From Roseateles sp. XES5 (GTDB lineage: Bacteria; Pseudomonadota; Alphaproteobacteria; Rhizobiales; Rhizobiaceae), in the NCBI RefSeq assembly GCF_020535545.1, contig NZ_CP084755.1:1-64000 (forward strand): a stretch of DNA of 64,000 nucleotides, given 5' to 3'. Positions within the stretch are counted from its first letter, which is position 1. Every line of letters begins with the position of its first letter. Position numbers and translations under genes: made by a program. Positions 1 through 64,000 of this stretch are shown piece by piece. The notes under the pieces are model-generated. The model was not told the DNA's origin and ran no database searches. It saw only the letters and a program-made list of their open reading frames with translations.

Positions 1-2
1 GG

Positions 3-347
3 CCGTCTCCTGTCAGCGCTTCGCAGATCATATCGATACCCGGAGCAAAATTTGCTGCGAATAGCTCGGCGGTTCTCAGGAAGCCGCCGAGTCAATTGCA
101 ACCCGAGCAATTTCATGAACTGCCCGAGGGTGCCAATGAGACCCCGCGCCCCGGCCAGAACAGCGACCCGTCCTGCACAAGTCCAGCTCCGGACTTTAAA
201 TCGGCGTTGGACGCAAGCGCTCTACGAAAGGCCGGGGCAGACCAATCTATCGAGAAGATCTTGACCATATTCAAAAGCTCTCCCGCGAAGAAGCGGGCGG
301 CGAAAAAGGTCCGGAAAGAGGTCACGCTCGCGCTTGCCGATGAATGA
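3..347 (+). CDS. C-terminal end of an unknown protein cut by the window edge
   Basis: The frame is open from the first bases of the window to a TGA at 345-347, so this may be the tail of a gene that starts outside the window. The last 45 residues are lysine- and alanine-rich (SSPAKKRAAKKVRKEV near the end) and look protein-like; the part before is Pro/Ser-rich. An internal TTG at 96 could also serve as a start. I do not recognise a family. The open frame and biased composition support coding, but with only about 115 residues visible this is a weak call. Confidence 0.35.
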   Translation, partial: PSPVSASQIISIPGAKFAANSSAVLRKPPSQLQPEQFHELPEGANETPRPGQNSDPSCTSPAPDFKSALDASALRKAGADQSIEKILTIFKSSPAKKRAAKKVRKEVTLALADE

Positions 348-397
348 TTTCGGCTTCACGCGGATTTGCTGAAACTGCTTCTGGTTGCTATCCCGGG

Positions 398-1168
398 TTA
401 GCGAATATAGCTGCCGCCATTGACATCGAGGGTGGCACCGTTGAGCGACTCCTGAGAGTGACGCAACAAAAACGCGACAAGTTCAGCTATTTCGGATGCT
501 TCGGCCATATCCCCTATTGGAATGTCCCCTACAGCTTCTCCCTTGTCATGGGCGGCGATGTATTTCTCTGCCATCTCCGTTCGGACGAGGCCAGGTGCGA
601 TAGACACCGCTATCACCCCCTCACGAGCGAAGCTTGAGGCGATGGATTTGGTGAGATTGATGAGCGCGGCCTTGGTCGCGCCATGAGGCAGTATGTCGGC
701 GGCGGAGCCACGCTGACCGGCTTGGCCTGCCATGTTAATGATGCGCCCACCACCCTCGGTTCGAAAATGCCTGATCGCCTCCCTACAGAGATCGGCCGCA
801 GCAAAGAGATTGAGTTGAAACTCAATTTGCCATGCGGCCTTCCAGGCCGCGGCTGAATTCTCTATCGGAATTTCGGTACGGATACCCGCATTGTTAATGA
901 CACCGTGAATACGTCCCGCGAAAGCAACCGCTTTCCGCCACAATGTGCATGGCCCCTCCGAAGTCGAAAGATCGGCTTGCACCATCAAGCCGTCGCCACC
1001 AATACGGGCCAATAGTGTCTCCGCCGCATCCTCGTCCTGGCAATAGTGGATGATTGGCCGCGCACCCTCCGAGGCGAGGCGCTCCACGATTGCCGCCCCT
1101 ATGCCGCCCGACGCGCCGGTGACCAGGACTGTCTGACCACGCAAAGGCTTGCCCATATTTCGTTCCAT
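398..1168 (-). CDS. Short-chain dehydrogenase-like protein, catalytic residues altered
   Basis: A 256-residue Rossmann-fold protein of the classical short-chain dehydrogenase/reductase family. The NAD(P)-binding motif TGASGGIG is near residue 15, NNAG follows near residue 95, and the C-terminal PGLVRTEM segment and DVNGGSYIR end are typical. The usual catalytic Ser and YxxxK are changed: the region reads INMAGQAGQRG and then LPHGATKAAL, with His (CAT) where Tyr is expected, although the Lys remains. The start at 1168 has GAGAAGG a few bases upstream; a longer frame reaches 1234. It may be a non-catalytic relative or use different chemistry. The substrate is unknown. It is divergent from the rcgA-like gene. 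Confidence 0.8.
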   Translation of the reverse strand: MERNMGKPLRGQTVLVTGASGGIGAAIVERLASEGARPIIHYCQDEDAAETLLARIGGDGLMVQADLSTSEGPCTLWRKAVAFAGRIHGVINNAGIRTEIPIENSAAAWKAAWQIEFQLNLFAAADLCREAIRHFRTEGGGRIINMAGQAGQRGSAADILPHGATKAALINLTKSIASSFAREGVIAVSIAPGLVRTEMAEKYIAAHDKGEAVGDIPIGDMAEASEIAELVAFLLRHSQESLNGATLDVNGGSYIR

Positions 1169-1324
1169 AATAATGACACCTTCTCGAATTTCCACACACG
1201 CGTTGGACCACGAGAAAACACAATCGGCTGCCAAGTACCGCGGCGCGCCGCATGATCGGTTGAGGGGGGTTCATCGAAACAAATGACCGTCGACCGAAAA
1301 CAGCCTGCGTAATCGTGGGATCTG

Positions 1325-3028
1325 TTGCGGGGGGAACAGGCCTCTATTTGGGAACGAAGGCACGACAAGATACGAAATCTAGCGAAACGAAACGAAACGC
1401 GAGCCACTAAGTCTTTGTTGAACAACGGAAAGTTTTTTCTCCCTCCGCCGAAGGACGGGAGTGATTTCAAAGAACTATTCAAACGAACGGCCGCGGCCGG
1501 AGCGGGACGGCCGCTTGGCAGCGATGGATTTCCAGCAGGACCATGGACGCCGGAGCTACTTGCAGAGGCGATTTCACAGATTGATGCCAACCGGATTGGG
1601 ATCGACCTGCGCACGGTGCAACTTTGGTTTCAAGAGAACGACAAGGGAATCAGCACCGCCAACATTCGTTGGCTGGCAAGGATTTTTGGGTGCGATGATC
1701 CGGTCGCAACCAGCGAATGGCAGATGGAGTTGAGTGAGGCCCAATCTCGATTAACGGCCAAGAGGCGAGACGGGAGGAAAGCCGGAAGCAGCGTTGCACC
1801 GGAAGCCCCAGATATAGCACAAAATGCGACCGCCCCTGATGAGACGATGCCCTCGGTAGGGTTGGCAGGGGATGCGGACGCCAAGACGCCAGTTCGGCGT
1901 TTGGGTTTGGCGATGAGATCAGAGGCGCTTTTTAGCTCCGGCTCTCCCTTGAATTTGCCAGCGGCGGTGTTTGCGGGCGCCACCGCTCTTGGGTTTTTGT
2001 CCTATGTTACGGGGGTTCACAGCGCGAGTTACGACCGAATGGACGGGGTCGTTAAGCAGGTCGGGTTTCTCTGGGCGCCAAATTGGACATTCGTCTTCAT
2101 GGTGTTCCTGCCACTATTCTTCGTGTTCGTGATAGAGCTTCTGGCCTTCTGGAAATTCGAGGGGCGTCTGAAGCTTGTCGCGCAGGCCGACGGGACGGAC
2201 TCCCACGATGCTTGGGCGCGCAACGTAGAAAGCTCTTCCTCTACCTATTGGGCGGTTTTTCTGGTTTGCTTTGTATTCGCTGGGATTGTTCAGTGGATCG
2301 AAGTGTGTTTGATCCCGCTAATGAAAGGCGGCGGCGAATATGCCATGGACTGGGGAAAATTAGCGATCGTGCGCCCTGATGTCATATCAGTGCCGGAGGC
2401 GATGCTATTCACAGGGATTGCATATTTGTACATGGCGATCTCTTTCTATATTTTCTTTGCAGGCCTCATTTTGCTTTACACGATCGCTTATGATTTTTGC
2501 AAAATCAGAAAGAAACTGGAAACGCGACCTGAGGTGGATTGCCGATCCCAGCTCAACGAAGTCGGACTGACCCTGATCCGGGGAATTTTCAGGTGTACTG
2601 TTTTGGGGATTTTGGTCGCCATATGCATGAAGGGCCAAAGCTCGTACCTGACGTCGGCCGGCGAGAATATTGCGGCTTGGTTGATCAGAGATATGTCAGC
2701 GGCTATTTTTGGGCTCGACAATCTGAGCGGCACGATCGGCTATAGAATGCCGACGCACTACAGCAGCCTTCTTGTCGTTATTTCCACCTGCATCGTTTTT
2801 TTGTTTGGCGCCATCGGTTTGGGTATCGGAAACCGGTTTCGTGTACCTTTGTGGAAGATGTCGACGGTCGTAGCGTTGCTCGTTGCAGGCTACTTGTTGA
2901 TCGGTGCTTTTTCTGGTTTTTCGATCCTTTTGGGCCTTGGAGTGCTTCTTGCGCTTTACGGCCTGTTTGATCCGGCGTTCGGCCGTTGGCGGGCGAGTGA
3001 AGTAGGGACCAATCTGAATGTTTCATAA
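1325..3028 (+). CDS. rcgA: RcgA-family putative membrane protein with N-terminal HTH-like region
   Basis: A protein of about 567 residues. Roughly residues 75-125 resemble an XRE-type helix-turn-helix (DLRTVQLWFQENDKG then NIRWLARIFGC). A variable linker follows and then at least seven hydrophobic segments between about residues 215 and 555. I recognise the architecture as the RcgA family of rhizobial plasmids, where rcgA/rcgR genes influence conjugative transfer; the biochemical role is not established. The start is uncertain: TTG at 1325 gives the longest product, no early ATG exists in frame, and a TTG near 1416 is an alternative. It overlaps rcgR by 11 bases, which indicates a two-gene operon. 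Confidence 0.7.
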   Translation: MRGEQASIWERRHDKIRNLAKRNETRATKSLLNNGKFFLPPPKDGSDFKELFKRTAAAGAGRPLGSDGFPAGPWTPELLAEAISQIDANRIGIDLRTVQLWFQENDKGISTANIRWLARIFGCDDPVATSEWQMELSEAQSRLTAKRRDGRKAGSSVAPEAPDIAQNATAPDETMPSVGLAGDADAKTPVRRLGLAMRSEALFSSGSPLNLPAAVFAGATALGFLSYVTGVHSASYDRMDGVVKQVGFLWAPNWTFVFMVFLPLFFVFVIELLAFWKFEGRLKLVAQADGTDSHDAWARNVESSSSTYWAVFLVCFVFAGIVQWIEVCLIPLMKGGGEYAMDWGKLAIVRPDVISVPEAMLFTGIAYLYMAISFYIFFAGLILLYTIAYDFCKIRKKLETRPEVDCRSQLNEVGLTLIRGIFRCTVLGILVAICMKGQSSYLTSAGENIAAWLIRDMSAAIFGLDNLSGTIGYRMPTHYSSLLVVISTCIVFLFGAIGLGIGNRFRVPLWKMSTVVALLVAGYLLIGAFSGFSILLGLGVLLALYGLFDPAFGRWRASEVGTNLNVS

Positions 3029-4019
3029 TTGGCTTGATCGTTGGGATGAGCGGCGGGCAAAGCGCGGTGAGGAAGGCAAGAAAGCAACGGTTTTCGCGCT
3101 CGACGCGGAACGGGCCTTTTCAGGCGCTGCGAAGATCGGGAGTATCGAGGAGTTTTGTCTTCTCGCCGACCAAGCCGTGGCTGATCAGACTTTCTTCGAT
3201 GAGCCGACTAGGAGCGATCAAGGTTTTAAACGGCGAGATGGATGGCTCAAGTTTCCATCGGACACCCTGACCGACATCGACGAGAATAATGTCGTTTGGG
3301 CGAGGATCACCGAGAGTGGATCGCTCGACCGAGCGATGGTGGTTTTTCACCATTGGAATGCAAGTGCGCGGAATAATCAGCTTGCTAGGTTCTTTTCCAA
3401 GCGAGGCATAACGGTTGTGGAAATTGCTATGCCGTATCACCTCGAGCGCAGCCGTCCGGGGTCCACGCACGCCGACTACATGCTTAGCGCGAATCTCGGT
3501 CGAACGATCCAATCGATAAGGCAGGGGGTATGGGATGGGCGCAAACTCATTCGTTGGTTAAAGAGTGAAGGCTACAGAGAGATTTCTGTTCTCGGTATGA
3601 GCCTGGGCTCCTGGGTCGCAGGCCTCATCGCGGCGCACGACGCGACCGTTTCTAAGGCCTCGCTGTTTCTGGCGGCAGGAAGCCTCGCGGATATGGTTTG
3701 GACCGGCCGTGCCACGCGATCAATTCGAGAGAGCCTTGAACCGGATATTGAGCTTACTGATCTCAGGAGAGCCTGGGCGCAACTTAACATCGAGAATTAC
3801 GCGGATCGTTTGGCACGACCGGATCTCATTCTTCACGTTGTGCTGGCGAAGAGAGATAAAGTGGTGTTGCCAGAGCTGTCGGAGAGGTTAATACAGAGGC
3901 TGACCTGCGCAGGCGCTAGACCAAGTATTTTGCAATTGAACTGTGGTCACTATTCACTCGCTATGCCGCCTTACATTCTGTCGGCGGGTTTGAGCTTGAA
4001 GCGGTTTCTGTCATTTTGA
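3018..4019 (+). CDS. rcgR: RcgR-family alpha/beta hydrolase
   Basis: A 333-residue alpha/beta-hydrolase-fold protein. The nucleophile elbow is GMSLGS (around residue 195), an acidic residue lies in LAKRDKVV near residue 280, and a late His in LNCGHYS completes a plausible catalytic triad. Proteins of this type paired with RcgA are annotated as putative quorum-lactone hydrolases; that activity is an assignment by family and is not shown here. The ATG at 3018 lies inside the end of rcgA, so translation is probably coupled. There is no signal peptide, so it is likely cytoplasmic. The next gene belongs to the copper island behind its own promoter. Confidence 0.7.
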   Translation: MFHNWLDRWDERRAKRGEEGKKATVFALDAERAFSGAAKIGSIEEFCLLADQAVADQTFFDEPTRSDQGFKRRDGWLKFPSDTLTDIDENNVVWARITESGSLDRAMVVFHHWNASARNNQLARFFSKRGITVVEIAMPYHLERSRPGSTHADYMLSANLGRTIQSIRQGVWDGRKLIRWLKSEGYREISVLGMSLGSWVAGLIAAHDATVSKASLFLAAGSLADMVWTGRATRSIRESLEPDIELTDLRRAWAQLNIENYADRLARPDLILHVVLAKRDKVVLPELSERLIQRLTCAGARPSILQLNCGHYSLAMPPYILSAGLSLKRFLSF

Positions 4020-4130
4020 TAGCCCTCGGTAAGCTATTGCCCCCGCTCCACCGGCGTACCTATGGTTCCTTTTGGCTTGACGGGGTTGGGATGTCCAAGA
4101 AATGGAGGGTCCAAAATAGGGGCGCCGCCC

Positions 4131-4161
4131 TTGACCTTCCAACACTAGGAATCGGTACGGT
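4131..4161 (+). promoter_or_regulatory. CueR-type promoter of the DUF4396-oxidase gene
   Basis: TTGACC at 4131 and TACGGT at 4156 are separated by 19 bp, the long spacer typical of MerR-family activated promoters. ACCTTCC within the spacer is half of the CueR operator; the other arm (AGGAA) is imperfect. The same TTGACCTTCC core recurs at 12954, 15233 (variant) and 19141. Confidence 0.75.
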
Positions 4162-4200
4162 GCGCTCCATGTCATGATTCTCACGGACATGGAGTGCACT

Positions 4201-6093
4201 GTGTTTATTCAGCCCATCGACTACCTGCTTTTCATCTGGTTCGTCCTTTCAGGCTTGAGCACGGCATATGTTGCCTGGGATCAATTCAGGAACAATCCAG
4301 AACCGGCCGTGATGAAGTGGGGCTTCATCCTCGTCACGCTCTACCTCGGTCCAGTTGGACTGCTCCTTTACGTTCTGGCTGACAAAGAGCCTGCGCCCGG
4401 AACCCATGAAGAGTTCATCAAGCCACTGTGGAAGCAGGGCATCGGGTCCACCATTCACTGCGTAGCAGGCGATGCCACCGGCATCATAATTGCCGCCGCG
4501 ATCACGGCGGTACTCGGCCTCCCAATGTGGATCGACATCATCATCGAGTACATCGCGGGCTTCACCCTAGGCCTCTTCGTATTCCAAGCGCTCTTCATGA
4601 AAAACATGATGGGCGGCAGCTACTGGCAGAACGTCAAAAATTCCTTCGTGCCCGAGTTCATCAGCATGAATGCTATGATGGCGGGAATGGCTCCGGTCAT
4701 GGCAATCCTCATGATGGGACGCGACATGAGGGCGATGTGGCCGGGTGAAATGTTGTTCTGGGGCGTCATGGCACTGGGTATTGGCGTGGGTTTTGCCGTT
4801 GCATATCCCTTTAATGTCTGGCTTGTCGCGAAGGGCCTCAAGCACGGGCTCATGACCGAGCGCCCGCATGATGCACACCAGCGGCATGCATCCCATGCGC
4901 AGTATGGGCGACAGACGGGTTACCATGAGCAGCACAAGGGCCATCAGCAACATGAACCTGGTGGCGCGCAGCCAAACAGAGCTTTCGCCCCTACCCGCAT
5001 CCAGATCGGAGCAATGGCTGGGTTCACCTCGATCATGCTGATTGCTGGCTTCGCCTACCCCTTTATGAAGGTGAACATGCACCTGAGCGCCCATGATGTG
5101 GGCGGTGCGATAATGGCTCCCGGGATGATCATGACCTTCGATACACCTGGCGACGCGATGCGTGACATGGCGGCGATTGACCCTCGGCTCGTGGACTTCA
5201 ACGCTCCCGCCACCGCAAGTGGCGGTCAGGTACTTCAACCGCGAATGGAGGGCGATGTGAAGGTCTTCGACCTGACGGCGTCCGTGATCAGTTGGTCGAT
5301 CTTGCCAGGGGAAACCGTCGAAGCCTACGCGTACAACAATCAGGTGCCCGGTCCCACTTTACGGATTGTCGAAGGCGACAAAGTCAGGATTAACGTCACT
5401 AATCGCCTGCCGGAGAGCACGACCGTCCACTGGCATGGTCTGATCCTGCCAAATGAAATGGATGGACCGGCTCATATCACCCAGGAGCCGATACAGCCCG
5501 GACAGACCTTCACATACGAGTACACGGTTGAGCAGGCCGGCACCTATTTCTACCACACCCATGACCATGTGGATCGGCAGCAGTCGCTTGGCTTGTACGG
5601 CGCGCTGATTATCGATCCGAAGGACCCGGCGGAGGCTATTCCCGCCGACCTCGAATACACGATGCAATTACAGGAATGGGTAAAGAGGGAATGGTTAACT
5701 TATCCTGCGATGCCCATGGAAGGGGCGCTTCCCAATTTCTTTACGATTAACGGCAAATCGTTCCCCGCCACCGACACGATTAAGATGAAGGTCGGCCAGA
5801 AATTGAAGGTTCGCTTCGTTGGCTCGCATACGACCGCCATTCACCCAATGCATATTCACGGAGGCCCGTTTGAGATTGCCGCAGTTGATGGTGAGACGCT
5901 TCAGCCGAGCGCTCGATATCTAGCCGACACGGTAAATGTCGCTCCAGGCCAACGATATGATGTGCTTTGGACAGCGCAACGCCCGGGTAAGTGGCTGGTT
6001 CATTGCCATATCTCCCATCACACCACCAACAACAACGTCGAGATTGATGGGGGTGGCGGGCTCATGCTCGTGATAGATGTTGAATCGGTTTGA
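4201..6093 (+). CDS. DUF4396 membrane domain fused to a multicopper oxidase
   Basis: A 630-residue fusion. Residues 1 to about 210 form a multi-helix membrane domain of the DUF4396 type. A His-rich linker follows (HDAHQRHASHAQ, HEQHKGHQQHE), then another membrane segment near residue 270, then a multicopper oxidase from about residue 330. All four copper motifs are present: HWHG at 410, HTHDH at 452, HPMHIHG at 548 and HCHISHH at 601. The oxidase part should face the periplasm and oxidise Cu(I). I chose GTG at 4201 because GGAG sits 7 bases upstream; ATG codons at 4174 and 4189 are nearer the predicted promoter and lack a good ribosome site. A CueR-type promoter precedes it. Confidence 0.85.
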   Translation: MFIQPIDYLLFIWFVLSGLSTAYVAWDQFRNNPEPAVMKWGFILVTLYLGPVGLLLYVLADKEPAPGTHEEFIKPLWKQGIGSTIHCVAGDATGIIIAAAITAVLGLPMWIDIIIEYIAGFTLGLFVFQALFMKNMMGGSYWQNVKNSFVPEFISMNAMMAGMAPVMAILMMGRDMRAMWPGEMLFWGVMALGIGVGFAVAYPFNVWLVAKGLKHGLMTERPHDAHQRHASHAQYGRQTGYHEQHKGHQQHEPGGAQPNRAFAPTRIQIGAMAGFTSIMLIAGFAYPFMKVNMHLSAHDVGGAIMAPGMIMTFDTPGDAMRDMAAIDPRLVDFNAPATASGGQVLQPRMEGDVKVFDLTASVISWSILPGETVEAYAYNNQVPGPTLRIVEGDKVRINVTNRLPESTTVHWHGLILPNEMDGPAHITQEPIQPGQTFTYEYTVEQAGTYFYHTHDHVDRQQSLGLYGALIIDPKDPAEAIPADLEYTMQLQEWVKREWLTYPAMPMEGALPNFFTINGKSFPATDTIKMKVGQKLKVRFVGSHTTAIHPMHIHGGPFEIAAVDGETLQPSARYLADTVNVAPGQRYDVLWTAQRPGKWLVHCHISHHTTNNNVEIDGGGGLMLVIDVESV

Positions 6094-6130
6094 ATTTCAG
6101 GCAGACGGGCACCGAACGCACCTGGATCGT

Positions 6131-6883
6131 TCATAAACCTCCGATAGCCTCCGCGCCGATAATCAGCTTCATGCCTGAAGCCATCAGTATGGCCGCGAGT
6201 AGGTAACGCGTCATGCCATCAGACATGAATTTTAGACCGACCGTAGTCCCAATGGCCGCTCCGGCAAGCGCGGCGACTGCGAAAAAAAAGGCATTCGCTC
6301 CGAGCACTTGTCCGGTCGACAGTGCGCCTGCCAGACCAGAAGCCGAGTTGATCAGAATAAATGGTGGAGACAAGATCGCGGCTTTCCTGGGCGTGCACCA
6401 TCCCAACGTGATGAGAAGAGGTACGAGGAATACACCACCCCCAATCCCTGAGACCCCCGATAGAATGCCCGTCACCGCACCCACTCCGATAGTTGCCCAT
6501 TGGGATCGATGCCGCTGTTCGTCCCTGGTCTCGACGCGTTGGCGGATCATGAGAACTGCCGCCACAACAAGAAGCAAGCCCGTAATCATTGAATAGGCCT
6601 CCTGCCCAAACGCGATCAGTCCACCGATGAACGAGAACACAACGGAAGAAACCGCGAGATTGGCCAGAAAGCGCCAGTCGATTAGATCGTGCCGATTCAG
6701 TCGCCAGGTGGCGTATCCTGCCGCGACAATATTTAGAAAGAGCGCTGTCGGCCGCATTTCCAGAGAAGGAAATGCGGCCAGTCCCATGACCGCCAGGAAC
6801 GCAGTTCCACCGGCCTGACCGGCTGCCGAGTAAATGACGGAGACGACACCGATTGCGATTGCGACGATAACGGTGTTGTCCAT
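6131..6883 (-). CDS. TSUP-family (TauE/SafE-like) membrane permease
   Basis: A 250-residue protein made almost wholly of hydrophobic helices, with two repeated halves and the glycine-rich segments typical of the TSUP family (GQAGGTAFLAVMGL near the start and SGVSGIGGGVFLVP in the middle). Family members export sulfite or other small sulfur compounds; the substrate here is unknown. The ATG at 6883 begins MDNTVIV; a longer frame reaches 6940 but adds a poor leader. It lies 90 bp downstream of the DUF411 gene on the same strand and is probably the last gene of the Cus operon. It converges with the oxidase fusion gene, leaving 37 bases between the stops. Confidence 0.8.
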   Translation of the reverse strand: MDNTVIVAIAIGVVSVIYSAAGQAGGTAFLAVMGLAAFPSLEMRPTALFLNIVAAGYATWRLNRHDLIDWRFLANLAVSSVVFSFIGGLIAFGQEAYSMITGLLLVVAAVLMIRQRVETRDEQRHRSQWATIGVGAVTGILSGVSGIGGGVFLVPLLITLGWCTPRKAAILSPPFILINSASGLAGALSTGQVLGANAFFFAVAALAGAAIGTTVGLKFMSDGMTRYLLAAILMASGMKLIIGAEAIGGL

Positions 6884-6973
6884 GCCCAGTCCCCACAAAA
6901 AGCTATGCCGGAAGTACCGTGGGCCGAGCGCCCACGGCAAGGGACGAGCATCTTTTGGAGACCATGAACGAGG

Positions 6974-7435
6974 TCAAACTTTCTTCGGCCGAACGCTCAT
7001 GTAGACAGCGGTTTCTCCACTCCGGCTCACGCTCAAAACGTCGTAGGAGGCAACTGAGGGATCATCACCCATCCCAAGGGAGCCGAGCGGCATAGCTGGA
7101 ACTGCAATGCCAAGGATGTCGGGAACCTCGTTCCGCAGCCTTTTAACGGCATCGAGGGGTACATGTCCTTCGATAAAATACGGCCCGAGGACAGCTGTGT
7201 GGCAACCCTCTGCAGTCTGGGGTACGCGGTACTTCCTTTTAATCGAGTCGAGATCATCAACCTCACGCAGATCGACTTGGAAACCGGCATTGCCCATCGC
7301 GGTCGCCCAGGCACCACAGCAGCCACAGCTCGGGTCCTTGTATACCGTCATTCGTGTTTGTGACGCCCCTACTGGGCGAGCGCTGGCAACGACTACAGAT
7401 GCCATTGCCGTGCAGACGAATTGTCTCCTGTTCAT
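6974..7435 (-). CDS. DUF411 secreted metal-binding protein
   Basis: A 153-residue secreted protein. The N-terminus MNRRQFVCTAMASVVVASA is a Tat-like signal (RRQF). The DUF411 signature follows: VYKDPSCGCCGAWA with three Cys, then GCHTAVLG and a VPAMPLGSLGM region. DUF411 proteins sit in copper and silver resistance loci and are thought to bind metal in the periplasm; no enzymatic role is known. Its ATG overlaps the stop of the upstream cusA gene as ATGA (7432-7435), so it is translated in the same operon. Confidence 0.85.
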   Translation of the reverse strand: MNRRQFVCTAMASVVVASARPVGASQTRMTVYKDPSCGCCGAWATAMGNAGFQVDLREVDDLDSIKRKYRVPQTAEGCHTAVLGPYFIEGHVPLDAVKRLRNEVPDILGIAVPAMPLGSLGMGDDPSVASYDVLSVSRSGETAVYMSVRPKKV

Positions 7436-10400
7436 GTGAGAACTCCTTCGGCTAGATTTTGATTGGATTGTTCGATTTGCTCGACGGGCGAGGCAGGCAG
7501 TTGCCATCCCTTCACGAGCGCATAGACGGCAGGAATGACCACCAGCGTCAGGATGGTCGACGACACCATCCCGCCGATCATCGGAACGGCGATGCGTTGC
7601 ATGATTTCTGAGCCAGCCCCGGTGCTCCAAAGGATCGGGATCAGACCAGCCATGATGGCGACGACGGTCATCATCTTGGGTCGCACTCGCTCAACCGCAC
7701 CGACCATGATGGCGTCCCGCAAATCCGCTTTGGTCAAGGCACGCCGCTGCACCTGACAGGCCTCCTGTTTCTCACGAAGAGCATGGTCGAGGTAGATCAG
7801 CATGATCACCCCGGTTTCTGCAGCAACGCCAGCCAGAGCGATGAACCCAACGGCGACCGCAACGGAAGCATTGAAGCCGAGCCACCACATCAGCCAGATA
7901 CCCCCGACGAGCGCGAACGGTAGCGAGAGCATGACAATCAGCGTTTCGGTCAGCGCTCTGAAGTTGAGGTAGAGAAGAAGGAAAATTAGAGCGAGCGTGA
8001 GCGGAACGACGATGGAAAGCCTATCCTTTGCCCGTTCAAGATATTCGAACTGGCCGCTCCAGGCGACGGAATAACCGGGTGGCATCTCGACGCTTTTTTC
8101 CACCGCCTCTCGTGCCTCTTGCACGTAGCCGCCAAGGTCCCGCCCGGCGATGTCGACAAATACGTAAACGGCGAGCTGACCGTTCTCCGTCCTGATGCTT
8201 GTTGCCCCACGGCTCAGACGCACCTCTGCGACCTGCCCAAGAGGGACTGACCCACCAGTGGGGACATCGACCTGAACATCGCGCGCGATTGCTTGAGGAT
8301 CGCTCCTGAACGCCCGTGGATAGCGGACGGCCACACCATATCGCTCGCGCCCCTCGACCGTGGATGTCACGACCTCGGCCCCAAGGGCAATGCCGATGAC
8401 CTCCTGAACGTCGCCCACGGTCAACCCGTATCTTCCGAGGGCTATGCGATCCGGAATGATGTCGAGGTAGTATCCCCCGATTACACGTTCCGCATATGCG
8501 CTCGATGTTCCGGGAACTGCCTTCAGGACGGTCTCAATGTCGCGCGCGATACGCTCCATTTCCTTGAGATCGGTTCCGAACACTTTCACCCCGACAGGCG
8601 TGCGTATGCCCGTCGAGAGCATGTCGATACGCGCCCGGATCGGCATGGTCCAGGCATTGGAGACGCCGGGGAACTGGAGCGCCGCGTCCATCTCCTGCTT
8701 AAGGCTGTCTATAGTCACACCAGGCCGCCACCCCGATTTCGGCTTGAGCGCAATGATCGTCTCGAACATTTCGGTCGGGGCCGGATCGGTCGCGGTCAGT
8801 GCCCGCCCCGCCTTTCCGAACACGGTTTCCACTTCTGGAAAGGACTTGATGATCCTGTCCTGGGTCTGCATCAGTTCAGCTGCCTTGGTGACGGACAGAC
8901 CGGGCAGTGTCGTCGGCATGTACATCAGCGTGCCCTCGTTCAGGCTCGGCATGAACTCGGTTCCGATTTGGCGCGCAGGCCAGATCGTGACTGCCAATGC
9001 GACGACGGCCAACAGAATGGTGACCACCTTGGCCCTCAATACTCCCGTGATGATCGGGCGATAGACCCAGATCAGGCACCGGTTTAGCGGATTTCGGTGT
9101 TCGGAAACAATCTTTCCTCGGACGAAAACAACCATCAGGGCCGGAACGAGCGTGACCGACAGCAGCGCTGCGGCTGCCATAGCGAAGGTCTTCGTGAACG
9201 CCAAGGGACCGAAGAGGCGGCCCTCCTGGGATTCCAGGGTGAAGATCGGCAGGAAGGATACCGTGATGATGAGGAGGCTGAAGAATAGAGCCGGACCGAC
9301 TTCGCTCGCCGCCGCGATCAGGACCTCAGTCCTCTTCCTGTCAGGCGGTGCACGTTCAAGATGCTTGTGCGCGTTTTCGATCATGACGATGGCGGCATCG
9401 ATCATGGCACCGATGGCAATCGCGATACCGCCCAGGCTCATGATGTTTGCGCCAATGCCCAACGCCCGCATGGCGACAAAGGCCATGAGAATCCCGACCG
9501 GCAGCATGATGATCGCGACCAATGCACTTCGCACGTGGAGCAGGAAGGCAATCGTCACCAGCGCGACCACTATCGATTCCTCGATCAACGTAACTTTCAA
9601 CGTCTCGATGGCGGCTTCAATCAGTTGCGACCGGTCATAAACGGGCACGATGTCAGTGCCTTCCGGCAGACTCTTCTTGATGTCGGCGAGGTTCTCCTTA
9701 ACGCCCTCGATCACAGACAACGCATTCGAACCGAAGCGCTGAAGAACGATACCGCTTGCAACTTCGCCCTCCCCGTTCAGCTCCGCAATGCCACGCCGCT
9801 CGTCCGGAACAATTTCAACGCGAGCAACGTCCCTTAGACGAAGTGGCGCACCCATCTCAGTCGCCAGAACGATGTTCTCGATGTCAGAGCCGCCCTGCAG
9901 GTAGCCTTTTCCTCGCACCATAAACTCGAATTCGGACAGTTCGACCGTCCGGCCACCCACATCGCGATTACTGGCGCGAATAGCGTCGGTCACCTGCTTG
10001 AGCGTAATTCCTTGCGCCCGAAGACGAATTGGATCAATGACGACCGAATACTGCTTCACGAAGCCACCGACACTGGCTACCTCGGAAACGCCATCGGCTT
10101 TGGCCAACCCGAACTTGACCACCCAGTCCTGCAGGGAGCGAAGCTCGGCGAGCGACAGCTCCTTGGCAATTAACGCATACTGATAAACCCAGCCCACACC
10201 GGTCGCGTCGGGACCAAGGCTCGGCGCGACGTTGCCAGGAAGACGGCTGGCGGCAGCGTTCAGGTATTCCAGGACTCGGCTGCGCGCCCAATAAGGATCG
10301 GTGCCATCCTCGAAAATGACGTAGACAAACGAAACGCCAAAGAAGGAGAAGCCTCTCACGACCTTGGAGCGCGGTACGGTCAACATCGACGTCGTCAGCG

Positions 10401-10602
10401 GATAGGTGACCTGATCTTCGACGACCTGTGGCGCTTGCCCCGGGTAATCGGTGTAGACGATGACCTGAACATCCGACAGATCGGGTATCGCGTCCAGGGG
10501 AAGTGTCCTGAGGGAGTAGACGCCTGCCGCAACAGCGAGACCCGCACCAACGAAAATCAGCACGAGATTGCGAGCGGACCAGGCGATCAGGTTTGCGATC
10601 AT
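7432..10602 (-). CDS. cusA: CusA/CzcA-family heavy-metal RND efflux pump
   Basis: A 1056-residue inner-membrane proton-driven RND pump of normal family length. It shows the two-fold arrangement of a first helix, a large periplasmic loop and a helix bundle, repeated. The segment MPIRARIDMLSTGIRTP is characteristic of the monovalent Cu/Ag branch, whose periplasmic methionine pathway includes the Met of IDMLSTGI. With CusB and a TolC-like channel it should export Cu(I)/Ag(I) from the periplasm across the outer membrane. It overlaps cusB and the DUF411 gene by 4 bases each. The nearest channel gene is at 32438, in a different transcription unit. Confidence 0.93.
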   Translation of the reverse strand: MIANLIAWSARNLVLIFVGAGLAVAAGVYSLRTLPLDAIPDLSDVQVIVYTDYPGQAPQVVEDQVTYPLTTSMLTVPRSKVVRGFSFFGVSFVYVIFEDGTDPYWARSRVLEYLNAAASRLPGNVAPSLGPDATGVGWVYQYALIAKELSLAELRSLQDWVVKFGLAKADGVSEVASVGGFVKQYSVVIDPIRLRAQGITLKQVTDAIRASNRDVGGRTVELSEFEFMVRGKGYLQGGSDIENIVLATEMGAPLRLRDVARVEIVPDERRGIAELNGEGEVASGIVLQRFGSNALSVIEGVKENLADIKKSLPEGTDIVPVYDRSQLIEAAIETLKVTLIEESIVVALVTIAFLLHVRSALVAIIMLPVGILMAFVAMRALGIGANIMSLGGIAIAIGAMIDAAIVMIENAHKHLERAPPDRKRTEVLIAAASEVGPALFFSLLIITVSFLPIFTLESQEGRLFGPLAFTKTFAMAAAALLSVTLVPALMVVFVRGKIVSEHRNPLNRCLIWVYRPIITGVLRAKVVTILLAVVALAVTIWPARQIGTEFMPSLNEGTLMYMPTTLPGLSVTKAAELMQTQDRIIKSFPEVETVFGKAGRALTATDPAPTEMFETIIALKPKSGWRPGVTIDSLKQEMDAALQFPGVSNAWTMPIRARIDMLSTGIRTPVGVKVFGTDLKEMERIARDIETVLKAVPGTSSAYAERVIGGYYLDIIPDRIALGRYGLTVGDVQEVIGIALGAEVVTSTVEGRERYGVAVRYPRAFRSDPQAIARDVQVDVPTGGSVPLGQVAEVRLSRGATSIRTENGQLAVYVFVDIAGRDLGGYVQEAREAVEKSVEMPPGYSVAWSGQFEYLERAKDRLSIVVPLTLALIFLLLYLNFRALTETLIVMLSLPFALVGGIWLMWWLGFNASVAVAVGFIALAGVAAETGVIMLIYLDHALREKQEACQVQRRALTKADLRDAIMVGAVERVRPKMMTVVAIMAGLIPILWSTGAGSEIMQRIAVPMIGGMVSSTILTLVVIPAVYALVKGWQLPASPVEQIEQSNQNLAEGVLT

Positions 10603-12014
10603 GGCTTGCCTTCCGTGGCTGCGAGAGAGTTGAGAGCCGACGTCAGGTTACTTTCGGCGTCCAAAAGGAAATTTGCTGCCGTGACGACACGGTCTCCGAC
10701 GTCAACCCCTTCCGTAATTTCGACGGTATCATTCCCGCGCGCACCGATTTTCACGTCGCGCGTTTCGAACCGTCCCTCCCCTTTATCTACGAACACCAAC
10801 CGGCGACTTCCGGTATCAACGACCGCAGATCCTGGGATCGCGACGACCGGTGCATCTGCACCGGTTTCCACCTCTACCTCGGCAAACATGTTTGCCAGTA
10901 GCGTGCCCTGAGGGTTCGCAATCTCTATCCGAACTTTTGCTGTTCTGGTCCGTGTTTGCAGGTCCGGGTAGACAAGAGCGACTGTGCTTTGGACGACCTT
11001 GCCCGCGAAGTTCGGGAATCTGACCGAAACGGGTTGACCGACCTTGATGGTAGCAAGGTCAGACTCCGGCACATCGGCAATAACCCAGACCACCGAGTTG
11101 TCGACGATCCGGAATAGAGCATCACCAGCTTCGGCCATCATGCCTGGGAGCGCTGGTCGTTCGAGAATGACGCCATCGGTAGGGGCGTAATACTCTAAGG
11201 AGCGAGGCACGACGCCTTCCTTGGCGATAATGTCGATGGTTCTGTCCTGAAGCCCCAGGTTGCGAAGCTGTTGCCTCACCCCATCGATGCCCTTACCTCC
11301 GATACCTGCTCGGACGGATGCCGCATACTCCGCAGCTGCCCGGGCGATATCGCCGGAGTAGAACGAGAAGAGGTGGTCAGCGGCCTTTATCCGGTCACCG
11401 GTTGTGACGTTCGCAACGTTGTCTATGAATGCATCTGTCCGCATTGAGACGAACTGGACGCGTCGCTCATCGAACTGCACTGTGCCCGGAACCCTCACGC
11501 GACGCGAGATTTTCTGCCGTTCGACCGTGGCTGTTCTGACGCCGGTTTTCTGCAGCTTGCCCAGAGGCACTCGTAGCTCGCCATCTTTAAGCTGCTCGCC
11601 CTCGTAGACCGGAAGGTAATCCATCCCCATGGAGTCCTTCTTTGGAACCGGCGATGTGTCAGCGAGGCCCATGGGATTGCGGTAGTATAGGACCTTGCGC
11701 TCGGTCGCCTCTATCGCATTTTCATTTTCCTGTTGGACCGCGTCGAAGCTGACGTCCTCGCTTTGACGCACCTCAAGAAATGACCGGCCGTCTGGTGTTT
11801 GCCTCGGAACGGCGGAATATTCCGGCAGCCCATCTGGATGCCGGAAATAGATCACTTTGCCCGTTGCCTGTTTTCTTGCAGGCGGAGACCCTACGCTTGA
11901 CGAAACAAAACGTTCGACGTGCTCTCGACCGATGCCGTTGATGCCAGCCGCATAGGTCCCTGCCCCGACGGCGATCAACACGGCCGAAGCGAGAAGAATC
12001 CTGCCGACTCTCAT
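10599..12014 (-). CDS. cusB: CusB-like periplasmic adaptor with two metal-binding repeats
   Basis: A 471-residue membrane-fusion protein that links the CusA pump to an outer-membrane channel. After an N-terminal membrane anchor (ILLASAVLIAVGAGTYAAG) come two heavy-metal-binding repeats, YFRHPDGLPEYS and YYRNPMGLADTSPVPKKDSMGMDY; the second is the canonical form and the first is degraded (Leu-Pro-Glu for the usual Met residues). The barrel-sandwich and beta-barrel domains follow (VPGTVQFDERRV, APTDGVILERPALPG). It sits between the FixH-like gene and cusA, overlapping both by 4 bases as ATGA. Confidence 0.92.
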   Translation of the reverse strand: MRVGRILLASAVLIAVGAGTYAAGINGIGREHVERFVSSSVGSPPARKQATGKVIYFRHPDGLPEYSAVPRQTPDGRSFLEVRQSEDVSFDAVQQENENAIEATERKVLYYRNPMGLADTSPVPKKDSMGMDYLPVYEGEQLKDGELRVPLGKLQKTGVRTATVERQKISRRVRVPGTVQFDERRVQFVSMRTDAFIDNVANVTTGDRIKAADHLFSFYSGDIARAAAEYAASVRAGIGGKGIDGVRQQLRNLGLQDRTIDIIAKEGVVPRSLEYYAPTDGVILERPALPGMMAEAGDALFRIVDNSVVWVIADVPESDLATIKVGQPVSVRFPNFAGKVVQSTVALVYPDLQTRTRTAKVRIEIANPQGTLLANMFAEVEVETGADAPVVAIPGSAVVDTGSRRLVFVDKGEGRFETRDVKIGARGNDTVEITEGVDVGDRVVTAANFLLDAESNLTSALNSLAATEGKP

Positions 12015-12412
12015 GGCTTTGCCTGCAGAACCAGCTCGCCTTGGACCGTCTCTGATTCACCTTGGACCTTTAGGGCCAGTTTAAATCGCCATCCTCCTTC
12101 CATGGAGAGGTTGGCCTTGAAGCGATAGACGCCAGCTTCTTCGGAGGGAAGCGGGTCCAATGTCGTGGTCATGGCCTCCATCCCCTCAGGGGCCATGTCA
12201 AGGCGGGTGGCGAAGATTACGGCATCTGACACGGGTTTGCCGGACCGTTTATCTTTGATGAGAACGGTGACCACCGCCTCAGGACCCTGGGCCACTGACG
12301 TCTCAGCCAGATGGAACTCATAGTTCGCCGAGCCAGCCGAGACGGTGTAAGGAAGAAGCGGCACGAAAAGAACAGCTGTCAGCAGCCGCATAGTTTGTGG
12401 GATGTTTTTCAT
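12011..12412 (-). CDS. FixH/YtkA-like secreted protein
   Basis: A 133-residue protein with a signal peptide (LLTAVLFVPLLPYTVSAG) and a beta-rich domain. VTVLIKDKRSGKPVSDAVIF, the central LDMAPEGMEAM stretch and the final GGWRFKLALKV strand fit the FixH/YtkA-like family. Such proteins accompany copper efflux operons and copper insertion systems; the exact role is unknown, but a periplasmic copper-binding or partner function is plausible from the Met-rich stretch. It overlaps cusB by 4 bases and follows the small Cys-rich gene after 87 bp, in which I see no other gene. Confidence 0.75.
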   Translation of the reverse strand: MKNIPQTMRLLTAVLFVPLLPYTVSAGSANYEFHLAETSVAQGPEAVVTVLIKDKRSGKPVSDAVIFATRLDMAPEGMEAMTTTLDPLPSEEAGVYRFKANLSMEGGWRFKLALKVQGESETVQGELVLQAKP

Positions 12413-12499
12413 TGATATCTCACCGGAGGACGCAGCAAGCGTCGCTCATGCGTTCACATTCAGGCAGATCGCAACCTGCTCATACGGAAGCCTGTGAGA

Positions 12500-12862
12500 T
12501 TACGCCCTTGGCGGGCGAGTGGGTGGTTCAGCGAAGGTTGATAGGAGGTCGTTATCGCTGGGGAGCGAGAACGTCAGGTTCCGCATGGTGACGAGAACCT
12601 TCCAGTCGGCATTGGAGCCGAAATTCACGACGAGACTGGTCGAGCATATCAAAGCCAGCGGGCATGGTTTGCCGCAATCGAACTTCTTGATCGGTTGCTC
12701 GTCTGGGCAGCACGGCATATCCGCGTCGCCATCCATCTCCATCTGCGCGCCAGCATCGGGATTCATCGCGGCCATCGCCATGCCGATAGTGGCCGGGGCG
12801 AACAGCAACCCCAGTACAGCAAACAGCAAAAGGACGCGCCGGAGCGCCGCGATGACAACCAT
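12500..12862 (-). CDS. Small membrane-anchored Cys/Met-rich protein
   Basis: A 120-residue protein. One N-terminal hydrophobic helix (VLLLFAVLGLLFAPATIGM) is followed by a Met/Asp-rich segment and a Cys cluster, CCPDEQPIKKFDCGKPCPLALIC, whose six Cys could bind metal (described here in short form: CC, FDC, PC, IC). The end reads EPPTRPPRA. It heads the minus-strand Cus operon and is divergent from copZ, 152 bp away. I know no named family. It resembles in layout the products at 19259, 28722 and 31707: leader helix, Cys cluster, Pro-Pro-Arg-like end. Confidence 0.65.
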   Translation of the reverse strand: MVVIAALRRVLLLFAVLGLLFAPATIGMAMAAMNPDAGAQMEMDGDADMPCCPDEQPIKKFDCGKPCPLALICSTSLVVNFGSNADWKVLVTMRNLTFSLPSDNDLLSTFAEPPTRPPRA

Positions 12863-12953
12863 ATGCCGACTCTGTCACAGGGAACGTTCGCTGTGAAGTA
12901 GGCTATTACACGAACAGGCGCGACGGACTAACGCGGAAATTTTCCAGCCCCCC

Positions 12954-12984
12954 TTGACCTTCCCATTGTTGGAAGCCCCACATT
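12954..12984 (+). promoter_or_regulatory. CueR-type promoter of copZ
   Basis: TTGACC at 12954 is followed after 19 bp by CACATT. The operator arms CTTCC and GGAAG surround a 7-base centre, as in known CueR sites. The -10 element is weak, which suits an activator-dependent promoter. Confidence 0.8.
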
Positions 12985-13013
12985 CGGTCAGTCAAAGCAA
13001 TTGGAGACCTCCC

Positions 13014-13214
13014 ATGATTAAGTTCGATGTTCCCGATATGACGTGCGGCCACTGTGTGGGCTCAGTCGACAAGGCGATAAAGGCAGTCGATCCCGACGCC
13101 ATCGCCAAAATCGATCTTGGCACCAGGACAGTGACGATAGAAACCAGTGTTGCGACGGAGGTGATCAGCGCATCGATCACTGACGCGGGTTACACGCCGT
13201 CACTCTCGAAGTGA
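13014..13214 (+). CDS. copZ: CopZ-type copper chaperone
   Basis: A 66-residue single heavy-metal-associated domain. The copper site DMTCGHC is at residues 7-13 (metal-binding Cys10 and Cys13), and the ferredoxin-like fold ends with ITDAGYTPSLSK. It carries cytosolic Cu(I), probably to the P-type ATPases encoded downstream. The ATG at 13014 has GGAG about 9 bases upstream; a frame opening at 12954 would start inside the promoter and is not used. A CueR-type promoter lies directly before it and a hairpin terminator directly after it, so it is probably monocistronic. Confidence 0.92.
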   Translation: MIKFDVPDMTCGHCVGSVDKAIKAVDPDAIAKIDLGTRTVTIETSVATEVISASITDAGYTPSLSK

Positions 13215-13221
13215 TCGATTG

Positions 13222-13257
13222 GACGAGCTGCGCCAACCCCGCAGCTCGTCTTCATTC
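13222..13257 (+). terminator. Hairpin terminator after copZ
   Basis: GACGAGCTGCG (13222-13232) pairs perfectly with CGCAGCTCGTC (13240-13250) around a 7-base loop, followed by a short T-containing stretch (TTCATTCT). It starts 8 bases after the copZ stop. Confidence 0.75.
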
Positions 13258-13756
13258 TGGCGCGAGGGCGTTGCCACGACCGGCGGTAAGAAAAAATTTC
13301 GGCAAGGTGGCCAGTTGATTCCGCCCCATCGTCCGCGTCCAAAACGCCGGGCCCGGCCGAACATTGTCCGCAAGGCAAATCGGTGTCTGGCGGTGCTAGG
13401 ATTCATCGCAGCGTGTATGATCGCTACGTTGGTCGGTATGCATGCACTCGCTACTTTGTAATTGCTGCCTCGGTGCTCCTTTACAGTAGCCCTGATTTAC
13501 AAGCTGAGTTCTGCTCTGGTGGTCAGATGCTCGGTAAAGCAGACCGGCGAGTAGTTTCAGCCCTTCAATCCGCTCTCAATTTCTGCGCCGATAGGCACAA
13601 AAAGCCACATATGTCGCCTCGCTAAAATTTAATGAAAAATTTAGCTTAATACTGTGGAAAAATTACCGCTCCTTCCGATAGGGAAAATACAAGCTAAGGT
13701 TTCGCTACACACCCATGAAGGCGCTGTCTTGCCGTGCAGCGTTGAGGATGAACACG
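13258..13756. other. Intergenic stretch without a convincing gene
   Basis: About 500 bases between the copZ terminator and the acyltransferase. Short frames exist (for example to 13461, ending in a hydrophobic stretch), but the longest begins inside the terminator hairpin and none has a ribosome site. Bases 13600-13660 are markedly AT-rich and may hold the promoter of the acyltransferase gene. Confidence 0.5.
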
Positions 13757-15007
13757 ATGACCTCTGCTTCAGGAGCGGACTCCGCTCAATCCATTCCTAC
13801 GCAATTCTCTCCGGGCGATACGATAGTGGGCATGCGCTCACGAGCAATCGGGCCGGACCTCCTGCGGGCGGCCGCAATACTTCTCGTAATGCTGGTGCAC
13901 CTTCCTGTGGAGGCGACACCGTCGGTTCTCCTTGGTGTCCGAACCTATGGGTGGTTGGGTGTTGACGTCTTCTTCGTGTTGAGCGGATTCCTGATAGGAA
14001 GCCAGCTGTTCAAGGAGATATCGCGAACGGGCCGTTTGGACATCAAGTCGTTTTACATTCGTCGCGCATTCCGCATCTTCCCAGCTTTCTTTACTGTCCT
14101 GGGCCTATACGCACTTTTTCCCCCTCTGCGCGACGCCCCGACAATGCAACCGCTTTGGAGCTTCGCCACATTCATGGTGAACTTCAACTTTGATCCACGT
14201 ATCGGGAGAGCCTTTTCCCAGGCATGGTCGCTTTGTGTGGAGGAGCATTTCTATCTCATTCTGCCGATCCTTGTTCTGTTGTTGTATCGTCGGATCAACA
14301 CAAAACGCGCCTTGGTGGTTGCGGCCGCAGCGATTTTCGCAAGCATGATACTCCGGTACACACTTTGGGAAACACAGGTCGCTGTGCTCGTGGAAACCGG
14401 AAACTTCAGAGATGCTTTCTCTGTCTATCTAAGAGATGTGTATTATCCCACATATACACGTCTTGATGGCCTTCTGTTCGGCGTTACCCTTGCCGGTCTT
14501 CGACACTTTTATCCCGATGCCTACCGGCGCTACGCGCCACCGAAGGTGGCATTGCCTTTAGGCGTCGCTTTTGTCGCGATTGCCTTGATCCTGTTCTCAC
14601 TACGCGGCCCTCTCGAAGGCGCGAACCTGTTCCTCGTATTCCAAGCGCAGCTGGGTGCAGTCGTCGGATTTCCGCTTGTCTCCCTGGGCATCGCCCTCAT
14701 TCTAGGCGCTATGCTCGATCTGGACCACGTCATAACGAGATGGCCAGTTCCAGGCGCGGCTTCCATAGCAACGTTAGCGTACAGCCTCTATCTCTCGCAC
14801 AAGTCAGTTTACCACGTAGACCGCCTCCTTTTTGGAGAGGAGAACCTGCAAGGAAGTTTGGGCTTCCTCATCTATCTTGCGACGAGCTTCGCTGTCGCAG
14901 CAGCGCTTTGGTATTGTGTGGAGAGAACGTTCCTTCTCATCCGGGATCGCGTCATGCGACCGGGCTCTACGGACAGGAGCCAACTTTCGAAGCCGCAGTT
15001 ATCTTAA
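13757..15007 (+). CDS. Acyltransferase-3 family membrane protein
   Basis: A 416-residue integral membrane acyltransferase of the OafA/Acyltransferase-3 type. GPDLLRAAAILLVMLVHL gives the Arg and His of the first helix, GVDVFFVLSGFLIG is the conserved second-helix signature, and SLCVEEHFYLILP carries the invariant Glu-His after the third conserved region. About ten hydrophobic helices follow. These enzymes transfer acyl groups from acyl-CoA to sugars, lipids or polysaccharides; the acceptor is unknown. ATG at 13757 has TTGAGG 9 bases upstream; 13748 and 13832 are alternatives. It looks unrelated to metals and may be a passenger within the copper island. Confidence 0.85.
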   Translation: MTSASGADSAQSIPTQFSPGDTIVGMRSRAIGPDLLRAAAILLVMLVHLPVEATPSVLLGVRTYGWLGVDVFFVLSGFLIGSQLFKEISRTGRLDIKSFYIRRAFRIFPAFFTVLGLYALFPPLRDAPTMQPLWSFATFMVNFNFDPRIGRAFSQAWSLCVEEHFYLILPILVLLLYRRINTKRALVVAAAAIFASMILRYTLWETQVAVLVETGNFRDAFSVYLRDVYYPTYTRLDGLLFGVTLAGLRHFYPDAYRRYAPPKVALPLGVAFVAIALILFSLRGPLEGANLFLVFQAQLGAVVGFPLVSLGIALILGAMLDLDHVITRWPVPGAASIATLAYSLYLSHKSVYHVDRLLFGEENLQGSLGFLIYLATSFAVAAALWYCVERTFLLIRDRVMRPGSTDRSQLSKPQLS

Positions 15008-15232
15008 CGGCACTGCGAGTGCCATCCCTCTCGTCAGCACGAAACCAACCTCGAGCTAGTGACGGAACGTTCAGTTCACCACGAGACGCCTAGTCGAGCC
15101 GACAAATGATCGCCGGACATTGCGAGAACAGTATGTCGATCACGTCCAAGGAAGTTGGTTGATCCAGAACCGGTCCAAACGGGTCGGGAGCGGCCCCATT
15201 TTCCCAAGGGACCGATTTCCCCAAAGAAACGC

Positions 15233-15263
15233 TTGACCTTACCATCTTTGGAAGCCTTACCTA
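15233..15263 (+). promoter_or_regulatory. CueR-type promoter of copA-cueR
   Basis: TTGACC at 15233 and TACCTA at 15258 are 19 bp apart. The operator arms are CTTAC and GGAAG, one base from the symmetrical form. The site lies inside a longer open frame that reaches 15155, showing that the copA start must be downstream at 15293. The 225 bases before it (15008-15232) hold nothing I can support. Confidence 0.78.
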
Positions 15264-15292
15264 TCTATGCAGTTAGGAAAAGGATTCCTTCG

Positions 15293-17770
<2,478 letters not shown>

Positions 17771-17816
17771 TTATAGGCTGTCCTATGGGCAGCCCTACTC
17801 AATAGGGAGACAAGAA

Positions 17817-18257
17817 ATGAACATCGGAGAAGCGTCCAAGGCGAGCGGCGTCTCGTCCAAAATGATCCGCTACTACGAACAGATCAAACTCATCGCGCCT
17901 GCCCACCGCACGGAATCGAGCTATCGAACCTACAGCGAGAACGACATCCACACACTGAAGTTCATCCGCAGGTCCCGGGACCTGGGGTTCTCAGTTGAGC
18001 AGATGAAGACCCTCCTCACCCTCTGGCGCGATAAATCCCGCAGTAGCGCGGATGTCAAAGCCATCGCGCTTGAACATGTTGCCGAGCTTGAGAGGAAGGC
18101 TGCGGCTATCCAGGCGATGTCCAGAACACTCAAGCACCTGGCGCACAATTGCCATGGTGACGAGCGGCCCGACTGTCCGATCATCGACGAAATCGCCAAA
18201 GCCCCCGACAACGATCTTCCAGGAATCGACGCCAAGTTCGGTGTTCACGCGATTTGA
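17817..18257 (+). CDS. cueR: CueR copper-responsive MerR-family regulator
   Basis: A 146-residue MerR-family protein. The winged helix-turn-helix starts NIGEASKASGVSSKMIRYYE, a long dimerisation helix follows, and the metal-binding loop reads CHGDERPDCPII, the two-Cys pattern of Cu(I) sensors. It should activate the four promoters in this window that have TTGACCTTCC-like operators with 19-bp spacing, including the one in front of its own operon. The start has AGGGAG 8 bases upstream. It converges with the cytochrome c' gene. Confidence 0.93.
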   Translation: MNIGEASKASGVSSKMIRYYEQIKLIAPAHRTESSYRTYSENDIHTLKFIRRSRDLGFSVEQMKTLLTLWRDKSRSSADVKAIALEHVAELERKAAAIQAMSRTLKHLAHNCHGDERPDCPIIDEIAKAPDNDLPGIDAKFGVHAI

Positions 18258-18303
18258 CGACCGGCATCCGAATGAAGGTTGTCGGCTCCTCAAAGGAGTC
18301 GCG

Positions 18304-18867
18304 CTACTTCGCGCGGAATTTCGAGTGGCACGACGTGCAGGTCTGCAACATCATATGGAATGCATGTTCCGCCGACATCGCGGATGCATCGATCTTTTTC
18401 CGGGAACCTAGAATGCCACCTTCCATAAGCTCCCCCTCGTTCATCCGCATATCGTCCGTCATGGCATTCGGGTGTTCGTCAGCAGCCTTGGCCAATACCT
18501 CTGCATAGGCCTTGAGATCGGCAGCCAGTTTTTCAAATCGATCATAATCGGTCGTAAGTGCCTCGGTTACTTTCGACCCTTCTGCGGCTCCGATCACGCC
18601 GAAATGATCGGTCAATCGCTGACCCGCCCGCTCGCTAACCGTGCTCGCCGCTTCTCCGAAGGTAGCCGACGAATACGTATCGGGTGCCTTGAACATCGCG
18701 GCAATGGTTTTCGCCGCCACCGCAATTTCCTTCATGTCCCGCTGGCGATTGACGACAACGCTGCCCACGTTGGCCGCGGCTTCAGCAAGCGTGACGCAGA
18801 GCACAAGCACAGCGACAGTCCCCAGACATCGCGACATGTGGCTCACTTTCGGGATGTGTTTTGCCAT
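18304..18867 (-). CDS. Cytochrome c' (class II c-type cytochrome)
   Basis: A 187-residue secreted protein. The leader is LGTVAVLVLCVTLAEAAA; the mature part is a predicted four-helix bundle and the single haem site CTSCH lies at residues 177-181, followed by SKFRAK. A haem motif so close to the C-terminus is the hallmark of class II cytochromes c. These bind NO or transfer electrons in the periplasm; a role in copper stress is inferred only from position. ATG at 18867 has AGAGG six bases upstream. Confidence 0.85.
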   Translation of the reverse strand: MAKHIPKVSHMSRCLGTVAVLVLCVTLAEAAANVGSVVVNRQRDMKEIAVAAKTIAAMFKAPDTYSSATFGEAASTVSERAGQRLTDHFGVIGAAEGSKVTEALTTDYDRFEKLAADLKAYAEVLAKAADEHPNAMTDDMRMNEGELMEGGILGSRKKIDASAMSAEHAFHMMLQTCTSCHSKFRAK

Positions 18868-19140
18868 TTAAGCCTCTGCGCCAACGCTCAGGTATGTCGT
18901 GGATTGAATAAACCGGTGCGATAGCGGTTGCCATTCCGTTGAAAAAACGCTGGACTTGCTACCTCATCATCGCTGGGGAAACCTTGTCCAAGAGTTCACG
19001 TCCATTGCTAGCTGGCAGAGGCTTATGACCGAACTGCGTCATAGATGCAGGATCGCCCCAATTATAACCGAACAGTGGTAAATCACCTCGGAGTGCCCTG
19101 CGGCCAGACGGGGATGAAAGCGCAATATTCAAAAAACCTC
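18868..19140. other. Intergenic stretch upstream of the second copper-oxidase operon
   Basis: No convincing gene. A minus-strand frame at 18959-19204 runs straight through the CueR-type promoter and has no ribosome site, so I discount it. The region probably holds the promoter of the cytochrome gene near 18900. Confidence 0.5.
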
Positions 19141-19171
19141 TTGACCTTCCCACTGTTGGAAGGCGCAGGAT
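19141..19171 (+). promoter_or_regulatory. CueR-type promoter of the oxidase/ATPase operon
   Basis: TTGACC at 19141 and CAGGAT at 19166 are separated by 19 bp. CTTCC and GGAAG form perfect operator arms around a 7-base centre. This is the most symmetrical of the four copper operators here. Confidence 0.82.
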
Positions 19172-19258
19172 GACCGTACGAGCGGCTGTGTTGACAGAGA
19201 TCAATGTCAGCAGGGCTTGAACGAGTAACGTTCAATGTGGGCGAAGGCGAGTTGAGCA

Positions 19259-19609
19259 ATGAGCTGGTGTGACAAGAGATCGGGCTTCTGGAGGGTTGTG
19301 GTAGCGCTAATCGCCGCCGCAATCTTCTCAAGCGCGCCTGTTTCGCACGCCGTCGCCCACACATGTTATAGCGCACAAAGTTCAGCCGTCGTGCATGAGC
19401 AGGATCACCACCGTGCGGCGAAGTCAAATGATGCGCTCAATGACAAGACTTGCTGCAGCTCCCCTTGCCCGGTCTGCCTTACGACGATTGCCGATTCAAT
19501 CCCAGAGATAAGAGCGCCGTTTTCCGCTCGCCCACAAATACATTGGCTGGTGCGCCTTTCAGGGCATGTCCCCTCACCTGGGTTTGAACCCCCTCGATCT
19601 GTTGCCTGA
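19259..19609 (+). CDS. Small secreted Cys-rich protein (DUF2946-like layout)
   Basis: A 116-residue protein with a signal segment (VVVALIAAAIFSSAPVSHA), a His/Cys-rich middle (HEQDHHRAA, then TCCSSPCPVCL) and an end reading GFEPPRSVA. The layout resembles DUF2946-type small proteins of copper loci; the function is not known. It is the first gene after a CueR-type promoter, and its 3' end overlaps the long open frame upstream of the oxidase start. Periplasmic or membrane-anchored metal binding is an inference from the Cys and His clusters. Confidence 0.65.
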   Translation: MSWCDKRSGFWRVVVALIAAAIFSSAPVSHAVAHTCYSAQSSAVVHEQDHHRAAKSNDALNDKTCCSSPCPVCLTTIADSIPEIRAPFSARPQIHWLVRLSGHVPSPGFEPPRSVA

Positions 19610-19682
19610 CGACCTCGTGCCCACGCGCGGCACAATCATCAACAACATGGTCGGCATGCCGACCGAGATCGAGAGAGACACC

Positions 19683-21146
19683 ATGCATCGTCGACATTTT
19701 TTGAAAACGCTGGCCATCGGCGCAGCGGCAATTTCTCCACTGGGTGCCGCCGTCGCCCGAGCCAGCGCACCCGTGACCGACTTGATTATCGGAAAACGTG
19801 TGCTTGAAGTGAACGGTAAGCCTGCATCCGTGTTCGGGCTCACGAACCGCAACGGCGGAGCAGGACTCGTCCTGGACGCGGAAACACAGTTCAATGTCCG
19901 CCTCCTCAATGAAACAGCAGAGGAAACCTTGATCCACTGGCATGGGCTAACGCCTCCATGGAGTATGGATGGAGTTCCTGACAATCCTGCGGCGCTTTTG
20001 AACGCGAAAGAAACCAGACTGTACGATTTCCCCGTTGGCAACGGCGGCACCCACTGGATGCATGCCCACACCCTTCAGGAACAGAGCCTTTTGGCGGCAC
20101 CTTTGATTGTACGTACCGCCGGAGATCGGGCAACTGACGAACAGGAAGTGGTGGTCCTCCTCCATGATTTTTCGTTCAGATCGCCCGAAGAGTTGCTGGC
20201 GGGCCTCCAGTCTGAAGGGTCTGCGCAGGGGATGTTGATGGACCATGGCGACATGTCGACCATCCTGACGAACAAGCATGCCGGTCACCAGATGCCGATG
20301 GATGGTGATGCAGCCACGGCGATGCCGACGATGGACATGCAGACCATGGACCTCAACGACATCGAATACGACGCCTATCTCGCCAACGACCGGACCCTTG
20401 ATGATCCCGAGGTTGTTCAGGTGGAGAAGGGTGGCCGAGTCCGATTGCGCATCATCAATGGTGCCACAGCGACGGCCTTCACCATCGACACAGGCTCCGT
20501 CGACGGTGAGCTGATTGCAGTCGACGGAATAGATATCGTCCCAATCGTCGGACGTCGCTTCCCTGTTTCCATGGGCCAGCGCGTCGATATCAGAGTGAAA
20601 CTGCCCGCCGGACCGGGCACTTTTCCCATTTTGGCCCTGCGCGAAGGAGCCAAGGAACGAACAGGCATCGTCCTTGCCACCGCCGACGCCCAAGTGGACA
20701 AAATCGATGCCCTGGGCACGGAAAAGGGTCCCGTCCTCGACCTCGCACTGGAGCAGCAGTTCCTGAGCCTGACGCCGCTGGCGGTCCGTCCTCCTGATCG
20801 TCAATACACTTTGATGCTCACTGGCGACATGGCGAAGTACACTTGGCGTATCGGAGAGACGGAGCCGCTGAGTGTCGCCAAGGGGCAGCGAGTACAGATA
20901 TCGATGCACAACATGTCGATGATGGCTCACCCTATGCACCTGCATGGTCACCATTTCCAGGTCGTCGAGATCAACGGAAAGAAACTGACAGGCGCGGTGC
21001 GCGACACTGTGGTCCTTCCGCCCATGACCCAGGTTACCATCGCCTTCGATGCGATAAACCAGGGTCGCTGGCCGCTGCATTGCCACCACCTCTACCATAT
21101 GGCGACGGGTATGATGTCGTTCATCACCTATGACGGCGCAATTTAA
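19683..21146 (+). CDS. Tat-exported multicopper oxidase (CueO/CopA-like)
   Basis: A 487-residue multicopper oxidase. The Tat signal is HRRHFLKTLAIGAAA. Copper motifs are HWHG at residue 85, HWMHAHT at 124, HPMHLHGHHF at 416 and HCHHLYH at 466. A Met-rich insertion near residues 199-225 (HQMPMDG, MPTMDMQTMD) is typical of cuprous oxidases that bind substrate copper. It should oxidise Cu(I) in the periplasm. ATG at 19683 is chosen for the Tat signal; a longer frame opens at 19566 within the preceding gene. It lies 12 bp upstream of the P-type ATPase gene. Confidence 0.92.
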   Translation: MHRRHFLKTLAIGAAAISPLGAAVARASAPVTDLIIGKRVLEVNGKPASVFGLTNRNGGAGLVLDAETQFNVRLLNETAEETLIHWHGLTPPWSMDGVPDNPAALLNAKETRLYDFPVGNGGTHWMHAHTLQEQSLLAAPLIVRTAGDRATDEQEVVVLLHDFSFRSPEELLAGLQSEGSAQGMLMDHGDMSTILTNKHAGHQMPMDGDAATAMPTMDMQTMDLNDIEYDAYLANDRTLDDPEVVQVEKGGRVRLRIINGATATAFTIDTGSVDGELIAVDGIDIVPIVGRRFPVSMGQRVDIRVKLPAGPGTFPILALREGAKERTGIVLATADAQVDKIDALGTEKGPVLDLALEQQFLSLTPLAVRPPDRQYTLMLTGDMAKYTWRIGETEPLSVAKGQRVQISMHNMSMMAHPMHLHGHHFQVVEINGKKLTGAVRDTVVLPPMTQVTIAFDAINQGRWPLHCHHLYHMATGMMSFITYDGAI

Positions 21147-21158
21147 CGGGAGGCTGAC

Positions 21159-23378
21159 ATGACGAGCGAACATCGTGGGCATGCCCACCATCGACACGAA
21201 CATGGCCATGATCACTCATCGAACGTGGTTCCACTAAAGACTGCAACGTCCGTCGATGAAGTCGAGGGTGTCGTTTACACCTGCCCGATGCATCCCCAAG
21301 TTCGTCAGCCAGGGCCGGGAAACTGCCCAATCTGCGGCATGGCTCTGGAACCGGAAACACCGGAGGTCGCGACGGGCCCAAGCCCCGAACTGGCCGACAT
21401 GACCCGCAGATTCTGGATCGGTTTAATCCTGTCTGTGCCGGTGCTTGTTTTGGAAATGGGCGGGCACCTGACGAACCTGCACATGGTGCTCGGGCCACAG
21501 ACCTCGAACTGGGTCCAGCTGGTTTTGGCGACACCGGTGGTTCTTTGGGCCGGCTGGCCATTCTTTGAACGAGGCTGGCAGTCCATCATCACCCGCCACC
21601 TGAACATGTTTACGCTCATTGCGATGGGCACCGGCGTCGCCTGGATTTACAGCGTGGTCGCGACGATCATGCCGGGTATCTTCCCGGAAACATTTCGTTC
21701 CAGCGAGGGTGCAGTCGCCGTTTATTTCGAGGCGGCGGCGGTGATCACGGTTCTCGTGTTGCTTGGCCAGGTACTGGAGCTTCGGGCGCGGGAACAGACC
21801 GGGGGGGCTATACGTGCGCTTCTCGATCTGGCTCCAAAGACCGCAAGGCGCGTCAACGACGACGGTAGCGACGAGGATATTGGCCTCGACGCTGTATCGG
21901 TCGGAGACCGCCTGCGTGTTCGGCCGGGTGAAAAGATCCCGGTCGATGGTGCCCTGCTGGAAGGTCGCAGCTCCATCGACGAATCCATGATAACCGGCGA
22001 ATCGATGCCGGTTACAAAGGAAGTTGGTTCAAAGCTGATCGGAGGCACGATGAACCAGACCGGTGGCTTCATCATGGAAGCCGGTAAGGTCGGCAAGGAC
22101 ACCATGCTTGCCCAGATCGTGAAAATGGTTGCAGAGGCTCAGCGTTCTCGGGCTCCTATCCAGCGTCTGGCAGACGAAGTTTCCGGGTGGTTCGTGCCGG
22201 TAGTCATCGCCGTGGCGATCATCTCCTTCTTTGTTTGGTTCTTTATTGGCCCTGAGCCGCGCTTCGCCCATGGGCTTGTTGCAGCTGTCGCAGTTTTGAT
22301 TATCGCCTGCCCGTGCGCGCTCGGCCTCGCTACACCCATGTCGATTATGGTCGGCGTTGGCCGAGGTGCTGGGCTTGGTGTCCTCATCAAGAACGCGGAG
22401 GCACTTGAGCGGTTCGAAAAGGTCAATACGCTCGTAGTCGATAAAACCGGAACCCTAACCGAGGGTCGGCCAAAATTAACCGCTATCGTTCCGCGTGACG
22501 GTGTCTCCGAAACTGACCTGCTCCAGACGGCAGCGACGCTTGAAAGGTCGAGCGAACACCCGCTCGCCCTTGCTATTGTCAACGCGGCGACAGAACGCGG
22601 AATCGCCGTTGGGGATGCTCAGGACTTTGACAGCCCGGTGGGCAAGGGCGTGACGGGGGTCGTCAATGGCAAAAAGCTAATCCTCGGCAGCCACCGGATC
22701 ATGGAAGAAAACAGTATCGACGTATCCTCGGTCACAGTTCACGCCGAAGAACTGCGAAACGAGGGCGCAACGGTCATCTTCATGGCTGCCGATGGGCATG
22801 TCGAGGGATTGTTTGCTATCGCCGACCCCGTGAAGGCGACAACCCCGGAAGCCGTCAAGGACCTTGTCGCGGAAGGGGTCAGGGTGGTGATGCTAACTGG
22901 CGACAACAAGACGACGGCGCTTGCGGTGGCACGTCGTCTGGGGATTTCGGAAGTAGAGGCAGAGGTGCTTCCCGAAGACAAAAGCAAGATTGTTTCCAGA
23001 CTGAGAAGCGAGGGCAAAATCGTTGCCATGGCGGGCGACGGTGTCAACGATGCTCCTGCCCTGGCAGCTGCCGACGTTGGCATCGCCATGGGTACCGGTA
23101 CCGACGTTGCTATCGAAAGTGCTGGTGTCACCCTGCTGAAAGGCGACCTACAGGGAATTGTACGTGCCCGTCAGCTCAGCCGAGCAACGATGGCAAATAT
23201 TCGCCAAAACCTGTTCTTCGCCTTTATCTACAACGCGGCGGGTGTGCCAGTGGCAGCCGGTATTCTATACCCGTCTTTCGGGCTGCTCTTGTCTCCGATC
23301 ATCGCAGCGGCAGCCATGGCGCTGTCGTCGGTGAGCGTAATTGGCAACTCGCTCAGGCTTAGAAGCGCGGCCCTATGA
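21159..23378 (+). CDS. Second copper P-type ATPase with His-rich N-terminus
   Basis: A 739-residue P1B-type ATPase. In place of HMA domains it has a His-rich start ([15 protein letters not shown]) and one heavy-metal-binding motif, [13 protein letters not shown] then NCPICGM, at about residues 40-65. The membrane motif CPC is at 384-386, DKTGT has Asp428, and SEHP and GDGVNDAP follow. This layout fits the CopB/CopA2-like branch, which loads or clears periplasmic copper more slowly than CopA; the metal (copper or silver) is inferred. The start has GGGAGG close upstream and lies 12 bp after the oxidase. Confidence 0.92.
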
Positions 23379-23553
23379 TAGCCTAGACGTGAGTTCTGTA
23401 GCGGTACACAGGGAAGCTCAGATTTCTGCGAGCCTACCATGGACCCCAACGCACCGTAGTGAGTACCCGCAGCCAAGAGGAAATCACAATTCGTGCCAAC
23501 CTCTACATGCTCACGAACGTCGTCATCGTTGCGCGCTGCACGTAAATGAAGTG

Positions 23554-23583
23554 GTGGCCCCGACGAGGAGTCGTCGGGGCCAC
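23554..23583. terminator. Strong hairpin between convergent operons
   Basis: GTGGCCCCGACGA and TCGTCGGGGCCAC pair over 13 bp with a 4-base loop. It lies 7 bases beyond the stop of the copper storage gene on the minus strand and after the ATPase gene on the plus strand, so it can serve both. No long T run is present. Bases 23379-23553 hold no supported gene. Confidence 0.6.
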
Positions 23584-23589
23584 GTCAGG

Positions 23590-23925
23590 TCACGCGGCCA
23601 TCTGTTCACAGCTTTCCGCACATCTGCGGCATGCGTCGACGCAGCCCTGCATATCGCCGACCCGTTCGCAATCATCGGCACACTGGCGGCAAATCTCGGC
23701 GCATTCTCGGCAAATGTGCTTATGGTGCCCGCTACCGATGAGCATGAATTGAGCCGACGTCCGGCAAATCTCGGCGCAGGCCATCATCAGCTTGAAATGC
23801 GCAGGCTCAGTATGCTTGCCGCCCACTTCCAAACAGTGCCCCATCGCCATAGATAGACACTCGCTGTAACAGGCCAAGCAGCTTTCGATGCAGGCTTTCA
23901 TCTCGGAGGATTGATGATGCATCAC
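23590..23925 (-). CDS. Four-helix-bundle copper storage protein (Csp-like)
   Basis: A 111-residue protein with 16 Cys arranged at helix spacing (CIESCLACYSEC, CAEICRTS, CRECAEICRQCADDC, CVDACRRCAESC). This is the pattern of the Csp/DUF326 family, whose four-helix bundles bind many Cu(I) ions along the core. There is no signal peptide, so it resembles the cytosolic Csp3 type. It overlaps the DUF305 gene as ATGA (23922-23925) and is the last gene of the minus-strand operon that began with the two-component system before the transposon split it. Confidence 0.9.
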   Translation of the reverse strand: MMHHQSSEMKACIESCLACYSECLSMAMGHCLEVGGKHTEPAHFKLMMACAEICRTSAQFMLIGSGHHKHICRECAEICRQCADDCERVGDMQGCVDACRRCAESCEQMAA

Positions 23926-24341
23926 TTGACCTCCTTCTCGACCCAGGACGTCAGCTCTTCGACCTCCTTCGTTTGATCGTCGATGATTTTCTGAGCTGCC
24001 GCTTTGGCCTCAGCGTTATCGCCGTGTTTCAGTTCGACCTCAGCCATGCTGATTGCACCCATATGGTGCGCAATCATTCCGCACACGAACGAGACGTCAG
24101 GGTCTTTTTTCATCATTCCCTGCATCATGTTCATGTTCATCATCTTCATGCCGTCCATCGAGTCTTTCTGGTAGTCAGTCATTTCGGGCATGGACATTTC
24201 GTGGCCTTGCATCGTGGTGTCACCGGGTTTGGCCATGTCGGACTTACATTTCTCCGGATACGCCATCTGTGCTGCGGCCGGGAACGAGCCGACTAGGGGT
24301 CTGAGTAGCAACGGAACAGAAAACCTACATAAGGATTTCAC
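23922..24341 (-). CDS. DUF305 Met-rich protein with transposon-derived start
   Basis: A 139-residue frame. From residue 18 it is the body of a secreted DUF305 protein: Met-rich (MKMMNMNMMQGMMKK) with the family signature MIAHHMGAISMAEVEL. The first 17 residues, MKSLCRFSVPLLLRPLV, come from the terminal repeat of the transposon that inserted here. They start at a GTG that overlaps the tnpA stop as GTGA, and they resemble a basic, hydrophobic leader. The native 5' end (MKILLKSSVAAILLATVV) lies at 28637-28690. DUF305 proteins are thought to bind periplasmic copper. Whether the chimera is expressed and exported is an open question. Confidence 0.75.
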   Translation of the reverse strand: MKSLCRFSVPLLLRPLVGSFPAAAQMAYPEKCKSDMAKPGDTTMQGHEMSMPEMTDYQKDSMDGMKMMNMNMMQGMMKKDPDVSFVCGMIAHHMGAISMAEVELKHGDNAEAKAAAQKIIDDQTKEVEELTSWVEKEVK

Positions 24342-27300
24342 GGCTCGTCATCGGGGTCGGCGGTTTTCGGATCGCGTAGAGGCCTGAGTTCGCCTCGGGC
24401 CACGAAATCGGGGAGCGTGAAGGCGTATCGACCAAGCATGTTGACGTGACGGAAGCCGAGCGGCGAGAGACGCGTGACATCCTCCGGCTTGACGTCGTAG
24501 CCTTCAGTCAAGAGCTGGTTGACGGCTGCATCCGTGTAGATCGTGTTCCAGAGCACGACGAGATTGACGACCAGGCCGAGTGCTCCGAGCTGATCTTCCT
24601 GTCCCTCATGATAGCGCTGCCGCAGTTCACCACGTTTTCCATGAAAAATGACGCGGGCGAGCTGGTGGCGACCCTCACCTCGATTGAGCTGGACGAGAAT
24701 ACGGCGCCTGTAGCTTTCATCATCAATGAAGCGCAGGAGGTAGAGCGTCTTGATAAGGCGGCCGAGTTCCTGCAGGGCGCGAGCGAGACGGGTTGGCCGG
24801 TCATTGGTCTGGAGGGTTCGGGTGAGGCCAGCGGCCTGGACGACGCCGAGTTTGAGGGAGCCGGCAAGCCGCAACAGATCGTCCCAATGCTCGATGATCA
24901 GCTTCATGTTGATCCTGTTCGCCGCGAGATCGTCGAGGATGCCGTAGTTGGCTTTTGCATCGGCGCGCCAGAATCTTGCCCCGCCGACATCTGCGATGCG
25001 AGGGCTGAACTGGTATCCGAGCAGATAAAAGATGCCGAAGACGGTGTCGGTATATCCGGCCGTGTCGGTCATGATCTCGGTGGGCTGAAGCTCGGTCTCC
25101 TGTTCCAGCACGACGGCGAGGAGGTTGAGGCTGTCGCGCAGGGTGCCTGGAACGGTCATGGCGTTGAGGCCGGTAAACTGATCTGAAGCGAGATTGTACC
25201 AGGTGATACCGCGCTCCTGCCCAAAATATCGCGGATTGGGGCCGGAATGAATGGTGCGGACCGGCACGACGAACCGCAATCCATCGGCGGACGCCACTTC
25301 ACCGCCGCCCCATTTTCTCGCCAGGGGGATGGCGTTTTGCGCCGCGACCAGAGCGGCGTTTGCGGCGGTCAGCGTCTCGGCGCGCAGGAAGTTCTGCTTG
25401 ACCCAGCTGAGCCGGGAGCGTCGAAGTGCCGGGGTATCGATGCGAACCAGCGGCTCGAATCCGGTATTGGTCGCTTCGGCGACAAGAACGGCGCAGATGC
25501 TGGTTGCGATGTTTTCCGCGCGTGAGCCGCCCTCGCTGGCGTGGGTGAAGAGATCGGCAAAGCCGGTTTTCGCATGCATTTCCATGATCAGTTCGGGCAG
25601 ATCGAGCCGAGGCAGACGCGCATCGATCGCGGCGCGCAGCGCGATGAGGCTAGGCGGTTCCTCGATCTTTTCCAGGCGATCGAGGGACAGGTCCGAGCCT
25701 TCCGAGGTATTGATGATGGTGACGGCCGGGTTCAGCGGGACACGATCGGCGGTTTCCCTATAGGCTCGGTCTAGCCGGCTCGACAAACGCCCGAGTTCTT
25801 CGTCAGCAACGGTGGACACTCCGACGGTGCGGCAGACCGTCGGACGTGCAGCTTCCCATGCTGGACCTGATAGCAGCCCCTTGCGCGGATCGGCATACCG
25901 CAGTGAGTGAACCGGAAAGATGTCGCGCCGGCGAATGGCGCGGCGCAGTTCGTCCAGGATGCAGAGCCGATATCCTGTCAGATCGACAGCGCCATCGGCA
26001 GTCTTGAGTTGGGTCTGCCATGCCTTTGGCGCAAAGGCTGTTGGTGGTGGGCCGGCGCGCTTGCGGCCGGAATGAACCACACGGAGATAATCAATGGCCT
26101 CCAGCAAGGGCCGGCCGGCGGGAGCCGCGCCGAGATCGAGGCCGGCGAGCAGTCCCGGCGTATAGGCAATCTTGCGATTGTGCTTCCTGAGTTCGGTAAA
26201 GTAGGTGTCGTCGTGAGGTTCCGCGAGGGTGCCGACACGCTCGACGGCCGCGTCAAGCGCCTGCCTGTCGATCAGGTCGAAGATTGCGGTGCGGACTGCA
26301 TCGTCGGGCGTTTCGGGATCGAGAATGACGATCGCCGCGTCGCGTAACTTCAGTGCCGCTGCATCCAGGTCTCGCAGCGACCGCAATCTTGCCAGCTTGG
26401 CGGCCGACGACGCCTCCGACACCATCGATGTCGTAACCGCGTCGAACAGATCGATGACATCATCCCCGGCCGATGCTTCGAGTGTTCGAATAAAGGCCAG
26501 CAGGGTTGCAGCGCGCCGGTCGGCCGGCAGACGCGAAACGGCCTGAGCCTTTGCAGCGCTGGCAAACCGCGCCAGCGCCGTGACTTTACCCGGTGGCAGC
26601 CGATCGAGCGACGGCAGGCCGCTTGCGAGGGTGCGAATCTCTTCCAGACGGCCGAGTGCACGGCTGATCTCCCGCCCGCTCTGAATGTACGGTCCATCGC
26701 GCAGCCGGTCGAGCGGGCTTTGCCGACTGCCTTCGGAAACAGCGACCAGGCTATCCAGTCGCGCACGCTGCTCGGGCGTCATCGACTCGATCAGCAATCT
26801 ATGCAGCCGGCTGTTCGCCCGTGTGCGAACCCTTGCCACGGCCCTTTCCAGCACAGACAGGCCCGGCAGCAGGACCTTGGCTTCCAGCAACCATGCGACG
26901 GCCCGGTCGAAGAGAGCCGACGGTCGGTCCGATCCCGTCCAGCACAGGGCGTAAAGAAAGCGGTTGAGACGGAACGCGACACCGAAATCGGTATAGGTTC
27001 GGTAGCCGTAGTGCTGACGAATGCGAGGCGCATGGCGCCAGCGCCCTTCGCTGCGGGCATATTCGGCAATCAACTCTTCGGGCTCGGTGAGCGAAAGCTG
27101 GCGGGCGGTGAAGCGCAGGGCCGGAACAGGTGCCTCTGTGGGGTCTTCCGGAAAGGTGCCGAGTATGCGCAACGATCCGAGCTGGACGGCGACGCCCAGA
27201 CGATTGTGATCGCCGCGATGCAAGGCGACGAACGCACGATCGGCGTCATCGAGGTGGAAATAGCGAGCCAGTTGATCCGGGGTAAGCTCGTCGGGAAAAC

Positions 27301-27346
27301 AGCCATATTCCCGCGCCTGGCTCTCGCTCAGATATCCTACCGGCAC
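24338..27346 (-). CDS. tnpA: Tn3-family transposase TnpA
   Basis: A full-length 1002-residue Tn3-family transposase. The N-terminal DUF4158-type region starts YLSESQAREYGCFPDEL, and the C-terminal DDE domain includes GGEVASADGLRF (first Asp), TEIMTDTAGYTD (second Asp) and the late Glu near LIIEHWDDLL. It binds the 39-bp terminal repeats and carries out replicative transposition. The start lies 6 bp after the tnpR stop. Its TGA overlaps the GTG start of the chimeric DUF305 frame. No frameshift is seen, so the element is probably active. Confidence 0.95.
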   Translation of the reverse strand: MPVGYLSESQAREYGCFPDELTPDQLARYFHLDDADRAFVALHRGDHNRLGVAVQLGSLRILGTFPEDPTEAPVPALRFTARQLSLTEPEELIAEYARSEGRWRHAPRIRQHYGYRTYTDFGVAFRLNRFLYALCWTGSDRPSALFDRAVAWLLEAKVLLPGLSVLERAVARVRTRANSRLHRLLIESMTPEQRARLDSLVAVSEGSRQSPLDRLRDGPYIQSGREISRALGRLEEIRTLASGLPSLDRLPPGKVTALARFASAAKAQAVSRLPADRRAATLLAFIRTLEASAGDDVIDLFDAVTTSMVSEASSAAKLARLRSLRDLDAAALKLRDAAIVILDPETPDDAVRTAIFDLIDRQALDAAVERVGTLAEPHDDTYFTELRKHNRKIAYTPGLLAGLDLGAAPAGRPLLEAIDYLRVVHSGRKRAGPPPTAFAPKAWQTQLKTADGAVDLTGYRLCILDELRRAIRRRDIFPVHSLRYADPRKGLLSGPAWEAARPTVCRTVGVSTVADEELGRLSSRLDRAYRETADRVPLNPAVTIINTSEGSDLSLDRLEKIEEPPSLIALRAAIDARLPRLDLPELIMEMHAKTGFADLFTHASEGGSRAENIATSICAVLVAEATNTGFEPLVRIDTPALRRSRLSWVKQNFLRAETLTAANAALVAAQNAIPLARKWGGGEVASADGLRFVVPVRTIHSGPNPRYFGQERGITWYNLASDQFTGLNAMTVPGTLRDSLNLLAVVLEQETELQPTEIMTDTAGYTDTVFGIFYLLGYQFSPRIADVGGARFWRADAKANYGILDDLAANRINMKLIIEHWDDLLRLAGSLKLGVVQAAGLTRTLQTNDRPTRLARALQELGRLIKTLYLLRFIDDESYRRRILVQLNRGEGRHQLARVIFHGKRGELRQRYHEGQEDQLGALGLVVNLVVLWNTIYTDAAVNQLLTEGYDVKPEDVTRLSPLGFRHVNMLGRYAFTLPDFVARGELRPLRDPKTADPDDEP

Positions 27347-27352
27347 GGTCTT

Positions 27353-27979
27353 TTACGCCTGCATGCTATTGTCGCGTTTCGCTCGACGCTTGCTTGCCAG
27401 CAGATCACTTGCCCGCTCGCGAGGCTTTCCCTTGGCATCGACGTAGGCATAGAGCGTCGACAACGACACACCGAGTTCAGCCGCGACATCACGCGCAGCG
27501 TTGTCGCGATCTGCCATCATGGCCATGGCCGCCTTCAGCTTCTTCAGTGTCATGACGCGCGGGCGCCCACCAGCCCGGCCTCGGGCACGCGCCGCTGCCA
27601 GCCCCGCCATGGTGCGTTCGTGGATGAGATCGCGCTCGAACTCCGCCAGGGTGGCAAAGATGCCGAAGACGAGGCGCCCGGTTGTCGTCGTGGTGTCTAC
27701 GTCGCCGGTCAGGACCTTCAGGCCGATCCCTTGCTTCTGAAGGTCGCTGACCAGGCCGACCACATGGGCAAGCGAGCGGCCGATGCGATCGAGCTTCCAC
27801 ACTACCAGAGCGTCACCAGCCCGCGCGATCTCAAGCGCTTTAGCCAAACCCGGCCGTTCTGTTGCACGGCCCGAGCATACGTCGTCGAAAATCTTCTCAC
27901 ATCCGGCGCGTTCAAGACCGTCGCGTTGGAGATCGAGATTCTGCTCGATGGTCGAAACCCGCATATAACCAATCAGCAT
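27353..27979 (-). CDS. tnpR: Tn3-family resolvase TnpR (serine recombinase)
   Basis: A 208-residue serine recombinase. It begins MLIGYMRVST (catalytic Ser at residue 9), continues with VVWKLDRIGRSL and EFERDLIHERTMAGL, and ends with a helix-turn-helix of the Hin type (AAELGVSLSTLYAYV). It resolves cointegrates at the res site next to it. ATG at 27979 has GGGGAGC just upstream; an earlier ATG at 27997 would add six residues. It is cotranscribed with tnpA. Confidence 0.92.
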   Translation of the reverse strand: MLIGYMRVSTIEQNLDLQRDGLERAGCEKIFDDVCSGRATERPGLAKALEIARAGDALVVWKLDRIGRSLAHVVGLVSDLQKQGIGLKVLTGDVDTTTTTGRLVFGIFATLAEFERDLIHERTMAGLAAARARGRAGGRPRVMTLKKLKAAMAMMADRDNAARDVAAELGVSLSTLYAYVDAKGKPRERASDLLASKRRAKRDNSMQA

Positions 27980-28186
27980 CGGCGCTCCCCGTTTCACATT
28001 AACTTAGACGGCAGAGAGTTTATCGGCTATAGGTTTCTGCACGGGTATTTATAGAATTTGACCGCTCTGCGGAAATTGTTGCGATCTGCTTTGCGGCGTC
28101 ACATCAAACCGGGGTTTGTTGCGACGTTCGGGCAGGGCTTTTGTGGATGCCACCGGCGGGGCAAAATCTCTTGCGAGCGAAACGTG
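27980..28186. other. Probable res site region of the transposon
   Basis: The 207 bases between the divergent tnpR and passenger genes are AT-richer than the surroundings (for example around 28000-28065) and sit where Tn3-family res sites lie. I could not define the three subsites with confidence. Confidence 0.4.
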
Positions 28187-28579
28187 ATGACTGACAACGA
28201 CGACCACCAGGATGTCGCGGACCTGCAGCCAGAAGATAAGATGGGCTTTGCTGTTCCGAAGACACCGACCCACTCGCTCATGCTTTTGAACAGCTACATG
28301 CGCACCGACATGCTGCAACACATCCATTTGCGCCTTCATAAGATGAGGGCTGAGGACGGACCTGGTTCGCCGTTGCATCATATGGCGAAAAGCCTCGAAC
28401 AGGTTATCGACACCTGGGGCGACATCAATCTGTTCGAGTGTTTTACCCGCAACCAATTCCACATCGATCCGGATTACGAGTTTCGGCCGGAGCAGGATTA
28501 CCCCCACGACATCAGGCTGATGAAGCATCACCTCAAATGCCACAGGAAAACGATCAAGGAGCTGGGCCGCTGGCGCTGA
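28187..28579 (+). CDS. Transposon passenger protein of unknown function
   Basis: A 130-residue soluble protein encoded divergently from tnpR within the transposon. It is rich in His, Asp and Met (MTDNDDHQDVADLQPEDK; HIHLRLHKMRAEDG; DYPHDIRLMKHHLKCHRK) and has no signal or membrane segment. I do not recognise a family. The ATG at 28187 is preferred; a longer frame opens at 28058 but its extra residues are Arg/Cys-rich and unlike the rest. No good ribosome site is visible. The stop is only 19 bp from the right terminal repeat. Confidence 0.6.
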   Translation: MTDNDDHQDVADLQPEDKMGFAVPKTPTHSLMLLNSYMRTDMLQHIHLRLHKMRAEDGPGSPLHHMAKSLEQVIDTWGDINLFECFTRNQFHIDPDYEFRPEQDYPHDIRLMKHHLKCHRKTIKELGRWR

Positions 28580-28636
28580 CCGCTGAGCTGTGAAATCCCT
28601 TATGTAGGTTTTCTGTTCCGTTGCTACTCAGACCCC

Positions 28637-28690
28637 GACTACGGTGGCCAGTAGGATTGCGGCGACGGATGATTTCAGAAGGATTTTCAT
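28637..28690 (-). pseudogene. Detached 5' end of the DUF305 gene
   Basis: Eighteen codons, MKILLKSSVAAILLATVV, form the native start and signal-peptide core of the DUF305 protein whose body is at 23922-24290. AGGAG lies 6-10 bases upstream. The transposon cut it off at the GACTA duplication. Confidence 0.9.
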
Positions 28691-28721
28691 TTTGAACTCC
28701 TGTTTGTGAGAGGAAAACACG

Positions 28722-29045
28722 TCACAGCGACAGGGTTCGAGGGGGCGGGTCGATGGATTTGTCGAGCACGAGGGCGACATCTGTCTGAAGCCGCATTTCT
28801 GGGAGATATCGGATCGCAAGCGGTGCCCCAGGTGTCGAAACGTCCTGGATGACCGGGCAGCAATGAAGGTTGGTGCAGCAAGTGCCCGTGGGCAGCATCT
28901 CCCGGTGGGAATCGCTTGTGCTAACCTCAACCTCGCGACACCCCATTTGGTGTACCCCAGCGGGTGTAGCGGCCATGACGTGGAGCACCATCAGCAAAAC
29001 ACTGATCGCGCGCAGAACTTCCCGAAGTTGGGTTCGCACCTGCAT
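28722..29045 (-). CDS. Small Cys-rich secreted protein
   Basis: A 107-residue protein with a hydrophobic leader (AISVLLMVLHVMAATPA), a Cys cluster in the middle (MGC, then TCCTNLHCCPV) and an end reading IDPPPRTLSL. GGGAG lies 7 bases before the ATG. It sits between the sensor kinase (39 bp upstream) and the DUF305 start (31 bp downstream) on the same strand, so it belongs to the same operon. No family is recognised; the layout matches the products at 12500, 19259 and 31707. Confidence 0.65.
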   Translation of the reverse strand: MQVRTQLREVLRAISVLLMVLHVMAATPAGVHQMGCREVEVSTSDSHREMLPTGTCCTNLHCCPVIQDVSTPGAPLAIRYLPEMRLQTDVALVLDKSIDPPPRTLSL

Positions 29046-29084
29046 TCAAAGCTCCCAAAACTCAAATGCAAACCCTGGTAGAGC

Positions 29085-30449
29085 TTAAAGGTTCCCGTTC
29101 TCCGCCTCTCGAAACTTTGTGACGACCTGGAGACCGGGCTCGTTATCCAGCAGTTCCGTATTTGCGCCGTGCAACTCGGCGATTGCCTTGACCAGGCTGA
29201 GACCCAATCCAGACCCGGTTGTCGTTCTGCTCTTTTCGAGGCGATAAAATCGGTCGAAAACGCGTTTCCGTTCTTCACGAGGAATCCCAGAGCCGTTATC
29301 TGAAACGCCCAAACTGATGGTGCGATGGCCACGCGAGAGTTCTAAAGCGATTTTCGACCCGTCTGGCGTATGCCTCATTGAGTTCGTCAGAAGGTTGGCC
29401 AACAACTGCCGGATGAGATCGGGATCACCATTTATAAGGCAAGCTCCACTTCCGATACTCAGGGACAGCTCGTATCCACCCTCGACAGCGATAGCCTCGT
29501 AGATTTCGTAAAGGTCAGTGACCAAGGGCTTCAGATCGAACACGGTGAAGTTTTCTGTTCGGATGCGCGCCTCGATCTGCGCGATCCGCAGGAGGGCGTC
29601 GAACGTGTCGGCAATGGATTTAAGTTCGACCAAGGCGGCTTCGATCCCGCCTCTCATATCCCCGACCCCATCGGATTCCATGGCATCCTCAAGGACAAGG
29701 AAGGTCCGCCCAATCGGTGTCTTCAGATCGTGAGCGACGTCCGTGGTTACCTGTTTCAGGGTAGAAACGCTCAATTCCAGCCGCGCCAACGCGACATTGA
29801 CCTCAGACGAAAGGACGTCGATTTCATCCATCCGAGATGAAACTGGAAGCCGTTTGGAAAGCTCGCCATGTCCAATTTCGTGCGCGGTGCGGGAGAGAAC
29901 GAAGATGCGCTTACGAGTGCGATAGGCCAGGATCGCCGCTCCAGTCATACCGACGGCAAGGATGATCGCGGTCGCCCACCCGAAACTTATCAAAACTATC
30001 CGGGCCAGTTCGTCGGTGTCGCGGTAGCTGATACCAACGGTCAGATCGTTTTCACCCAATGGGCCTCGGAACAACTTGTAGTGCGACGCGCTTGCGTGTT
30101 GGTCCTCCGGCCGGAGCAGCGAGAACCCTGCTGGCACATCTGCCAGCTCCGCGTTACCGGCGACCAGTTCGCCAGCGGGGCCTCGCAGTGTGTACATCGT
30201 CTCCTGGCCCCTGATGGCAGGGCCATGGCTCTCGATCATCCGAACTGCGCCGACGAGACCGCGCCCCTCGTAAGCTGAGGTAATTTCCCGGTATCGTTCC
30301 ATGACGTTGGCATTCAACCTGTCATCGAGGAATCGAATCACCATCTGGTAGGCCGCGATATTGGCTACGAGGTAGGCAATCACAAAAAGTGCAATATAGA
30401 TAATTGCGAGCCGGACAGCCGTGCTCTTGAATACGCTACCCGCGAGCAT
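29085..30449 (-). CDS. CusS/CopS-like sensor histidine kinase
   Basis: A 454-residue membrane histidine kinase. Two membrane helices (VRLAIIYIALFVIAYLVANI near residue 15 and a second near residue 165) flank a periplasmic sensor domain. HAMP and HisKA follow, with phospho-accepting His240 in DVAHDLKTP. The ATP domain has NLLTNSMRHTP, DNGSGIP and the GSGLGLSLVK box. It presumably senses periplasmic copper or silver; the ligand is inferred from the neighbours. ATG at 30449 overlaps the regulator gene by 14 bases; a frame from 30509 is possible but overlaps more. Confidence 0.88.
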   Translation of the reverse strand: MLAGSVFKSTAVRLAIIYIALFVIAYLVANIAAYQMVIRFLDDRLNANVMERYREITSAYEGRGLVGAVRMIESHGPAIRGQETMYTLRGPAGELVAGNAELADVPAGFSLLRPEDQHASASHYKLFRGPLGENDLTVGISYRDTDELARIVLISFGWATAIILAVGMTGAAILAYRTRKRIFVLSRTAHEIGHGELSKRLPVSSRMDEIDVLSSEVNVALARLELSVSTLKQVTTDVAHDLKTPIGRTFLVLEDAMESDGVGDMRGGIEAALVELKSIADTFDALLRIAQIEARIRTENFTVFDLKPLVTDLYEIYEAIAVEGGYELSLSIGSGACLINGDPDLIRQLLANLLTNSMRHTPDGSKIALELSRGHRTISLGVSDNGSGIPREERKRVFDRFYRLEKSRTTTGSGLGLSLVKAIAELHGANTELLDNEPGLQVVTKFREAENGNL

Positions 30450-31113
30450 GCAAGGTATAACCGGTGTTCTTGACGGTGTGCAAAAGTGGATTCTCGAATG
30501 GTTTGTCAATCTTCGCCCTCAGGCGGCTGATGTGGGTTTCCACAACGGAACTTTGCGGGTCGAAATTGAAGTTCCATATCTTTTCGAGGAACATCGTTTT
30601 TGTAAGGACCCTCCCCTCATTCCGCATCAACAATTCCAGTAGCGAGAACTCGCGCGGTAGGAGTTCGATGCGCTGCCCCGCGCGACAGGTGGTTCTGGTG
30701 ACCAGGTCCATCTCCAAGTCGCCTACCCGCAACTTTGTCCTTTCTATTGCGATTGGGGGGCGTCGAACGAGGGCACCAATCCGAGCAGTTAGTTCTGAAA
30801 ACGCAAAAGGCTTCACCAGATAATCATCACCGCCTGCTTCTAGACCCTCGACCCTATCGTCCACACCGCTAATCGCCGTGAGAAACAACACCGGCGTTCG
30901 TACCGACGCTGCTCGTAAGCCTTTGACGAGATTCAGGCCATCCAGACCAGGGATCATTCGATCTACAACGAGAACATCGTACCCTGGGTCCAAGCCCGCC
31001 GCGAGCGCGTCACGGCCATCCCGGAGCCAGTCTACTGCGTGCCCTGCAGTGCTCAAACCCTTTTGAATGTAGGTTCCTGTGATGTGATCATCTTCGATTA
31101 TAAGTATTTTCAT
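30436..31113 (-). CDS. CusR/CopR-like OmpR-family response regulator
   Basis: A 225-residue response regulator. The receiver has acidic IIEDD and phospho-acceptor Asp51 in VVDRMIPG, followed by the LTA and LVKPF motifs. The winged-helix DNA-binding domain has LPREFSLLELLMRNEGRVLTK-type content and VETHISRLRAKIDK. It pairs with the kinase that overlaps its 3' end and closely resembles the copper regulators CusR/CopR. A palindrome with the CusR-type core ACAANNTTGT lies 107 bp upstream and may be its operator. Confidence 0.9.
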   Translation of the reverse strand: MKILIIEDDHITGTYIQKGLSTAGHAVDWLRDGRDALAAGLDPGYDVLVVDRMIPGLDGLNLVKGLRAASVRTPVLFLTAISGVDDRVEGLEAGGDDYLVKPFAFSELTARIGALVRRPPIAIERTKLRVGDLEMDLVTRTTCRAGQRIELLPREFSLLELLMRNEGRVLTKTMFLEKIWNFNFDPQSSVVETHISRLRAKIDKPFENPLLHTVKNTGYTLHARG

Positions 31114-31219
31114 GCGGCAAAGAATTCTTCTTGAGTTTTGGCCCTGTAGTGAAACCGGTAGCTCACTTCAACGCTCTGAGATTTGGGCATTCTTGCGGCA
31201 GATGCTGTGATCCCCGGTT

Positions 31220-31231
31220 TACAAATTTGTA
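31220..31231. promoter_or_regulatory. Candidate CusR/CopR-type operator
   Basis: TACAAATTTGTA is a perfect 12-bp palindrome containing ACAANNTTGT, the core of the CusR box. It lies between the divergent regulator gene and the small secreted protein gene at 31312, in a good place to control both. Confidence 0.5.
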
Positions 31232-31311
31232 TAGTGCGGGACAGGTGGGCGAAAAACGAGCGATCTAAATTCCAGATGCTGCACGTAGCAGTCTTAAACG
31301 AGGAATAGATC

Positions 31312-31584
31312 ATGATGAAACGAATCGCCGTCACCGCTGTCGCCTTGCTGTCCGTCACCTCCGGTGCCTTCGCCAACACCATTCTCAGCGAAACCGCTTC
31401 GCCCATCGCGAAGATTACGCAGGGACACGGCAATCCGGGTGATGCAGCATCGTCCGTGTCCGACCCCGATGTCAGCTTTCGCGTTCTGGACAACGGCAGG
31501 GTCGAACGTACCAACAGCCGGTACGGCTCAGTATCGATCATCGATCCGCAGGCAGACTACCTGAAAAAACAGCGCAGCAACTGA
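31312..31584 (+). CDS. Small secreted protein of unknown function
   Basis: A 90-residue protein with a clear signal peptide (KRIAVTAVALLSVTSGAFA) and a short polar mature part (ITQGHGNPGDAASSVSDPD, then DYLKKQRSN). GAGGAA lies about 10 bases upstream of tandem ATGs at 31312 and 31315. It is divergent from the copper response regulator with a candidate operator between them, so it may be induced by copper. There are no Cys residues and only one His, which argues against simple metal buffering. No family is recognised. Confidence 0.7.
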   Translation: MMKRIAVTAVALLSVTSGAFANTILSETASPIAKITQGHGNPGDAASSVSDPDVSFRVLDNGRVERTNSRYGSVSIIDPQADYLKKQRSN

Positions 31585-31598
31585 CGGCACTGCCAGCA

Positions 31599-31640
31599 CA
31601 CGCTCGTCGGCTCACGAGCTGCCGAGCGTGCTTCCCTATT
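31599..31640 (+). terminator. Probable terminator after the small secreted gene
   Basis: CACGCTCG (31599) pairs with CGAGCGTG (31623) around a 16-base loop, followed by TTCCCTATTTTA. It begins 15 bases after the stop codon. Confidence 0.5.
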
Positions 31641-31706
31641 TTAGCGCGTGGTGGATATGCCACACAAACGTCGCGAATCCATGATTGAGAGAAGCGTCGA
31701 TTGACA

Positions 31707-32132
31707 ATGTTCAAGGGTCTAGCGATTTACTTAAGTATGAGCGGAATTTTTCGATTCGCATCTGCAGCGGTAGCGCTGGCCTTTCGACTGGTGATCCTCG
31801 TGTCACTGGCTGGATATAGCTTGTCTACGGTCAACGCTGCAATGCATCCGGAAGTGCCGGTCGAAGCGACCCAGGTCGAGGCGGACCATTTAATGTCCCA
31901 TGGCAGCGATCACGCTGCCATGGCCGACGTTGATCACCATGGCGATCAACACGACCATGCCGACTCCAAAAGCTCGAAGAAAAGCTGCTGTCAGGACTAT
32001 TGTGGCGTCGCGGCCATTGACTGCGGCAGCACGACGCTAGCCCATCCGCGTCTCGAACCGGTCAACGGCTTTATCGATGACACGCGCTATGTTGGCTTGG
32101 CACCACGTCTGCATCTGCCTCCTAATATCTGA
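31707..32132 (+). CDS. His/Cys-rich small secreted protein
   Basis: A 141-residue protein with a hydrophobic leader (LVILVSLAGYSLSTVNA), a strongly His/Asp-rich middle (MADVDHHGDQHDHADS) and a Cys group (SCCQDYCGVAAIDC), ending in LAPRLHLPPNI. It probably binds metal in the periplasm or at the membrane. The start is unsure: ATG at 31707 and 31737 both lack a strong ribosome site, and a TTG at 31701 is also possible. It opens the plus-strand gene series that leads to the channel, oxidase, cupredoxin and CusF genes. Confidence 0.65.
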   Translation: MFKGLAIYLSMSGIFRFASAAVALAFRLVILVSLAGYSLSTVNAAMHPEVPVEATQVEADHLMSHGSDHAAMADVDHHGDQHDHADSKSSKKSCCQDYCGVAAIDCGSTTLAHPRLEPVNGFIDDTRYVGLAPRLHLPPNI

Positions 32133-32219
32133 GAAATAGCGGCCCTTTGAGGGTGTTGCTGTGTCTTGCGCGATTACGCGCTCTGACGCGCCTGTCATCT
32201 ATTTTCTCGGATTTTCACC

Positions 32220-32441
32220 ATGAACCGTTTGTTACTGGTGGCTGCTCTTCCGTTCGTTGTGAGCGGATGCGCATCCACGCTGCCCGAAGTCGTTGCCTCG
32301 TCTAATCATCCCGACACGGTAGTCGATGTTGCCCCCATCGCCTACCAGAACGCCGTGGGTGCTTATTCCCACCGCATGCCGGTCGATCCCAAGCCGTGGC
32401 GTGGTCTCAACGATGCTCAAGCACCCGGCGGAGGTGCATGA
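32220..32441 (+). CDS. Small lipoprotein of the copper operon
   Basis: A 73-residue lipoprotein. The signal ends in the lipobox VSGC, so Cys17 would be lipidated. The rest is short and polar and ends PKPWRGLNDAQAPGGGA. Its stop overlaps the start of the following TolC-like gene as ATGA, so the two are translated together. Proteins like this occur just upstream of CusC-like channels; a stabilising or assembly role for the channel is inferred from position only. Confidence 0.75.
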   Translation: MNRLLLVAALPFVVSGCASTLPEVVASSNHPDTVVDVAPIAYQNAVGAYSHRMPVDPKPWRGLNDAQAPGGGA

Positions 32442-33901
32442 TGGGATCGCTGAAGATCAAACTGATCTCGACCCTGGTGCTTCCGATTTTCGCAACGGGT
32501 TGCGTCAGCACGGGGTACTCAGCAAAAGATGCGGGTTTCGCCAACGCCTCTGCGAGGGGTTCCGAGGCGACCGGTAAGCAGACTGTCTGGGTGCAGAACC
32601 GCCAACAAGCTGAGCAGACACGCGAACGCGTAAAGGCGCTGATGGCCAAAAAGACCATAGACGTCGAGACCGCCGTACAGGTCGCACTTTTGAACAACAA
32701 GGGCTTGCAGGCATCTTACGCCGATCTCGGCGACAGTGCGGCTGACGCTTGGCAGACACAACTGTCTGTCCTCCCGTCGTTCTCGGTGGGACTTTCCGGT
32801 ATCGGCACCCCTGGTCTCGAAGCGTACCGGGTATTGGAAGGTGCCATTGCCGCAAACATTCTTGCTTTGGTCACCTATGATAAGAACATCAAACTGGCGG
32901 AGACCCGGTTCCGGCAGGCACAGTTGAACGCAGCATTGGAAACCATCTCGCTGGCTTCAGAAACCCGCCGCGCATGGATCAATGCAGTAGCTGCATGGGA
33001 GAATGTTGCTTATCTCAACCAGGCCAAGGTTGCCGCCGACGCCGCCTCTGAGTTGGCGAAGAAGATAGGCGAAGCCGGATCGATGGCGAAGGCCGATCAG
33101 GCGCGTGAGCACGTTTTCTATGCCGAGCTGACGGGCGAAACTGCGAAGGCGCGTCTGGAAGCGAAACTCGCCAAGGAAGAATTGATCCGGCTGATGGGGC
33201 TGTCGGGTTCGGACATCAACTTCCAGATTCCGAACCGCCTGCCTTCGCTGCCGAAGGGCTTGATCAAGCGGGACGACATCGAAGCCGAAGCGATCCACAA
33301 ACGTATGGACCTGCAGGTCGCACGCCTGGAGCTTGATGCGACTGCCCAGTCCTACAAGCTGGAGGATGTCACCCGGTTTGTCACCGACATCGAGCTGGTC
33401 GGCACACTGGAGCAGGAACGAGAGCGTGAGGATGGGAAAACCCATCGCAGCATCTCGAAGACCGCGTCATTGGAGTTCACGATACCGATCTTCGATTCCG
33501 GTCAGGCCCGTATGCGGAAAGGCGAACTCGCCTATATGCGAGCGGCCAATCAGCTTGCGGAAAAAGCGGTTAACGTTCGCTCCGAGGCTCGGTCCGCTTA
33601 CGTGGCATACCGGTCGAACTATGACATCGCCCGTCACTACCGAAACAGTGTTCTGCCGCTTCGTAGTGCAATCGAGGAACAGTCCCTCCTTACCTACAAC
33701 GGCATGATCACCAGCACGTTCGAACTGATCGCGGACACCCGCGAAAAGATCGACTCCACCATCCTTGCCGTCAACGCCAAGCGCGACTTCTGGCTCGCGG
33801 AAGCGAACCTTGCACCCGTCATCTATGGCGGCAGCACTGGTTCCGCATCGGCGGAGACCGAAGTCGCGTCGGCTGAGGAAGCCGAAAGCGGCGGGCACTG
33901 A
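32438..33901 (+). CDS. TolC/CusC-like outer-membrane efflux lipoprotein
   Basis: A 487-residue outer-membrane efflux protein. The signal ends in the lipobox FATGC. The body is rich in long coiled-coil helices (AAVAWENVAYLNQAKVAADA region near residue 190, and the repeat near residue 390) and has the TolC-family barrel segments. It should form the exit duct for the CusBA pump encoded at 7432-12014. GGAGG lies directly upstream. The C-terminal tail is rich in Glu and Ala. It is followed 14 bp later by the oxidase gene. Confidence 0.88.
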   Translation: MMGSLKIKLISTLVLPIFATGCVSTGYSAKDAGFANASARGSEATGKQTVWVQNRQQAEQTRERVKALMAKKTIDVETAVQVALLNNKGLQASYADLGDSAADAWQTQLSVLPSFSVGLSGIGTPGLEAYRVLEGAIAANILALVTYDKNIKLAETRFRQAQLNAALETISLASETRRAWINAVAAWENVAYLNQAKVAADAASELAKKIGEAGSMAKADQAREHVFYAELTGETAKARLEAKLAKEELIRLMGLSGSDINFQIPNRLPSLPKGLIKRDDIEAEAIHKRMDLQVARLELDATAQSYKLEDVTRFVTDIELVGTLEQEREREDGKTHRSISKTASLEFTIPIFDSGQARMRKGELAYMRAANQLAEKAVNVRSEARSAYVAYRSNYDIARHYRNSVLPLRSAIEEQSLLTYNGMITSTFELIADTREKIDSTILAVNAKRDFWLAEANLAPVIYGGSTGSASAETEVASAEEAESGGH

Positions 33902-33915
33902 GAAAGGAAACGAAG

Positions 33916-35281
33916 ATGTTCAATAGAAGACAGTTTCTTGGAGCCGGTGCTGCTAGCGCGGCAATCGTCTCATCCACTGCCTGGGGACAGACCTCAAACA
34001 TGGGGCTTCCAGAAGCAGCCGTGATGGACTCCGCCACCACGCAGACGCCTGTGCGCCCGACGACAGGTCCGGACCTACAACCCGGTCGTCACCCTCAACG
34101 GCTGGACCCTGCCCTGGCGCATGAACCAGGGCGTCAAGGAGTTCCACCTGGTGGCCGAGCCGGTGCTGCGCGAGCTGGCTCCGGGCATGAAGGCCCATCT
34201 CTGGGGCTACAACGGCCAGTCGCCCGGCCCCACCATCGAGGTGGTCGAGGGCGACCGCGTGCGCATCTTCGTCAGCAACAAGCTGCCCGAGCACACCAGC
34301 ATCCACTGGCATGGCCAGCGCCTGCCCAATGGCATGGACGGGGTCTCGGGCCTGACGCAGAAGGCCATCGCCCCCGGCAAGACCTATGTCTACGAGTTCG
34401 TGGCGCGCCGTCCCGGCACCTTCATGTACCACCCGCATGCCGACGAGATGACCCAGATGGCCATGGGCATGATGGGCTTCTGGGTCACGCATCCCAAGAC
34501 GCGGCACCCGCAGATCAGCGCGGTGGACCGCGACTTCTGCTTGCTGCTCAATGCCTTCGACATCGAGCCCGGCAGCGCGACGCCCAAGATCATGACCATG
34601 CTGGACTTCAACCTCTGGTGCTGGAACAGCCGCGTCTTCCCGGGCATCGACACCTTGAACGTGCGCCAGGGCGACCGGGTGCGCATACGCGTGGGCAATC
34701 TGACGATGACCAACCACCCGATCCATGTGCACGGCCATGAGTTCGAGGTCACGGGCACCGACGGCGGATGGGTTCGGCCGGAGGCGCGGTGGCCGGAAGT
34801 CAGCATCGACATCCCGGTCGGTGCGATGCGGGCGTACGAGTTTGATGCCAAGTATGTCGGCGACTGGGCAATCCATTGCCATAAGTCGCACCACACCATG
34901 AATGCGATGGGACACGAAATCCCGACGTTCATCGGTGTCGACAAGAAGGAGGTTGCGAAGAAGATCAGGCAATTCCGTCCCGAGTACATGCCCATGGGAA
35001 CCGCCGGTATGGCGGATATGGGCGAAATGTCGATGGAGATACCGGAAAACACCGTTCCCATGATGACTGGATGGGGTCCCCACGGCCCTATCGAAATGGG
35101 GGGCATGTTCTCCGTGGTGAAGGTCCGCGAGGGCATCTCAGCGGGCGATTATAGCGACCCGGGCTGGTATGAAAACCCACCCGGTACGCAGGCTTGGGAA
35201 TGGACGGGAGCGCTTCCGGACATTCCTAAGGCCAAGGATGCAAAGACAAAGCTCACTCCGAAGCACTCGGATCACGGCTGA
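33916..35281 (+). pseudogene. Multicopper oxidase, frameshifted and mosaic
   Basis: A Tat-exported (NRRQFLGAGAASAA) multicopper oxidase gene broken by a +1 shift near 34075. The first frame gives a normal start and then nonsense; from about 34076 the correct sequence continues in another frame (YNPVVTLNGWTLPW, then MNQGVKEFHL). Without the extra base the product would be 454 residues. Copper motifs survive downstream: HWHG at 34304, YHPHADEM near 34427, HPIHVHGHEF near 34716 and HCHKSHH near 34876. Bases from about 34075 to 34765 are clearly GC-richer than both flanks, which suggests replacement by a foreign homologue. An assembly error is possible. Confidence 0.8.
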
Positions 35282-35310
35282 TTAAATACTCTCAACCAAA
35301 GGACAGAGTT

Positions 35311-35787
35311 ATGAAAACTGTACTCATTGGCCTCCTGCTGGCCACTCTCGCGACGCCGGTCCTTGCCTCGGGCTCCCATGAAGGTGGCCACGGAGAAATG
35401 ACTGTCGGGGAACCTGGCGACAAGTCCAAGGCAACGCAGACAGTCCGCGTCACCATGAAGGAGACGGACGACGGCAAGATGATTTTCACCCCGAACAACT
35501 TCAAGGTTCGCAAGGGCCAGACCATCGTGTTTGCGATCAAGAACGCCGGTGAACTCGATCACGAGTTCGTTCTGGACCAGGAAGACAAGGTCATGGAGCA
35601 CAAGGCCGTCATGGAAAAGTTCCCGGAGATGGAACATGACGACCCGAACGCGATCCGCCTCGCCCCGGGCAAGACCGGGGAGATCGTCTGGAAGTTCACC
35701 AATGATGGCGTCTTCAAGGTCGCTTGCCTCGTGCCCGGCCATTACGATGCGGGCATGCACGGCGACGTCACGGTCGCCAAGAAGTAA
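35311..35787 (+). CDS. Secreted cupredoxin
   Basis: A 158-residue periplasmic blue-copper-type protein. After a signal peptide (LIGLLLATLATPVLA) comes a His/Met-bearing segment (SHEGGHGEM), then the cupredoxin fold with type 1 copper ligands: His in ELDHEFVL, and Cys, His and Met in CLVPGHYDAGM. It could store copper or pass electrons or copper to the neighbouring oxidase. AAGGA lies 9 bases before the ATG. It sits between the oxidase and cusF on the same strand. Confidence 0.9.
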   Translation: MKTVLIGLLLATLATPVLASGSHEGGHGEMTVGEPGDKSKATQTVRVTMKETDDGKMIFTPNNFKVRKGQTIVFAIKNAGELDHEFVLDQEDKVMEHKAVMEKFPEMEHDDPNAIRLAPGKTGEIVWKFTNDGVFKVACLVPGHYDAGMHGDVTVAKK

Positions 35788-35804
35788 TCAGAAAGGAAGC
35801 TGAT

Positions 35805-36089
35805 ATGAAAACCATCGCGAAGATTACCCTCGCCGCCGCAATCGCGCTCGCCTCCACCGCTGGCGCATTCGCCCAAGAGTTTACGAACGGTACAGTGAAG
35901 AAGGTGGACGAGAAGGCCAAGAAGGTCACGCTCATTCACGAGGAACTGAAAAGCCTCGAAATGCCCGCTATGACCATGGTTTTCCAAGTCGCCGACGAAG
36001 CATTTCTGGAAAAGCTCAAGGTCGGCGCCAAGGTCCAGTTCGTTGCCGAGCGGGTCAATGGCAAGCTGACCGTCACCCAGGTTAAGTAA
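35805..36089 (+). CDS. cusF: CusF-like periplasmic copper-binding protein
   Basis: A 94-residue protein with a signal peptide (AIALASTAGAFA) and a small OB-fold domain. The CusF copper site is recognisable: His in LIHEELKSL and the Met pair in EMPAMTMVFQV. The Trp that caps copper in E. coli CusF is not evident in the usual place. CusF binds periplasmic Cu(I)/Ag(I) and passes it to CusB. GAAAGGAAG precedes the ATG. A strong hairpin follows the stop. Confidence 0.88.
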   Translation: MKTIAKITLAAAIALASTAGAFAQEFTNGTVKKVDEKAKKVTLIHEELKSLEMPAMTMVFQVADEAFLEKLKVGAKVQFVAERVNGKLTVTQVK

Positions 36090-36097
36090 GGCTGCGA

Positions 36098-36123
36098 AGC
36101 CGCGCCTCGCACGAGGCGCGGCT
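36098..36123 (+). terminator. Hairpin after cusF
   Basis: AGCCGCGCCTC pairs perfectly with GAGGCGCGGCT over 11 bp with the 4-base loop GCAC, 9 bases after the cusF stop. It lacks a T run, so termination is likely but not certain. Confidence 0.6.
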
Positions 36124-36180
36124 GTTCGCTCAGAGGAAAAATACTTCTTTTCGACTCCCGTGCTGCCGCTTTGAACTCTA

Positions 36181-36552
36181 CTATGAGACAGGCTGGAAGC
36201 AGAGGGTCTTCCAGAGGTCTCCTTTCCAGTCGTCCGCCACAGCAGGCGTCCCCAGCTTGTAGAGAATGCTCCCCACCTTGACAGCTCTCGGCGCCGTGCA
36301 CCGCACCCGAACCAGATGGTGCCCATCGTCGGCAAAGATCGTCTGGCCATCAGGGTCATGCTCGGTCAGCTCCACCTCGACGTCGTAATCAAACTGCAAG
36401 TCGGCGGACGCTTCGGACATGAGAATGGCCAAGCTGATAATCCTGTTGTCCGGGAACTCGGCAACATGAAAAGGCTGTCGCTCTTGAGCTTCGCTCGCGG
36501 TTCCAAGCGTCGCCAGAGTGATCGCTGTCAGTATCGCGCCGAGCTGTCTCAT
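36181..36552 (-). CDS. Small secreted protein of unknown function
   Basis: A 123-residue protein with a signal peptide (LGAILTAITLATLGTASEA) and a beta-rich mature part (DYDVEVELTEHDPDGQTIF; HHLVRVRCTAPRAVKVG). Two Cys (VRCTAP and TLCFQP) could form a disulfide. ATG at 36552 has GGAG 8 bases upstream; an ATG four codons earlier is weaker. It converges with cusF. No family is recognised. Confidence 0.65.
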   Translation of the reverse strand: MRQLGAILTAITLATLGTASEAQERQPFHVAEFPDNRIISLAILMSEASADLQFDYDVEVELTEHDPDGQTIFADDGHHLVRVRCTAPRAVKVGSILYKLGTPAVADDWKGDLWKTLCFQPVS

Positions 36553-36759
36553 GAGACACTCCAATGGGATTGGATCCCCTGCTTTATAGCACGAACGGTA
36601 CTGCGCTAACAGTGACTCGACTGCAGATGTGACACAAGGAAATGGACAGAGGGGTCTGATCGGGGATGCCTATCGCAATCCTTCCGGGCCAAATACACCT
36701 GCGCACCGTCGGCTTGGTCGACAGCCGCGGTCATATGTACTGCCATTGCTGCATCTGTA

Positions 36760-36882
36760 ATGGAAGCTTGCGAGAAAATCGCACCGCTGACGGAGAAGAT
36801 CCACTCGATCGCCGCCGGTATCGAGATGATGCGCCGCTTCATGGATATCCCAGGGATCGGAATTCAGTCCCAAGGTAAGATT
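36760..36882 (+). pseudogene. Possible IS110-type transposase remnant
   Basis: The frame reading CEKIAPLTEKIHSIAAG and then MMRRFMDIPGIG resembles the stretch just before the C-terminal domain of IS110-family transposases (typically ...RLMTIPGIG...). There is a stop directly upstream and the mercury transposon cuts it downstream. Only about 40 residues remain, so the assignment is tentative. Bases 36606-36759 hold nothing I can support. Confidence 0.35.
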
Positions 36883-36915
36883 GGGGTCAGAACAAGAGCT
36901 GCTCGAAATCGTACG

Positions 36916-37356
36916 CTAAGCTTGAACGGAGCGGGAACGCTTGATTGACCGCATTTCAAAAAGGGCATCTATGACCGGACATTCTGGAACCTGATCGCCG
37001 GTGCATTGCGCCGCCATATTCGACATGGCCCGCTCCAGACGCCGCAGATCGGCGATTTTCTGACGGATATCTTTCAAATGTTCGATGGTGAGCGCATGGA
37101 CCTCCCGGCAGGTGTAGGTATGCCCATCGACCAGGCGAAGCAGGCCGCGCAGCTCGTCCAGGCTGAAGCCGAGTTCACGGCCGCGCCGCACGAAATGCAG
37201 CCGCCTTGCGTGTTCAGTTGTGTAGATACGATAACCCGCTGCGCTGCGGGCGGGCTTCGGCATGACGCCGATTTTCTCGTAATAGCGGATCGTCTCTATG
37301 TTGACGCCGCTGCGCTCGGACAGCACGCCGATCGAAAATTCATCATTCTGTGTCAT
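36916..37356 (-). CDS. merR: MerR mercury-responsive regulator
   Basis: A 146-residue MerR-family protein. The winged helix-turn-helix has FSIGVLSERSGVNIETIRYYEK, and the three Hg(II)-binding Cys are in YTCREV and QCTGDQVPECPVI, the MerR pattern. It represses and, with Hg(II), activates the divergent mer promoter. The ATG at 37356 is chosen because upstream codons of the frame lie in the operator region. Its stop falls inside the transposon's left terminal repeat. Confidence 0.93.
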   Translation of the reverse strand: MTQNDEFSIGVLSERSGVNIETIRYYEKIGVMPKPARSAAGYRIYTTEHARRLHFVRRGRELGFSLDELRGLLRLVDGHTYTCREVHALTIEHLKDIRQKIADLRRLERAMSNMAAQCTGDQVPECPVIDALFEMRSIKRSRSVQA

Positions 37357-37391
37357 CACATAGCTCGCACAAATCCGTGAAAATTTCTCGC

Positions 37392-37422
37392 TTGACCCTG
37401 TAGTCGCTACAGGCACTAGGGT
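37392..37422 (+). promoter_or_regulatory. MerR-controlled mer promoter/operator
   Basis: TTGACC at 37392 and TAGGGT at 37417 are 19 bp apart. The spacer contains the palindrome CCTGTAGTCGCTACAGG (37397-37413), the expected MerR operator, differing from the CueR operators of the copper island. Confidence 0.88.
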
Positions 37423-37454
37423 CACGATAGATCAATTGCGGGAGCATGTGAACG

Positions 37455-37868
37455 ATGATGCAGGATGAAACACGGACGCTGGCAAATACAGTCACAGAGC
37501 CAGCCGAAAAGGGTTTTGATCGGGCAGCATTGCTGTCGGTCGGCGGCATCGTTGCGGCACTGGGCGCAGCAACCTGTTGCGTGCTGCCCTTTGCCTTGTT
37601 CTTCGCTGGCATCAGCGGCGCGTGGATCGGCAATTTGACCGCGTTCGAACCCTACCAGCCTGTGTTTATCACGATCGCGCTCGCCTGCCTCGGCTACGGT
37701 TTCTATCTCGTCTATCGCAGGCCGAAGGCGGCTGAATGCGCCGAGGGTTCCTACTGCGCGCGTCCATCATCCCATCGGAACGCCAAGATCGGCCTTTGGG
37801 TCGCAACTGTCTTGATCATTATCGCCGTGGGCTTTCCCTACGCCGCCCGCCTTGTCCTCGATGCTTAA
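37455..37868 (+). CDS. merT: MerT mercuric ion transporter
   Basis: A 137-residue inner-membrane protein with three hydrophobic helices. The first contains the paired Cys ATCCVLP that receive Hg(II) from MerP; a second Cys pair, CAEGSYC, lies in the loop after helix 2. It brings Hg(II) into the cytosol for reduction. Tandem ATGs lie at 37455 and 37458 with GGGAG about 10 bases upstream. It is the first gene of the mer operon. Confidence 0.9.
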   Translation: MMQDETRTLANTVTEPAEKGFDRAALLSVGGIVAALGAATCCVLPFALFFAGISGAWIGNLTAFEPYQPVFITIALACLGYGFYLVYRRPKAAECAEGSYCARPSSHRNAKIGLWVATVLIIIAVGFPYAARLVLDA

Positions 37869-37884
37869 TCCCAAGGAGAATCTC

Positions 37885-38172
37885 ATGAAAATCCTGCCCC
37901 TCATTGCCCTTACTGCGTCCCTGCTGACGGGTGGTCACGCTTTTGCCGCCGAGCAGACCGTAACCTTGAATGTTGCCAATGCCACCTGCGAACTCTGCGG
38001 CCCGATTGTGAAGCGGGCGCTCAGCAACGTTCCAGGCGTGCTCGATGTTGATGTATCGGAGGCGACCGGCGCGGCGATCGCGAAGGTGCGCTTTGACGAC
38101 AGCCAGACGAATGTCGCCGCGCTGATCACCGCAACCACCAATGCTGGCTATCCGTCCGGCGTTTCGCAGTAA
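37885..38172 (+). CDS. merP: MerP periplasmic mercury-binding protein
   Basis: A 95-residue protein with a signal peptide (LIALTASLLTGGHAFA) and a heavy-metal-associated domain whose metal site reads ATCELC, the two Cys that bind Hg(II). It hands mercury to MerT. AAGGAG lies 6 bases before the ATG, and the gene follows merT after 16 bp. The domain is the usual length. Confidence 0.93.
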   Translation: MKILPLIALTASLLTGGHAFAAEQTVTLNVANATCELCGPIVKRALSNVPGVLDVDVSEATGAAIAKVRFDDSQTNVAALITATTNAGYPSGVSQ

Positions 38173-38183
38173 GGAGGTTCAGC

Positions 38184-38441
38184 ATGACAGATGGAAAGTT
38201 CATCGGCCTTGGCGAAGTCGGGTTTCTCGCCGTCATCTGTTGCGCCGCGCCATTTCTTTTGGTCGCCGCTGGCTCTTTTGGCTTTTCCGCATGGTTCGCA
38301 GCGGCCGGCTATGTGCTGATCCCGATCGCTCTCGCCGCGATTGGGGCGTCCGCACTTTATCTTTACCGGCGTCGGCGTTCCGCCTCATCAGCGGATGCCA
38401 ATTGCTGCTCGATGAATAACAAGACAACAAAGGTGAATTGA
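38184..38441 (+). CDS. merF: MerF-like mercury transporter
   Basis: An 85-residue membrane protein with two helices. The first contains VICCAAPFL, the vicinal Cys pair of MerF, and a second pair, NCC, lies near the C-terminus. It is an alternative Hg(II) importer to MerT. AAGGAGG precedes the ATG, and the stop abuts the merA start without a gap. Confidence 0.85.
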   Translation: MTDGKFIGLGEVGFLAVICCAAPFLLVAAGSFGFSAWFAAAGYVLIPIALAAIGASALYLYRRRRSASSADANCCSMNNKTTKVN

Positions 38442-39884
38442 ATGTGTGAAGCTTGCGACGTTCCAACTTCCAACAAAGGCAACGGCCGTTATGATCTTGT
38501 GGTCGTCGGAGCTGGCTCGGCCGGTTTCTCCGCCGCGATCACGGCCGCCGAACTAGGCGCCCAAGTGGCTCTTGTCGGGCATGGCACGATCGGCGGTACA
38601 TGCGTCAACATCGGCTGCGTGCCCTCGAAAGCCCTGATCCGGGCCACGGAGGCTGTACGTCACGCCAACGATGCGGCTGCCCGGTTTGATGGGATCGAAA
38701 GCGGCGCACGCGTGGTTGATTGGGCCGCTCAGATCGCCCAGAAAGACGCTTTGGTTGCCGGTCTGCGACAGGCGAAATACGCTGATCTGCTGCCGGAGTA
38801 CAACAATGTGGTCTACCACGAAGGTCCGGCCCGCCTCGTTGACGGCGGTGTCCAGGTCGCGGGCCAGCACATCGGCTCCGAGCGAATTATCATCACCACC
38901 GGTGCGCGTCCGGCGTTGCCGGGGATTCCGGGGATCGCTGACGTATCGCCGCTCGACAGCACGACAGCGCTCGCCCTGACCGAGCTGCCACGCTCGATGA
39001 TAGTGCTTGGCGGCGGCTACATCGGCGTGGAGCTTGCCCAGACTTTCGCACGGGCCGGTGTCGAAGTGACACTCGTGTTCCGCAGCCGGCTTCTGCCGGA
39101 GGCTGAACCCGAAATCGGCGCTGCGCTTGCCACCTATCTGGCCGATGAGGGGATTAAAATCGTCAGCGGCATTACCTACGAGTCCGCCCGCAAGACCGAT
39201 GATGGTGGTGTTGCCCTCGCCATCGCGCGGGACGGACGTCCGGAAATCTTGACTGCCGAGCGGATTCTTGTGGCGACGGGACGCCGCTCGAACACTGAAG
39301 CCCTTGGGCTTGCTGAAACCGGTATAGACCTGACACCGGCCGGGGCCATCATCGTTGATGATCGCATGCGCACCTCGAAGGCGGGCGTCTATGCCGCCGG
39401 CGATGTAACCGGAAAAGATCAGTTCGTCTACATGGCCGCCTATGGCGCAAAGCTCGCCGCCAAGAACGCATTGAACGGCAACAGCCTGAGTTACGACAAC
39501 ACCGCAATGCCCGCCGTGGTCTTTACCGATCCGCAGGTGGCGAGCGTCGGCATGACCGAAGCGCAGGCGCGGGCTGCCGGACATTCGGTTCGCACCTCCG
39601 TCCTTTCCCTCGACAATGTGCCGCGGGCGCTGGCGGCGCGCGACACGCGCGGCCTGATCAAGCTGGTCGCCGACGGGTCAACCCGGAAACTCCTTGGCGC
39701 TCACATCCTTGCACCAGAGGGTGCTGACAGCATTCAGACGGCAGCCTTGGCCATCCGCTGCGGCCTGACGATCGATGATCTCTCGGAGACGATCTTTCCA
39801 TATCTGACGACTGTCGAAGGTTTGAAGCTTGCGGCTCAGACCTTCGACAGGGATGTGAAAAAACTGTCCTGCTGCGCGGGGTGA
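38442..39884 (+). CDS. merA: MerA mercuric reductase, short form
   Basis: A 480-residue flavoprotein disulfide reductase. The FAD motif is VVVGAGSAGFSAA, the redox-active pair is GTCVNIGCVPSK, the NADPH site is VLGGGYIGVE, and the C-terminal vicinal Cys pair that binds Hg(II) is in KKLSCCAG. It reduces Hg(II) to Hg(0) with NADPH. It lacks the N-terminal NmerA metal-binding domain found in longer forms. Start ATG at 38442 follows directly on merF; the N-terminus has an extra CEAC motif that might partly replace NmerA. Confidence 0.95.
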   Translation: MCEACDVPTSNKGNGRYDLVVVGAGSAGFSAAITAAELGAQVALVGHGTIGGTCVNIGCVPSKALIRATEAVRHANDAAARFDGIESGARVVDWAAQIAQKDALVAGLRQAKYADLLPEYNNVVYHEGPARLVDGGVQVAGQHIGSERIIITTGARPALPGIPGIADVSPLDSTTALALTELPRSMIVLGGGYIGVELAQTFARAGVEVTLVFRSRLLPEAEPEIGAALATYLADEGIKIVSGITYESARKTDDGGVALAIARDGRPEILTAERILVATGRRSNTEALGLAETGIDLTPAGAIIVDDRMRTSKAGVYAAGDVTGKDQFVYMAAYGAKLAAKNALNGNSLSYDNTAMPAVVFTDPQVASVGMTEAQARAAGHSVRTSVLSLDNVPRALAARDTRGLIKLVADGSTRKLLGAHILAPEGADSIQTAALAIRCGLTIDDLSETIFPYLTTVEGLKLAAQTFDRDVKKLSCCAG

Positions 39885-39920
39885 GGCGAAAGGGAAACGG
39901 GTGCCTACTCAAGTCACGGC

Positions 39921-40508
39921 TTAAACGGAGCGGTCGCCCTCGATCCTGACACGCATGATGGTCTGGCGGCTGGTGTCAAATTTTCTGGCGAGTGCGGAAA
40001 CGCTCATCCCGCCCGCCAAATCCGAGAGAACATCCAATTTCTGCTTCTCATTGAGCCGAGCGGGACGGCCGAGGGTCTTGCCTTCCGACTTGGCTCGTTT
40101 GAGGCCCGACTGCGTGCGTTCGATCAGCAGATCACGCTCGAACTGAGCGACGGCATTGATGACGCTCATCGTCATCTTCCCGGCGGAACTCGCCAGATCG
40201 ACGCCGCCGAGGGCCAGACAATGGACCCGCACGCCCAGCTCCTCCAGTTTCCTGACCGTCGTACTGACATCGATCGCATCTCGGCCGAGCCGATCGAGCT
40301 TGGTGACGATGAGCACGTCCCCGGCTTCGAGTTTATCCATCAGTCGCGAGAAACCCCGGCGCTGCGCAATGGCGACGCTGCCCGAGATGGTCTCGGTGAC
40401 TATACGGCGTGGCTCGACGTGGAAGCCGGCCGCTTCGATTTCCTGAATCTGGTTTTCGGTGGTCTGTCCGGTCGTGGAGACACGGACATAGGCAAAGGTG
40501 CGTGGCAT
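39921..40508 (-). CDS. tnpR: Serine recombinase/resolvase of the mercury transposon
   Basis: A 195-residue serine recombinase beginning PRTFAYVRVSTTGQT, with LIVTKLDRLGRDA and QFERDLLIERTQSGL, and a C-terminal helix-turn-helix (SALARKFDTSRQTIMRV). It is convergent with merA and divergent from the broken tnpA, with the res site between. It should be able to resolve cointegrates of the element. The frame is intact. Confidence 0.92.
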   Translation of the reverse strand: MPRTFAYVRVSTTGQTTENQIQEIEAAGFHVEPRRIVTETISGSVAIAQRRGFSRLMDKLEAGDVLIVTKLDRLGRDAIDVSTTVRKLEELGVRVHCLALGGVDLASSAGKMTMSVINAVAQFERDLLIERTQSGLKRAKSEGKTLGRPARLNEKQKLDVLSDLAGGMSVSALARKFDTSRQTIMRVRIEGDRSV

Positions 40509-40550
40509 AAGGTTCAATTTCGTCCGAATAGGTTGTCCGAAAGGTGATGC

Positions 40551-40585
40551 CTGTCCACAAATAAGTCAAGATAATTTGTGGACAG
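40551..40585. other. Candidate res subsite of the mercury transposon
   Basis: CTGTCCACAAAT and ATTTGTGGACAG form a 35-bp dyad between the divergent tnpR and tnpA genes, the expected position of the crossover or binding site of a Tn3-family res region. Confidence 0.6.
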
Positions 40586-40663
40586 GGTGATTTAGGCCTG
40601 TACGCAAACGACCGTTTCCGGACATGCCCGGAACCATCGACGCAAGTTTGTATGGAGTAAAAA

Positions 40664-41196
40664 ATGGCGCGGCGGAAGTTTCTCAAAATTCAGGATCAAC
40701 AGGAGCTGTTCGGCGTACCGACCGATGAGGATAGTCTGATCCGTCACTACACTCTATCTCCATCGGACCGGCTGGAGATCGAAGTCCGCAGGCGAAAACA
40801 TAACCAGCTCGGCTTTGCTGTCCAGCTTTGCATGATGCGGCATCCGGGCCGGGCTCTCATGGTGCACGAAATTCCGCCGAGGGCGATGCTCAATTATATA
40901 GCCGAACAATTGGATGCTGATCCGGAGAGTTTCCGTTCCTATGCCAGGCGGGAGGAAACTCGCCGCGAGCATATCGCGCATTTGCTTTCCTATTTTGGAA
41001 AACGAACAGCAACAGCACAGGACCGGCGCGCCGCCTTACTATCCGCCGTCGAAACGGCGACCGCAACGGACACCCATGTTCGAACGGGCGATTCACCGCA
41101 AAACATTCCGGCCATGCTCGCCGGCACGCTCGCGGACGCCACCAATCTTGGCCCGAAACGTATGGCCGGAGCCTCCAAGGGGATCAGCGCCCATCA
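40664..41196 (+). pseudogene. tnpA: tnpA of the mercury transposon, 5' part
   Basis: The N-terminus of a Tn3-family transposase (ARRKFLKIQDQQELFGVP, then RREETRREHIAHLLSYFG). Around residue 137 (near 41075) it jumps to a motif normally several hundred residues later (THVRTGDSPQNIPAML, LADATNLGPKRMAGAS), so an in-frame internal deletion of roughly 450 codons has occurred. The second transposon then interrupts it at 41197. The part continues at 45011; joined without the insertion it gives only 532 residues against about 990 for the family. Confidence 0.88.
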
Positions 41197-41381
41197 GGGG
41201 CTCCGTGGGAATCTCTGCAATATTACCCGCTAAGAGATTTTTGGCGTGACGGAAAACAGATGATTTCCGCGTAGCGGTTCGGCGGGTCGAAATCGACGGG
41301 GTGACTGGGCAATTATTTGCGCGACAAACCCTGTCGGAATGTGAGACTGTGCGGCAACTCGGAACTTGAGGTTTGTCGTGC

Positions 41382-41987
41382 ATGTTGATCGGTTACATGC
41401 GGGTATCGAGCGGTGATGAGCGGCAGTCGGTTGCCTTGCAGCGCGACGCCCTGCTCGCCGCCGGGGTCGATCAGCGTCACCTGCATCAGGATCGCGCTTC
41501 GGGCGCGCGCGACGATCGGCCGGGGCTGAAGGCTTGCCTTGCAGAATTGTGCGAGGGCGACGTGTTGGTCGTTTGGAAGCTCGACCGTCTGGGCCGATCA
41601 CTCTCCCACCTGATCCGGATCGTTGAGGATCTGAAGATGCGCGGGGTCGCCTTCCGCTCTTTGACGGAAGCTATAGACACGACGAATTCGCACGGTGCAT
41701 TCCTGTTCAACCTGTTTGGCACGCTCGCCGAATACGAGAGAGTGCTGATCACGGAGCGGGTCAACGCTGGACTGGCGGCGGCACGCCGGCGCGGTCGCAA
41801 GGGCGGCAGGCCACCGACGATCGACACCGAAAAGGTTGAGCAGATTCTGGCGGCGCTGGAAGCCGGCGCCAGCAAGGCGTCGGTGTGTCGGACATTCAAG
41901 GTGCCGCGCTCGACTCTCATCGACACATTGCGGCGAGCCGGATGGACCGGACCGGGCAAAGAAGATGAGCCTGCTCCCCCAGTTTGA
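41382..41987 (+). CDS. tnpR: Resolvase of the inner transposon
   Basis: A 201-residue serine recombinase beginning MLIGYMRVSSGDERQ, with VVWKLDRLGRSLSHL and EYERVLITERVNAGL, and a C-terminal helix-turn-helix (ASKASVCRTFKVPRSTLID). ATG at 41382 matches the usual family start; an in-frame start nine bases earlier is possible. It lies 15 bp upstream of tnpA on the same strand. The 147 bases between the left terminal repeat and this gene probably hold the res site. Confidence 0.92.
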   Translation: MLIGYMRVSSGDERQSVALQRDALLAAGVDQRHLHQDRASGARDDRPGLKACLAELCEGDVLVVWKLDRLGRSLSHLIRIVEDLKMRGVAFRSLTEAIDTTNSHGAFLFNLFGTLAEYERVLITERVNAGLAAARRRGRKGGRPPTIDTEKVEQILAALEAGASKASVCRTFKVPRSTLIDTLRRAGWTGPGKEDEPAPPV

Positions 41988-42002
41988 GAGCGGGTGTGAC
42001 CG

Positions 42003-44972
42003 ATGGCCTTCCTCGACGCGCAGTCGCGCACCGTTCTGTTCGACCCACCCGATGTTTATGAAGAGGCCCTCGCGCGCTATGCGCTGTCCGCTGAGGACAT
42101 CGCTTTCGCCAAGGCGCATCGCCGATCGCATAATCGTCTGGGTTTTGCCATCCAACTCGCCCTGGTGCGTGATCTCGGTCGTCCGCTCCGCGCTGGGGAA
42201 GTTGCGCCTCAGGCAGTCGTCTCCGTTGTCGCCGACCAGCTGGACATCGACGCTGCGGTGTTCGCGCTCTATGCCCAGCGGGAGGAAACCCGTCGAGAAC
42301 ATACGCGGGAGATTGTCGTCGCACTGGATCTCCGGCCCGTCCGGGCGAGCGATTATCGATCCCTGATCACCGCGGCGGCACGCGAGGCAGCCGCGACCGA
42401 ACAAGGCGAGCCGATCACCAAGGCCGTGATCGAAGCCCTGAAGGAGAGGAAGCTGCTCATTCCTGTGCCGGAACTGCTGATACGTCTGGCGATGGCGGGC
42501 CGGGCGGCGGCGCGACGACAGGCTTATCGCGGCTTGATCCGGGGCATGGAGCAACCGTCCATCGAGGCGCTTGATCAGCTTCTCATCGATCGGTCCGGCG
42601 ATCGGAGCCATCTCGGCTGGATTGCGGAAGCGCCGGAGGGGACGAAACTGAAAAACCTCAAGGGCCTGATTGCCCGGCTTGAGGTTCTGCGTTGGGCGGC
42701 GATTTCCGATGAGCGACGTAAAACGATCCATGCCAACCGCTATGGCATCATCGCCCGGGACGCTCGCATTCTGCATGCCCGTGAGATACGACGCCTGACA
42801 TCCGAGCGCCGCTACGCCACGCTGGCGGCGTTCGTCATCGAGAGGCAGGCGGCAATCACCGACCTTGTGATCGACATGTTCTGCAAACTGATCGGCAGCA
42901 CCCGTCGCAAGGCTGAACTGAGCCGCACAGAACGCCGGCTGCAAGAAGCCGAGATTCTTGATGGGGTGGCGCTCGATCATCTCAAGCTTGGCGAGGCGCT
43001 TCTGGCCGCCCGTGAGAGCAACACCGATCTCGCATCCGCAATTGCAGTCTCACTCGGCTGGGACGGATTGACCGCCAGCATGGCGGCAGCCAGGTCCGTC
43101 GTGCGCCCCGATCGCAGCGACGAATTCGATGAGCTCATAGAGCGGCACAAATCGCTGCGAAAGCTGGGCAGGCTCATGTTCGGCGCGTTCTCTTTCCGGT
43201 CGTTTCGTCCCGATGATCCGGTTTTGAAGGCAGTGGATCATCTGCGTGCGCTCTACAATGGCAGGAAACTACCCGCGCAGGTGCCGTTCGCGTTCATGAC
43301 CCGCAAGTGGCGGCGGCGTGTGCGCTCGGACGGTGTCACCATCGACCTGCGTGCCTGGGAAGTGGCGGTGCTCGTTCATCTGCGGGAGCGCCTGCGGGCC
43401 GGCGACATATGGGTTGAGGGCAGCCGAGCATGGCGCAGTTTCGAGGATTATCTTCTGCCTCGACCGATCTTTGCCCTCATGCGCGCCGAAGGCCGGCTCG
43501 GGCTTGCCATTCCTGACAGCTTTGCCGAATGGCGAGCCGAACGCACCGCCACGCTCGACGCGAAACTCAAAAAGCTGGCAAGGGCGGCGGCCGCCAACGC
43601 CATTCCGCATGCGGCTATTTCCGACAAGGGTTTGTCGGTCTCCCCGATCCGCGAGGAGGAGCGTGACGGGATCGTCGCGCTCAGCCGGCGTCTTTACATC
43701 CTCGTTCCCCGGATCAGGATCACCAGCCTGCTTGCCGAGGTCCACAGCTGGACCAGGTTCCTTGACAGCTTCACACACTATCGCACCGGCGAGACGGCGA
43801 ACGACGAGCCGGCGCTGATGGCCGCTATCCTTGCCGACGCCACCAACGCCGGTGCTGAACGCATGGCGGAAAGCTCACGCGGCGTCACGATCCACCAGAT
43901 GATGCTGATGGTAGATAGGCATCTGCGCTCGGAAACCTATGCCACGGCGACCGCCGTGCTGGTCGATGCGCAGCAGGCTCATCCCTTCGCCGCAGTCTGG
44001 GGCGACGGTCATATCTCCTCCTCGGACGGGCAGTTCTTTCCGGCCGGCGGGCGCGGTGAAGCCAGCCTCGAATACAATGCAAAATACGGCAAACGGCCAG
44101 GTGCCTCGATCTATGGCTTTCTTTCCAATCGTTTCGCCTCCTTCTTCTCCCGGATGATCCAGGCGTCCGAGAGCGAAGCGCCCTACGTGCTCGACGGCCT
44201 CCTTCACAACGAAAGCTCCGTCGAAATCCATGAGCATGCAACCGATACCGCCGGCGCGACCGAAACCACATTCGCTATGTTCCATGGCTTCGGCTACAGG
44301 CTCATTCCTCGTATCCGCAATCTCGGCAATCGCAGGCTCTTCGTCATCGATCCCGACCCGGCGTACGAGCCGCTCGGGGCGCTGATCTCGGGAGCCGTCA
44401 ACATGGATGTCATCGAGCAGCACTGGGATGAGGTTTTGCGGCTGAAGGCATCGATTGGCGCAGGCCTCGTGCCGCCGTCCGTCATCCTCAAGAAGCTTGC
44501 CGCATCGCCTCGACAAAATCGGCTCAATCAGGCGCTACGCGAAATGGGCCGAATTGAACGCTCGATCTTCATCTGCGACTGGTTGCTCGACACCAAGCTC
44601 CGGCGCAGGTCGCATGCCATCCTCAACAAGGGTGAAAGCCGTCACGCCCTTGCCAGGGCGGTCTTCCTCCACCAGCTTGGCGAGCTGCGCAACCGCGTGG
44701 CGGAAACCATGGCCTATCGGGCGTCAGGTCTTAACCTCGTCGTCAACGCCATTATCCTGTGGAACACCGTCTATCTCAGCCGCGCTGTCGATTATGTCCG
44801 CACCCAGGGCATCGATATTCCCGCCGAACTGCTCTCCCAGGTCGCACCACTTCCCTGGGCTCATATCGCACTCACCGGCGACTATCTCTGGAACGAAATT
44901 GACCGACCCCTCGAACGCTTCAGGCCGATCCGCGCTAACCGTTTCAATCCAAACAACTTTGCTTTCCCTTAG
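42003..44972 (+). CDS. tnpA: Transposase of the inner transposon
   Basis: An intact 989-residue Tn3-family transposase. The N-terminal DNA-binding region has RRSHNRLGFAIQLALVRDLG and QREETRREHTREI; the catalytic core has WGDGHISSSDGQFF (Asp), the HATDTAGATETTF segment (Asp) and the later Glu in VIEQHWDEVLR. Its 3' end runs five bases into the right terminal repeat. It is of normal length without frameshifts, so the element is likely active and could also act on related ends. Confidence 0.95.
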   Translation: MAFLDAQSRTVLFDPPDVYEEALARYALSAEDIAFAKAHRRSHNRLGFAIQLALVRDLGRPLRAGEVAPQAVVSVVADQLDIDAAVFALYAQREETRREHTREIVVALDLRPVRASDYRSLITAAAREAAATEQGEPITKAVIEALKERKLLIPVPELLIRLAMAGRAAARRQAYRGLIRGMEQPSIEALDQLLIDRSGDRSHLGWIAEAPEGTKLKNLKGLIARLEVLRWAAISDERRKTIHANRYGIIARDARILHAREIRRLTSERRYATLAAFVIERQAAITDLVIDMFCKLIGSTRRKAELSRTERRLQEAEILDGVALDHLKLGEALLAARESNTDLASAIAVSLGWDGLTASMAAARSVVRPDRSDEFDELIERHKSLRKLGRLMFGAFSFRSFRPDDPVLKAVDHLRALYNGRKLPAQVPFAFMTRKWRRRVRSDGVTIDLRAWEVAVLVHLRERLRAGDIWVEGSRAWRSFEDYLLPRPIFALMRAEGRLGLAIPDSFAEWRAERTATLDAKLKKLARAAAANAIPHAAISDKGLSVSPIREEERDGIVALSRRLYILVPRIRITSLLAEVHSWTRFLDSFTHYRTGETANDEPALMAAILADATNAGAERMAESSRGVTIHQMMLMVDRHLRSETYATATAVLVDAQQAHPFAAVWGDGHISSSDGQFFPAGGRGEASLEYNAKYGKRPGASIYGFLSNRFASFFSRMIQASESEAPYVLDGLLHNESSVEIHEHATDTAGATETTFAMFHGFGYRLIPRIRNLGNRRLFVIDPDPAYEPLGALISGAVNMDVIEQHWDEVLRLKASIGAGLVPPSVILKKLAASPRQNRLNQALREMGRIERSIFICDWLLDTKLRRRSHAILNKGESRHALARAVFLHQLGELRNRVAETMAYRASGLNLVVNAIILWNTVYLSRAVDYVRTQGIDIPAELLSQVAPLPWAHIALTGDYLWNEIDRPLERFRPIRANRFNPNNFAFP

Positions 44973-45010
44973 CGGGTATTATTGCAGAAATGCCCACGGA
45001 GCCCCCATCA

Positions 45011-46076
45011 GATCGGATGGATGCGCATGTTCCATGCCCGCACGGAAACCTATCGCGCAGCGCAGGCATGTGTGACCGACGCCCATGCGCGTCATCCCCA
45101 CGCCCAGCTCTGGGGAACAGGGACGACCGCATCATCTGATGGTCAGTTCTTCCGGGCCAGTGATCGTGCCGCCAAACGCGGTGATATCAACCTGCATTAT
45201 GGCAGCGAGCCAGGCTCGAAATTTTACAGCCACCTTTCCGATCAGTACGGCTATTTCAGCATTCTGCCGATCAGCCCGACCGAGAGCGAGGCAGCCTATG
45301 TTCTCGACGGCCTGTTCGACCACGACACCATCCTGGAGATCGAGGAGCACTTTACCGATACCGGAGGTGCGAGCGATCATGTATTTGCCCTCTTCACTCT
45401 GATCGGAAAGCGTTTTGCGCCTCGGCTGCGCAATCTCAAGGACCGGAAGTTCCATACTTTCGAAAAGGCCGACTCATATCCAGCACTGGCCAACCATATC
45501 GGCGCGCCGATCAATACCGCCCTCATTCTGGAACACTGGGATGACCTTCTCCATCTGGCGGCATCAATCACGACACGCTCTGTTGCGCCCTCAATGATCC
45601 TCAAAAAGCTGGCGGCATCCTCGAAACCGAGCCAGTTGGCGAAAGCCCTGCGTGAGCTCGGGCGCATCGAGCGATCCCTGTTTATGATCGAATGGTATTC
45701 CAACCCGGCACTTCGCCGGCGATGTCAAGCCGGTCTTAACAAAGGAGAATCCGCCCACAAGCTCAAGCGGGCCGTTTTCTTCCATGAGCGCGGCGAAATC
45801 CGCGACCGATCGTTCGAAAGTCAGGCATTCCGTGCCTCGGGCCTCAACCTTGTCGTCAGCGCCATCGTCCACTGGAATACCGTTTATCTCAGCCGTGCCG
45901 TAGCCCATCTGCGTCAAAGTGGTCGAACTATCCCCGACATATTGCTCAAGCATGTCTCGCCACTCAGCTGGGAGCACATAAATCTCACCGGCATCTATTC
46001 CTGGGACACCGAGCAGCAGATGCCCGAAGGCTTCAGGCCATTGCGACTTCCTGGAAGAATCCTCCGCGCTGCATGA
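45011..46076 (+). pseudogene. tnpA: tnpA of the mercury transposon, 3' part
   Basis: The C-terminal half of the outer transposase, in frame with the 5' part at 40664-41196 once the inner transposon is removed. It keeps the DDE elements WGTGTTASSDGQFF, EEHFTDTGGASDHVF and LILEHWDDLLHL, and the end runs LTGIYSWDTEQQMPEGF. Separated from its N-terminus it cannot be a working transposase. Confidence 0.88.
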
Positions 46077-46238
46077 CGTTCCCGCTCCGTTCGGTCTTAG
46101 CGTACGATTTCGAGCAGCTCTTGTTCTGACCCCAGATTCTGAAGATGGTTCCCCCGATACCCGCCAAGCGATATGGCTGGATCTCAGCAAGAGGAAAACT
46201 GACAGCGGGTTGTGCTGCGCCGACGGAGAGTAAACGCC

Positions 46239-46457
46239 ATGGATGAGACCACCGAGACGATGACGATCTCCAACCGGAGCGATTTCGCTCTTTGGGCCAT
46301 CGAGCGGGCGAAAGCGATTGTCGCCGAGGAAGGCGGCAACCTTGCGATCGCCACCCGAGACCAGGGCGACGATGAGGTTGCCGTCTCTGCCAATGCGCTT
46401 GGCCAGGCCATCGTCAACGCCCTCTTGGAAGTCTTCGACGGCTTGATGGAGGAATAG
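46239..46457 (+). CDS. Small acidic protein of unknown function
   Basis: A 72-residue acidic protein (MDETTETMTISNRSDF; end LEVFDGLMEE) with no signal or membrane segment. GGAGAG lies about 10 bases before the ATG. It lies just outside the mercury transposon and is convergent with the relaxase gene, whose stop is 10 bp away. No family is recognised; similar small genes occur in mobilisation regions. Confidence 0.6.
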   Translation: MDETTETMTISNRSDFALWAIERAKAIVAEEGGNLAIATRDQGDDEVAVSANALGQAIVNALLEVFDGLMEE

Positions 46458-46467
46458 GGAAGCGCAC

Positions 46468-49041
46468 CTACCGTTCGGCCCCGTCGCGGTCGTTGCCGCG
46501 CTGGCGTTCCTGTTCCGCCTGCCGAAGGATCTGCTGACGCTGCTCGTCCTGGGCAGCCCTCGACGCGCCAGCCTGTTCTCGCGCCGCGCGGGAAGCGCGA
46601 CCCGCGGCAATGGCCTGCTGCTGGGCCGCGATTGCGGGATCGACCGTTGCCGGCGCTGGCCGATCCTGAGTGCGCGCCTCGTCGACGCGCGCCGGCGGCG
46701 GCGTGCCCCCTGCCCCCGCTGTGTCGTTGACCGAGCGCATCTGCTGCATCTGGATGTCACGACGCTGCTCTTCGAACAGCGCGGAGATTTCCTTGCGCAT
46801 CTCCTCGACGGCCTGTCGCTCAGCGCTGCTATCGACCATCGTCTCCAGGCGGTCCATGGATTTGTTCGCCCGTGAGACGCGCTCGTCGAACTGTTCCAAC
46901 GATAGGGGCATGGCCTTTTCCTTCTGTTGTTGAATGGTTGCGATCAGGGTCTTGAATTCCGCCAAAGGCTCGTCCGGCGGCGCAGCGGACTGCCCCGCCA
47001 AGGCATCGAATTTCTTCTGCAGCCAAGGAGACGGCGCACCATGCTTGACGGAGCCGGCCGCCTCGACGATGACGGCGGCGCGCAATCCATGCGCCAGCAA
47101 CCGCGCCTGGAAATCTCGGGCAACGGACCGCATCTCGGAACCGGGGCCAAACTCGTCGTTCTGCTTGGCTAGCTCGCGCTCGATCTTGCTGACGCTCGCG
47201 GTCGTGGGCGCCAGAACCCGGACGGACTTCCCCTCGGCGGAAATCAACTTGGCCTCGACGCCGACGGCCCCCTCGATAATGACAGCTACCGTCTCGCGTT
47301 CCATGGTCTGTTCGACGTCCAACCGGAGCAGGACGAAGCCGCTGGCCCGAGCAGCATGCGGTGCTTGAGCGGTTACCGCAGCTACGAACCGGTCGGCCGC
47401 CGCAATCACGGAAGGTTCCGCGCCGGCCCGCTTCAGGGCGCTCGCGGTCGCCTGCCATTTCGGGGCGAGCGCCAGGTTTCCATTGGAGAGAGACGCGCGA
47501 TCGACGACGCCGGCACGCTTGCGCTCGACGCGATTGGTGACAGCCGGCGTCTTGAGATAGCGAGGATCTTGTCTGCCCCGTTCATATGCGCCGGCCTGCG
47601 CTTGGCTATAGGGCCGCGTGGCCGCCACATCCGCACGCCGGGTGGCGACCATAGCGATGCCCTGCTCCCGCGCCTTCGTCGCAAACCGCTCGCGCCATTC
47701 GTACAGCTCGGGCTTGGTCAGCCGCAGCGCCTTGCCGACATCGTCGCGCGCCGAGATCATCACATGGACGTGGACGTGACCGGTATCGGGATGATGGGCG
47801 GTGATCCAACGATGGCCGGCGACCTGCTCGCTAAGAAAATCCCGAACAGCGCGGGTCATCGCCTCCGGATCGGTCCCGGCCCGTGCCGAGAAGATGACAT
47901 GGAACGCGTTGCGCGGCTCAACGGTGCGAATGTGCGAGGACCAGGCGCGCCAGATGCCATCCGCCTTTTCCTTGACGCTGGAACCACGCTTGACCGGATC
48001 GCCTTCGCTGGTGGTGATGGACTTCTCGGTGCGCAGGAACTTTTCGAGGAAGTAGCGGCCGGATTTCTCCGAAACGGCTGCACCGAGAATGCGGACCTCG
48101 GCCGACACGCCGGCGTCGGCCAGCCGGCGCGCGAAATCGGACTCTGTATTTTCCAAGGCGCGCGCCGGCCATTCGCCTTTCTCGCGTGCCTTTAACGCGC
48201 CGGCGATTTTCTTCGCCGGCAGATTGGTCACCGCATAGATCGAGACCCTGCCGTCCGGATGTCGCGAATAGAGGAAGGGCTTCGACCCGAAGGCGGCGTT
48301 CAGGGCATCGTGGAGCGTGTCGTCGTCGACTTCATCGGAAAGGGTGATGGAAAAGGTCGCGAGCGCGTTGACCGCATAGGCGTCGCGAAAATCCGCGCCC
48401 CACTCCGCGAGCGCGGCGGCGCGCTCTTCGCGGCTGGTGATGGCAAGGCCATCCTGATCGTAAACCGGGATATCCACCTTGCCCTTCTCGCCGTTTTCGT
48501 TCTCGACTTCCCGTGTGCCGAGATAGTTCATCAGGCCAGCAGCCGACGCCCGGCTCGATACGGTCGACGTCACCTTGATCACCACCGGCTGCGCACCGGC
48601 GGCGATCGCCGCGCGGCTTGCCGTCTCCGCTTTGGACCTGTCCTTCGCTGCGCCCCGCGCGCTCAGAGGACGGGCGACACTGGGCGCGGCTGCAAAGGAC
48701 GCCCCGCCCCCTCCCCCGCCGGCCGACTTCTTCAGCTCGTCATCATCCCCCCTCTGGTCGCCGACACCCAAAGCTCCGACCAGCGCAATGACACCCTTTT
48801 GCGATGACAGCGGCGCTTGCAGGATCGACGCGATTGTCGGCTCACTTCTCGACACGGCGCCAGGGTGCGCCTTGCTCGCGATGCCCTTGGCTACAAATCG
48901 GCGCGGCGGCTCCCCGCCCGACAGAGCGACCCCGATCACGCGCCGGCGACGCAGCTCCTCTTCCTCGTCGATCAACGAGGTGGCGCGGCGGGCGGAAAAA
49001 GCCTCGATCTCACCAAGCAGTCCGGACCAGTCATGCGCCAC
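46468..49041 (-). CDS. Mobilisation relaxase, MOBP/VirD2-like
   Basis: An 857-residue relaxase. After a variable N-terminal 150 residues the nuclease domain begins; motif I is in SAAGLMNYLGTRE with a probable catalytic Tyr173, and the metal-binding His motif III is HHPDTGHVHVHVMISARD near residue 420. The C-terminal third is Ala/Gln/Arg-rich and helical. It should nick the plasmid at oriT and pilot the strand. Its start overlaps the end of mobC by 11 bases. The nick site proposed at 49515/49516 matches the VirD2/TraI type. Confidence 0.85.
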   Translation of the reverse strand: MAHDWSGLLGEIEAFSARRATSLIDEEEELRRRRVIGVALSGGEPPRRFVAKGIASKAHPGAVSRSEPTIASILQAPLSSQKGVIALVGALGVGDQRGDDDELKKSAGGGGGGASFAAAPSVARPLSARGAAKDRSKAETASRAAIAAGAQPVVIKVTSTVSSRASAAGLMNYLGTREVENENGEKGKVDIPVYDQDGLAITSREERAAALAEWGADFRDAYAVNALATFSITLSDEVDDDTLHDALNAAFGSKPFLYSRHPDGRVSIYAVTNLPAKKIAGALKAREKGEWPARALENTESDFARRLADAGVSAEVRILGAAVSEKSGRYFLEKFLRTEKSITTSEGDPVKRGSSVKEKADGIWRAWSSHIRTVEPRNAFHVIFSARAGTDPEAMTRAVRDFLSEQVAGHRWITAHHPDTGHVHVHVMISARDDVGKALRLTKPELYEWRERFATKAREQGIAMVATRRADVAATRPYSQAQAGAYERGRQDPRYLKTPAVTNRVERKRAGVVDRASLSNGNLALAPKWQATASALKRAGAEPSVIAAADRFVAAVTAQAPHAARASGFVLLRLDVEQTMERETVAVIIEGAVGVEAKLISAEGKSVRVLAPTTASVSKIERELAKQNDEFGPGSEMRSVARDFQARLLAHGLRAAVIVEAAGSVKHGAPSPWLQKKFDALAGQSAAPPDEPLAEFKTLIATIQQQKEKAMPLSLEQFDERVSRANKSMDRLETMVDSSAERQAVEEMRKEISALFEEQRRDIQMQQMRSVNDTAGAGGTPPPARVDEARTQDRPAPATVDPAIAAQQQAIAAGRASRAAREQAGASRAAQDEQRQQILRQAEQERQRGNDRDGAER

Positions 49042-49399
49042 GGCCAGCTCCCCTCCGCTCCTTGCGGCTGATCCGCAGCATCAGATCGACGTCGGCGCGC
49101 AGCCGGAACACGCCATCGAGGAGGGTGCGCAGGGCCGCGTCGAGATGCGGTTCGTAACCGACGCGACCCTCGTTCATCGCCCGGACCGCTTGGTTGAGGT
49201 TGATGCCGATGCGCCGCAGTTCCTCGTTCGTCCCGCGCAGGGCGTCGGCCTCGGCTGGCCCGACCGGGAGCGGAAGGCCCGCCTGTTCGCGAAACAGCAG
49301 CCGGATGACGTCGCTGGCGGTGCGCCCTTCCTCGCACAGCGCGGCGAGCGCATCGCGCTCCTCTGGCTGCAGTCGGACCCTCAACACCTCGCTCCGCAT
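49031..49399 (-). CDS. mobC: MobC-like relaxosome accessory protein
   Basis: A 122-residue basic protein. It starts MRSEVLRVRLQPEERDAL, an RHH-like DNA-binding start, and has the MobC signature RRIGINLNQAVRAMNEG. MobC proteins bind oriT and help the relaxase open the nick site. ATG at 49399 has GGAAGGAAAAG directly upstream; a TTG-initiated frame from 49501 would include the oriT repeat and is unlikely. The operon mobC-relaxase is divergent from the virC1-like gene. Confidence 0.82.
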   Translation of the reverse strand: MRSEVLRVRLQPEERDALAALCEEGRTASDVIRLLFREQAGLPLPVGPAEADALRGTNEELRRIGINLNQAVRAMNEGRVGYEPHLDAALRTLLDGVFRLRADVDLMLRISRKERRGAGRGA

Positions 49400-49487
49400 C
49401 TTTTCCTTCCCGCTTGCCAGGTTGCCGGAGGCGACCCGGAGCGCCAGAGGCGCGAACCACTGCCCTGCCGGAGGCGGGGCGACGTCG

Positions 49488-49518
49488 AGTTTGTACCACA
49501 AACTTGACTATCCTGCCA
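49488..49518 (+). other. oriT: Candidate oriT: inverted repeat plus border-like nick site
   Basis: AGTTTGT-ACC-ACAAACT (49488-49504) is an inverted repeat, followed four bases later by TATCCTGCCA (49509-49518). That decamer is the reverse complement of TGGCAGGATA, the core of T-DNA borders, and it matches the IncP nick region. The expected nick is between G49515 and C49516 on the plus strand, so the mob genes would enter last. It lies between divergent mobC and virC1-like genes. Confidence 0.75.
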
Positions 49519-49526
49519 CATAAAAC

Positions 49527-49538
49527 TAAACTATATTT
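49527..49538. repeat. 12-bp inverted repeat, mobC side
   Basis: TAAACTATATTT here is the exact reverse complement of AAATATAGTTTA at 49849-49860, just upstream of the virC1-like gene. One copy lies near each of the two divergent promoters, so it may be a shared operator. Confidence 0.5.
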
Positions 49539-49625
49539 TATCCACCAAAACAGCTTCAAACGGACAAGCGCTCTCGATCCCCTGCCTGGACGAAGCTTCC
49601 CCGCCAATACGCTTCATATCAACAA

Positions 49626-49816
49626 TTGCCCGTTGTTCGTGCTCTGGTTAACAGCGGCATCGCGGTTAATTGGCAATTACCCATTAACAACGGTTAGTTA
49701 CAAAAGGGAAATTGCTCATAATCAACGGGCAATTGATGATTGCCCGTTCACCGTTGCCCGTTGTCAGCGGGCAGTCATCAATCGTCAATCGTCAATGGGC
49801 AATGAACAACGGGCAA
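49626..49816. repeat. Cluster of TTGCCCGTT repeats in the oriT region
   Basis: TTGCCCGTT or its complement occurs at 49626, within the palindrome AACGGGCAAT-N5-ATTGCCCGTT (49724-49748), at 49754 and at 49808, with degenerate copies (ATGGGCAAT, AGCGGGCA) between. They look like multiple binding sites for one protein, perhaps the VirC-like proteins or MobC. Confidence 0.7.
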
Positions 49817-49848
49817 CGATTTCGTTGCGGAGAGAGGACGAAGGAATT

Positions 49849-49860
49849 AAATATAGTTTA
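49849..49860. repeat. 12-bp inverted repeat, virC1 side
   Basis: AAATATAGTTTA mirrors 49527-49538. It also overlaps a local dyad TATAGT-TTACC-ACTATA that ends just before the ribosome site AAGGAG of the virC1-like gene. Confidence 0.5.
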
Positions 49861-49878
49861 CCACTATAAGGAGCCACA

Positions 49879-50562
49879 ATGATCGTCACCATCGCCAACC
49901 CGAAAGGCGGAACCGGGAAAACCACGCTTGTCCGGGCGTTGTCAGGAACGGCCGCCCATGCTGGCAACGACGTGTTTCTGATCGACGCAGACAGCCGCGC
50001 CAACACCATGCGCTGGGTCACGATGTCGAAACAGATGAACGTCTGGCCGGACCGGCTGGAGGCGGTAAGCTGCCTCGACCCGAACCGGATCTACAAGATG
50101 GCGCTGGAGCGCCAATTCGAAGGAAAGATCGTCTTCATCGATATCGAGGGAACCACGAACGAAAACCTGTTCGCCGGTCTCTATTGTGCCGACATCGTTC
50201 TGATCCCGCTACAAACCACCCAGGATGATGTGGTCGCCGGAATGCAGCTTGCACTGAACCATATTCCGGTGGTCGAGGAAGACCAGAAACGCAAGCTGCC
50301 GGCGATGATCGTCATCAACCAGCATGACCTTGTCACCGGCCGGGCCAAGGCCCACGAGCCGCTGCGCGAAATCCTGCGGGAGAGCGGTGTCGCCCTTGCG
50401 TCGCAGACGATCGCCCGGCGCGCCTCCTATCAGTCGATCGGCGCCGCCGGCACGCTCCAGACCGCCGCGAAATCCGACCCGAAGGCAATCGCCGAGATGG
50501 AAACGCTACTCGGCGAGCTGCTCACCCTCTACAGGTCGACGGCGAAGGAGGCTCTGCTATGA
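49879..50562 (+). CDS. VirC1-like ParA-family ATPase
   Basis: A 227-residue ParA/MinD-family ATPase. The deviant Walker A is KGGTGKTT at residues 9-16, followed by LIDADSRANTMRW and IVFIDIEGTTNEN. The size and order of motifs match VirC1, which gathers relaxosomes at the cell pole by binding next to T-DNA borders. The setting agrees: it is divergent from mobC-relaxase across a candidate oriT and overlaps an RHH-protein gene. It lacks a ParB partner and is distinct from the replicon's RepA. AAGGAG precedes the ATG. Confidence 0.8.
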   Translation: MIVTIANPKGGTGKTTLVRALSGTAAHAGNDVFLIDADSRANTMRWVTMSKQMNVWPDRLEAVSCLDPNRIYKMALERQFEGKIVFIDIEGTTNENLFAGLYCADIVLIPLQTTQDDVVAGMQLALNHIPVVEEDQKRKLPAMIVINQHDLVTGRAKAHEPLREILRESGVALASQTIARRASYQSIGAAGTLQTAAKSDPKAIAEMETLLGELLTLYRSTAKEALL

Positions 50563-50939
50563 GCGAAGGATCGGACAGCAAGAATCTCGTCCTCGGGCTG
50601 ATCTCGACCGGCCGCGACCGGCCATCCGTCCGCGAAAAGCCCATGGCCTCTCCTCCGCCGGCGAAAACCGACGATGATGGTGGCGCATCGCCAATAGCGG
50701 CGGCCGGCCGGACCCAGTTCCGCGACCTGGTCGCTAAGGGCGAAAGCCGCGATCCCATCGCCGGTAAGCGTTTCCGGGACACCGAGAAGGTCACGACCGG
50801 TATCCATATCCGCGTCGAGGTCCACAAGAAGCTGAAGATCCTCGCCGCTATCGAGCGGCGCAAGTTTAACAGCTACATCGAGGAAGCCATCGATGACTAT
50901 CTGCTGAAGATTGCCGATCGGATCCCCGACATTTCTTGA
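50559..50939 (+). CDS. VirC2-like ribbon-helix-helix protein
   Basis: A 126-residue protein. The first 80 residues are Pro/Ala/Asp-rich and probably flexible. The last 45 form a ribbon-helix-helix-like domain: TTGIHIRVEVHKKLKILAAI then NSYIEEAIDDYLLK. Its ATG overlaps the virC1-like stop as ATGA. By analogy with VirC2 it may bind the repeats in the oriT region. It converges with repC, whose stop is 20 bp away. Confidence 0.7.
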   Translation: MSEGSDSKNLVLGLISTGRDRPSVREKPMASPPPAKTDDDGGASPIAAAGRTQFRDLVAKGESRDPIAGKRFRDTEKVTTGIHIRVEVHKKLKILAAIERRKFNSYIEEAIDDYLLKIADRIPDIS

Positions 50940-50959
50940 TGCGGGCAGGAGGCGGGCGA

Positions 50960-52174
50960 TCATGCGCTTCGCTTCTCGCCTTCGCCATTCGCCCTGAGCG
51001 CGGCCATCAGCATCGGCCCAAGGCCGAATTCACCGCGCGCCGACTTGCGGGTGAGATCGCGCAGGTAGCCGCCGGGGGAAGTGATGTGCTCGGCACGCTC
51101 CAGGATGCAGGCGACGGCAACCGCAGCATTTTCAGGCCCCATCACCTCGCACGCCTCCTGATAGGCCGACGGGCTGACGCCCAGCATCGACCGGACCAAG
51201 ACCGCGGCCGACATTAGGTCGCGCCAGGTTTCAACCCGCCCGCCCGCCGCGTAATCGGCAATCTGCGGGCACGCTCTCAGCACCAGCGATAACGGGAATG
51301 CCTTCAGCGGCTCGGCGATCTGTTTCGGTTTCTTGCTCGGCTTCTCGCCCTGCTCTTTTTCTGAGCGAGGTTCAAGTTCATGGAAGGATTCGGGTTTTGA
51401 ATTCTGTATGTGACGACCGTTATGGTGGTCATAGACGTCCATTTTTTCTGCTTTTACCTGAATTTCCAAGCGGTTGATGATTTCCTCGCGCAAAAACTCC
51501 ATTTCTTCGAGCACCGCATCGACGTCTTCGCGGTGAGGCGAGCGCGGGAGACGCGCCAGGAGGCCGATGAACATAGCTTCGATCGTCGCCCAATCACCAT
51601 CAGCGCCCTCTTCCATGGCCGCGGAGATGAGCTTGCGGACATCGCGCCGGCAAAGCGACAACGCTTCTTTGGCGCGCTTGAACTGAAGGCGCTCTGCGGC
51701 GACCTGCTGCGCAAGGCTGGCCAACTCGCTCGCACGGGCAAGCAGGGGCGCCAGGCTGAAGCCGAATGCGGCCTCGATCTCCCCTCCCCTGCCCCGATGC
51801 GCATAGCGCTTGCCGTTCGGGCTATCGCGACGTTCGATCAAACCGGCGTCTACCAGCGCCGCGAGGTGTCGGCGCAAGGTCGTGCCGGCAATGCCGTGGG
51901 CGCGCATGGACAACTGGCTGTTTGATGGGAACACGACAAGGCCGCCGCTTTCATCGCAAAGCTCGTCGCTTGGATAGAAGCTCAGCAGCGCCTGCAGAAC
52001 AGTGATTGAACGATCCTGAAGGCCGAAAACGTCCTTCGTCTCGCCGATGTCGTTGAAGACCTTCCATTTGTTGACCGCCTCGCTCGGGCGGCGATCAGCC
52101 GTTTCGAGCTGACCTCTCACCAAGGCAAGCGTCATCGGCCGCCCGTGGGGCGTTGCTACACGTCCTATCTGCAT
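50960..52174 (-). CDS. repC: RepC replication initiator
   Basis: A 404-residue RepC of the repABC family. The N-terminal winged-helix region includes WKVFNDIGETKDVFGLQDRSI and NSQLSMRAHGIAGTTLRRHL; the C-terminal domain ends SPGGYLRDLTRKSARGEFGLG. RepC binds an origin that in repABC plasmids lies within repC itself; here bases 51370-51460 are conspicuously AT-richer and are a candidate. It is separated from repB by 199 bp that encode the counter-transcribed RNA. Confidence 0.95.
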   Translation of the reverse strand: MQIGRVATPHGRPMTLALVRGQLETADRRPSEAVNKWKVFNDIGETKDVFGLQDRSITVLQALLSFYPSDELCDESGGLVVFPSNSQLSMRAHGIAGTTLRRHLAALVDAGLIERRDSPNGKRYAHRGRGGEIEAAFGFSLAPLLARASELASLAQQVAAERLQFKRAKEALSLCRRDVRKLISAAMEEGADGDWATIEAMFIGLLARLPRSPHREDVDAVLEEMEFLREEIINRLEIQVKAEKMDVYDHHNGRHIQNSKPESFHELEPRSEKEQGEKPSKKPKQIAEPLKAFPLSLVLRACPQIADYAAGGRVETWRDLMSAAVLVRSMLGVSPSAYQEACEVMGPENAAVAVACILERAEHITSPGGYLRDLTRKSARGEFGLGPMLMAALRANGEGEKRSA

Positions 52175-52268
52175 TTTCCTTCACCTCTCAAAAGGCAAAA
52201 GAAATCCACTCACCAAAACGGCGCCAAAGACTCTTGACTGTGATTCGTGGAAATGCGATTCTCTGGGT

Positions 52269-52324
52269 GCTTAGATCAGAGGAAGACTTCCACGGCGGTA
52301 ACGCTTTGGGGGTCTTTTTCTTTT
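52269..52324 (+). ncRNA. Counter-transcribed incompatibility RNA of repABC
   Basis: On the strand opposite repABC, in the repB-repC gap, TTGACT (52234) and GATTCT (52257) with 17-bp spacing form a promoter. AAGACTTCC (52283) and GGGGGTCTT (52308) form a hairpin followed by TTTCTTTT. The predicted RNA of about 55 bases matches the small antisense RNA that limits repC expression and determines incompatibility. Confidence 0.75.
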
Positions 52325-52373
52325 GCGGCGGTCTCTCCTTCCGACCAATTGATTTTCTCAGCCGAAACCCCGC

Positions 52374-53378
52374 TTACTGCGAGGGATCGGCCGCGTTGAA
52401 CTCACGCATCAGCTCCGGCATTCGTTCTGCCAGCCACCGCGCAAAGACCTGCTCCTTTTTCGGGATCGTCACGATCGTTCCCGACAAGGTAGATTTCATG
52501 CGGCCGAAAACACGGCCGCCAATGACGAAATCAAGGATTTCTTCCTGTACGTGTTCTTCCGCCTGAGACACCGGCGAGGTGGTCGCCCGCATTGCCAGGG
52601 AAATACGCCCAGCACCGTCTGCCTGTTGAAACTCGGCCGTGGGGACAATTTTTCGGACGGCGTCAATCTTGCTCGCGTCCTTCAGCAGTTCTGCAAACGC
52701 GGTCCATTTCGGGCGGCCCGCTGCCTGAGCGCGGCCTATTGCAAAGATGATGTCTTCCGGAATGGCGGACGTTACGCGGAACATTTGTGAGACCGCGACT
52801 TCGGATAGCCCCATGATCGAAGCGATTTCACGCTGAGAAATACCGCTGCCTTTCAGCTGCACGGCCCACATAGCTTTCTCGATCCAGCTGAGATCCTCTC
52901 GTGGACCATTTTCGAGCGTTTGCTCCTCGATCAACTGGCGATCGGTCAGGTCACGCACATAGGCCTTGATCTTGATGGTTTCAGGACGATCAGCCTCCGC
53001 CATGATCGCCAAAATGGCATCGCGCCTACGGCGCCCATAAGCAAGCTGATAGTGATCGCTCTTGGTTGGATGAGGCCGGACAAGGACCGGGATTCTCTGG
53101 CCTTCCGTGGCTATTGAGAACTTCAAGGCACCGAATTTTTCATCGGCTTCTGCATCGTACTCAAACCTGTCCTTGAAGGGTGAAGCATCTACTTTCGAGG
53201 GATCGAGAGAGACAATGACGTCTTCGCTGAGGTGGGAAAGCGCCCTTCCTACGTTGGAAATGACGGGCGACGAGTGGCGACGAGTAAGGCCAATCCTGTC
53301 CGTCCCATCACTGGCAGGAGCTGCATCACCGCGATTCTCGGCATCCGCCGCCATCCGTTGGAGTATGCTCTTCTTCAT
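52374..53378 (-). CDS. repB: RepB plasmid partitioning protein
   Basis: A 334-residue ParB-family protein of the repABC type. It has the conserved stretch IPVLVRPHPTKSDHYQLAYG followed by RRRRDA, the ENGPREDLSWIEKA box, and a helix-turn-helix (ISQREIASIMGLSEVAVSQM). It binds the parS palindromes upstream of repA and works with RepA to segregate the plasmid. Its ATG overlaps the repA stop by 4 bases. Confidence 0.95.
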   Translation of the reverse strand: MKKSILQRMAADAENRGDAAPASDGTDRIGLTRRHSSPVISNVGRALSHLSEDVIVSLDPSKVDASPFKDRFEYDAEADEKFGALKFSIATEGQRIPVLVRPHPTKSDHYQLAYGRRRRDAILAIMAEADRPETIKIKAYVRDLTDRQLIEEQTLENGPREDLSWIEKAMWAVQLKGSGISQREIASIMGLSEVAVSQMFRVTSAIPEDIIFAIGRAQAAGRPKWTAFAELLKDASKIDAVRKIVPTAEFQQADGAGRISLAMRATTSPVSQAEEHVQEEILDFVIGGRVFGRMKSTLSGTIVTIPKKEQVFARWLAERMPELMREFNAADPSQ

Positions 53379-54589
53379 GCGCTACGCCCCCAAACCTTGT
53401 GAACGAGTTCAAGAATTTCGAAATTAACGCGGTCGGCGCTCTCGATAGCCCGCTTGAGCGCTTCTCGGCCGACCTCGCCTGCTTCAAGCTCGTAGAGGGT
53501 CTTCTTGGCGACTGCCGCACCGGCGATGGCGGTCGATTCCAAGGCATCGGCAACCAGAACGTCGCCTCCAAAGAGACGGCGCATAACTCCCGACATATAT
53601 TTCTGCGGCCCATCGTTCGGGTTTACGCGGGTCAATAGGAAACGGAAGAAGTCGTGCTCGAAACGGGCACCGAACTGCGCCAAGGTTTCACTGAGATCGG
53701 AGATCATGATGAGAAACTGATTGCACGACGCAACATCCAGCATGGCGGGATGGACCGTGATGATCAGGGACGTAGCTGCATAAAGTGCTGCAAGCGTGGA
53801 GTAGCCGAGCGACGGGGGCGTATCGAGAATCACGATGTCGTATCGATCCTCTACGCCAGCGATCGCATTGTTGAGCCGTTCAAAGAACAGTCCGAGATCA
53901 TCACGATTTTTCTGCGAGAGGTAGGAAGGGGTGTCGAACTCAAAGTCCATGAGTTCCAGATTTCCAGGGACGAGATCGACCCCAGGAAAATACGTGGTCC
54001 GGATAACCTCTGTCAGCGGCCGTCGGTCGTTATCATACCGGATCGCAGCATAGGCCGTTTCATTCTCCCCGAGATCGAATTCCGGCTGGAGCCCGAACAA
54101 TGCCGTCATTGACGCTTGGGGGTCCAGGTCAATGCAAAGAACGCGATAGCCTTGGAGGCCAAGAAAATGGGCAAGGTGGATGGAAGTCGTCGTCTTGGAA
54201 CTGCCGCCCTTGAAATTCGCTGTCGCGATTATTTGCAGTTTCTCCCCCGCACGCCGATGGGGCAGCAGAGTTTGGGCATCGTCCGGACGAAACTCCGCGA
54301 GAAATGCGCGCAACTCTCTCACCTGTTCAACGGTATAGGTGCGTCGATTGTTGTCGGCCCGCTCAGGTACTGGCCCCTTCCCCTCGATGGTGAGCTGCCG
54401 CAACGTGCTTTCAGGTACTTTGAGCAGTCGCACGAGGTCGGTCGTCGAGAAGGTGCGCGCAAACGTCTTCTTCGCGGTCGGCGGATAGAAACCTTCGCGC
54501 ATCTCATGCAGTTCCGCGGAAAGCTTCGACGTGTAATTGCCGATCTTCGATGCCGTATCGGTGACGCTTCGAGAAGCCGGTTGAAGCAT
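53375..54589 (-). CDS. repA: RepA plasmid partitioning ATPase
   Basis: A 404-residue ParA-family ATPase of the repABC type. The N-terminal region has FYPPTAKKTFARTFSTTDL with a helix-turn-helix (LKVPESTLRQL). The Walker A is NFKGGSSKTT, with LCIDLDPQASMTALFG and IVILDTPPSLGYS following. It represses its own operon and drives partitioning. ATG at 54589 has AAGAGGAAGAA directly upstream; an ATG at 54637 would add 16 residues without a ribosome site. Confidence 0.95.
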   Translation of the reverse strand: MLQPASRSVTDTASKIGNYTSKLSAELHEMREGFYPPTAKKTFARTFSTTDLVRLLKVPESTLRQLTIEGKGPVPERADNNRRTYTVEQVRELRAFLAEFRPDDAQTLLPHRRAGEKLQIIATANFKGGSSKTTTSIHLAHFLGLQGYRVLCIDLDPQASMTALFGLQPEFDLGENETAYAAIRYDNDRRPLTEVIRTTYFPGVDLVPGNLELMDFEFDTPSYLSQKNRDDLGLFFERLNNAIAGVEDRYDIVILDTPPSLGYSTLAALYAATSLIITVHPAMLDVASCNQFLIMISDLSETLAQFGARFEHDFFRFLLTRVNPNDGPQKYMSGVMRRLFGGDVLVADALESTAIAGAAVAKKTLYELEAGEVGREALKRAIESADRVNFEILELVHKVWGRSA

Positions 54590-54755
54590 TTCTTCCTCTT
54601 GACGGTTTTGGACGCGATACGCGATCATTTCCGTCATGGATGCCAGACAGAATCCGATTCTTCAAGGCGTTTTTCGTTAACGAAAGGCTAACGCAGGCGG
54701 CGTGCGGAACCACACATATCACTGATATGGAATTCAAGTGATCAGAAATTAGCGA

Positions 54756-54771
54756 CTTAACAGCTGTTAAG
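54756..54771. other. parS: parS-like palindrome 1
   Basis: CTTAACAGCTGTTAAG fits the repABC parS consensus GTTNNCNGCNGNNAAC except at the two outermost bases. It lies 167 bp upstream of the repA start, where RepB sites are common. Confidence 0.8.
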
Positions 54772-54824
54772 TTCGCCTGAGATGGCACAGTTCTCGGCGA
54801 TATGACTGGCCGCATCGGTCGCTA

Positions 54825-54840
54825 CTTAACAGCTGTTAAG
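54825..54840. other. parS: parS-like palindrome 2
   Basis: This is identical to the palindrome at 54756, 69 bp further upstream of repA. Two identical copies so close to repA strongly suggest RepB binding sites. Confidence 0.8.
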
Positions 54841-54894
54841 CTGCGAAACCTCGTGCTGATCCACGAAGCTAACCCGCCCGATATACCACAGATG

Positions 54895-55135
54895 CCAGGT
54901 CTCTCGCCCCAGGGAGAGGGATAGGGGCTTGGGGAAAGGGAGGAGGGAACCGTCCCCTTTCCCCAGGGGTGGGTTCAAGGGAGGGGCCGGCCCTTCCCTT
55001 GGGGAGGCGGTTTGGAGGAGGGGGCTTGCCCCTTCCTCCATTGGGGTGAGTGTTGAGAGGGGGGCTTGCCCCTCTTTCATCAGCTTGGTCGGCCGGTCGA
55101 ACCGGCTGACCGGGCTCACTCGTCGAGGTAAAGGC
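54895..55135. repeat. Array of GC-rich hairpins, first copy
   Basis: Several G-run/C-run inverted repeats follow one another, for example GGGGCTTGCCCC-type elements and GGTCGGCCGGTCGAACCGGC near 55087. There is no plausible gene. A similar array occurs at 55620-55925, on the other side of a small gene. Many runs of four or more G could also form quadruplexes. Confidence 0.55.
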
Positions 55136-55168
55136 GAAAGGCGGCCGTAGCCGCTTTTCGCCTGCATC

Positions 55169-55543
55169 TCAGTCGGTGCCCGGTCCCCAGAGCGCATTGC
55201 GTTCCGGATCCTCGATGCCTTTATAGTCGGGCGCCATCGCCTTGATCACCGCCCTGATCTCGCAGCCTCCTATCCTTGTGCGTCCCTGCGCTACGAGGAT
55301 ACTCACGGCCGTCTCGTTCGCCTCGATCGCCCGGATCGCATCCTCCATATCGTCATGAGAGCGGAGATTTTCGATCGCGATCACGTCGCCATCCTCGTCG
55401 TAGCCGCCGTGAAGATACATCGGTGCATCGGCCAGCCGCTCCGCAGCGCGCTCCGCCTCGTGGATAAGCCGGAAGCCTTCTTTCCGCTGCCTCCAGTATT
55501 GCGCGCTACCGCCGTCGATAACGGTGATTTTCCGGTCTGTCAT
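55169..55543 (-). CDS. Conserved-looking hypothetical protein
   Basis: A 124-residue acidic soluble protein (TDRKITVIDGGSAQYWRQRK; YLHGGYDEDGDVIAIENLRS; GIEDPERNALWGPGTD). AGGAGG lies 6 bases upstream of the ATG at 55543, a strong ribosome site; a longer frame from 55582 is not needed. It has no signal, membrane segment or recognised domain. It stands alone between two GC-rich hairpin arrays. Confidence 0.7.
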   Translation of the reverse strand: MTDRKITVIDGGSAQYWRQRKEGFRLIHEAERAAERLADAPMYLHGGYDEDGDVIAIENLRSHDDMEDAIRAIEANETAVSILVAQGRTRIGGCEIRAVIKAMAPDYKGIEDPERNALWGPGTD

Positions 55544-55619
55544 ATAAGCCTCCTTTTCGCTCTGACGAAAAGGAGCCCGCATTGGCGACCCAAGCAGTCA
55601 AGGAACGCGAAGCGACCGC

Positions 55620-55925
55620 CGAAGGCGGTGGATGGGGGAGCCGAAATGCGTCAGCATTTTGGGGGAACCGCCCGTCCTTTACGGCGCAGGGGCGAATGCG
55701 ACACTAGGAAATCAGAGAGAGAGAGAGATAAGCCCACGGCCGCGGTCAGGGGCCGTGTCCGTATGGGCCGGGGAGGTTTGGAGGGGGGTGGTCCACCCCC
55801 TCCATGGGTAGGGGGTTTGAAGGGGGCGGGGCTCTGCCCTGCCCCCTCATGGGGGAGAGATTGAGAGGGGCCGGCCAGCCCCCCTCTCAAAGAAGTTCCG
55901 GCCGGTCAATCCGGTCGGGGCTTCT
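55620..55925. repeat. Array of GC-rich hairpins, second copy
   Basis: A run of imperfect and perfect inverted repeats such as GGGGGTGGTCCACCCCC near 55784, GGGGGCGGGGCTCTGCCCTG near 55824 and GAGAGGGGCCGGCCAGCCCC near 55864, ending in CCGGCCGG. Near 55714 there is an (AG)n run. No gene is evident in the 399 bases between the flanking genes. Confidence 0.55.
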
Positions 55926-55942
55926 AGCCTGTACCCTGCAAT

Positions 55943-56764
55943 TCACAACAGACGCAGTTGCCCATTCCTCTCAATAACCGGCGCGGATGTCGCTTGCTTC
56001 GGCGCGGCGGGGCCACCGGCGACCACCGCAGCCCGGTGCGGTACGGCAACAGAAGGAGCCGCCTCCGGTTGCCCCCCGGCGTTTTCTCTTGCGTGCCGAA
56101 GCTTGGCCGACCATCCGCCCATGACATGGGCCATCGTGTGCCATTCCTCCCGAAACCGCATTGCCAGGCTGTCGCCCACGATGACGGTCGCCGGAATGTG
56201 CAGGAGCGAGAATTGGATATAGGCCATGTGGACGGCGCGCGGGTCGATGTCCACGGCGGTCACATGAAGAAGCTGCTGGTAATTGAAGCCCGCTTCAAGG
56301 ATGGCTTCGGCCAGAGCGACGATCATTGCGCCGCTCCCTACGGCGGGTTCCTGCGCAAGCATGAAGCCGCGCTTGGCAATCGCCTGCTGCATGTCCTCGG
56401 CGCTCCCGGCGATGATGCGGGCCATCAATTGGCAGATGGGATACGGCGTGAAGAATTGCCCCCTCGCCTTGTTGTGCAATTCGAGCGCATGGAACGTCAT
56501 GCCCAGGATGTCCTGCGGCTTTTCCTCCAGCGCCATGACCACTTCACCGAATATTTTCGAGAATATCGCCATGGTTTCGCTCCCGTATTTTCGAGCGATT
56601 TCGACATAGCGAGCCTCGCGCTTCTCGAAGTTTGCCTGATCAACGGCATTGCTCATGGATATGGCGGAGCATTCGCACCAGTCGCCAAAGACGGTGTAGA
56701 GGTCATGCTTGTAGCGGCAGGTTTCAAACAGCTTGACGATGGAATTGAGACGGGGGGAGGTCAT
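55943..56764 (-). CDS. N6-adenine methylase-like protein lacking motif IV
   Basis: A 273-residue protein related to HsdM-type methyltransferases. QFFTPYPICQLMARI and the AdoMet-binding motif EPAVGSGAMI are present, and VDIDPRAVHMAYIQFSLL follows as expected. The catalytic NPPY/F motif that should come after GDSL is absent; the sequence runs AMRFREEWHTMAHVMGGW. The protein may be a non-catalytic relative or rely on another chain. ATG at 56764 begins TSPRLNSIVKL. It lies 137 bp downstream of the ParB-like gene on the same strand. Confidence 0.78.
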   Translation of the reverse strand: MTSPRLNSIVKLFETCRYKHDLYTVFGDWCECSAISMSNAVDQANFEKREARYVEIARKYGSETMAIFSKIFGEVVMALEEKPQDILGMTFHALELHNKARGQFFTPYPICQLMARIIAGSAEDMQQAIAKRGFMLAQEPAVGSGAMIVALAEAILEAGFNYQQLLHVTAVDIDPRAVHMAYIQFSLLHIPATVIVGDSLAMRFREEWHTMAHVMGGWSAKLRHARENAGGQPEAAPSVAVPHRAAVVAGGPAAPKQATSAPVIERNGQLRLL

Positions 56765-56901
56765 GGGATCACCTATCCGGGCCGCAGGGCGCACGTCGCC
56801 AATCGCCGGGGCGATGCCCGGCGTCTCATCGCGGCTGGTTTTGGGAAATTCAGCGAGGGGAGCAGGCCGCGCCGGAGACTGGCGCGACCTGCCGCAACCG
56901 A

Positions 56902-58938
56902 TTACTCGGCTGCTTCGGGGAACTGCTGGTGTTCGGCGTTCGGCTTGTCCTCGATGTCGAACGGGCAAACGCCGTCATCTTCGCCATCGGCCTCCGCCAT
57001 CCGCTCGCGCTCCTGCTCGGCGGAGAGAGCAATCCGCATCGGCGCGGGCAGCCATCCGGTTCCGGTGATCTTCCGTTCGGCATATTCCACGGCTTTCGCC
57101 TTCTCCATGCCGGGAACGCCGAGCGCGAAATCCTCGCCAGCGGCTTCGGTGACCGCCTGCTTGATCCCCGCCTTGCTGATCCGGCCGAAGTAGTTTTCGC
57201 CGGTCGGTTCGTACCACTGCGTCATGTCGATCTTAAGGGCCTGTGCCAGCCGTTCGGCATGGGCGCGCTGCGACTTCCGCTCATAGTGCGGGTGTTGCAC
57301 GGCATTGACGGACTTTGCCGCCGCATAGGCCAGGAGGTCGAGAAGCGTTGACGTCGGCTGCTCAAGGCACCATTCCAGAAGATCGCTCGGCTTGCCCGGA
57401 ATGGTATGCCCGTAGTTTTCCTTGAGTTCGTCCATCGCCACGATGCCCTTGCACTCCGCTGGATTGGCAATGCTGTTTTCCAGCCTTTCGCTTTTCACCG
57501 TTACCTCAAGGGACGTGTACTCATTGCCGCCGTAGTTGCCGAAGAGGTTCACCAGCATGGCATGCACCACGACGGCGAGGGCGACGTCCGGATTATGCGC
57601 AAGCTCGGCCCGGATGGCGGCGGTCTTCTGCGCCGTAAGCTCCTGCACAAGCAGGGCGGGAATTTTGAACGTCGGTTCGGGGCGCTGTTCGGGCTGCTGC
57701 GCAACCGTCATCTCACCTGCTTCCGTCTCCTCGTTATCGCCTTCGGCGCTTTCGTCGCCGTCTTCCCCCTCGTCTCCGGCCTCGACTTCATCATCGGGCC
57801 GGACAAGACCGCGCTCGATTTCGACATTGCCGTAATAGTCCATAGTGACATAGCAACCGGCCTTGGCGATGTCCTCCGGGGCGTAGGCTTCCTGCGCCGT
57901 CGATAGAACCGCCAGCCTCGCCCGAATGGCTTCGATGCGCGGCTCGGCCCCGCCGTCGGCCACCCCTGCCTCGATCTGCTCCGCCAGCTCGTCATGTTCG
58001 TGTTCCAGCCGTTCCTCCTCGGCCTGTTCCTCGTCCGTCAACGGAACATCGGTGGGATAAACCCGGTGCATGCGATGGGCTTCGTCCGGGATGACCGGCA
58101 CGACCTCCACCCATTTCCAGCCTTCCCCGCGAACTGTTCCGGCCTCGGCTTCAAGCCGGTCGCCGACAAGCTTTTCGACAAGAGCGACGTCGAGCGCATA
58201 GCCGCCGTTCTGCTCATCGAAGAGATCGCGCTTGACGGCTCCACCAGCGGCTTCATAGGCGTCGATCCCGCCGATGAATTTCATGCGCTTGTCCGTGGCC
58301 TTTACGGCTTCGCCTTGCAGGGCAGTACGAATGGCGCGGTGATCGCAATTCCACGATGGCAAACTATTCCAGACTTCCACCTGCCTTTCGTGATCGTCGG
58401 ACACGGTGAAGGCCGAAAGCTGCTGGAAGCTGATATTCTCGTTGCGGTAAAGATCGAGCAGGGCAGGGGCGACACGGCCCAGGGCGAGGCGCTTGCGCAC
58501 CATGACCTCGGTGGTGCCGAAACGGGCGGCGATATCCTCGACGGACTTCCCGGCGTCGGCCATGACGCGGAACGCCTCGTATTCATCGACCGGGTGCATG
58601 GCTTCCCGCTGCATGTTTTCGATGAGGCTGATTTCGGTCGCCTCGGCGGCGCTGCGCTCCTTGCATTCGACCGCGAAATCCTTCGCAATCTCGCCCAACT
58701 CCGCCAGAAGGTCGAGCGCGGCATGGCGCCGACCGCCGGCTGTCACAAAGAAGCGACCCCGTTTGTCACCTTTGCGGACGATGAGGTTCTGCAGAATGCG
58801 GTAGCCGTCACCGCGAATGGTCGCGGCCAACTCCTCGATGCCTTCCTTGCTATAGCTCTTGCGCACGTTCAGGGGGTCGCGGTCGAGCTTGTTCAGCGCC
58901 ACCATGATGGTTTCGGTTCCTGCATTGATATCGGTCAT
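56902..58938 (-). CDS. Large ParB/Spo0J-family plasmid protein
   Basis: A 678-residue ParB-like protein, about twice the length of a partition ParB. Residues 10-110 hold the ParB nuclease-like domain (LNVRKSYSKEGIEELAATIR, the TAGGRRHAAL box, SLIENMQREAMHPVDEYEA), then a helix-turn-helix (IAARFGTTEVMVRKRLAL). A highly acidic stretch (EAGDEGEDGDESAEGDNEE) precedes a C-terminal domain of unknown role. No parA lies beside it. ATG at 58938 has AAGGAG 8 bases upstream. It is preceded by one copy of the 402-bp leader repeat. It may be a regulator or an accessory maintenance protein. Confidence 0.85.
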   Translation of the reverse strand: MTDINAGTETIMVALNKLDRDPLNVRKSYSKEGIEELAATIRGDGYRILQNLIVRKGDKRGRFFVTAGGRRHAALDLLAELGEIAKDFAVECKERSAAEATEISLIENMQREAMHPVDEYEAFRVMADAGKSVEDIAARFGTTEVMVRKRLALGRVAPALLDLYRNENISFQQLSAFTVSDDHERQVEVWNSLPSWNCDHRAIRTALQGEAVKATDKRMKFIGGIDAYEAAGGAVKRDLFDEQNGGYALDVALVEKLVGDRLEAEAGTVRGEGWKWVEVVPVIPDEAHRMHRVYPTDVPLTDEEQAEEERLEHEHDELAEQIEAGVADGGAEPRIEAIRARLAVLSTAQEAYAPEDIAKAGCYVTMDYYGNVEIERGLVRPDDEVEAGDEGEDGDESAEGDNEETEAGEMTVAQQPEQRPEPTFKIPALLVQELTAQKTAAIRAELAHNPDVALAVVVHAMLVNLFGNYGGNEYTSLEVTVKSERLENSIANPAECKGIVAMDELKENYGHTIPGKPSDLLEWCLEQPTSTLLDLLAYAAAKSVNAVQHPHYERKSQRAHAERLAQALKIDMTQWYEPTGENYFGRISKAGIKQAVTEAAGEDFALGVPGMEKAKAVEYAERKITGTGWLPAPMRIALSAEQERERMAEADGEDDGVCPFDIEDKPNAEHQQFPEAAE

Positions 58939-58958
58939 TGTCGGTCTCCTTGGTTTCC

Positions 58959-59360
58959 CGTTTCCCGAAGGGGAAGCCCCCTTGGGCGAAGCCTCCCCGG
59001 TCTTTCCAGGGGAATGGCCTCTGACATTCCCCCGGACGGAGCGGGGAGGGCGAAAGCCCGCCCTGCGGCGACGGCCGGTCGGGTCAAGGGGTCGTGACGG
59101 GGAAAAAACGGAAGGTTCGGCCGCAGGCGGAAAGCCGTTTTTTTGCCGGCGCGACAAGCGGCTGTGCCGCGCCTGCCCCTTGATCCGAACGGCCGGCGCT
59201 GTCATGGGGCGGAAACAGAAATGCGGCCCGGCGGCGGGCCTCAGTGCCGGGGGCATAGCCACCGACTGGACAAGCGATCGTTACCGGGATCGGCGGAGAC
59301 GGCCGCAGGCTGGCTCCGTGCTTCGCATAGAGCGCGGCCGACCGGAACGGGCGGTGGCCC
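58959..59360 (-). repeat. 402-bp leader repeat, copy 1
   Basis: This segment is repeated at 62826-63227 with only four differences in 402 bases by eye. It begins 20 bases upstream of the ParB-like start, as copy 2 does for the DUF736 gene, and has the same orientation. Near its centre AAAAAACGG (59103) and CCGTTTTTT (59135) form a hairpin with flanking A and T runs, like an attenuator or terminator. The minus-strand frame is open through it, but I regard it as noncoding leader. Confidence 0.85.
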
Positions 59361-59411
59361 CTCCCATCCACAATGCTCGATACGAGACAGATTGACTCCA
59401 AATCGGAATAA

Positions 59412-59426
59412 GAACAAATAAGGAAC
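59412..59426. promoter_or_regulatory. Candidate LexA (SOS) box
   Basis: GAAC-AAATAAG-GAAC fits the alphaproteobacterial LexA box (GTTC-N7-GTTC read on the other strand). It sits in an AT-rich stretch between the leader repeat and an uncertain gene at 59545. Confidence 0.4.
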
Positions 59427-59544
59427 ATAAACTCATTCCGAGCAATTATTCCTATATGCCTCACTGTGCATGGGTAGACTTTGCTCGCCCATATTTCCGG
59501 CGGAGCCGACCCTGCGATAACTTGACGATATCGAACAAATCATC

Positions 59545-59904
59545 TTGATTTCGTTGGTTTTACCTCGGTGGAGCAACAAGGGGGAGCGCGGTCGCCCGTT
59601 CGGTGTTGTGCCGTTTGCGAGAACCGGCCGCATAGCCGTCATGGTCTGTCCGAGGGACGCCAAAGCCGCCGGCGTCAAGAACGTAGTGTCGATCCATGAG
59701 GTCAAGCAGATTTGTCCCGACCGAAGCGTCGTGCCGCAAAAGCTGGACCTGTCGCAACTGTATCACGACGAGATCGCGGCAAAGGCAACCTACAAGAACG
59801 CGGCTGCTACGGCCAGACGCTTTCCATGGCGCAAATCGAGTGGCTTTGTGGGCGGGCGGGCGGGCGTAGCGCAGCGACGCCGCGCCGGGGGAGGGGGCGC
59901 GTAG
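59545..59904 (+). CDS. Possible protein of unknown function
   Basis: A 119-residue frame starting with TTG. The middle looks protein-like (AVMVCPRDAKAAGVKNVVS; QKLDLSQLYHDEIAAKATYK), while the end turns into Gly/Arg repeats that look like out-of-frame noncoding sequence. No good ribosome site is seen. It may be a fragment whose 3' end was lost. The opposite strand also has a long frame here, with poorer composition. Confidence 0.35.
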   Translation: MISLVLPRWSNKGERGRPFGVVPFARTGRIAVMVCPRDAKAAGVKNVVSIHEVKQICPDRSVVPQKLDLSQLYHDEIAAKATYKNAAATARRFPWRKSSGFVGGRAGVAQRRRAGGGGA

Positions 59905-60520
59905 CGCGCGGGACGCGCCGCCGTGATGTGAAACGAGCAGGCGCTGTCCTCTGACGATGAAGAGCATCGGAGGTGGCATCGCGCCGCCCTTGGGCGGGAT
60001 TTCGGGAATTCTCGTCGCGCGAGAGCGGACGGAGCGCAGCCGCAGGAGGCTCAGCATAGCGGCCCGCAGGGCGAGCCGGGACCGACTGCGCCCGCTCGCA
60101 GCGCTCCGCTTTTTCTTGGGCGGGCAGGGGTGTTCGAGGGGTGGGGCTTCGGGGCACCCCTCGCCTGTCCCGCGCCGCTCGATGCGGCAAGGGACAGGCA
60201 AACGGCGGAGACTGTAGAAGTCTGGCTCGGTGCTTCGCATAGAGCGCGCCCAACCGGAACGGGCAGTGGTCCACCAGGATACCGAAGAAAATCACCATCA
60301 TGGAAAACCGCCCGTTTCCCACGAGGCTCCGGAAAACCCTACGGCGCTATTGGGGAGCGCGGGTTTCCTCCGCCTGCTCCGCTCGCCTGCGGCTCGCTGC
60401 GGCCGCGGCCGCGCCGTCCTCACGGCGCTGCGGCTGGAAAACGGGCATCATCATCGGGAAACAGGCAGAAAGAAAAGAGCGCGGACAAGCTGCTCTTTGA
60501 TTTCCGGTAGCGGGAAACCA
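59905..60520. other. Intergenic stretch with a partial leader repeat
   Basis: About 600 GC-rich bases with no gene I can support; overlapping frames on both strands are Arg/Pro/Ser-rich and typical of noncoding high-GC DNA. Bases 60203-60271 match the distal end of the 402-bp leader (for example TGCTTCGCATAGAGCGCG) with several changes. Confidence 0.5.
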
Positions 60521-60664
60521 TCACCACCAGCCAAGCTTACGGCCCGCCAAAAAGCCCGCCGCTGCCAAAAGAAAGGTCAAGAGAACGGCGGAGATGGCGA
60601 AGTAGCCCTCAGCACCAACGCTGATGCCGACGACTTCGAGATTGAGCTTGTTGAGGGGCTTCAT
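60521..60664 (-). CDS. 47-residue single-helix membrane protein
   Basis: A tiny protein with a polar start (KPLNKLNLEVVGISVGAEG) and one hydrophobic helix (YFAISAVLLTFLLAAAGFLA) ending GRKLGWW. AAAGGA lies about 9 bases upstream of the ATG at 60664, which supports translation. The function is unknown. It lies downstream of the DUF736 operon on the same strand but 419 bases away. Confidence 0.6.
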   Translation of the reverse strand: MKPLNKLNLEVVGISVGAEGYFAISAVLLTFLLAAAGFLAGRKLGWW

Positions 60665-61082
60665 CGTGTTGGTCCTTTCACCAAAAGAAAACGTGAAAGA
60701 ACCGGACTGCTTGCTGCGCAAAATATCACACCACAGAGGCTCGCCAAGGGGGTGTGCGCGCTCGGCGCCGCAAATCGGTCTAGACCGGATAGCGTAAGTC
60801 TTTGGGTCAAAACGAATCTATTTTTAAGATTCGGCCCGTCCGCTTAAACTCATGTAGCTGCGCGGTCCGCCGAGAGGCGCAATCGACTCTAGCTAGCCCT
60901 GTACCAGAATCCGGAACCCCCCGCATCTAGCCAGGCATGGCCGATTTGCGAGGCTTGGGCGGGAAGGGGAGAGCGAGGGGAGGGGCGAGGGCTCCCCCCA
61001 ACCGATGCGCGCCCGCTCGATGCGGGCGCCATCGGTCAAAAGCGGTCCTGCCCCTCCGAGATGATGGCGGGGCAGAGGGGAA
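60665..61082. other. Intergenic stretch
   Basis: No supported gene. The end near 61000-61075 is GC-rich with inverted repeats (GCGCCCGCTCGATGCGGGCG near 61008 and CCTGCCCCTCC with GGCGGGGCAGAGG near 61047), which may terminate the operon reading leftwards. Bases 60730-60850 may hold the promoter of the small membrane protein. Confidence 0.45.
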
Positions 61083-61391
61083 CTACAGGATGAAACCAAG
61101 TTTCTCGGCGATGGAAGGCTCATAGTCGTGACCCGCCTCCGCCAAAAGCGCAATCATGTCGGCGCGCTCAAGGCCGCGAACCACGTAGCCTTGCCGGCGC
61201 GCCGCCTCGATGACCCCTTCCAAGGTCGGGAATTCCTCCAAGAGCGTGCCGAGCCAGATTTCCGGCGAGCCGAAATCGTCGTCCGTGTCGAAGCCCTGAA
61301 GGAAAAAGGTGCGCAACGGCGGGTCGAATCCGATGACAGCCTCGTCGTCCGTTCTCTCGCCTTTCAGGAGGGTGATCGTATAGCGGCTCAT
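61083..61391 (-). CDS. Small hypothetical protein, last gene of the DUF736 operon
   Basis: A 102-residue acidic soluble protein (SRYTITLLKGERTDDEAVIG; FFLQGFDTDDDFGSPEIWLG; AEAGHDYEPSIAEKLGFIL). ATG at 61391 overlaps the stop of the 61-residue gene as ATGA, and GAGG lies 9 bases upstream. No domain is recognised. It is the fourth gene of the minus-strand operon beginning at 62806. Confidence 0.7.
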   Translation of the reverse strand: MSRYTITLLKGERTDDEAVIGFDPPLRTFFLQGFDTDDDFGSPEIWLGTLLEEFPTLEGVIEAARRQGYVVRGLERADMIALLAEAGHDYEPSIAEKLGFIL

Positions 61392-61573
61392 TCGTAATCC
61401 TCGCTTTGCAAATTCCATTCGGTTTTCCACCTCGGATCGTCAAAGACAGGAACCTCGGCGCTGCCACTCTCGAATTTCTCGATGACGCTTTCGTGATCTT
61501 CCGCATTGACCTCCACGGTGATCCGGCGTTCGGTGCGGAATGTCTGGATAATGGTAACGGTCTGCTTACCCAT
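61388..61573 (-). CDS. 61-residue hypothetical protein
   Basis: A short protein starting GKQTVTIIQTFRTERRITVE and continuing with an acidic second half (VPVFDDPRWKTEWNLQSEDY). It looks like a small alpha/beta fold; no family is recognised. AAAGGA lies 9 bases upstream of the ATG at 61573. It follows the 293-residue gene after 31 bp and overlaps the next gene by 4 bases. Confidence 0.65.
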   Translation of the reverse strand: MGKQTVTIIQTFRTERRITVEVNAEDHESVIEKFESGSAEVPVFDDPRWKTEWNLQSEDYE

Positions 61574-61604
61574 GGGGGTTTTCCTTTCTCGCTTGGACCA
61601 GTGC

Positions 61605-62486
61605 CTAGAAGGCGAAGGCGGCTTGACCGCTTGCCTGCACATATGAGGCGCTATCGCCTGCTGCATAGCGCTCGCGCCCCAGCTCGGACCATTGAAGGAA
61701 ACCGGCGCGGTCATGGCGAAACCAGCCATCCTCAATGCCGAAAATCATTCCCCATGCCACGGCCTCCGCCGACAGGCGGCCGGTATTGATCGGCCAATGC
61801 TCCGCGCCCTTTTCCTGACGGCAAAGGCTCGGGGCCGAGAAGGTGCGGATCGTCGCGCTGCGTTCGCCGGGTTCTTTCGAACCGACTGCATCCATGACCT
61901 TTCGGGCGTCTGGGACGGAGAGATAGTCGGATGCCTTCTTGTCCTCGTGATGGGAATAGCGGCATCCGAAGGCGACGGCCCGCATGATGCAGTCCCGCTC
62001 GGTAAATTCTCGCGTTTCCAGCAATTCGCGCCATTTCCCCGCCATGACCAGATCGACTGCATGCCACCAGCGGGCGGTCGGCGCAGTGGAATAGCCGTGA
62101 CGGTTCGGCGCGCCGCTGCGCGCGATCTCGAAACCCAGCCGGGTCTCAACATGCCGAACGTAGGGATGATCGGCCAAGAGGGGATGGCGAAGGCCGAGGG
62201 TGCGCGGCTGATCGTCATCGGGGCGGCAAACCTCGATTGGAAAGCGGAACATGCGCGACGGCAGGCTCCACGGCGCTGGCATGTCGAAACTTTGCGGGAC
62301 CGACAGGGAATTGTTGATGTCGAGAAGGGCGAGGTTGGGCGCGAAGCCCTTCTCCACCAGCGCAACGCCGAGCGTGTCGATGTTGGGGGCATCCATGATG
62401 ATATCCTTGAAATCGTCGTCGAAGGTTTCCGAGTACGCCGAAGGGGAACGATCCCCCTGGGTCATCAGGTGTTTCGGTCGCGCCAT
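61605..62486 (-). CDS. 293-residue hypothetical plasmid protein
   Basis: A soluble protein (ARPKHLMTQGDRSPSAYSET; FRFPIEVCRPDDDQPRTLGL; ending YVQASGQAAFAF). The N-terminus resembles low-complexity plasmid proteins and no catalytic motif is obvious; several Trp-rich stretches (APTARWWHAVDLVM, GIEDGWFRHDRAGFLQW) suggest a compact fold. ATG at 62486 overlaps the DUF736 stop by one base (TGATG), which indicates coupled translation. The function is unknown. Confidence 0.7.
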   Translation of the reverse strand: MARPKHLMTQGDRSPSAYSETFDDDFKDIIMDAPNIDTLGVALVEKGFAPNLALLDINNSLSVPQSFDMPAPWSLPSRMFRFPIEVCRPDDDQPRTLGLRHPLLADHPYVRHVETRLGFEIARSGAPNRHGYSTAPTARWWHAVDLVMAGKWRELLETREFTERDCIMRAVAFGCRYSHHEDKKASDYLSVPDARKVMDAVGSKEPGERSATIRTFSAPSLCRQEKGAEHWPINTGRLSAEAVAWGMIFGIEDGWFRHDRAGFLQWSELGRERYAAGDSASYVQASGQAAFAF

Positions 62487-62806
62487 CAGTCCCACGGAAT
62501 CACCGCCATCAGGTCTTCGTCGTCCTGACCGGGAAAGCGGCCAAGATTTGCATTGAGCCGCCCATGGCCGGTGTTCACGGAGAGGCTGAGATAGTCGCCG
62601 CCGGTCTGGTTCTTCTTCTGCCAGATGCCGCCGACTTCGATGCGCCGACCACGCGGGGACTTGGCAAAAAGGCGGTAGACCGGCGCTTTTGCGTTGGTGC
62701 TGGTGAAGGCCTCGCCGGTGATATCGAGGTCGTAAGAGATCGAGGCAATGTTGCCGCTGATCGTGTTGTCTTCGTTGATGCGGATGAAGTTTGCGAGTTC
62801 GGTCAT
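62486..62806 (-). CDS. DUF736-family protein
   Basis: A 106-residue protein of the DUF736 family, small proteins common on alphaproteobacterial plasmids. Recognisable parts are FIRINEDNTISGNIASIS at the start, YRLFAKSPRGRRIEVGGIW in the middle and DYLSLSVNTG near the end. No biochemical function is known. AGGAGA lies 9 bases before the ATG. It heads a four-gene operon and stands 20 bases after leader repeat copy 2, paralleling the ParB-like gene and copy 1. Confidence 0.85.
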   Translation of the reverse strand: MTELANFIRINEDNTISGNIASISYDLDITGEAFTSTNAKAPVYRLFAKSPRGRRIEVGGIWQKKNQTGGDYLSLSVNTGHGRLNANLGRFPGQDDEDLMAVIPWD

Positions 62807-62825
62807 GGTCTGTCTCCTGAGTTTA

Positions 62826-63227
62826 CGTTTCCCGAAGGGGAAGCCCCCTTGGGCGAAGCCTCCCCGGTCTTTCCGGGGGAATGGCCTCTGACATTCCCCC
62901 GGACGGAGCGGGGAGGGCGAAAGCCCGCCCTGCGGCGACGGCCGGTCGGGTCAAGGGGTCGTGACGGGGAAAAAACGGAAGGTTCGGCCGCAGGCGGAAA
63001 GCCGTTTTTTTGCCGGCGCGACAAGCGGCTGTGCCGCGCCTGCCCCTTGATCCGAACGGCCGGCGCTGTCATGGGGCGGAAACAGAAATGCGGCCCGGCG
63101 ACGGGCCTCAGTGCCGGGGGCATAGCCACCGACCGGACAAGCGATCGTCACCGGGATCGGCGGAGACGGCCGCAGGCTGGCTCCGTGCTTCGCATAGAGC
63201 GCGGCCGACCGGAACGGGCGGTGGCCC
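62826..63227 (-). repeat. 402-bp leader repeat, copy 2
   Basis: A second copy of the segment at 58959-59360 in the same orientation, about 99% identical by eye, ending 20 bases upstream of the DUF736 start. It contains the same A-run/T-run hairpin (near 62970-63010). Confidence 0.85.
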
Positions 63228-63310
63228 AACTAGCATTTCTGCGAGTTGCCGGCGACGATCCTGCAGCTAGGCTCCGATACGACAGGGTTTCACCCTGAAG
63301 GAGGACTGCA

Positions 63311-63613
63311 ATGGAGACGGCGCCAACCCTTATCCTCTATACCGTGACCGGCAAATCGCGCCCTGGTGAACATTGCTGGGACGACCCTTCCGTACCGCCC
63401 TATTTCTACGATGACAGGGACATGGCGAAACAGGCGTTGCTGGAATTGCGTGCTGATCTGCTCGCCGGTCGCGATCCCAACGATAGCCCGCTTTGCCTGG
63501 AAAGGATCGAAACCGTCCCGATGACGGCCGCGGCGGTCATGGCTTTGCTGAACGATGGTTTTGCCGCCATCGTCAAGGACCACGCGGTCATCGAGACGAT
63601 CGGTGAGGGCTAG
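63311..63613 (+). CDS. 100-residue hypothetical protein
   Basis: A soluble acidic protein (ETAPTLILYTVTGKSRPGEH; CWDDPSVPPYFYDDRDMAK; MTAAAVMALLNDGFAAIVKD). AAGGAGG lies 7 bases before the ATG, a near-perfect ribosome site, so it is very probably expressed. It is divergent from the DUF736 operon across leader copy 2. No family is recognised. Confidence 0.72.
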   Translation: METAPTLILYTVTGKSRPGEHCWDDPSVPPYFYDDRDMAKQALLELRADLLAGRDPNDSPLCLERIETVPMTAAAVMALLNDGFAAIVKDHAVIETIGEG

Positions 63614-63655
63614 TTTCGCCCTACACAACGCATCCGACGCCGCCTGGTGCAGCGA

Positions 63656-63889
63656 TTAGTTGACGAGCGTCGTTCTCGGCAGCACCCGTTTGGTCAATGG
63701 GCAACCATCCTGAATCCTGGTCCAGGACGAGACGTTCAGCTTCATCTCGCAGCGCGCGAGATAGGAGCCGCCGTCGACACGAAGGCAGGATGTCTCGCCG
63801 CGTTTGAACAAGACGCCGCGATTTCGGCATTTGCAGTTGTGGGCGATCAAGGCCATGATCAGGCCGGCTACGAGCACTTCAAGACGCAT
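63656..63889 (-). CDS. Small secreted Cys-containing protein
   Basis: A 77-residue protein with a probable signal peptide (RLEVLVAGLIMALIAHNCKC) and a mature part with further Cys (SCLRVDGGSYLARCEMKL, DGCPLTK). TTGGAG lies about 9 bases upstream of the ATG. It is convergent with the gene at 63311. The function is unknown. The last 111 bases of the window after it hold no recognisable feature beyond a possible promoter. Confidence 0.6.
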   Translation of the reverse strand: MRLEVLVAGLIMALIAHNCKCRNRGVLFKRGETSCLRVDGGSYLARCEMKLNVSSWTRIQDGCPLTKRVLPRTTLVN

Positions 63890-64000
63890 GGTCGAGGCTC
63901 CAAAAGATAGAGCGTAAGATTACGCCCGCTCAACGGCATCCGGACGGACCGCAACCGCCGCTGACCTATTCTCCGGCTCTCGACCGTGACCAGGGCAGTT

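Follow-up and report, generated by a model that had tools for sequence, protein, structure and literature searches.

A very likely MOBP transfer origin with a repeat array beside a ParA-type ATPase gene on a rhizobial repABC plasmid, and its likeness to T-DNA transfer

Does a word resembling a T-DNA border, lying between a mobilisation operon and the gene for a ParA-type ATPase, point to kinship with T-DNA transfer, and what might a ParA protein do beside a transfer origin? The locus that raises this question lies in the window, i.e., the whole stretch of 64,000 nucleotides analysed here, which covers the initial 64 kb of contig C4 (102,922 bases). Two divergent gene pairs are found in it. On the minus strand are the gene for a MOBP-like relaxase of 857 aa (46468-49041; PF03432, conserved His and Tyr residues) and, overlapping it, mobC, encoding a relaxosome accessory protein of 123 aa (49031-49402; PF05713). 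On the plus strand lie the genes, both assigned by profile matches, for a ParA/MinD-type ATPase of 227 aa with an N-terminal Walker A motif KGGTGKTT (49879-50562) and for a small protein of 126 aa with a probable RHH C-terminus at about residues 73-118 (50559-50939). An inverted repeat and the word TATCCTGCCA stand in between. The genes repC, repB and repA (50960-54637, minus strand) adjoin the module and are not part of it; their NCBIfam scores (534.2, 220.2 and 533.6 bits, respectively) indicate a replicon with partition genes of its own. The stretch 46400-51000 is matched at 100.0% by two plasmids of Shinella sumterensis.

The segment 49483-49518 on the plus strand is very likely a MOBP transfer origin (oriT), a reading of the sequence that we base on the invariance of this core and on distant relatives that keep ATCCTG while the repeat changes. 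The inverted repeat has arms of 11 nt (49484-49494 and 49498-49508) with one mismatch and a 3-nt loop; the repeat that the sequence-only reading had placed at 49488-49504 does exist, but it is only the perfect inner part of this longer one. The word TATCCTGCCA follows at 49509-49518 on the plus strand, just as that reading had it, and is found once in the window (0.06 copies expected; present in 6 of 100 shuffles). Its portion TATCCTGC at 49509-49516 agrees with the MOBP word (C/T)ATCCTG(C/T), the repeat ending directly before it at 49508. In an intergenic alignment of the window with 14 plasmid loci (L002-L015), the stretch 49483-49518 has 34 invariant columns out of 36; outside it there are 103 among 452, and the best other 36-column stretch has 27. 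These 15 loci are not independent, since near-copies are included (L008/L009, L014/L015). According to PMC3772185, ATCCTG is needed by VirD2 and by RP4 TraI, the consensus being (C/T)ATCCTG(C/T) and the repeat more variable. From this consensus, the nick is predicted to fall on the plus strand between 49515 and 49516.

ATCCTG recurs, in the window's orientation, in all 15 stretches chosen beside mobC, relaxase or ParA genes, namely the window, L016 (Mesorhizobium), L017 (pLM19O2), L018 (pAtS4a), L072, L073, L077, L081, L084, L087, L088, L090, L092, L131 and L132, the true VirC1-VirD2 stretches L069-L071 having been left out. It is directly followed by CC in 14 of them; the exception is L087, where the ParA and relaxase genes do not run divergently and chance may account for the word, and L018 carries a further ATCCTG on the opposite strand. 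An inverted repeat (arms of 7 or more with no more than one mismatch, and an end within the 5 nt before the word) was scored in 11 of the 15 stretches, and weaker ones are present in L092 and L073. In L072 and L087 the word lay too close to the edge for scoring, and a perfect 8-nt repeat is visible by eye in L072. The sequences of the repeats vary between groups, while ATCCTG is constant.

Since ATCCTG is the nick word of MOBP systems, with RP4 TraI and VirD2 included, the border likeness of the window is the likeness of a MOBP nick word. TGGCAGGATA and TGGCAGGATATAT, the latter reaching past the MOBP core, are words of the T-DNA border; the former is common to the window and the borders, and where the border has TGGCAGGATATAT the window reads TGGCAGGATAG. 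The longer border word ATATATCCTGCC is absent from the window. A T-DNA border-like word alone is no sign of kinship with Agrobacterium gene transfer, and kinship argued from the 10-nt word was rejected, TATCCTGC being common to RP4 and Helicobacter pylori tfs4 and the word being the MOBP consensus given in PMC3772185.

As an observation on its own, ATATATCCTGCC occurs at only two places in the 1,622,897 bases fetched (overlaps counted), each of them occurring twice among the fetched stretches, and both places (L072 and L161) lie between a VirC1-like ATPase and a VirD2-like relaxase. A third locus of this kind, L073, has TATATCCTGCC instead. The VirC1-like ATPases of L072, L073 and L161 score 248.8-264.4 bits and are accompanied by VirD2-like relaxases and a more border-like nick region; kin of T-DNA transfer is better sought in these systems than in the window.

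The relaxase itself carries a PF03432 domain (44.9 bits against a cut-off of 24.6, residues 364-461), a three-His motif III, HHPDTGHVHVHVM, at about residues 416-428 and an upstream tyrosine, Tyr173, some 240 residues before it, as befits a MOBP relaxase. Together with the MobC match (PF05713, 23.8 bits against a cut-off of 23.2), this bears out the initial assignment of mobC and a MOBP-like relaxase to one side of the repeat. The NCBIfam MobP1 model gives 57.7 bits, below its cut-off of 200. Y173, H417, H422, H424 and H426 are invariant in eight relaxase rows, and from this sequence pattern we infer that Y173 may be the catalytic residue. The AlphaFold model (pTM 0.39) found no match in the PDB at E 0.001; 4ht4, which we take to be the structure of a conjugative relaxase, came 32nd at E 0.099. 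In the relaxase tree, a type IVb clade (98/94; six rows, the window not among them, the label of unnamed rows being our own, by likeness to pAtS4a), a VirD2 clade (96/99) and an ICE clade (100/100) are seen, and the window rows have a placement supported by no more than 45/0. The groupings of ATPase and relaxase agree for these three groups, except for L126, which has a relaxase of the VirD2 clade and an ATPase outside the VirC1 clade. In pLM19O2 the ATPase falls in the window clade and the relaxase is weakly nearer to type IVb (84/39). A Nitratireductor relaxase (H100) has no annotated mobC or ParA beside it.

Is the ATPase then a VirC1? One alternative sees in the module a close relative of VirC1/VirC2 and T-DNA transfer, or their ancestor, and we consider it highly improbable. 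The layout does speak for it: VirC1 and VirD2-type relaxase genes are likewise divergent in L069, L070 and L071, TGGCAGGATA is shared with the borders, and the small gene overlaps the ATPase gene by 4 nt, as the virC1/virC2 frames do in L069 and L070. That overlap had been likened to VirC1 and VirC2, and the comparison holds for these two loci but not for L071, where the second frame follows the first at a distance of 2 nt. The description of the ATPase as VirC1-sized was correct (227 aa against 231 positions in the Pfam VirC1 profile), and Pfam VirC1 scores it at about 36 bits (35.9-36.3), above a loose cut-off of 24. Against this, true VirC1 proteins (our own label) reach 403, 429.6 and 429.6 bits and VirC1-like ones 248.8 and 263.4 in the 121 family genomes, and the ATPase is outscored by four further ParAs from the genome that the window belongs to (74.9, 72.7, 65.0 and 62.2 bits). 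The equivalog model of VirC1, NCBIfam PRK13849, gives 35.1 bits, the cut-off being 313, and VirC1 is the lowest-scoring of five tree-group models (mixed others 139.7, partition 80.1, IVb 75.4, ICE 63.3, VirC1 48.0 bits), models that differ in depth. VirC1 orthology was rejected on these model scores.

The trees neither join nor separate the ATPase and VirC1 with support. In a first tree of 83 rows, from which the RepA of the window and a 564-aa frame had been left out beforehand, the ATPases of the window group, Mesorhizobium and pLM19O2 form a clade (100/96), as do those of type IVb (100/99) and VirC1 together with two of three VirC1-like proteins (100/99), and the window, IVb and VirC1 clades do not join, their order being weakly supported (27/67), which speaks against VirC kinship. 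In the trimmed tree, window and VirC1 join at 50/12, and the window, IVb and VirC1 fall on one side at 81/75 (not starred), a point in favour of kinship; this value belongs to the trimmed set because 16 more of the 83 rows, long-branched or near-duplicate, were dropped. Four alternative unions are not rejected there (p-AU 0.233-0.412). The phylogeny against VirC1 that had been proposed as a check hence favours neither joining nor separation, and the model scores lean toward unrelated plasmid ParAs.

The small protein gives no help to VirC kinship either: against four VirC2 or VirC2-like rows its hhalign probability is 0.7%, and VirC2 homology was discarded for lack of a match. By contrast with VirC2, the small protein of type IVb matches it at a probability of 50% (E 1.7e-4), which is suggestive and weak; against the mobC of the window there is no match. 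Among 13 rows, an N-terminal KNLVLGLIST is invariant and residues 77 onward are largely so, with a variable linker. The earlier designation as an RHH protein agrees with profile matches to the PHROGs Arc-like repressor (E 1.6e-4) and, with a 13-row profile, to PDB 2kel (E 6.5e-4), but the AlphaFold model (pTM 0.32) lacks the RHH fold, residues 75-121 forming one confident helix (block means 88-97 at 81-120). Neither a Pfam match to the protein nor a PDB match to the model at E 0.001 was obtained. On the profile matches, the C-terminus is a probable RHH DNA-binding domain.

With low VirC1 scores and no VirC2 match, the suggestion that the module is a relative of the system from which the VirC proteins came is not supported. 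What stands of the proposed compact module sharing the logic of T-DNA transfer is a MOBP module with its oriT between divergent operons; a special tie to T-DNA is not supported either, the nick word being general. The Ti VirC1/VirC2 and VirD1/VirD2 genes show the same arrangement, in which the genes for a ParA-type ATPase and its partner lie side by side and run divergently from a MOBP relaxase operon, and they have the same nick word. Unlike there, the oriT of the window lies inside the intergenic region, its ATPase and partner are without close kinship to the Ti proteins, and ATATATCCTGCC is missing. The link to VirC is an analogy.

What, then, does the neighbourhood of the core tell? A scan of species genomes with the exact core pattern gave 19 contigs, in which the sameness of the core comes by construction and the neighbours are still informative. 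mobC lies beside the core in all 19, and the relaxase (54.6-91.4% identity) in 18, the remaining contig, L136, holding only about 370 nt beyond mobC. An ATPase ortholog begins 339-397 nt past the start of the core pattern in 16 (90.6-98.7% identical to that of the window in 14, 76.7% in two); L142 and L148 end too early, and L145 has only a 26% match further off. The small gene is present in 14 contigs, the other five being L145 and four contigs that end early. The parA-mobC-relaxase synteny is that of a rhizobial type IV Dtr region, and no ATPase ortholog adjoins in L010, L011 and L145. A relaxase gene is also found, about 0.8 kb away, in all 23 records with an ATPase of at least 80% identity (matched by accession). 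Conversely, of 27 records with a relaxase of at least 60% identity, four (CP139721, CP015747, OZ000537 and OZ012604) are without such an ATPase. Beyond these, 73 of 199 genomes of the order match the ATPase at E 1e-6 or better, and among the matches listed none outside the window's genome exceeds 33% identity; the distribution of the ATPase is narrow. For the pSymB ParA of S. meliloti (H83), the 12.6 kb fetched show no annotated mob genes.

Between the nick region and parA lies an array (49625-49817) of seven ATTGCCCGTTG-like sites with at most two mismatches, in both orientations (49625+, 49723-, 49739+, 49753+, 49765-, 49793- and 49807-). Seven sites at 49560-49840 compare with a shuffle mean of 0.14 and with 24 in the whole window, an excess that is biased because the motif was picked from the same region. 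Three to nine sites are found at 14 of 14 loci, which are related to one another (shuffle means 0.10-0.23), and three to ten in the 330 nt after the core in 17 of the 19 contigs, the other two having only 101 and 55 nt there and no sites. The flanks of the core and array (up to 3 kb) hold 0-2 sites on the 5' side and 0-4 on the 3' side. In L010 (nine sites) and L145 (five sites) the array stands beside oriT without an adjoining ATPase ortholog, so the ATPase may be dispensable or act in trans. Could the array be nothing more than the operator of the parA-small-protein operon, serving autorepression and neither transfer nor positioning? Its place upstream of parA and the Arc-like repressor matches of the small protein would agree with this, but its extent of about 190 nt, its 3-10 sites and its persistence in L010 and L145 speak against it, and we find such an exclusive operator role quite unlikely. 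A pair of AT-rich sites around the array, TAAACTATATTTTAT at 49527-49541 and its inverted partner ATTAAATATAGTTTA at 49846-49860 (93% complementary), is partly conserved among the 15 aligned loci and may possibly represent a second operator or promoter parts.

The contig also carries secretion genes. At 89.6-101.1 kb of C4 we found homologues of VirB2, VirB3, VirB4, VirB6, VirB9, VirB10 and VirB11 together with two transglycosylases, and a coupling protein near the end of the contig; VirB5, VirB7 and VirB8 were not assigned among the ten C4 frames tested. From gene content and analogy, we consider it likely that 49.0-50.9 kb form the Dtr module of a probably self-transmissible repABC plasmid, in which the ATPase and the small protein would link the array to the channel. 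In this scenario, MobC would bind the inverted repeat and the relaxase would cut the plus strand at TATCCTG/CCA, so that, going by the family, the ParA and small-protein genes would enter the recipient first. The small protein may bind the repeat array between nick and parA, and with the complex so formed the ATPase would bring the relaxosome to the VirB channel and the coupling protein encoded on this replicon. The positioning role is suggested by analogy with VirC1, R388 StbB and RP4 TraL. VirC1 promotes the assembly of the relaxosome and its docking (PMC4949242). In the presence of StbA, transfer of R388 requires StbB, which also helps to position plasmids at the pole, and StbB-like genes, RP4 TraL among them, occur in the leading region of MOBP plasmids (PMC3098194). 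Partition-related proteins of NAH7 likewise increase transfer, and one of these proteins binds to the oriT region (PMC12421886).

The main rival to positioning is that the ATPase, the small protein and the array constitute an accessory type Ib partition system of the ParF-ParG kind, without which oriT and relaxase work. Much in the ATPase fits: the best solved structures by sequence are ParA 5u1g and ParF 4dzz, NCBIfam ParA_partition (NF041546) at 97.4 bits, itself short of its cut-off of 180, exceeds the VirC1 model, and a small ParA that starts with Walker A, a small probable-RHH partner and repeats upstream of parA are traits of such systems. The replicon, however, already has RepA and RepB, the pair goes with a relaxase in every one of the 23 records, and the array is kept at oriT where the ATPase ortholog is missing. 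Moreover, the module of pT173c has no repABC beside it within 12.5 kb, which indicates that the pair can travel without replicon genes. Although repC stands directly beside the pair at 11 of the 14 plasmid loci L002-L015, which would suit partition, this adjacency alone speaks for neither reading. Weighing these points, we regard a pure partition role as a minority possibility. A bolder extension of the positioning model can be imagined, in which oriT has its own centromere, made of nick site and array, that a dedicated ParA moves to the channel, the window, IVb and VirC1 ATPases all going back to one oriT-linked ParA of Rhizobiales and VirC being the branch whose nick sites became borders; this is quite doubtful.

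To what extent is such a module already known? In PMC10194956 and PMC13274422, a parA-like gene, mobC and mobZ make up the Dtr of pSmeLPU88b, an arrangement classed as IVb in PMC13274422. For Ensifer canadensis, PMC10306167 describes the systems of pT173b and pT173c as most like type IVb and as sharing the organisation of pAtS4a and pSmed03, the two relaxases being 62% identical to each other, and PMC13274422 places the proteins of pT173b (printed pT137b) outside both type IV subgroups. We found the same 62% between the relaxases of L015 (pT173b) and L007 (pT173c), which fall in the window clade and are 61.0% and 77.6% identical to that of the window, respectively; plasmid and identity suggest that they are the genes of PMC10306167, the locus tags following two different styles. 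With type IVb (MobZ: pSmeLPU88b, pAtS4a, pSmed03) the window shares the nick word and, as in pAtS4a and its kin, the order relaxase-mobC-(oriT)-parA-small protein. In contrast, its relaxase shares only 28% identity with the pAtS4a relaxase across 428 columns, falls outside the IVb clade and is without the extra residues between the His of motif III, and its ATPase clade is separate. The module is thus of a published kind and falls in a branch already noted, apparently without a described oriT or array as far as the available parts of these papers go. The conserved core with its ATTGCCCGTTG-like array has apparently been undescribed so far, the word oriT being absent from the main text of PMC10306167, PMC13274422 and PMC10194956; it is possible that a related oriT is dealt with in Giusti 2012 and Ding 2013.

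Further likenesses, drawn from descriptions, extend beyond Rhizobiales. R388 stbABC and RP4 TraK-TraL likewise form operons next to oriT that encode a DNA-binding protein and a ParA-like ATPase, and in R388 the repeats are bound by StbA, with StbB needed for transfer alongside StbA (PMC3098194); the gene order of the window is reversed, with the ATPase first, and no third gene was recognised. In the tfs4 VirD2/VirC1 system of H. pylori, too, an inverted repeat precedes the MOBP nick word, and there is a distant VirC1-like ATPase, which in tfs4 binds the relaxase (PMC3772185), but this system resides on a genomic island and has other partner genes.

The core offers an exact, searchable sequence of the very likely oriT for a group of plasmids from Shinella, Sinorhizobium, Ensifer and Rhizobium, and the module a small system for the long-standing question why a ParA is retained next to oriT in conjugation modules. 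In this connection, 18 of 27 matched plasmid records (two of the 27 covering only 11% and 1% of the query) are typed as non-mobilizable by MOB-suite, and at least six of these, all among the records fetched, contain the full module, so that their transfer potential may be underrated.

Three loci elsewhere (L072, L161 and L073) carry VirC1-like ATPases that scored 248.8-264.4 bits against the VirC1 model and face VirD2-like relaxases, and at two of them, L072 and L073, a frame resembling a coupling protein is located behind the relaxase. As kin of T-DNA transfer, to which the sequence-only reading had likened the mobilisation module of the window, these three loci are better candidates than the window. 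We also observed, at each of them, a T-DNA-border-like nick region between the ATPase and the relaxase (L072 8902-8913, L161 6545-6556 and L073 8818-9161).

Variant layouts were found in plasmid relatives of the module. On pLM19O2 (locus L017, 2246-7684), mobC and an oriT-like word are adjoined by a gene showing an RHH-like match (40% across 50 aa); the ATPase lies 3.4 kb further along, with an annotated RelE/ParE-type toxin gene and a regulator gene intervening. Another plasmid locus, L011, has at 7045-7767 the oriT core, the repeat array and an ATG context resembling that of the ATPase gene, while ParA is absent from the annotation of this stretch. Position 7767 is the start of an IS110 transposase gene, and the ATPase gene of this plasmid may have been interrupted. 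In the window itself, the array is flanked on either side by one of two AT-rich sites (49527-49541 and 49846-49860), mutually inverted copies whose conservation is partial.

MOB-suite typed 18 of the 27 plasmid records matching the module region as non-mobilizable, and 14 of the 27 contained 80% or more of the module region used as query; among the records fetched, at least six combined both properties.

Tn3-family transposase genes were assigned in the window at 24338-27346, 42003-44972 and 44982-46076. The second was judged to be such a gene from its own sequence alone, and the third, a frame of 364 aa, covers positions 57-389 of the 389-position DDE domain. At 4174-21146 and 7432-10602, the cargo looks like a set for copper or heavy-metal handling, with a pair of multicopper oxidases, an RND pump and a P-type ATPase that contains HMA domains.
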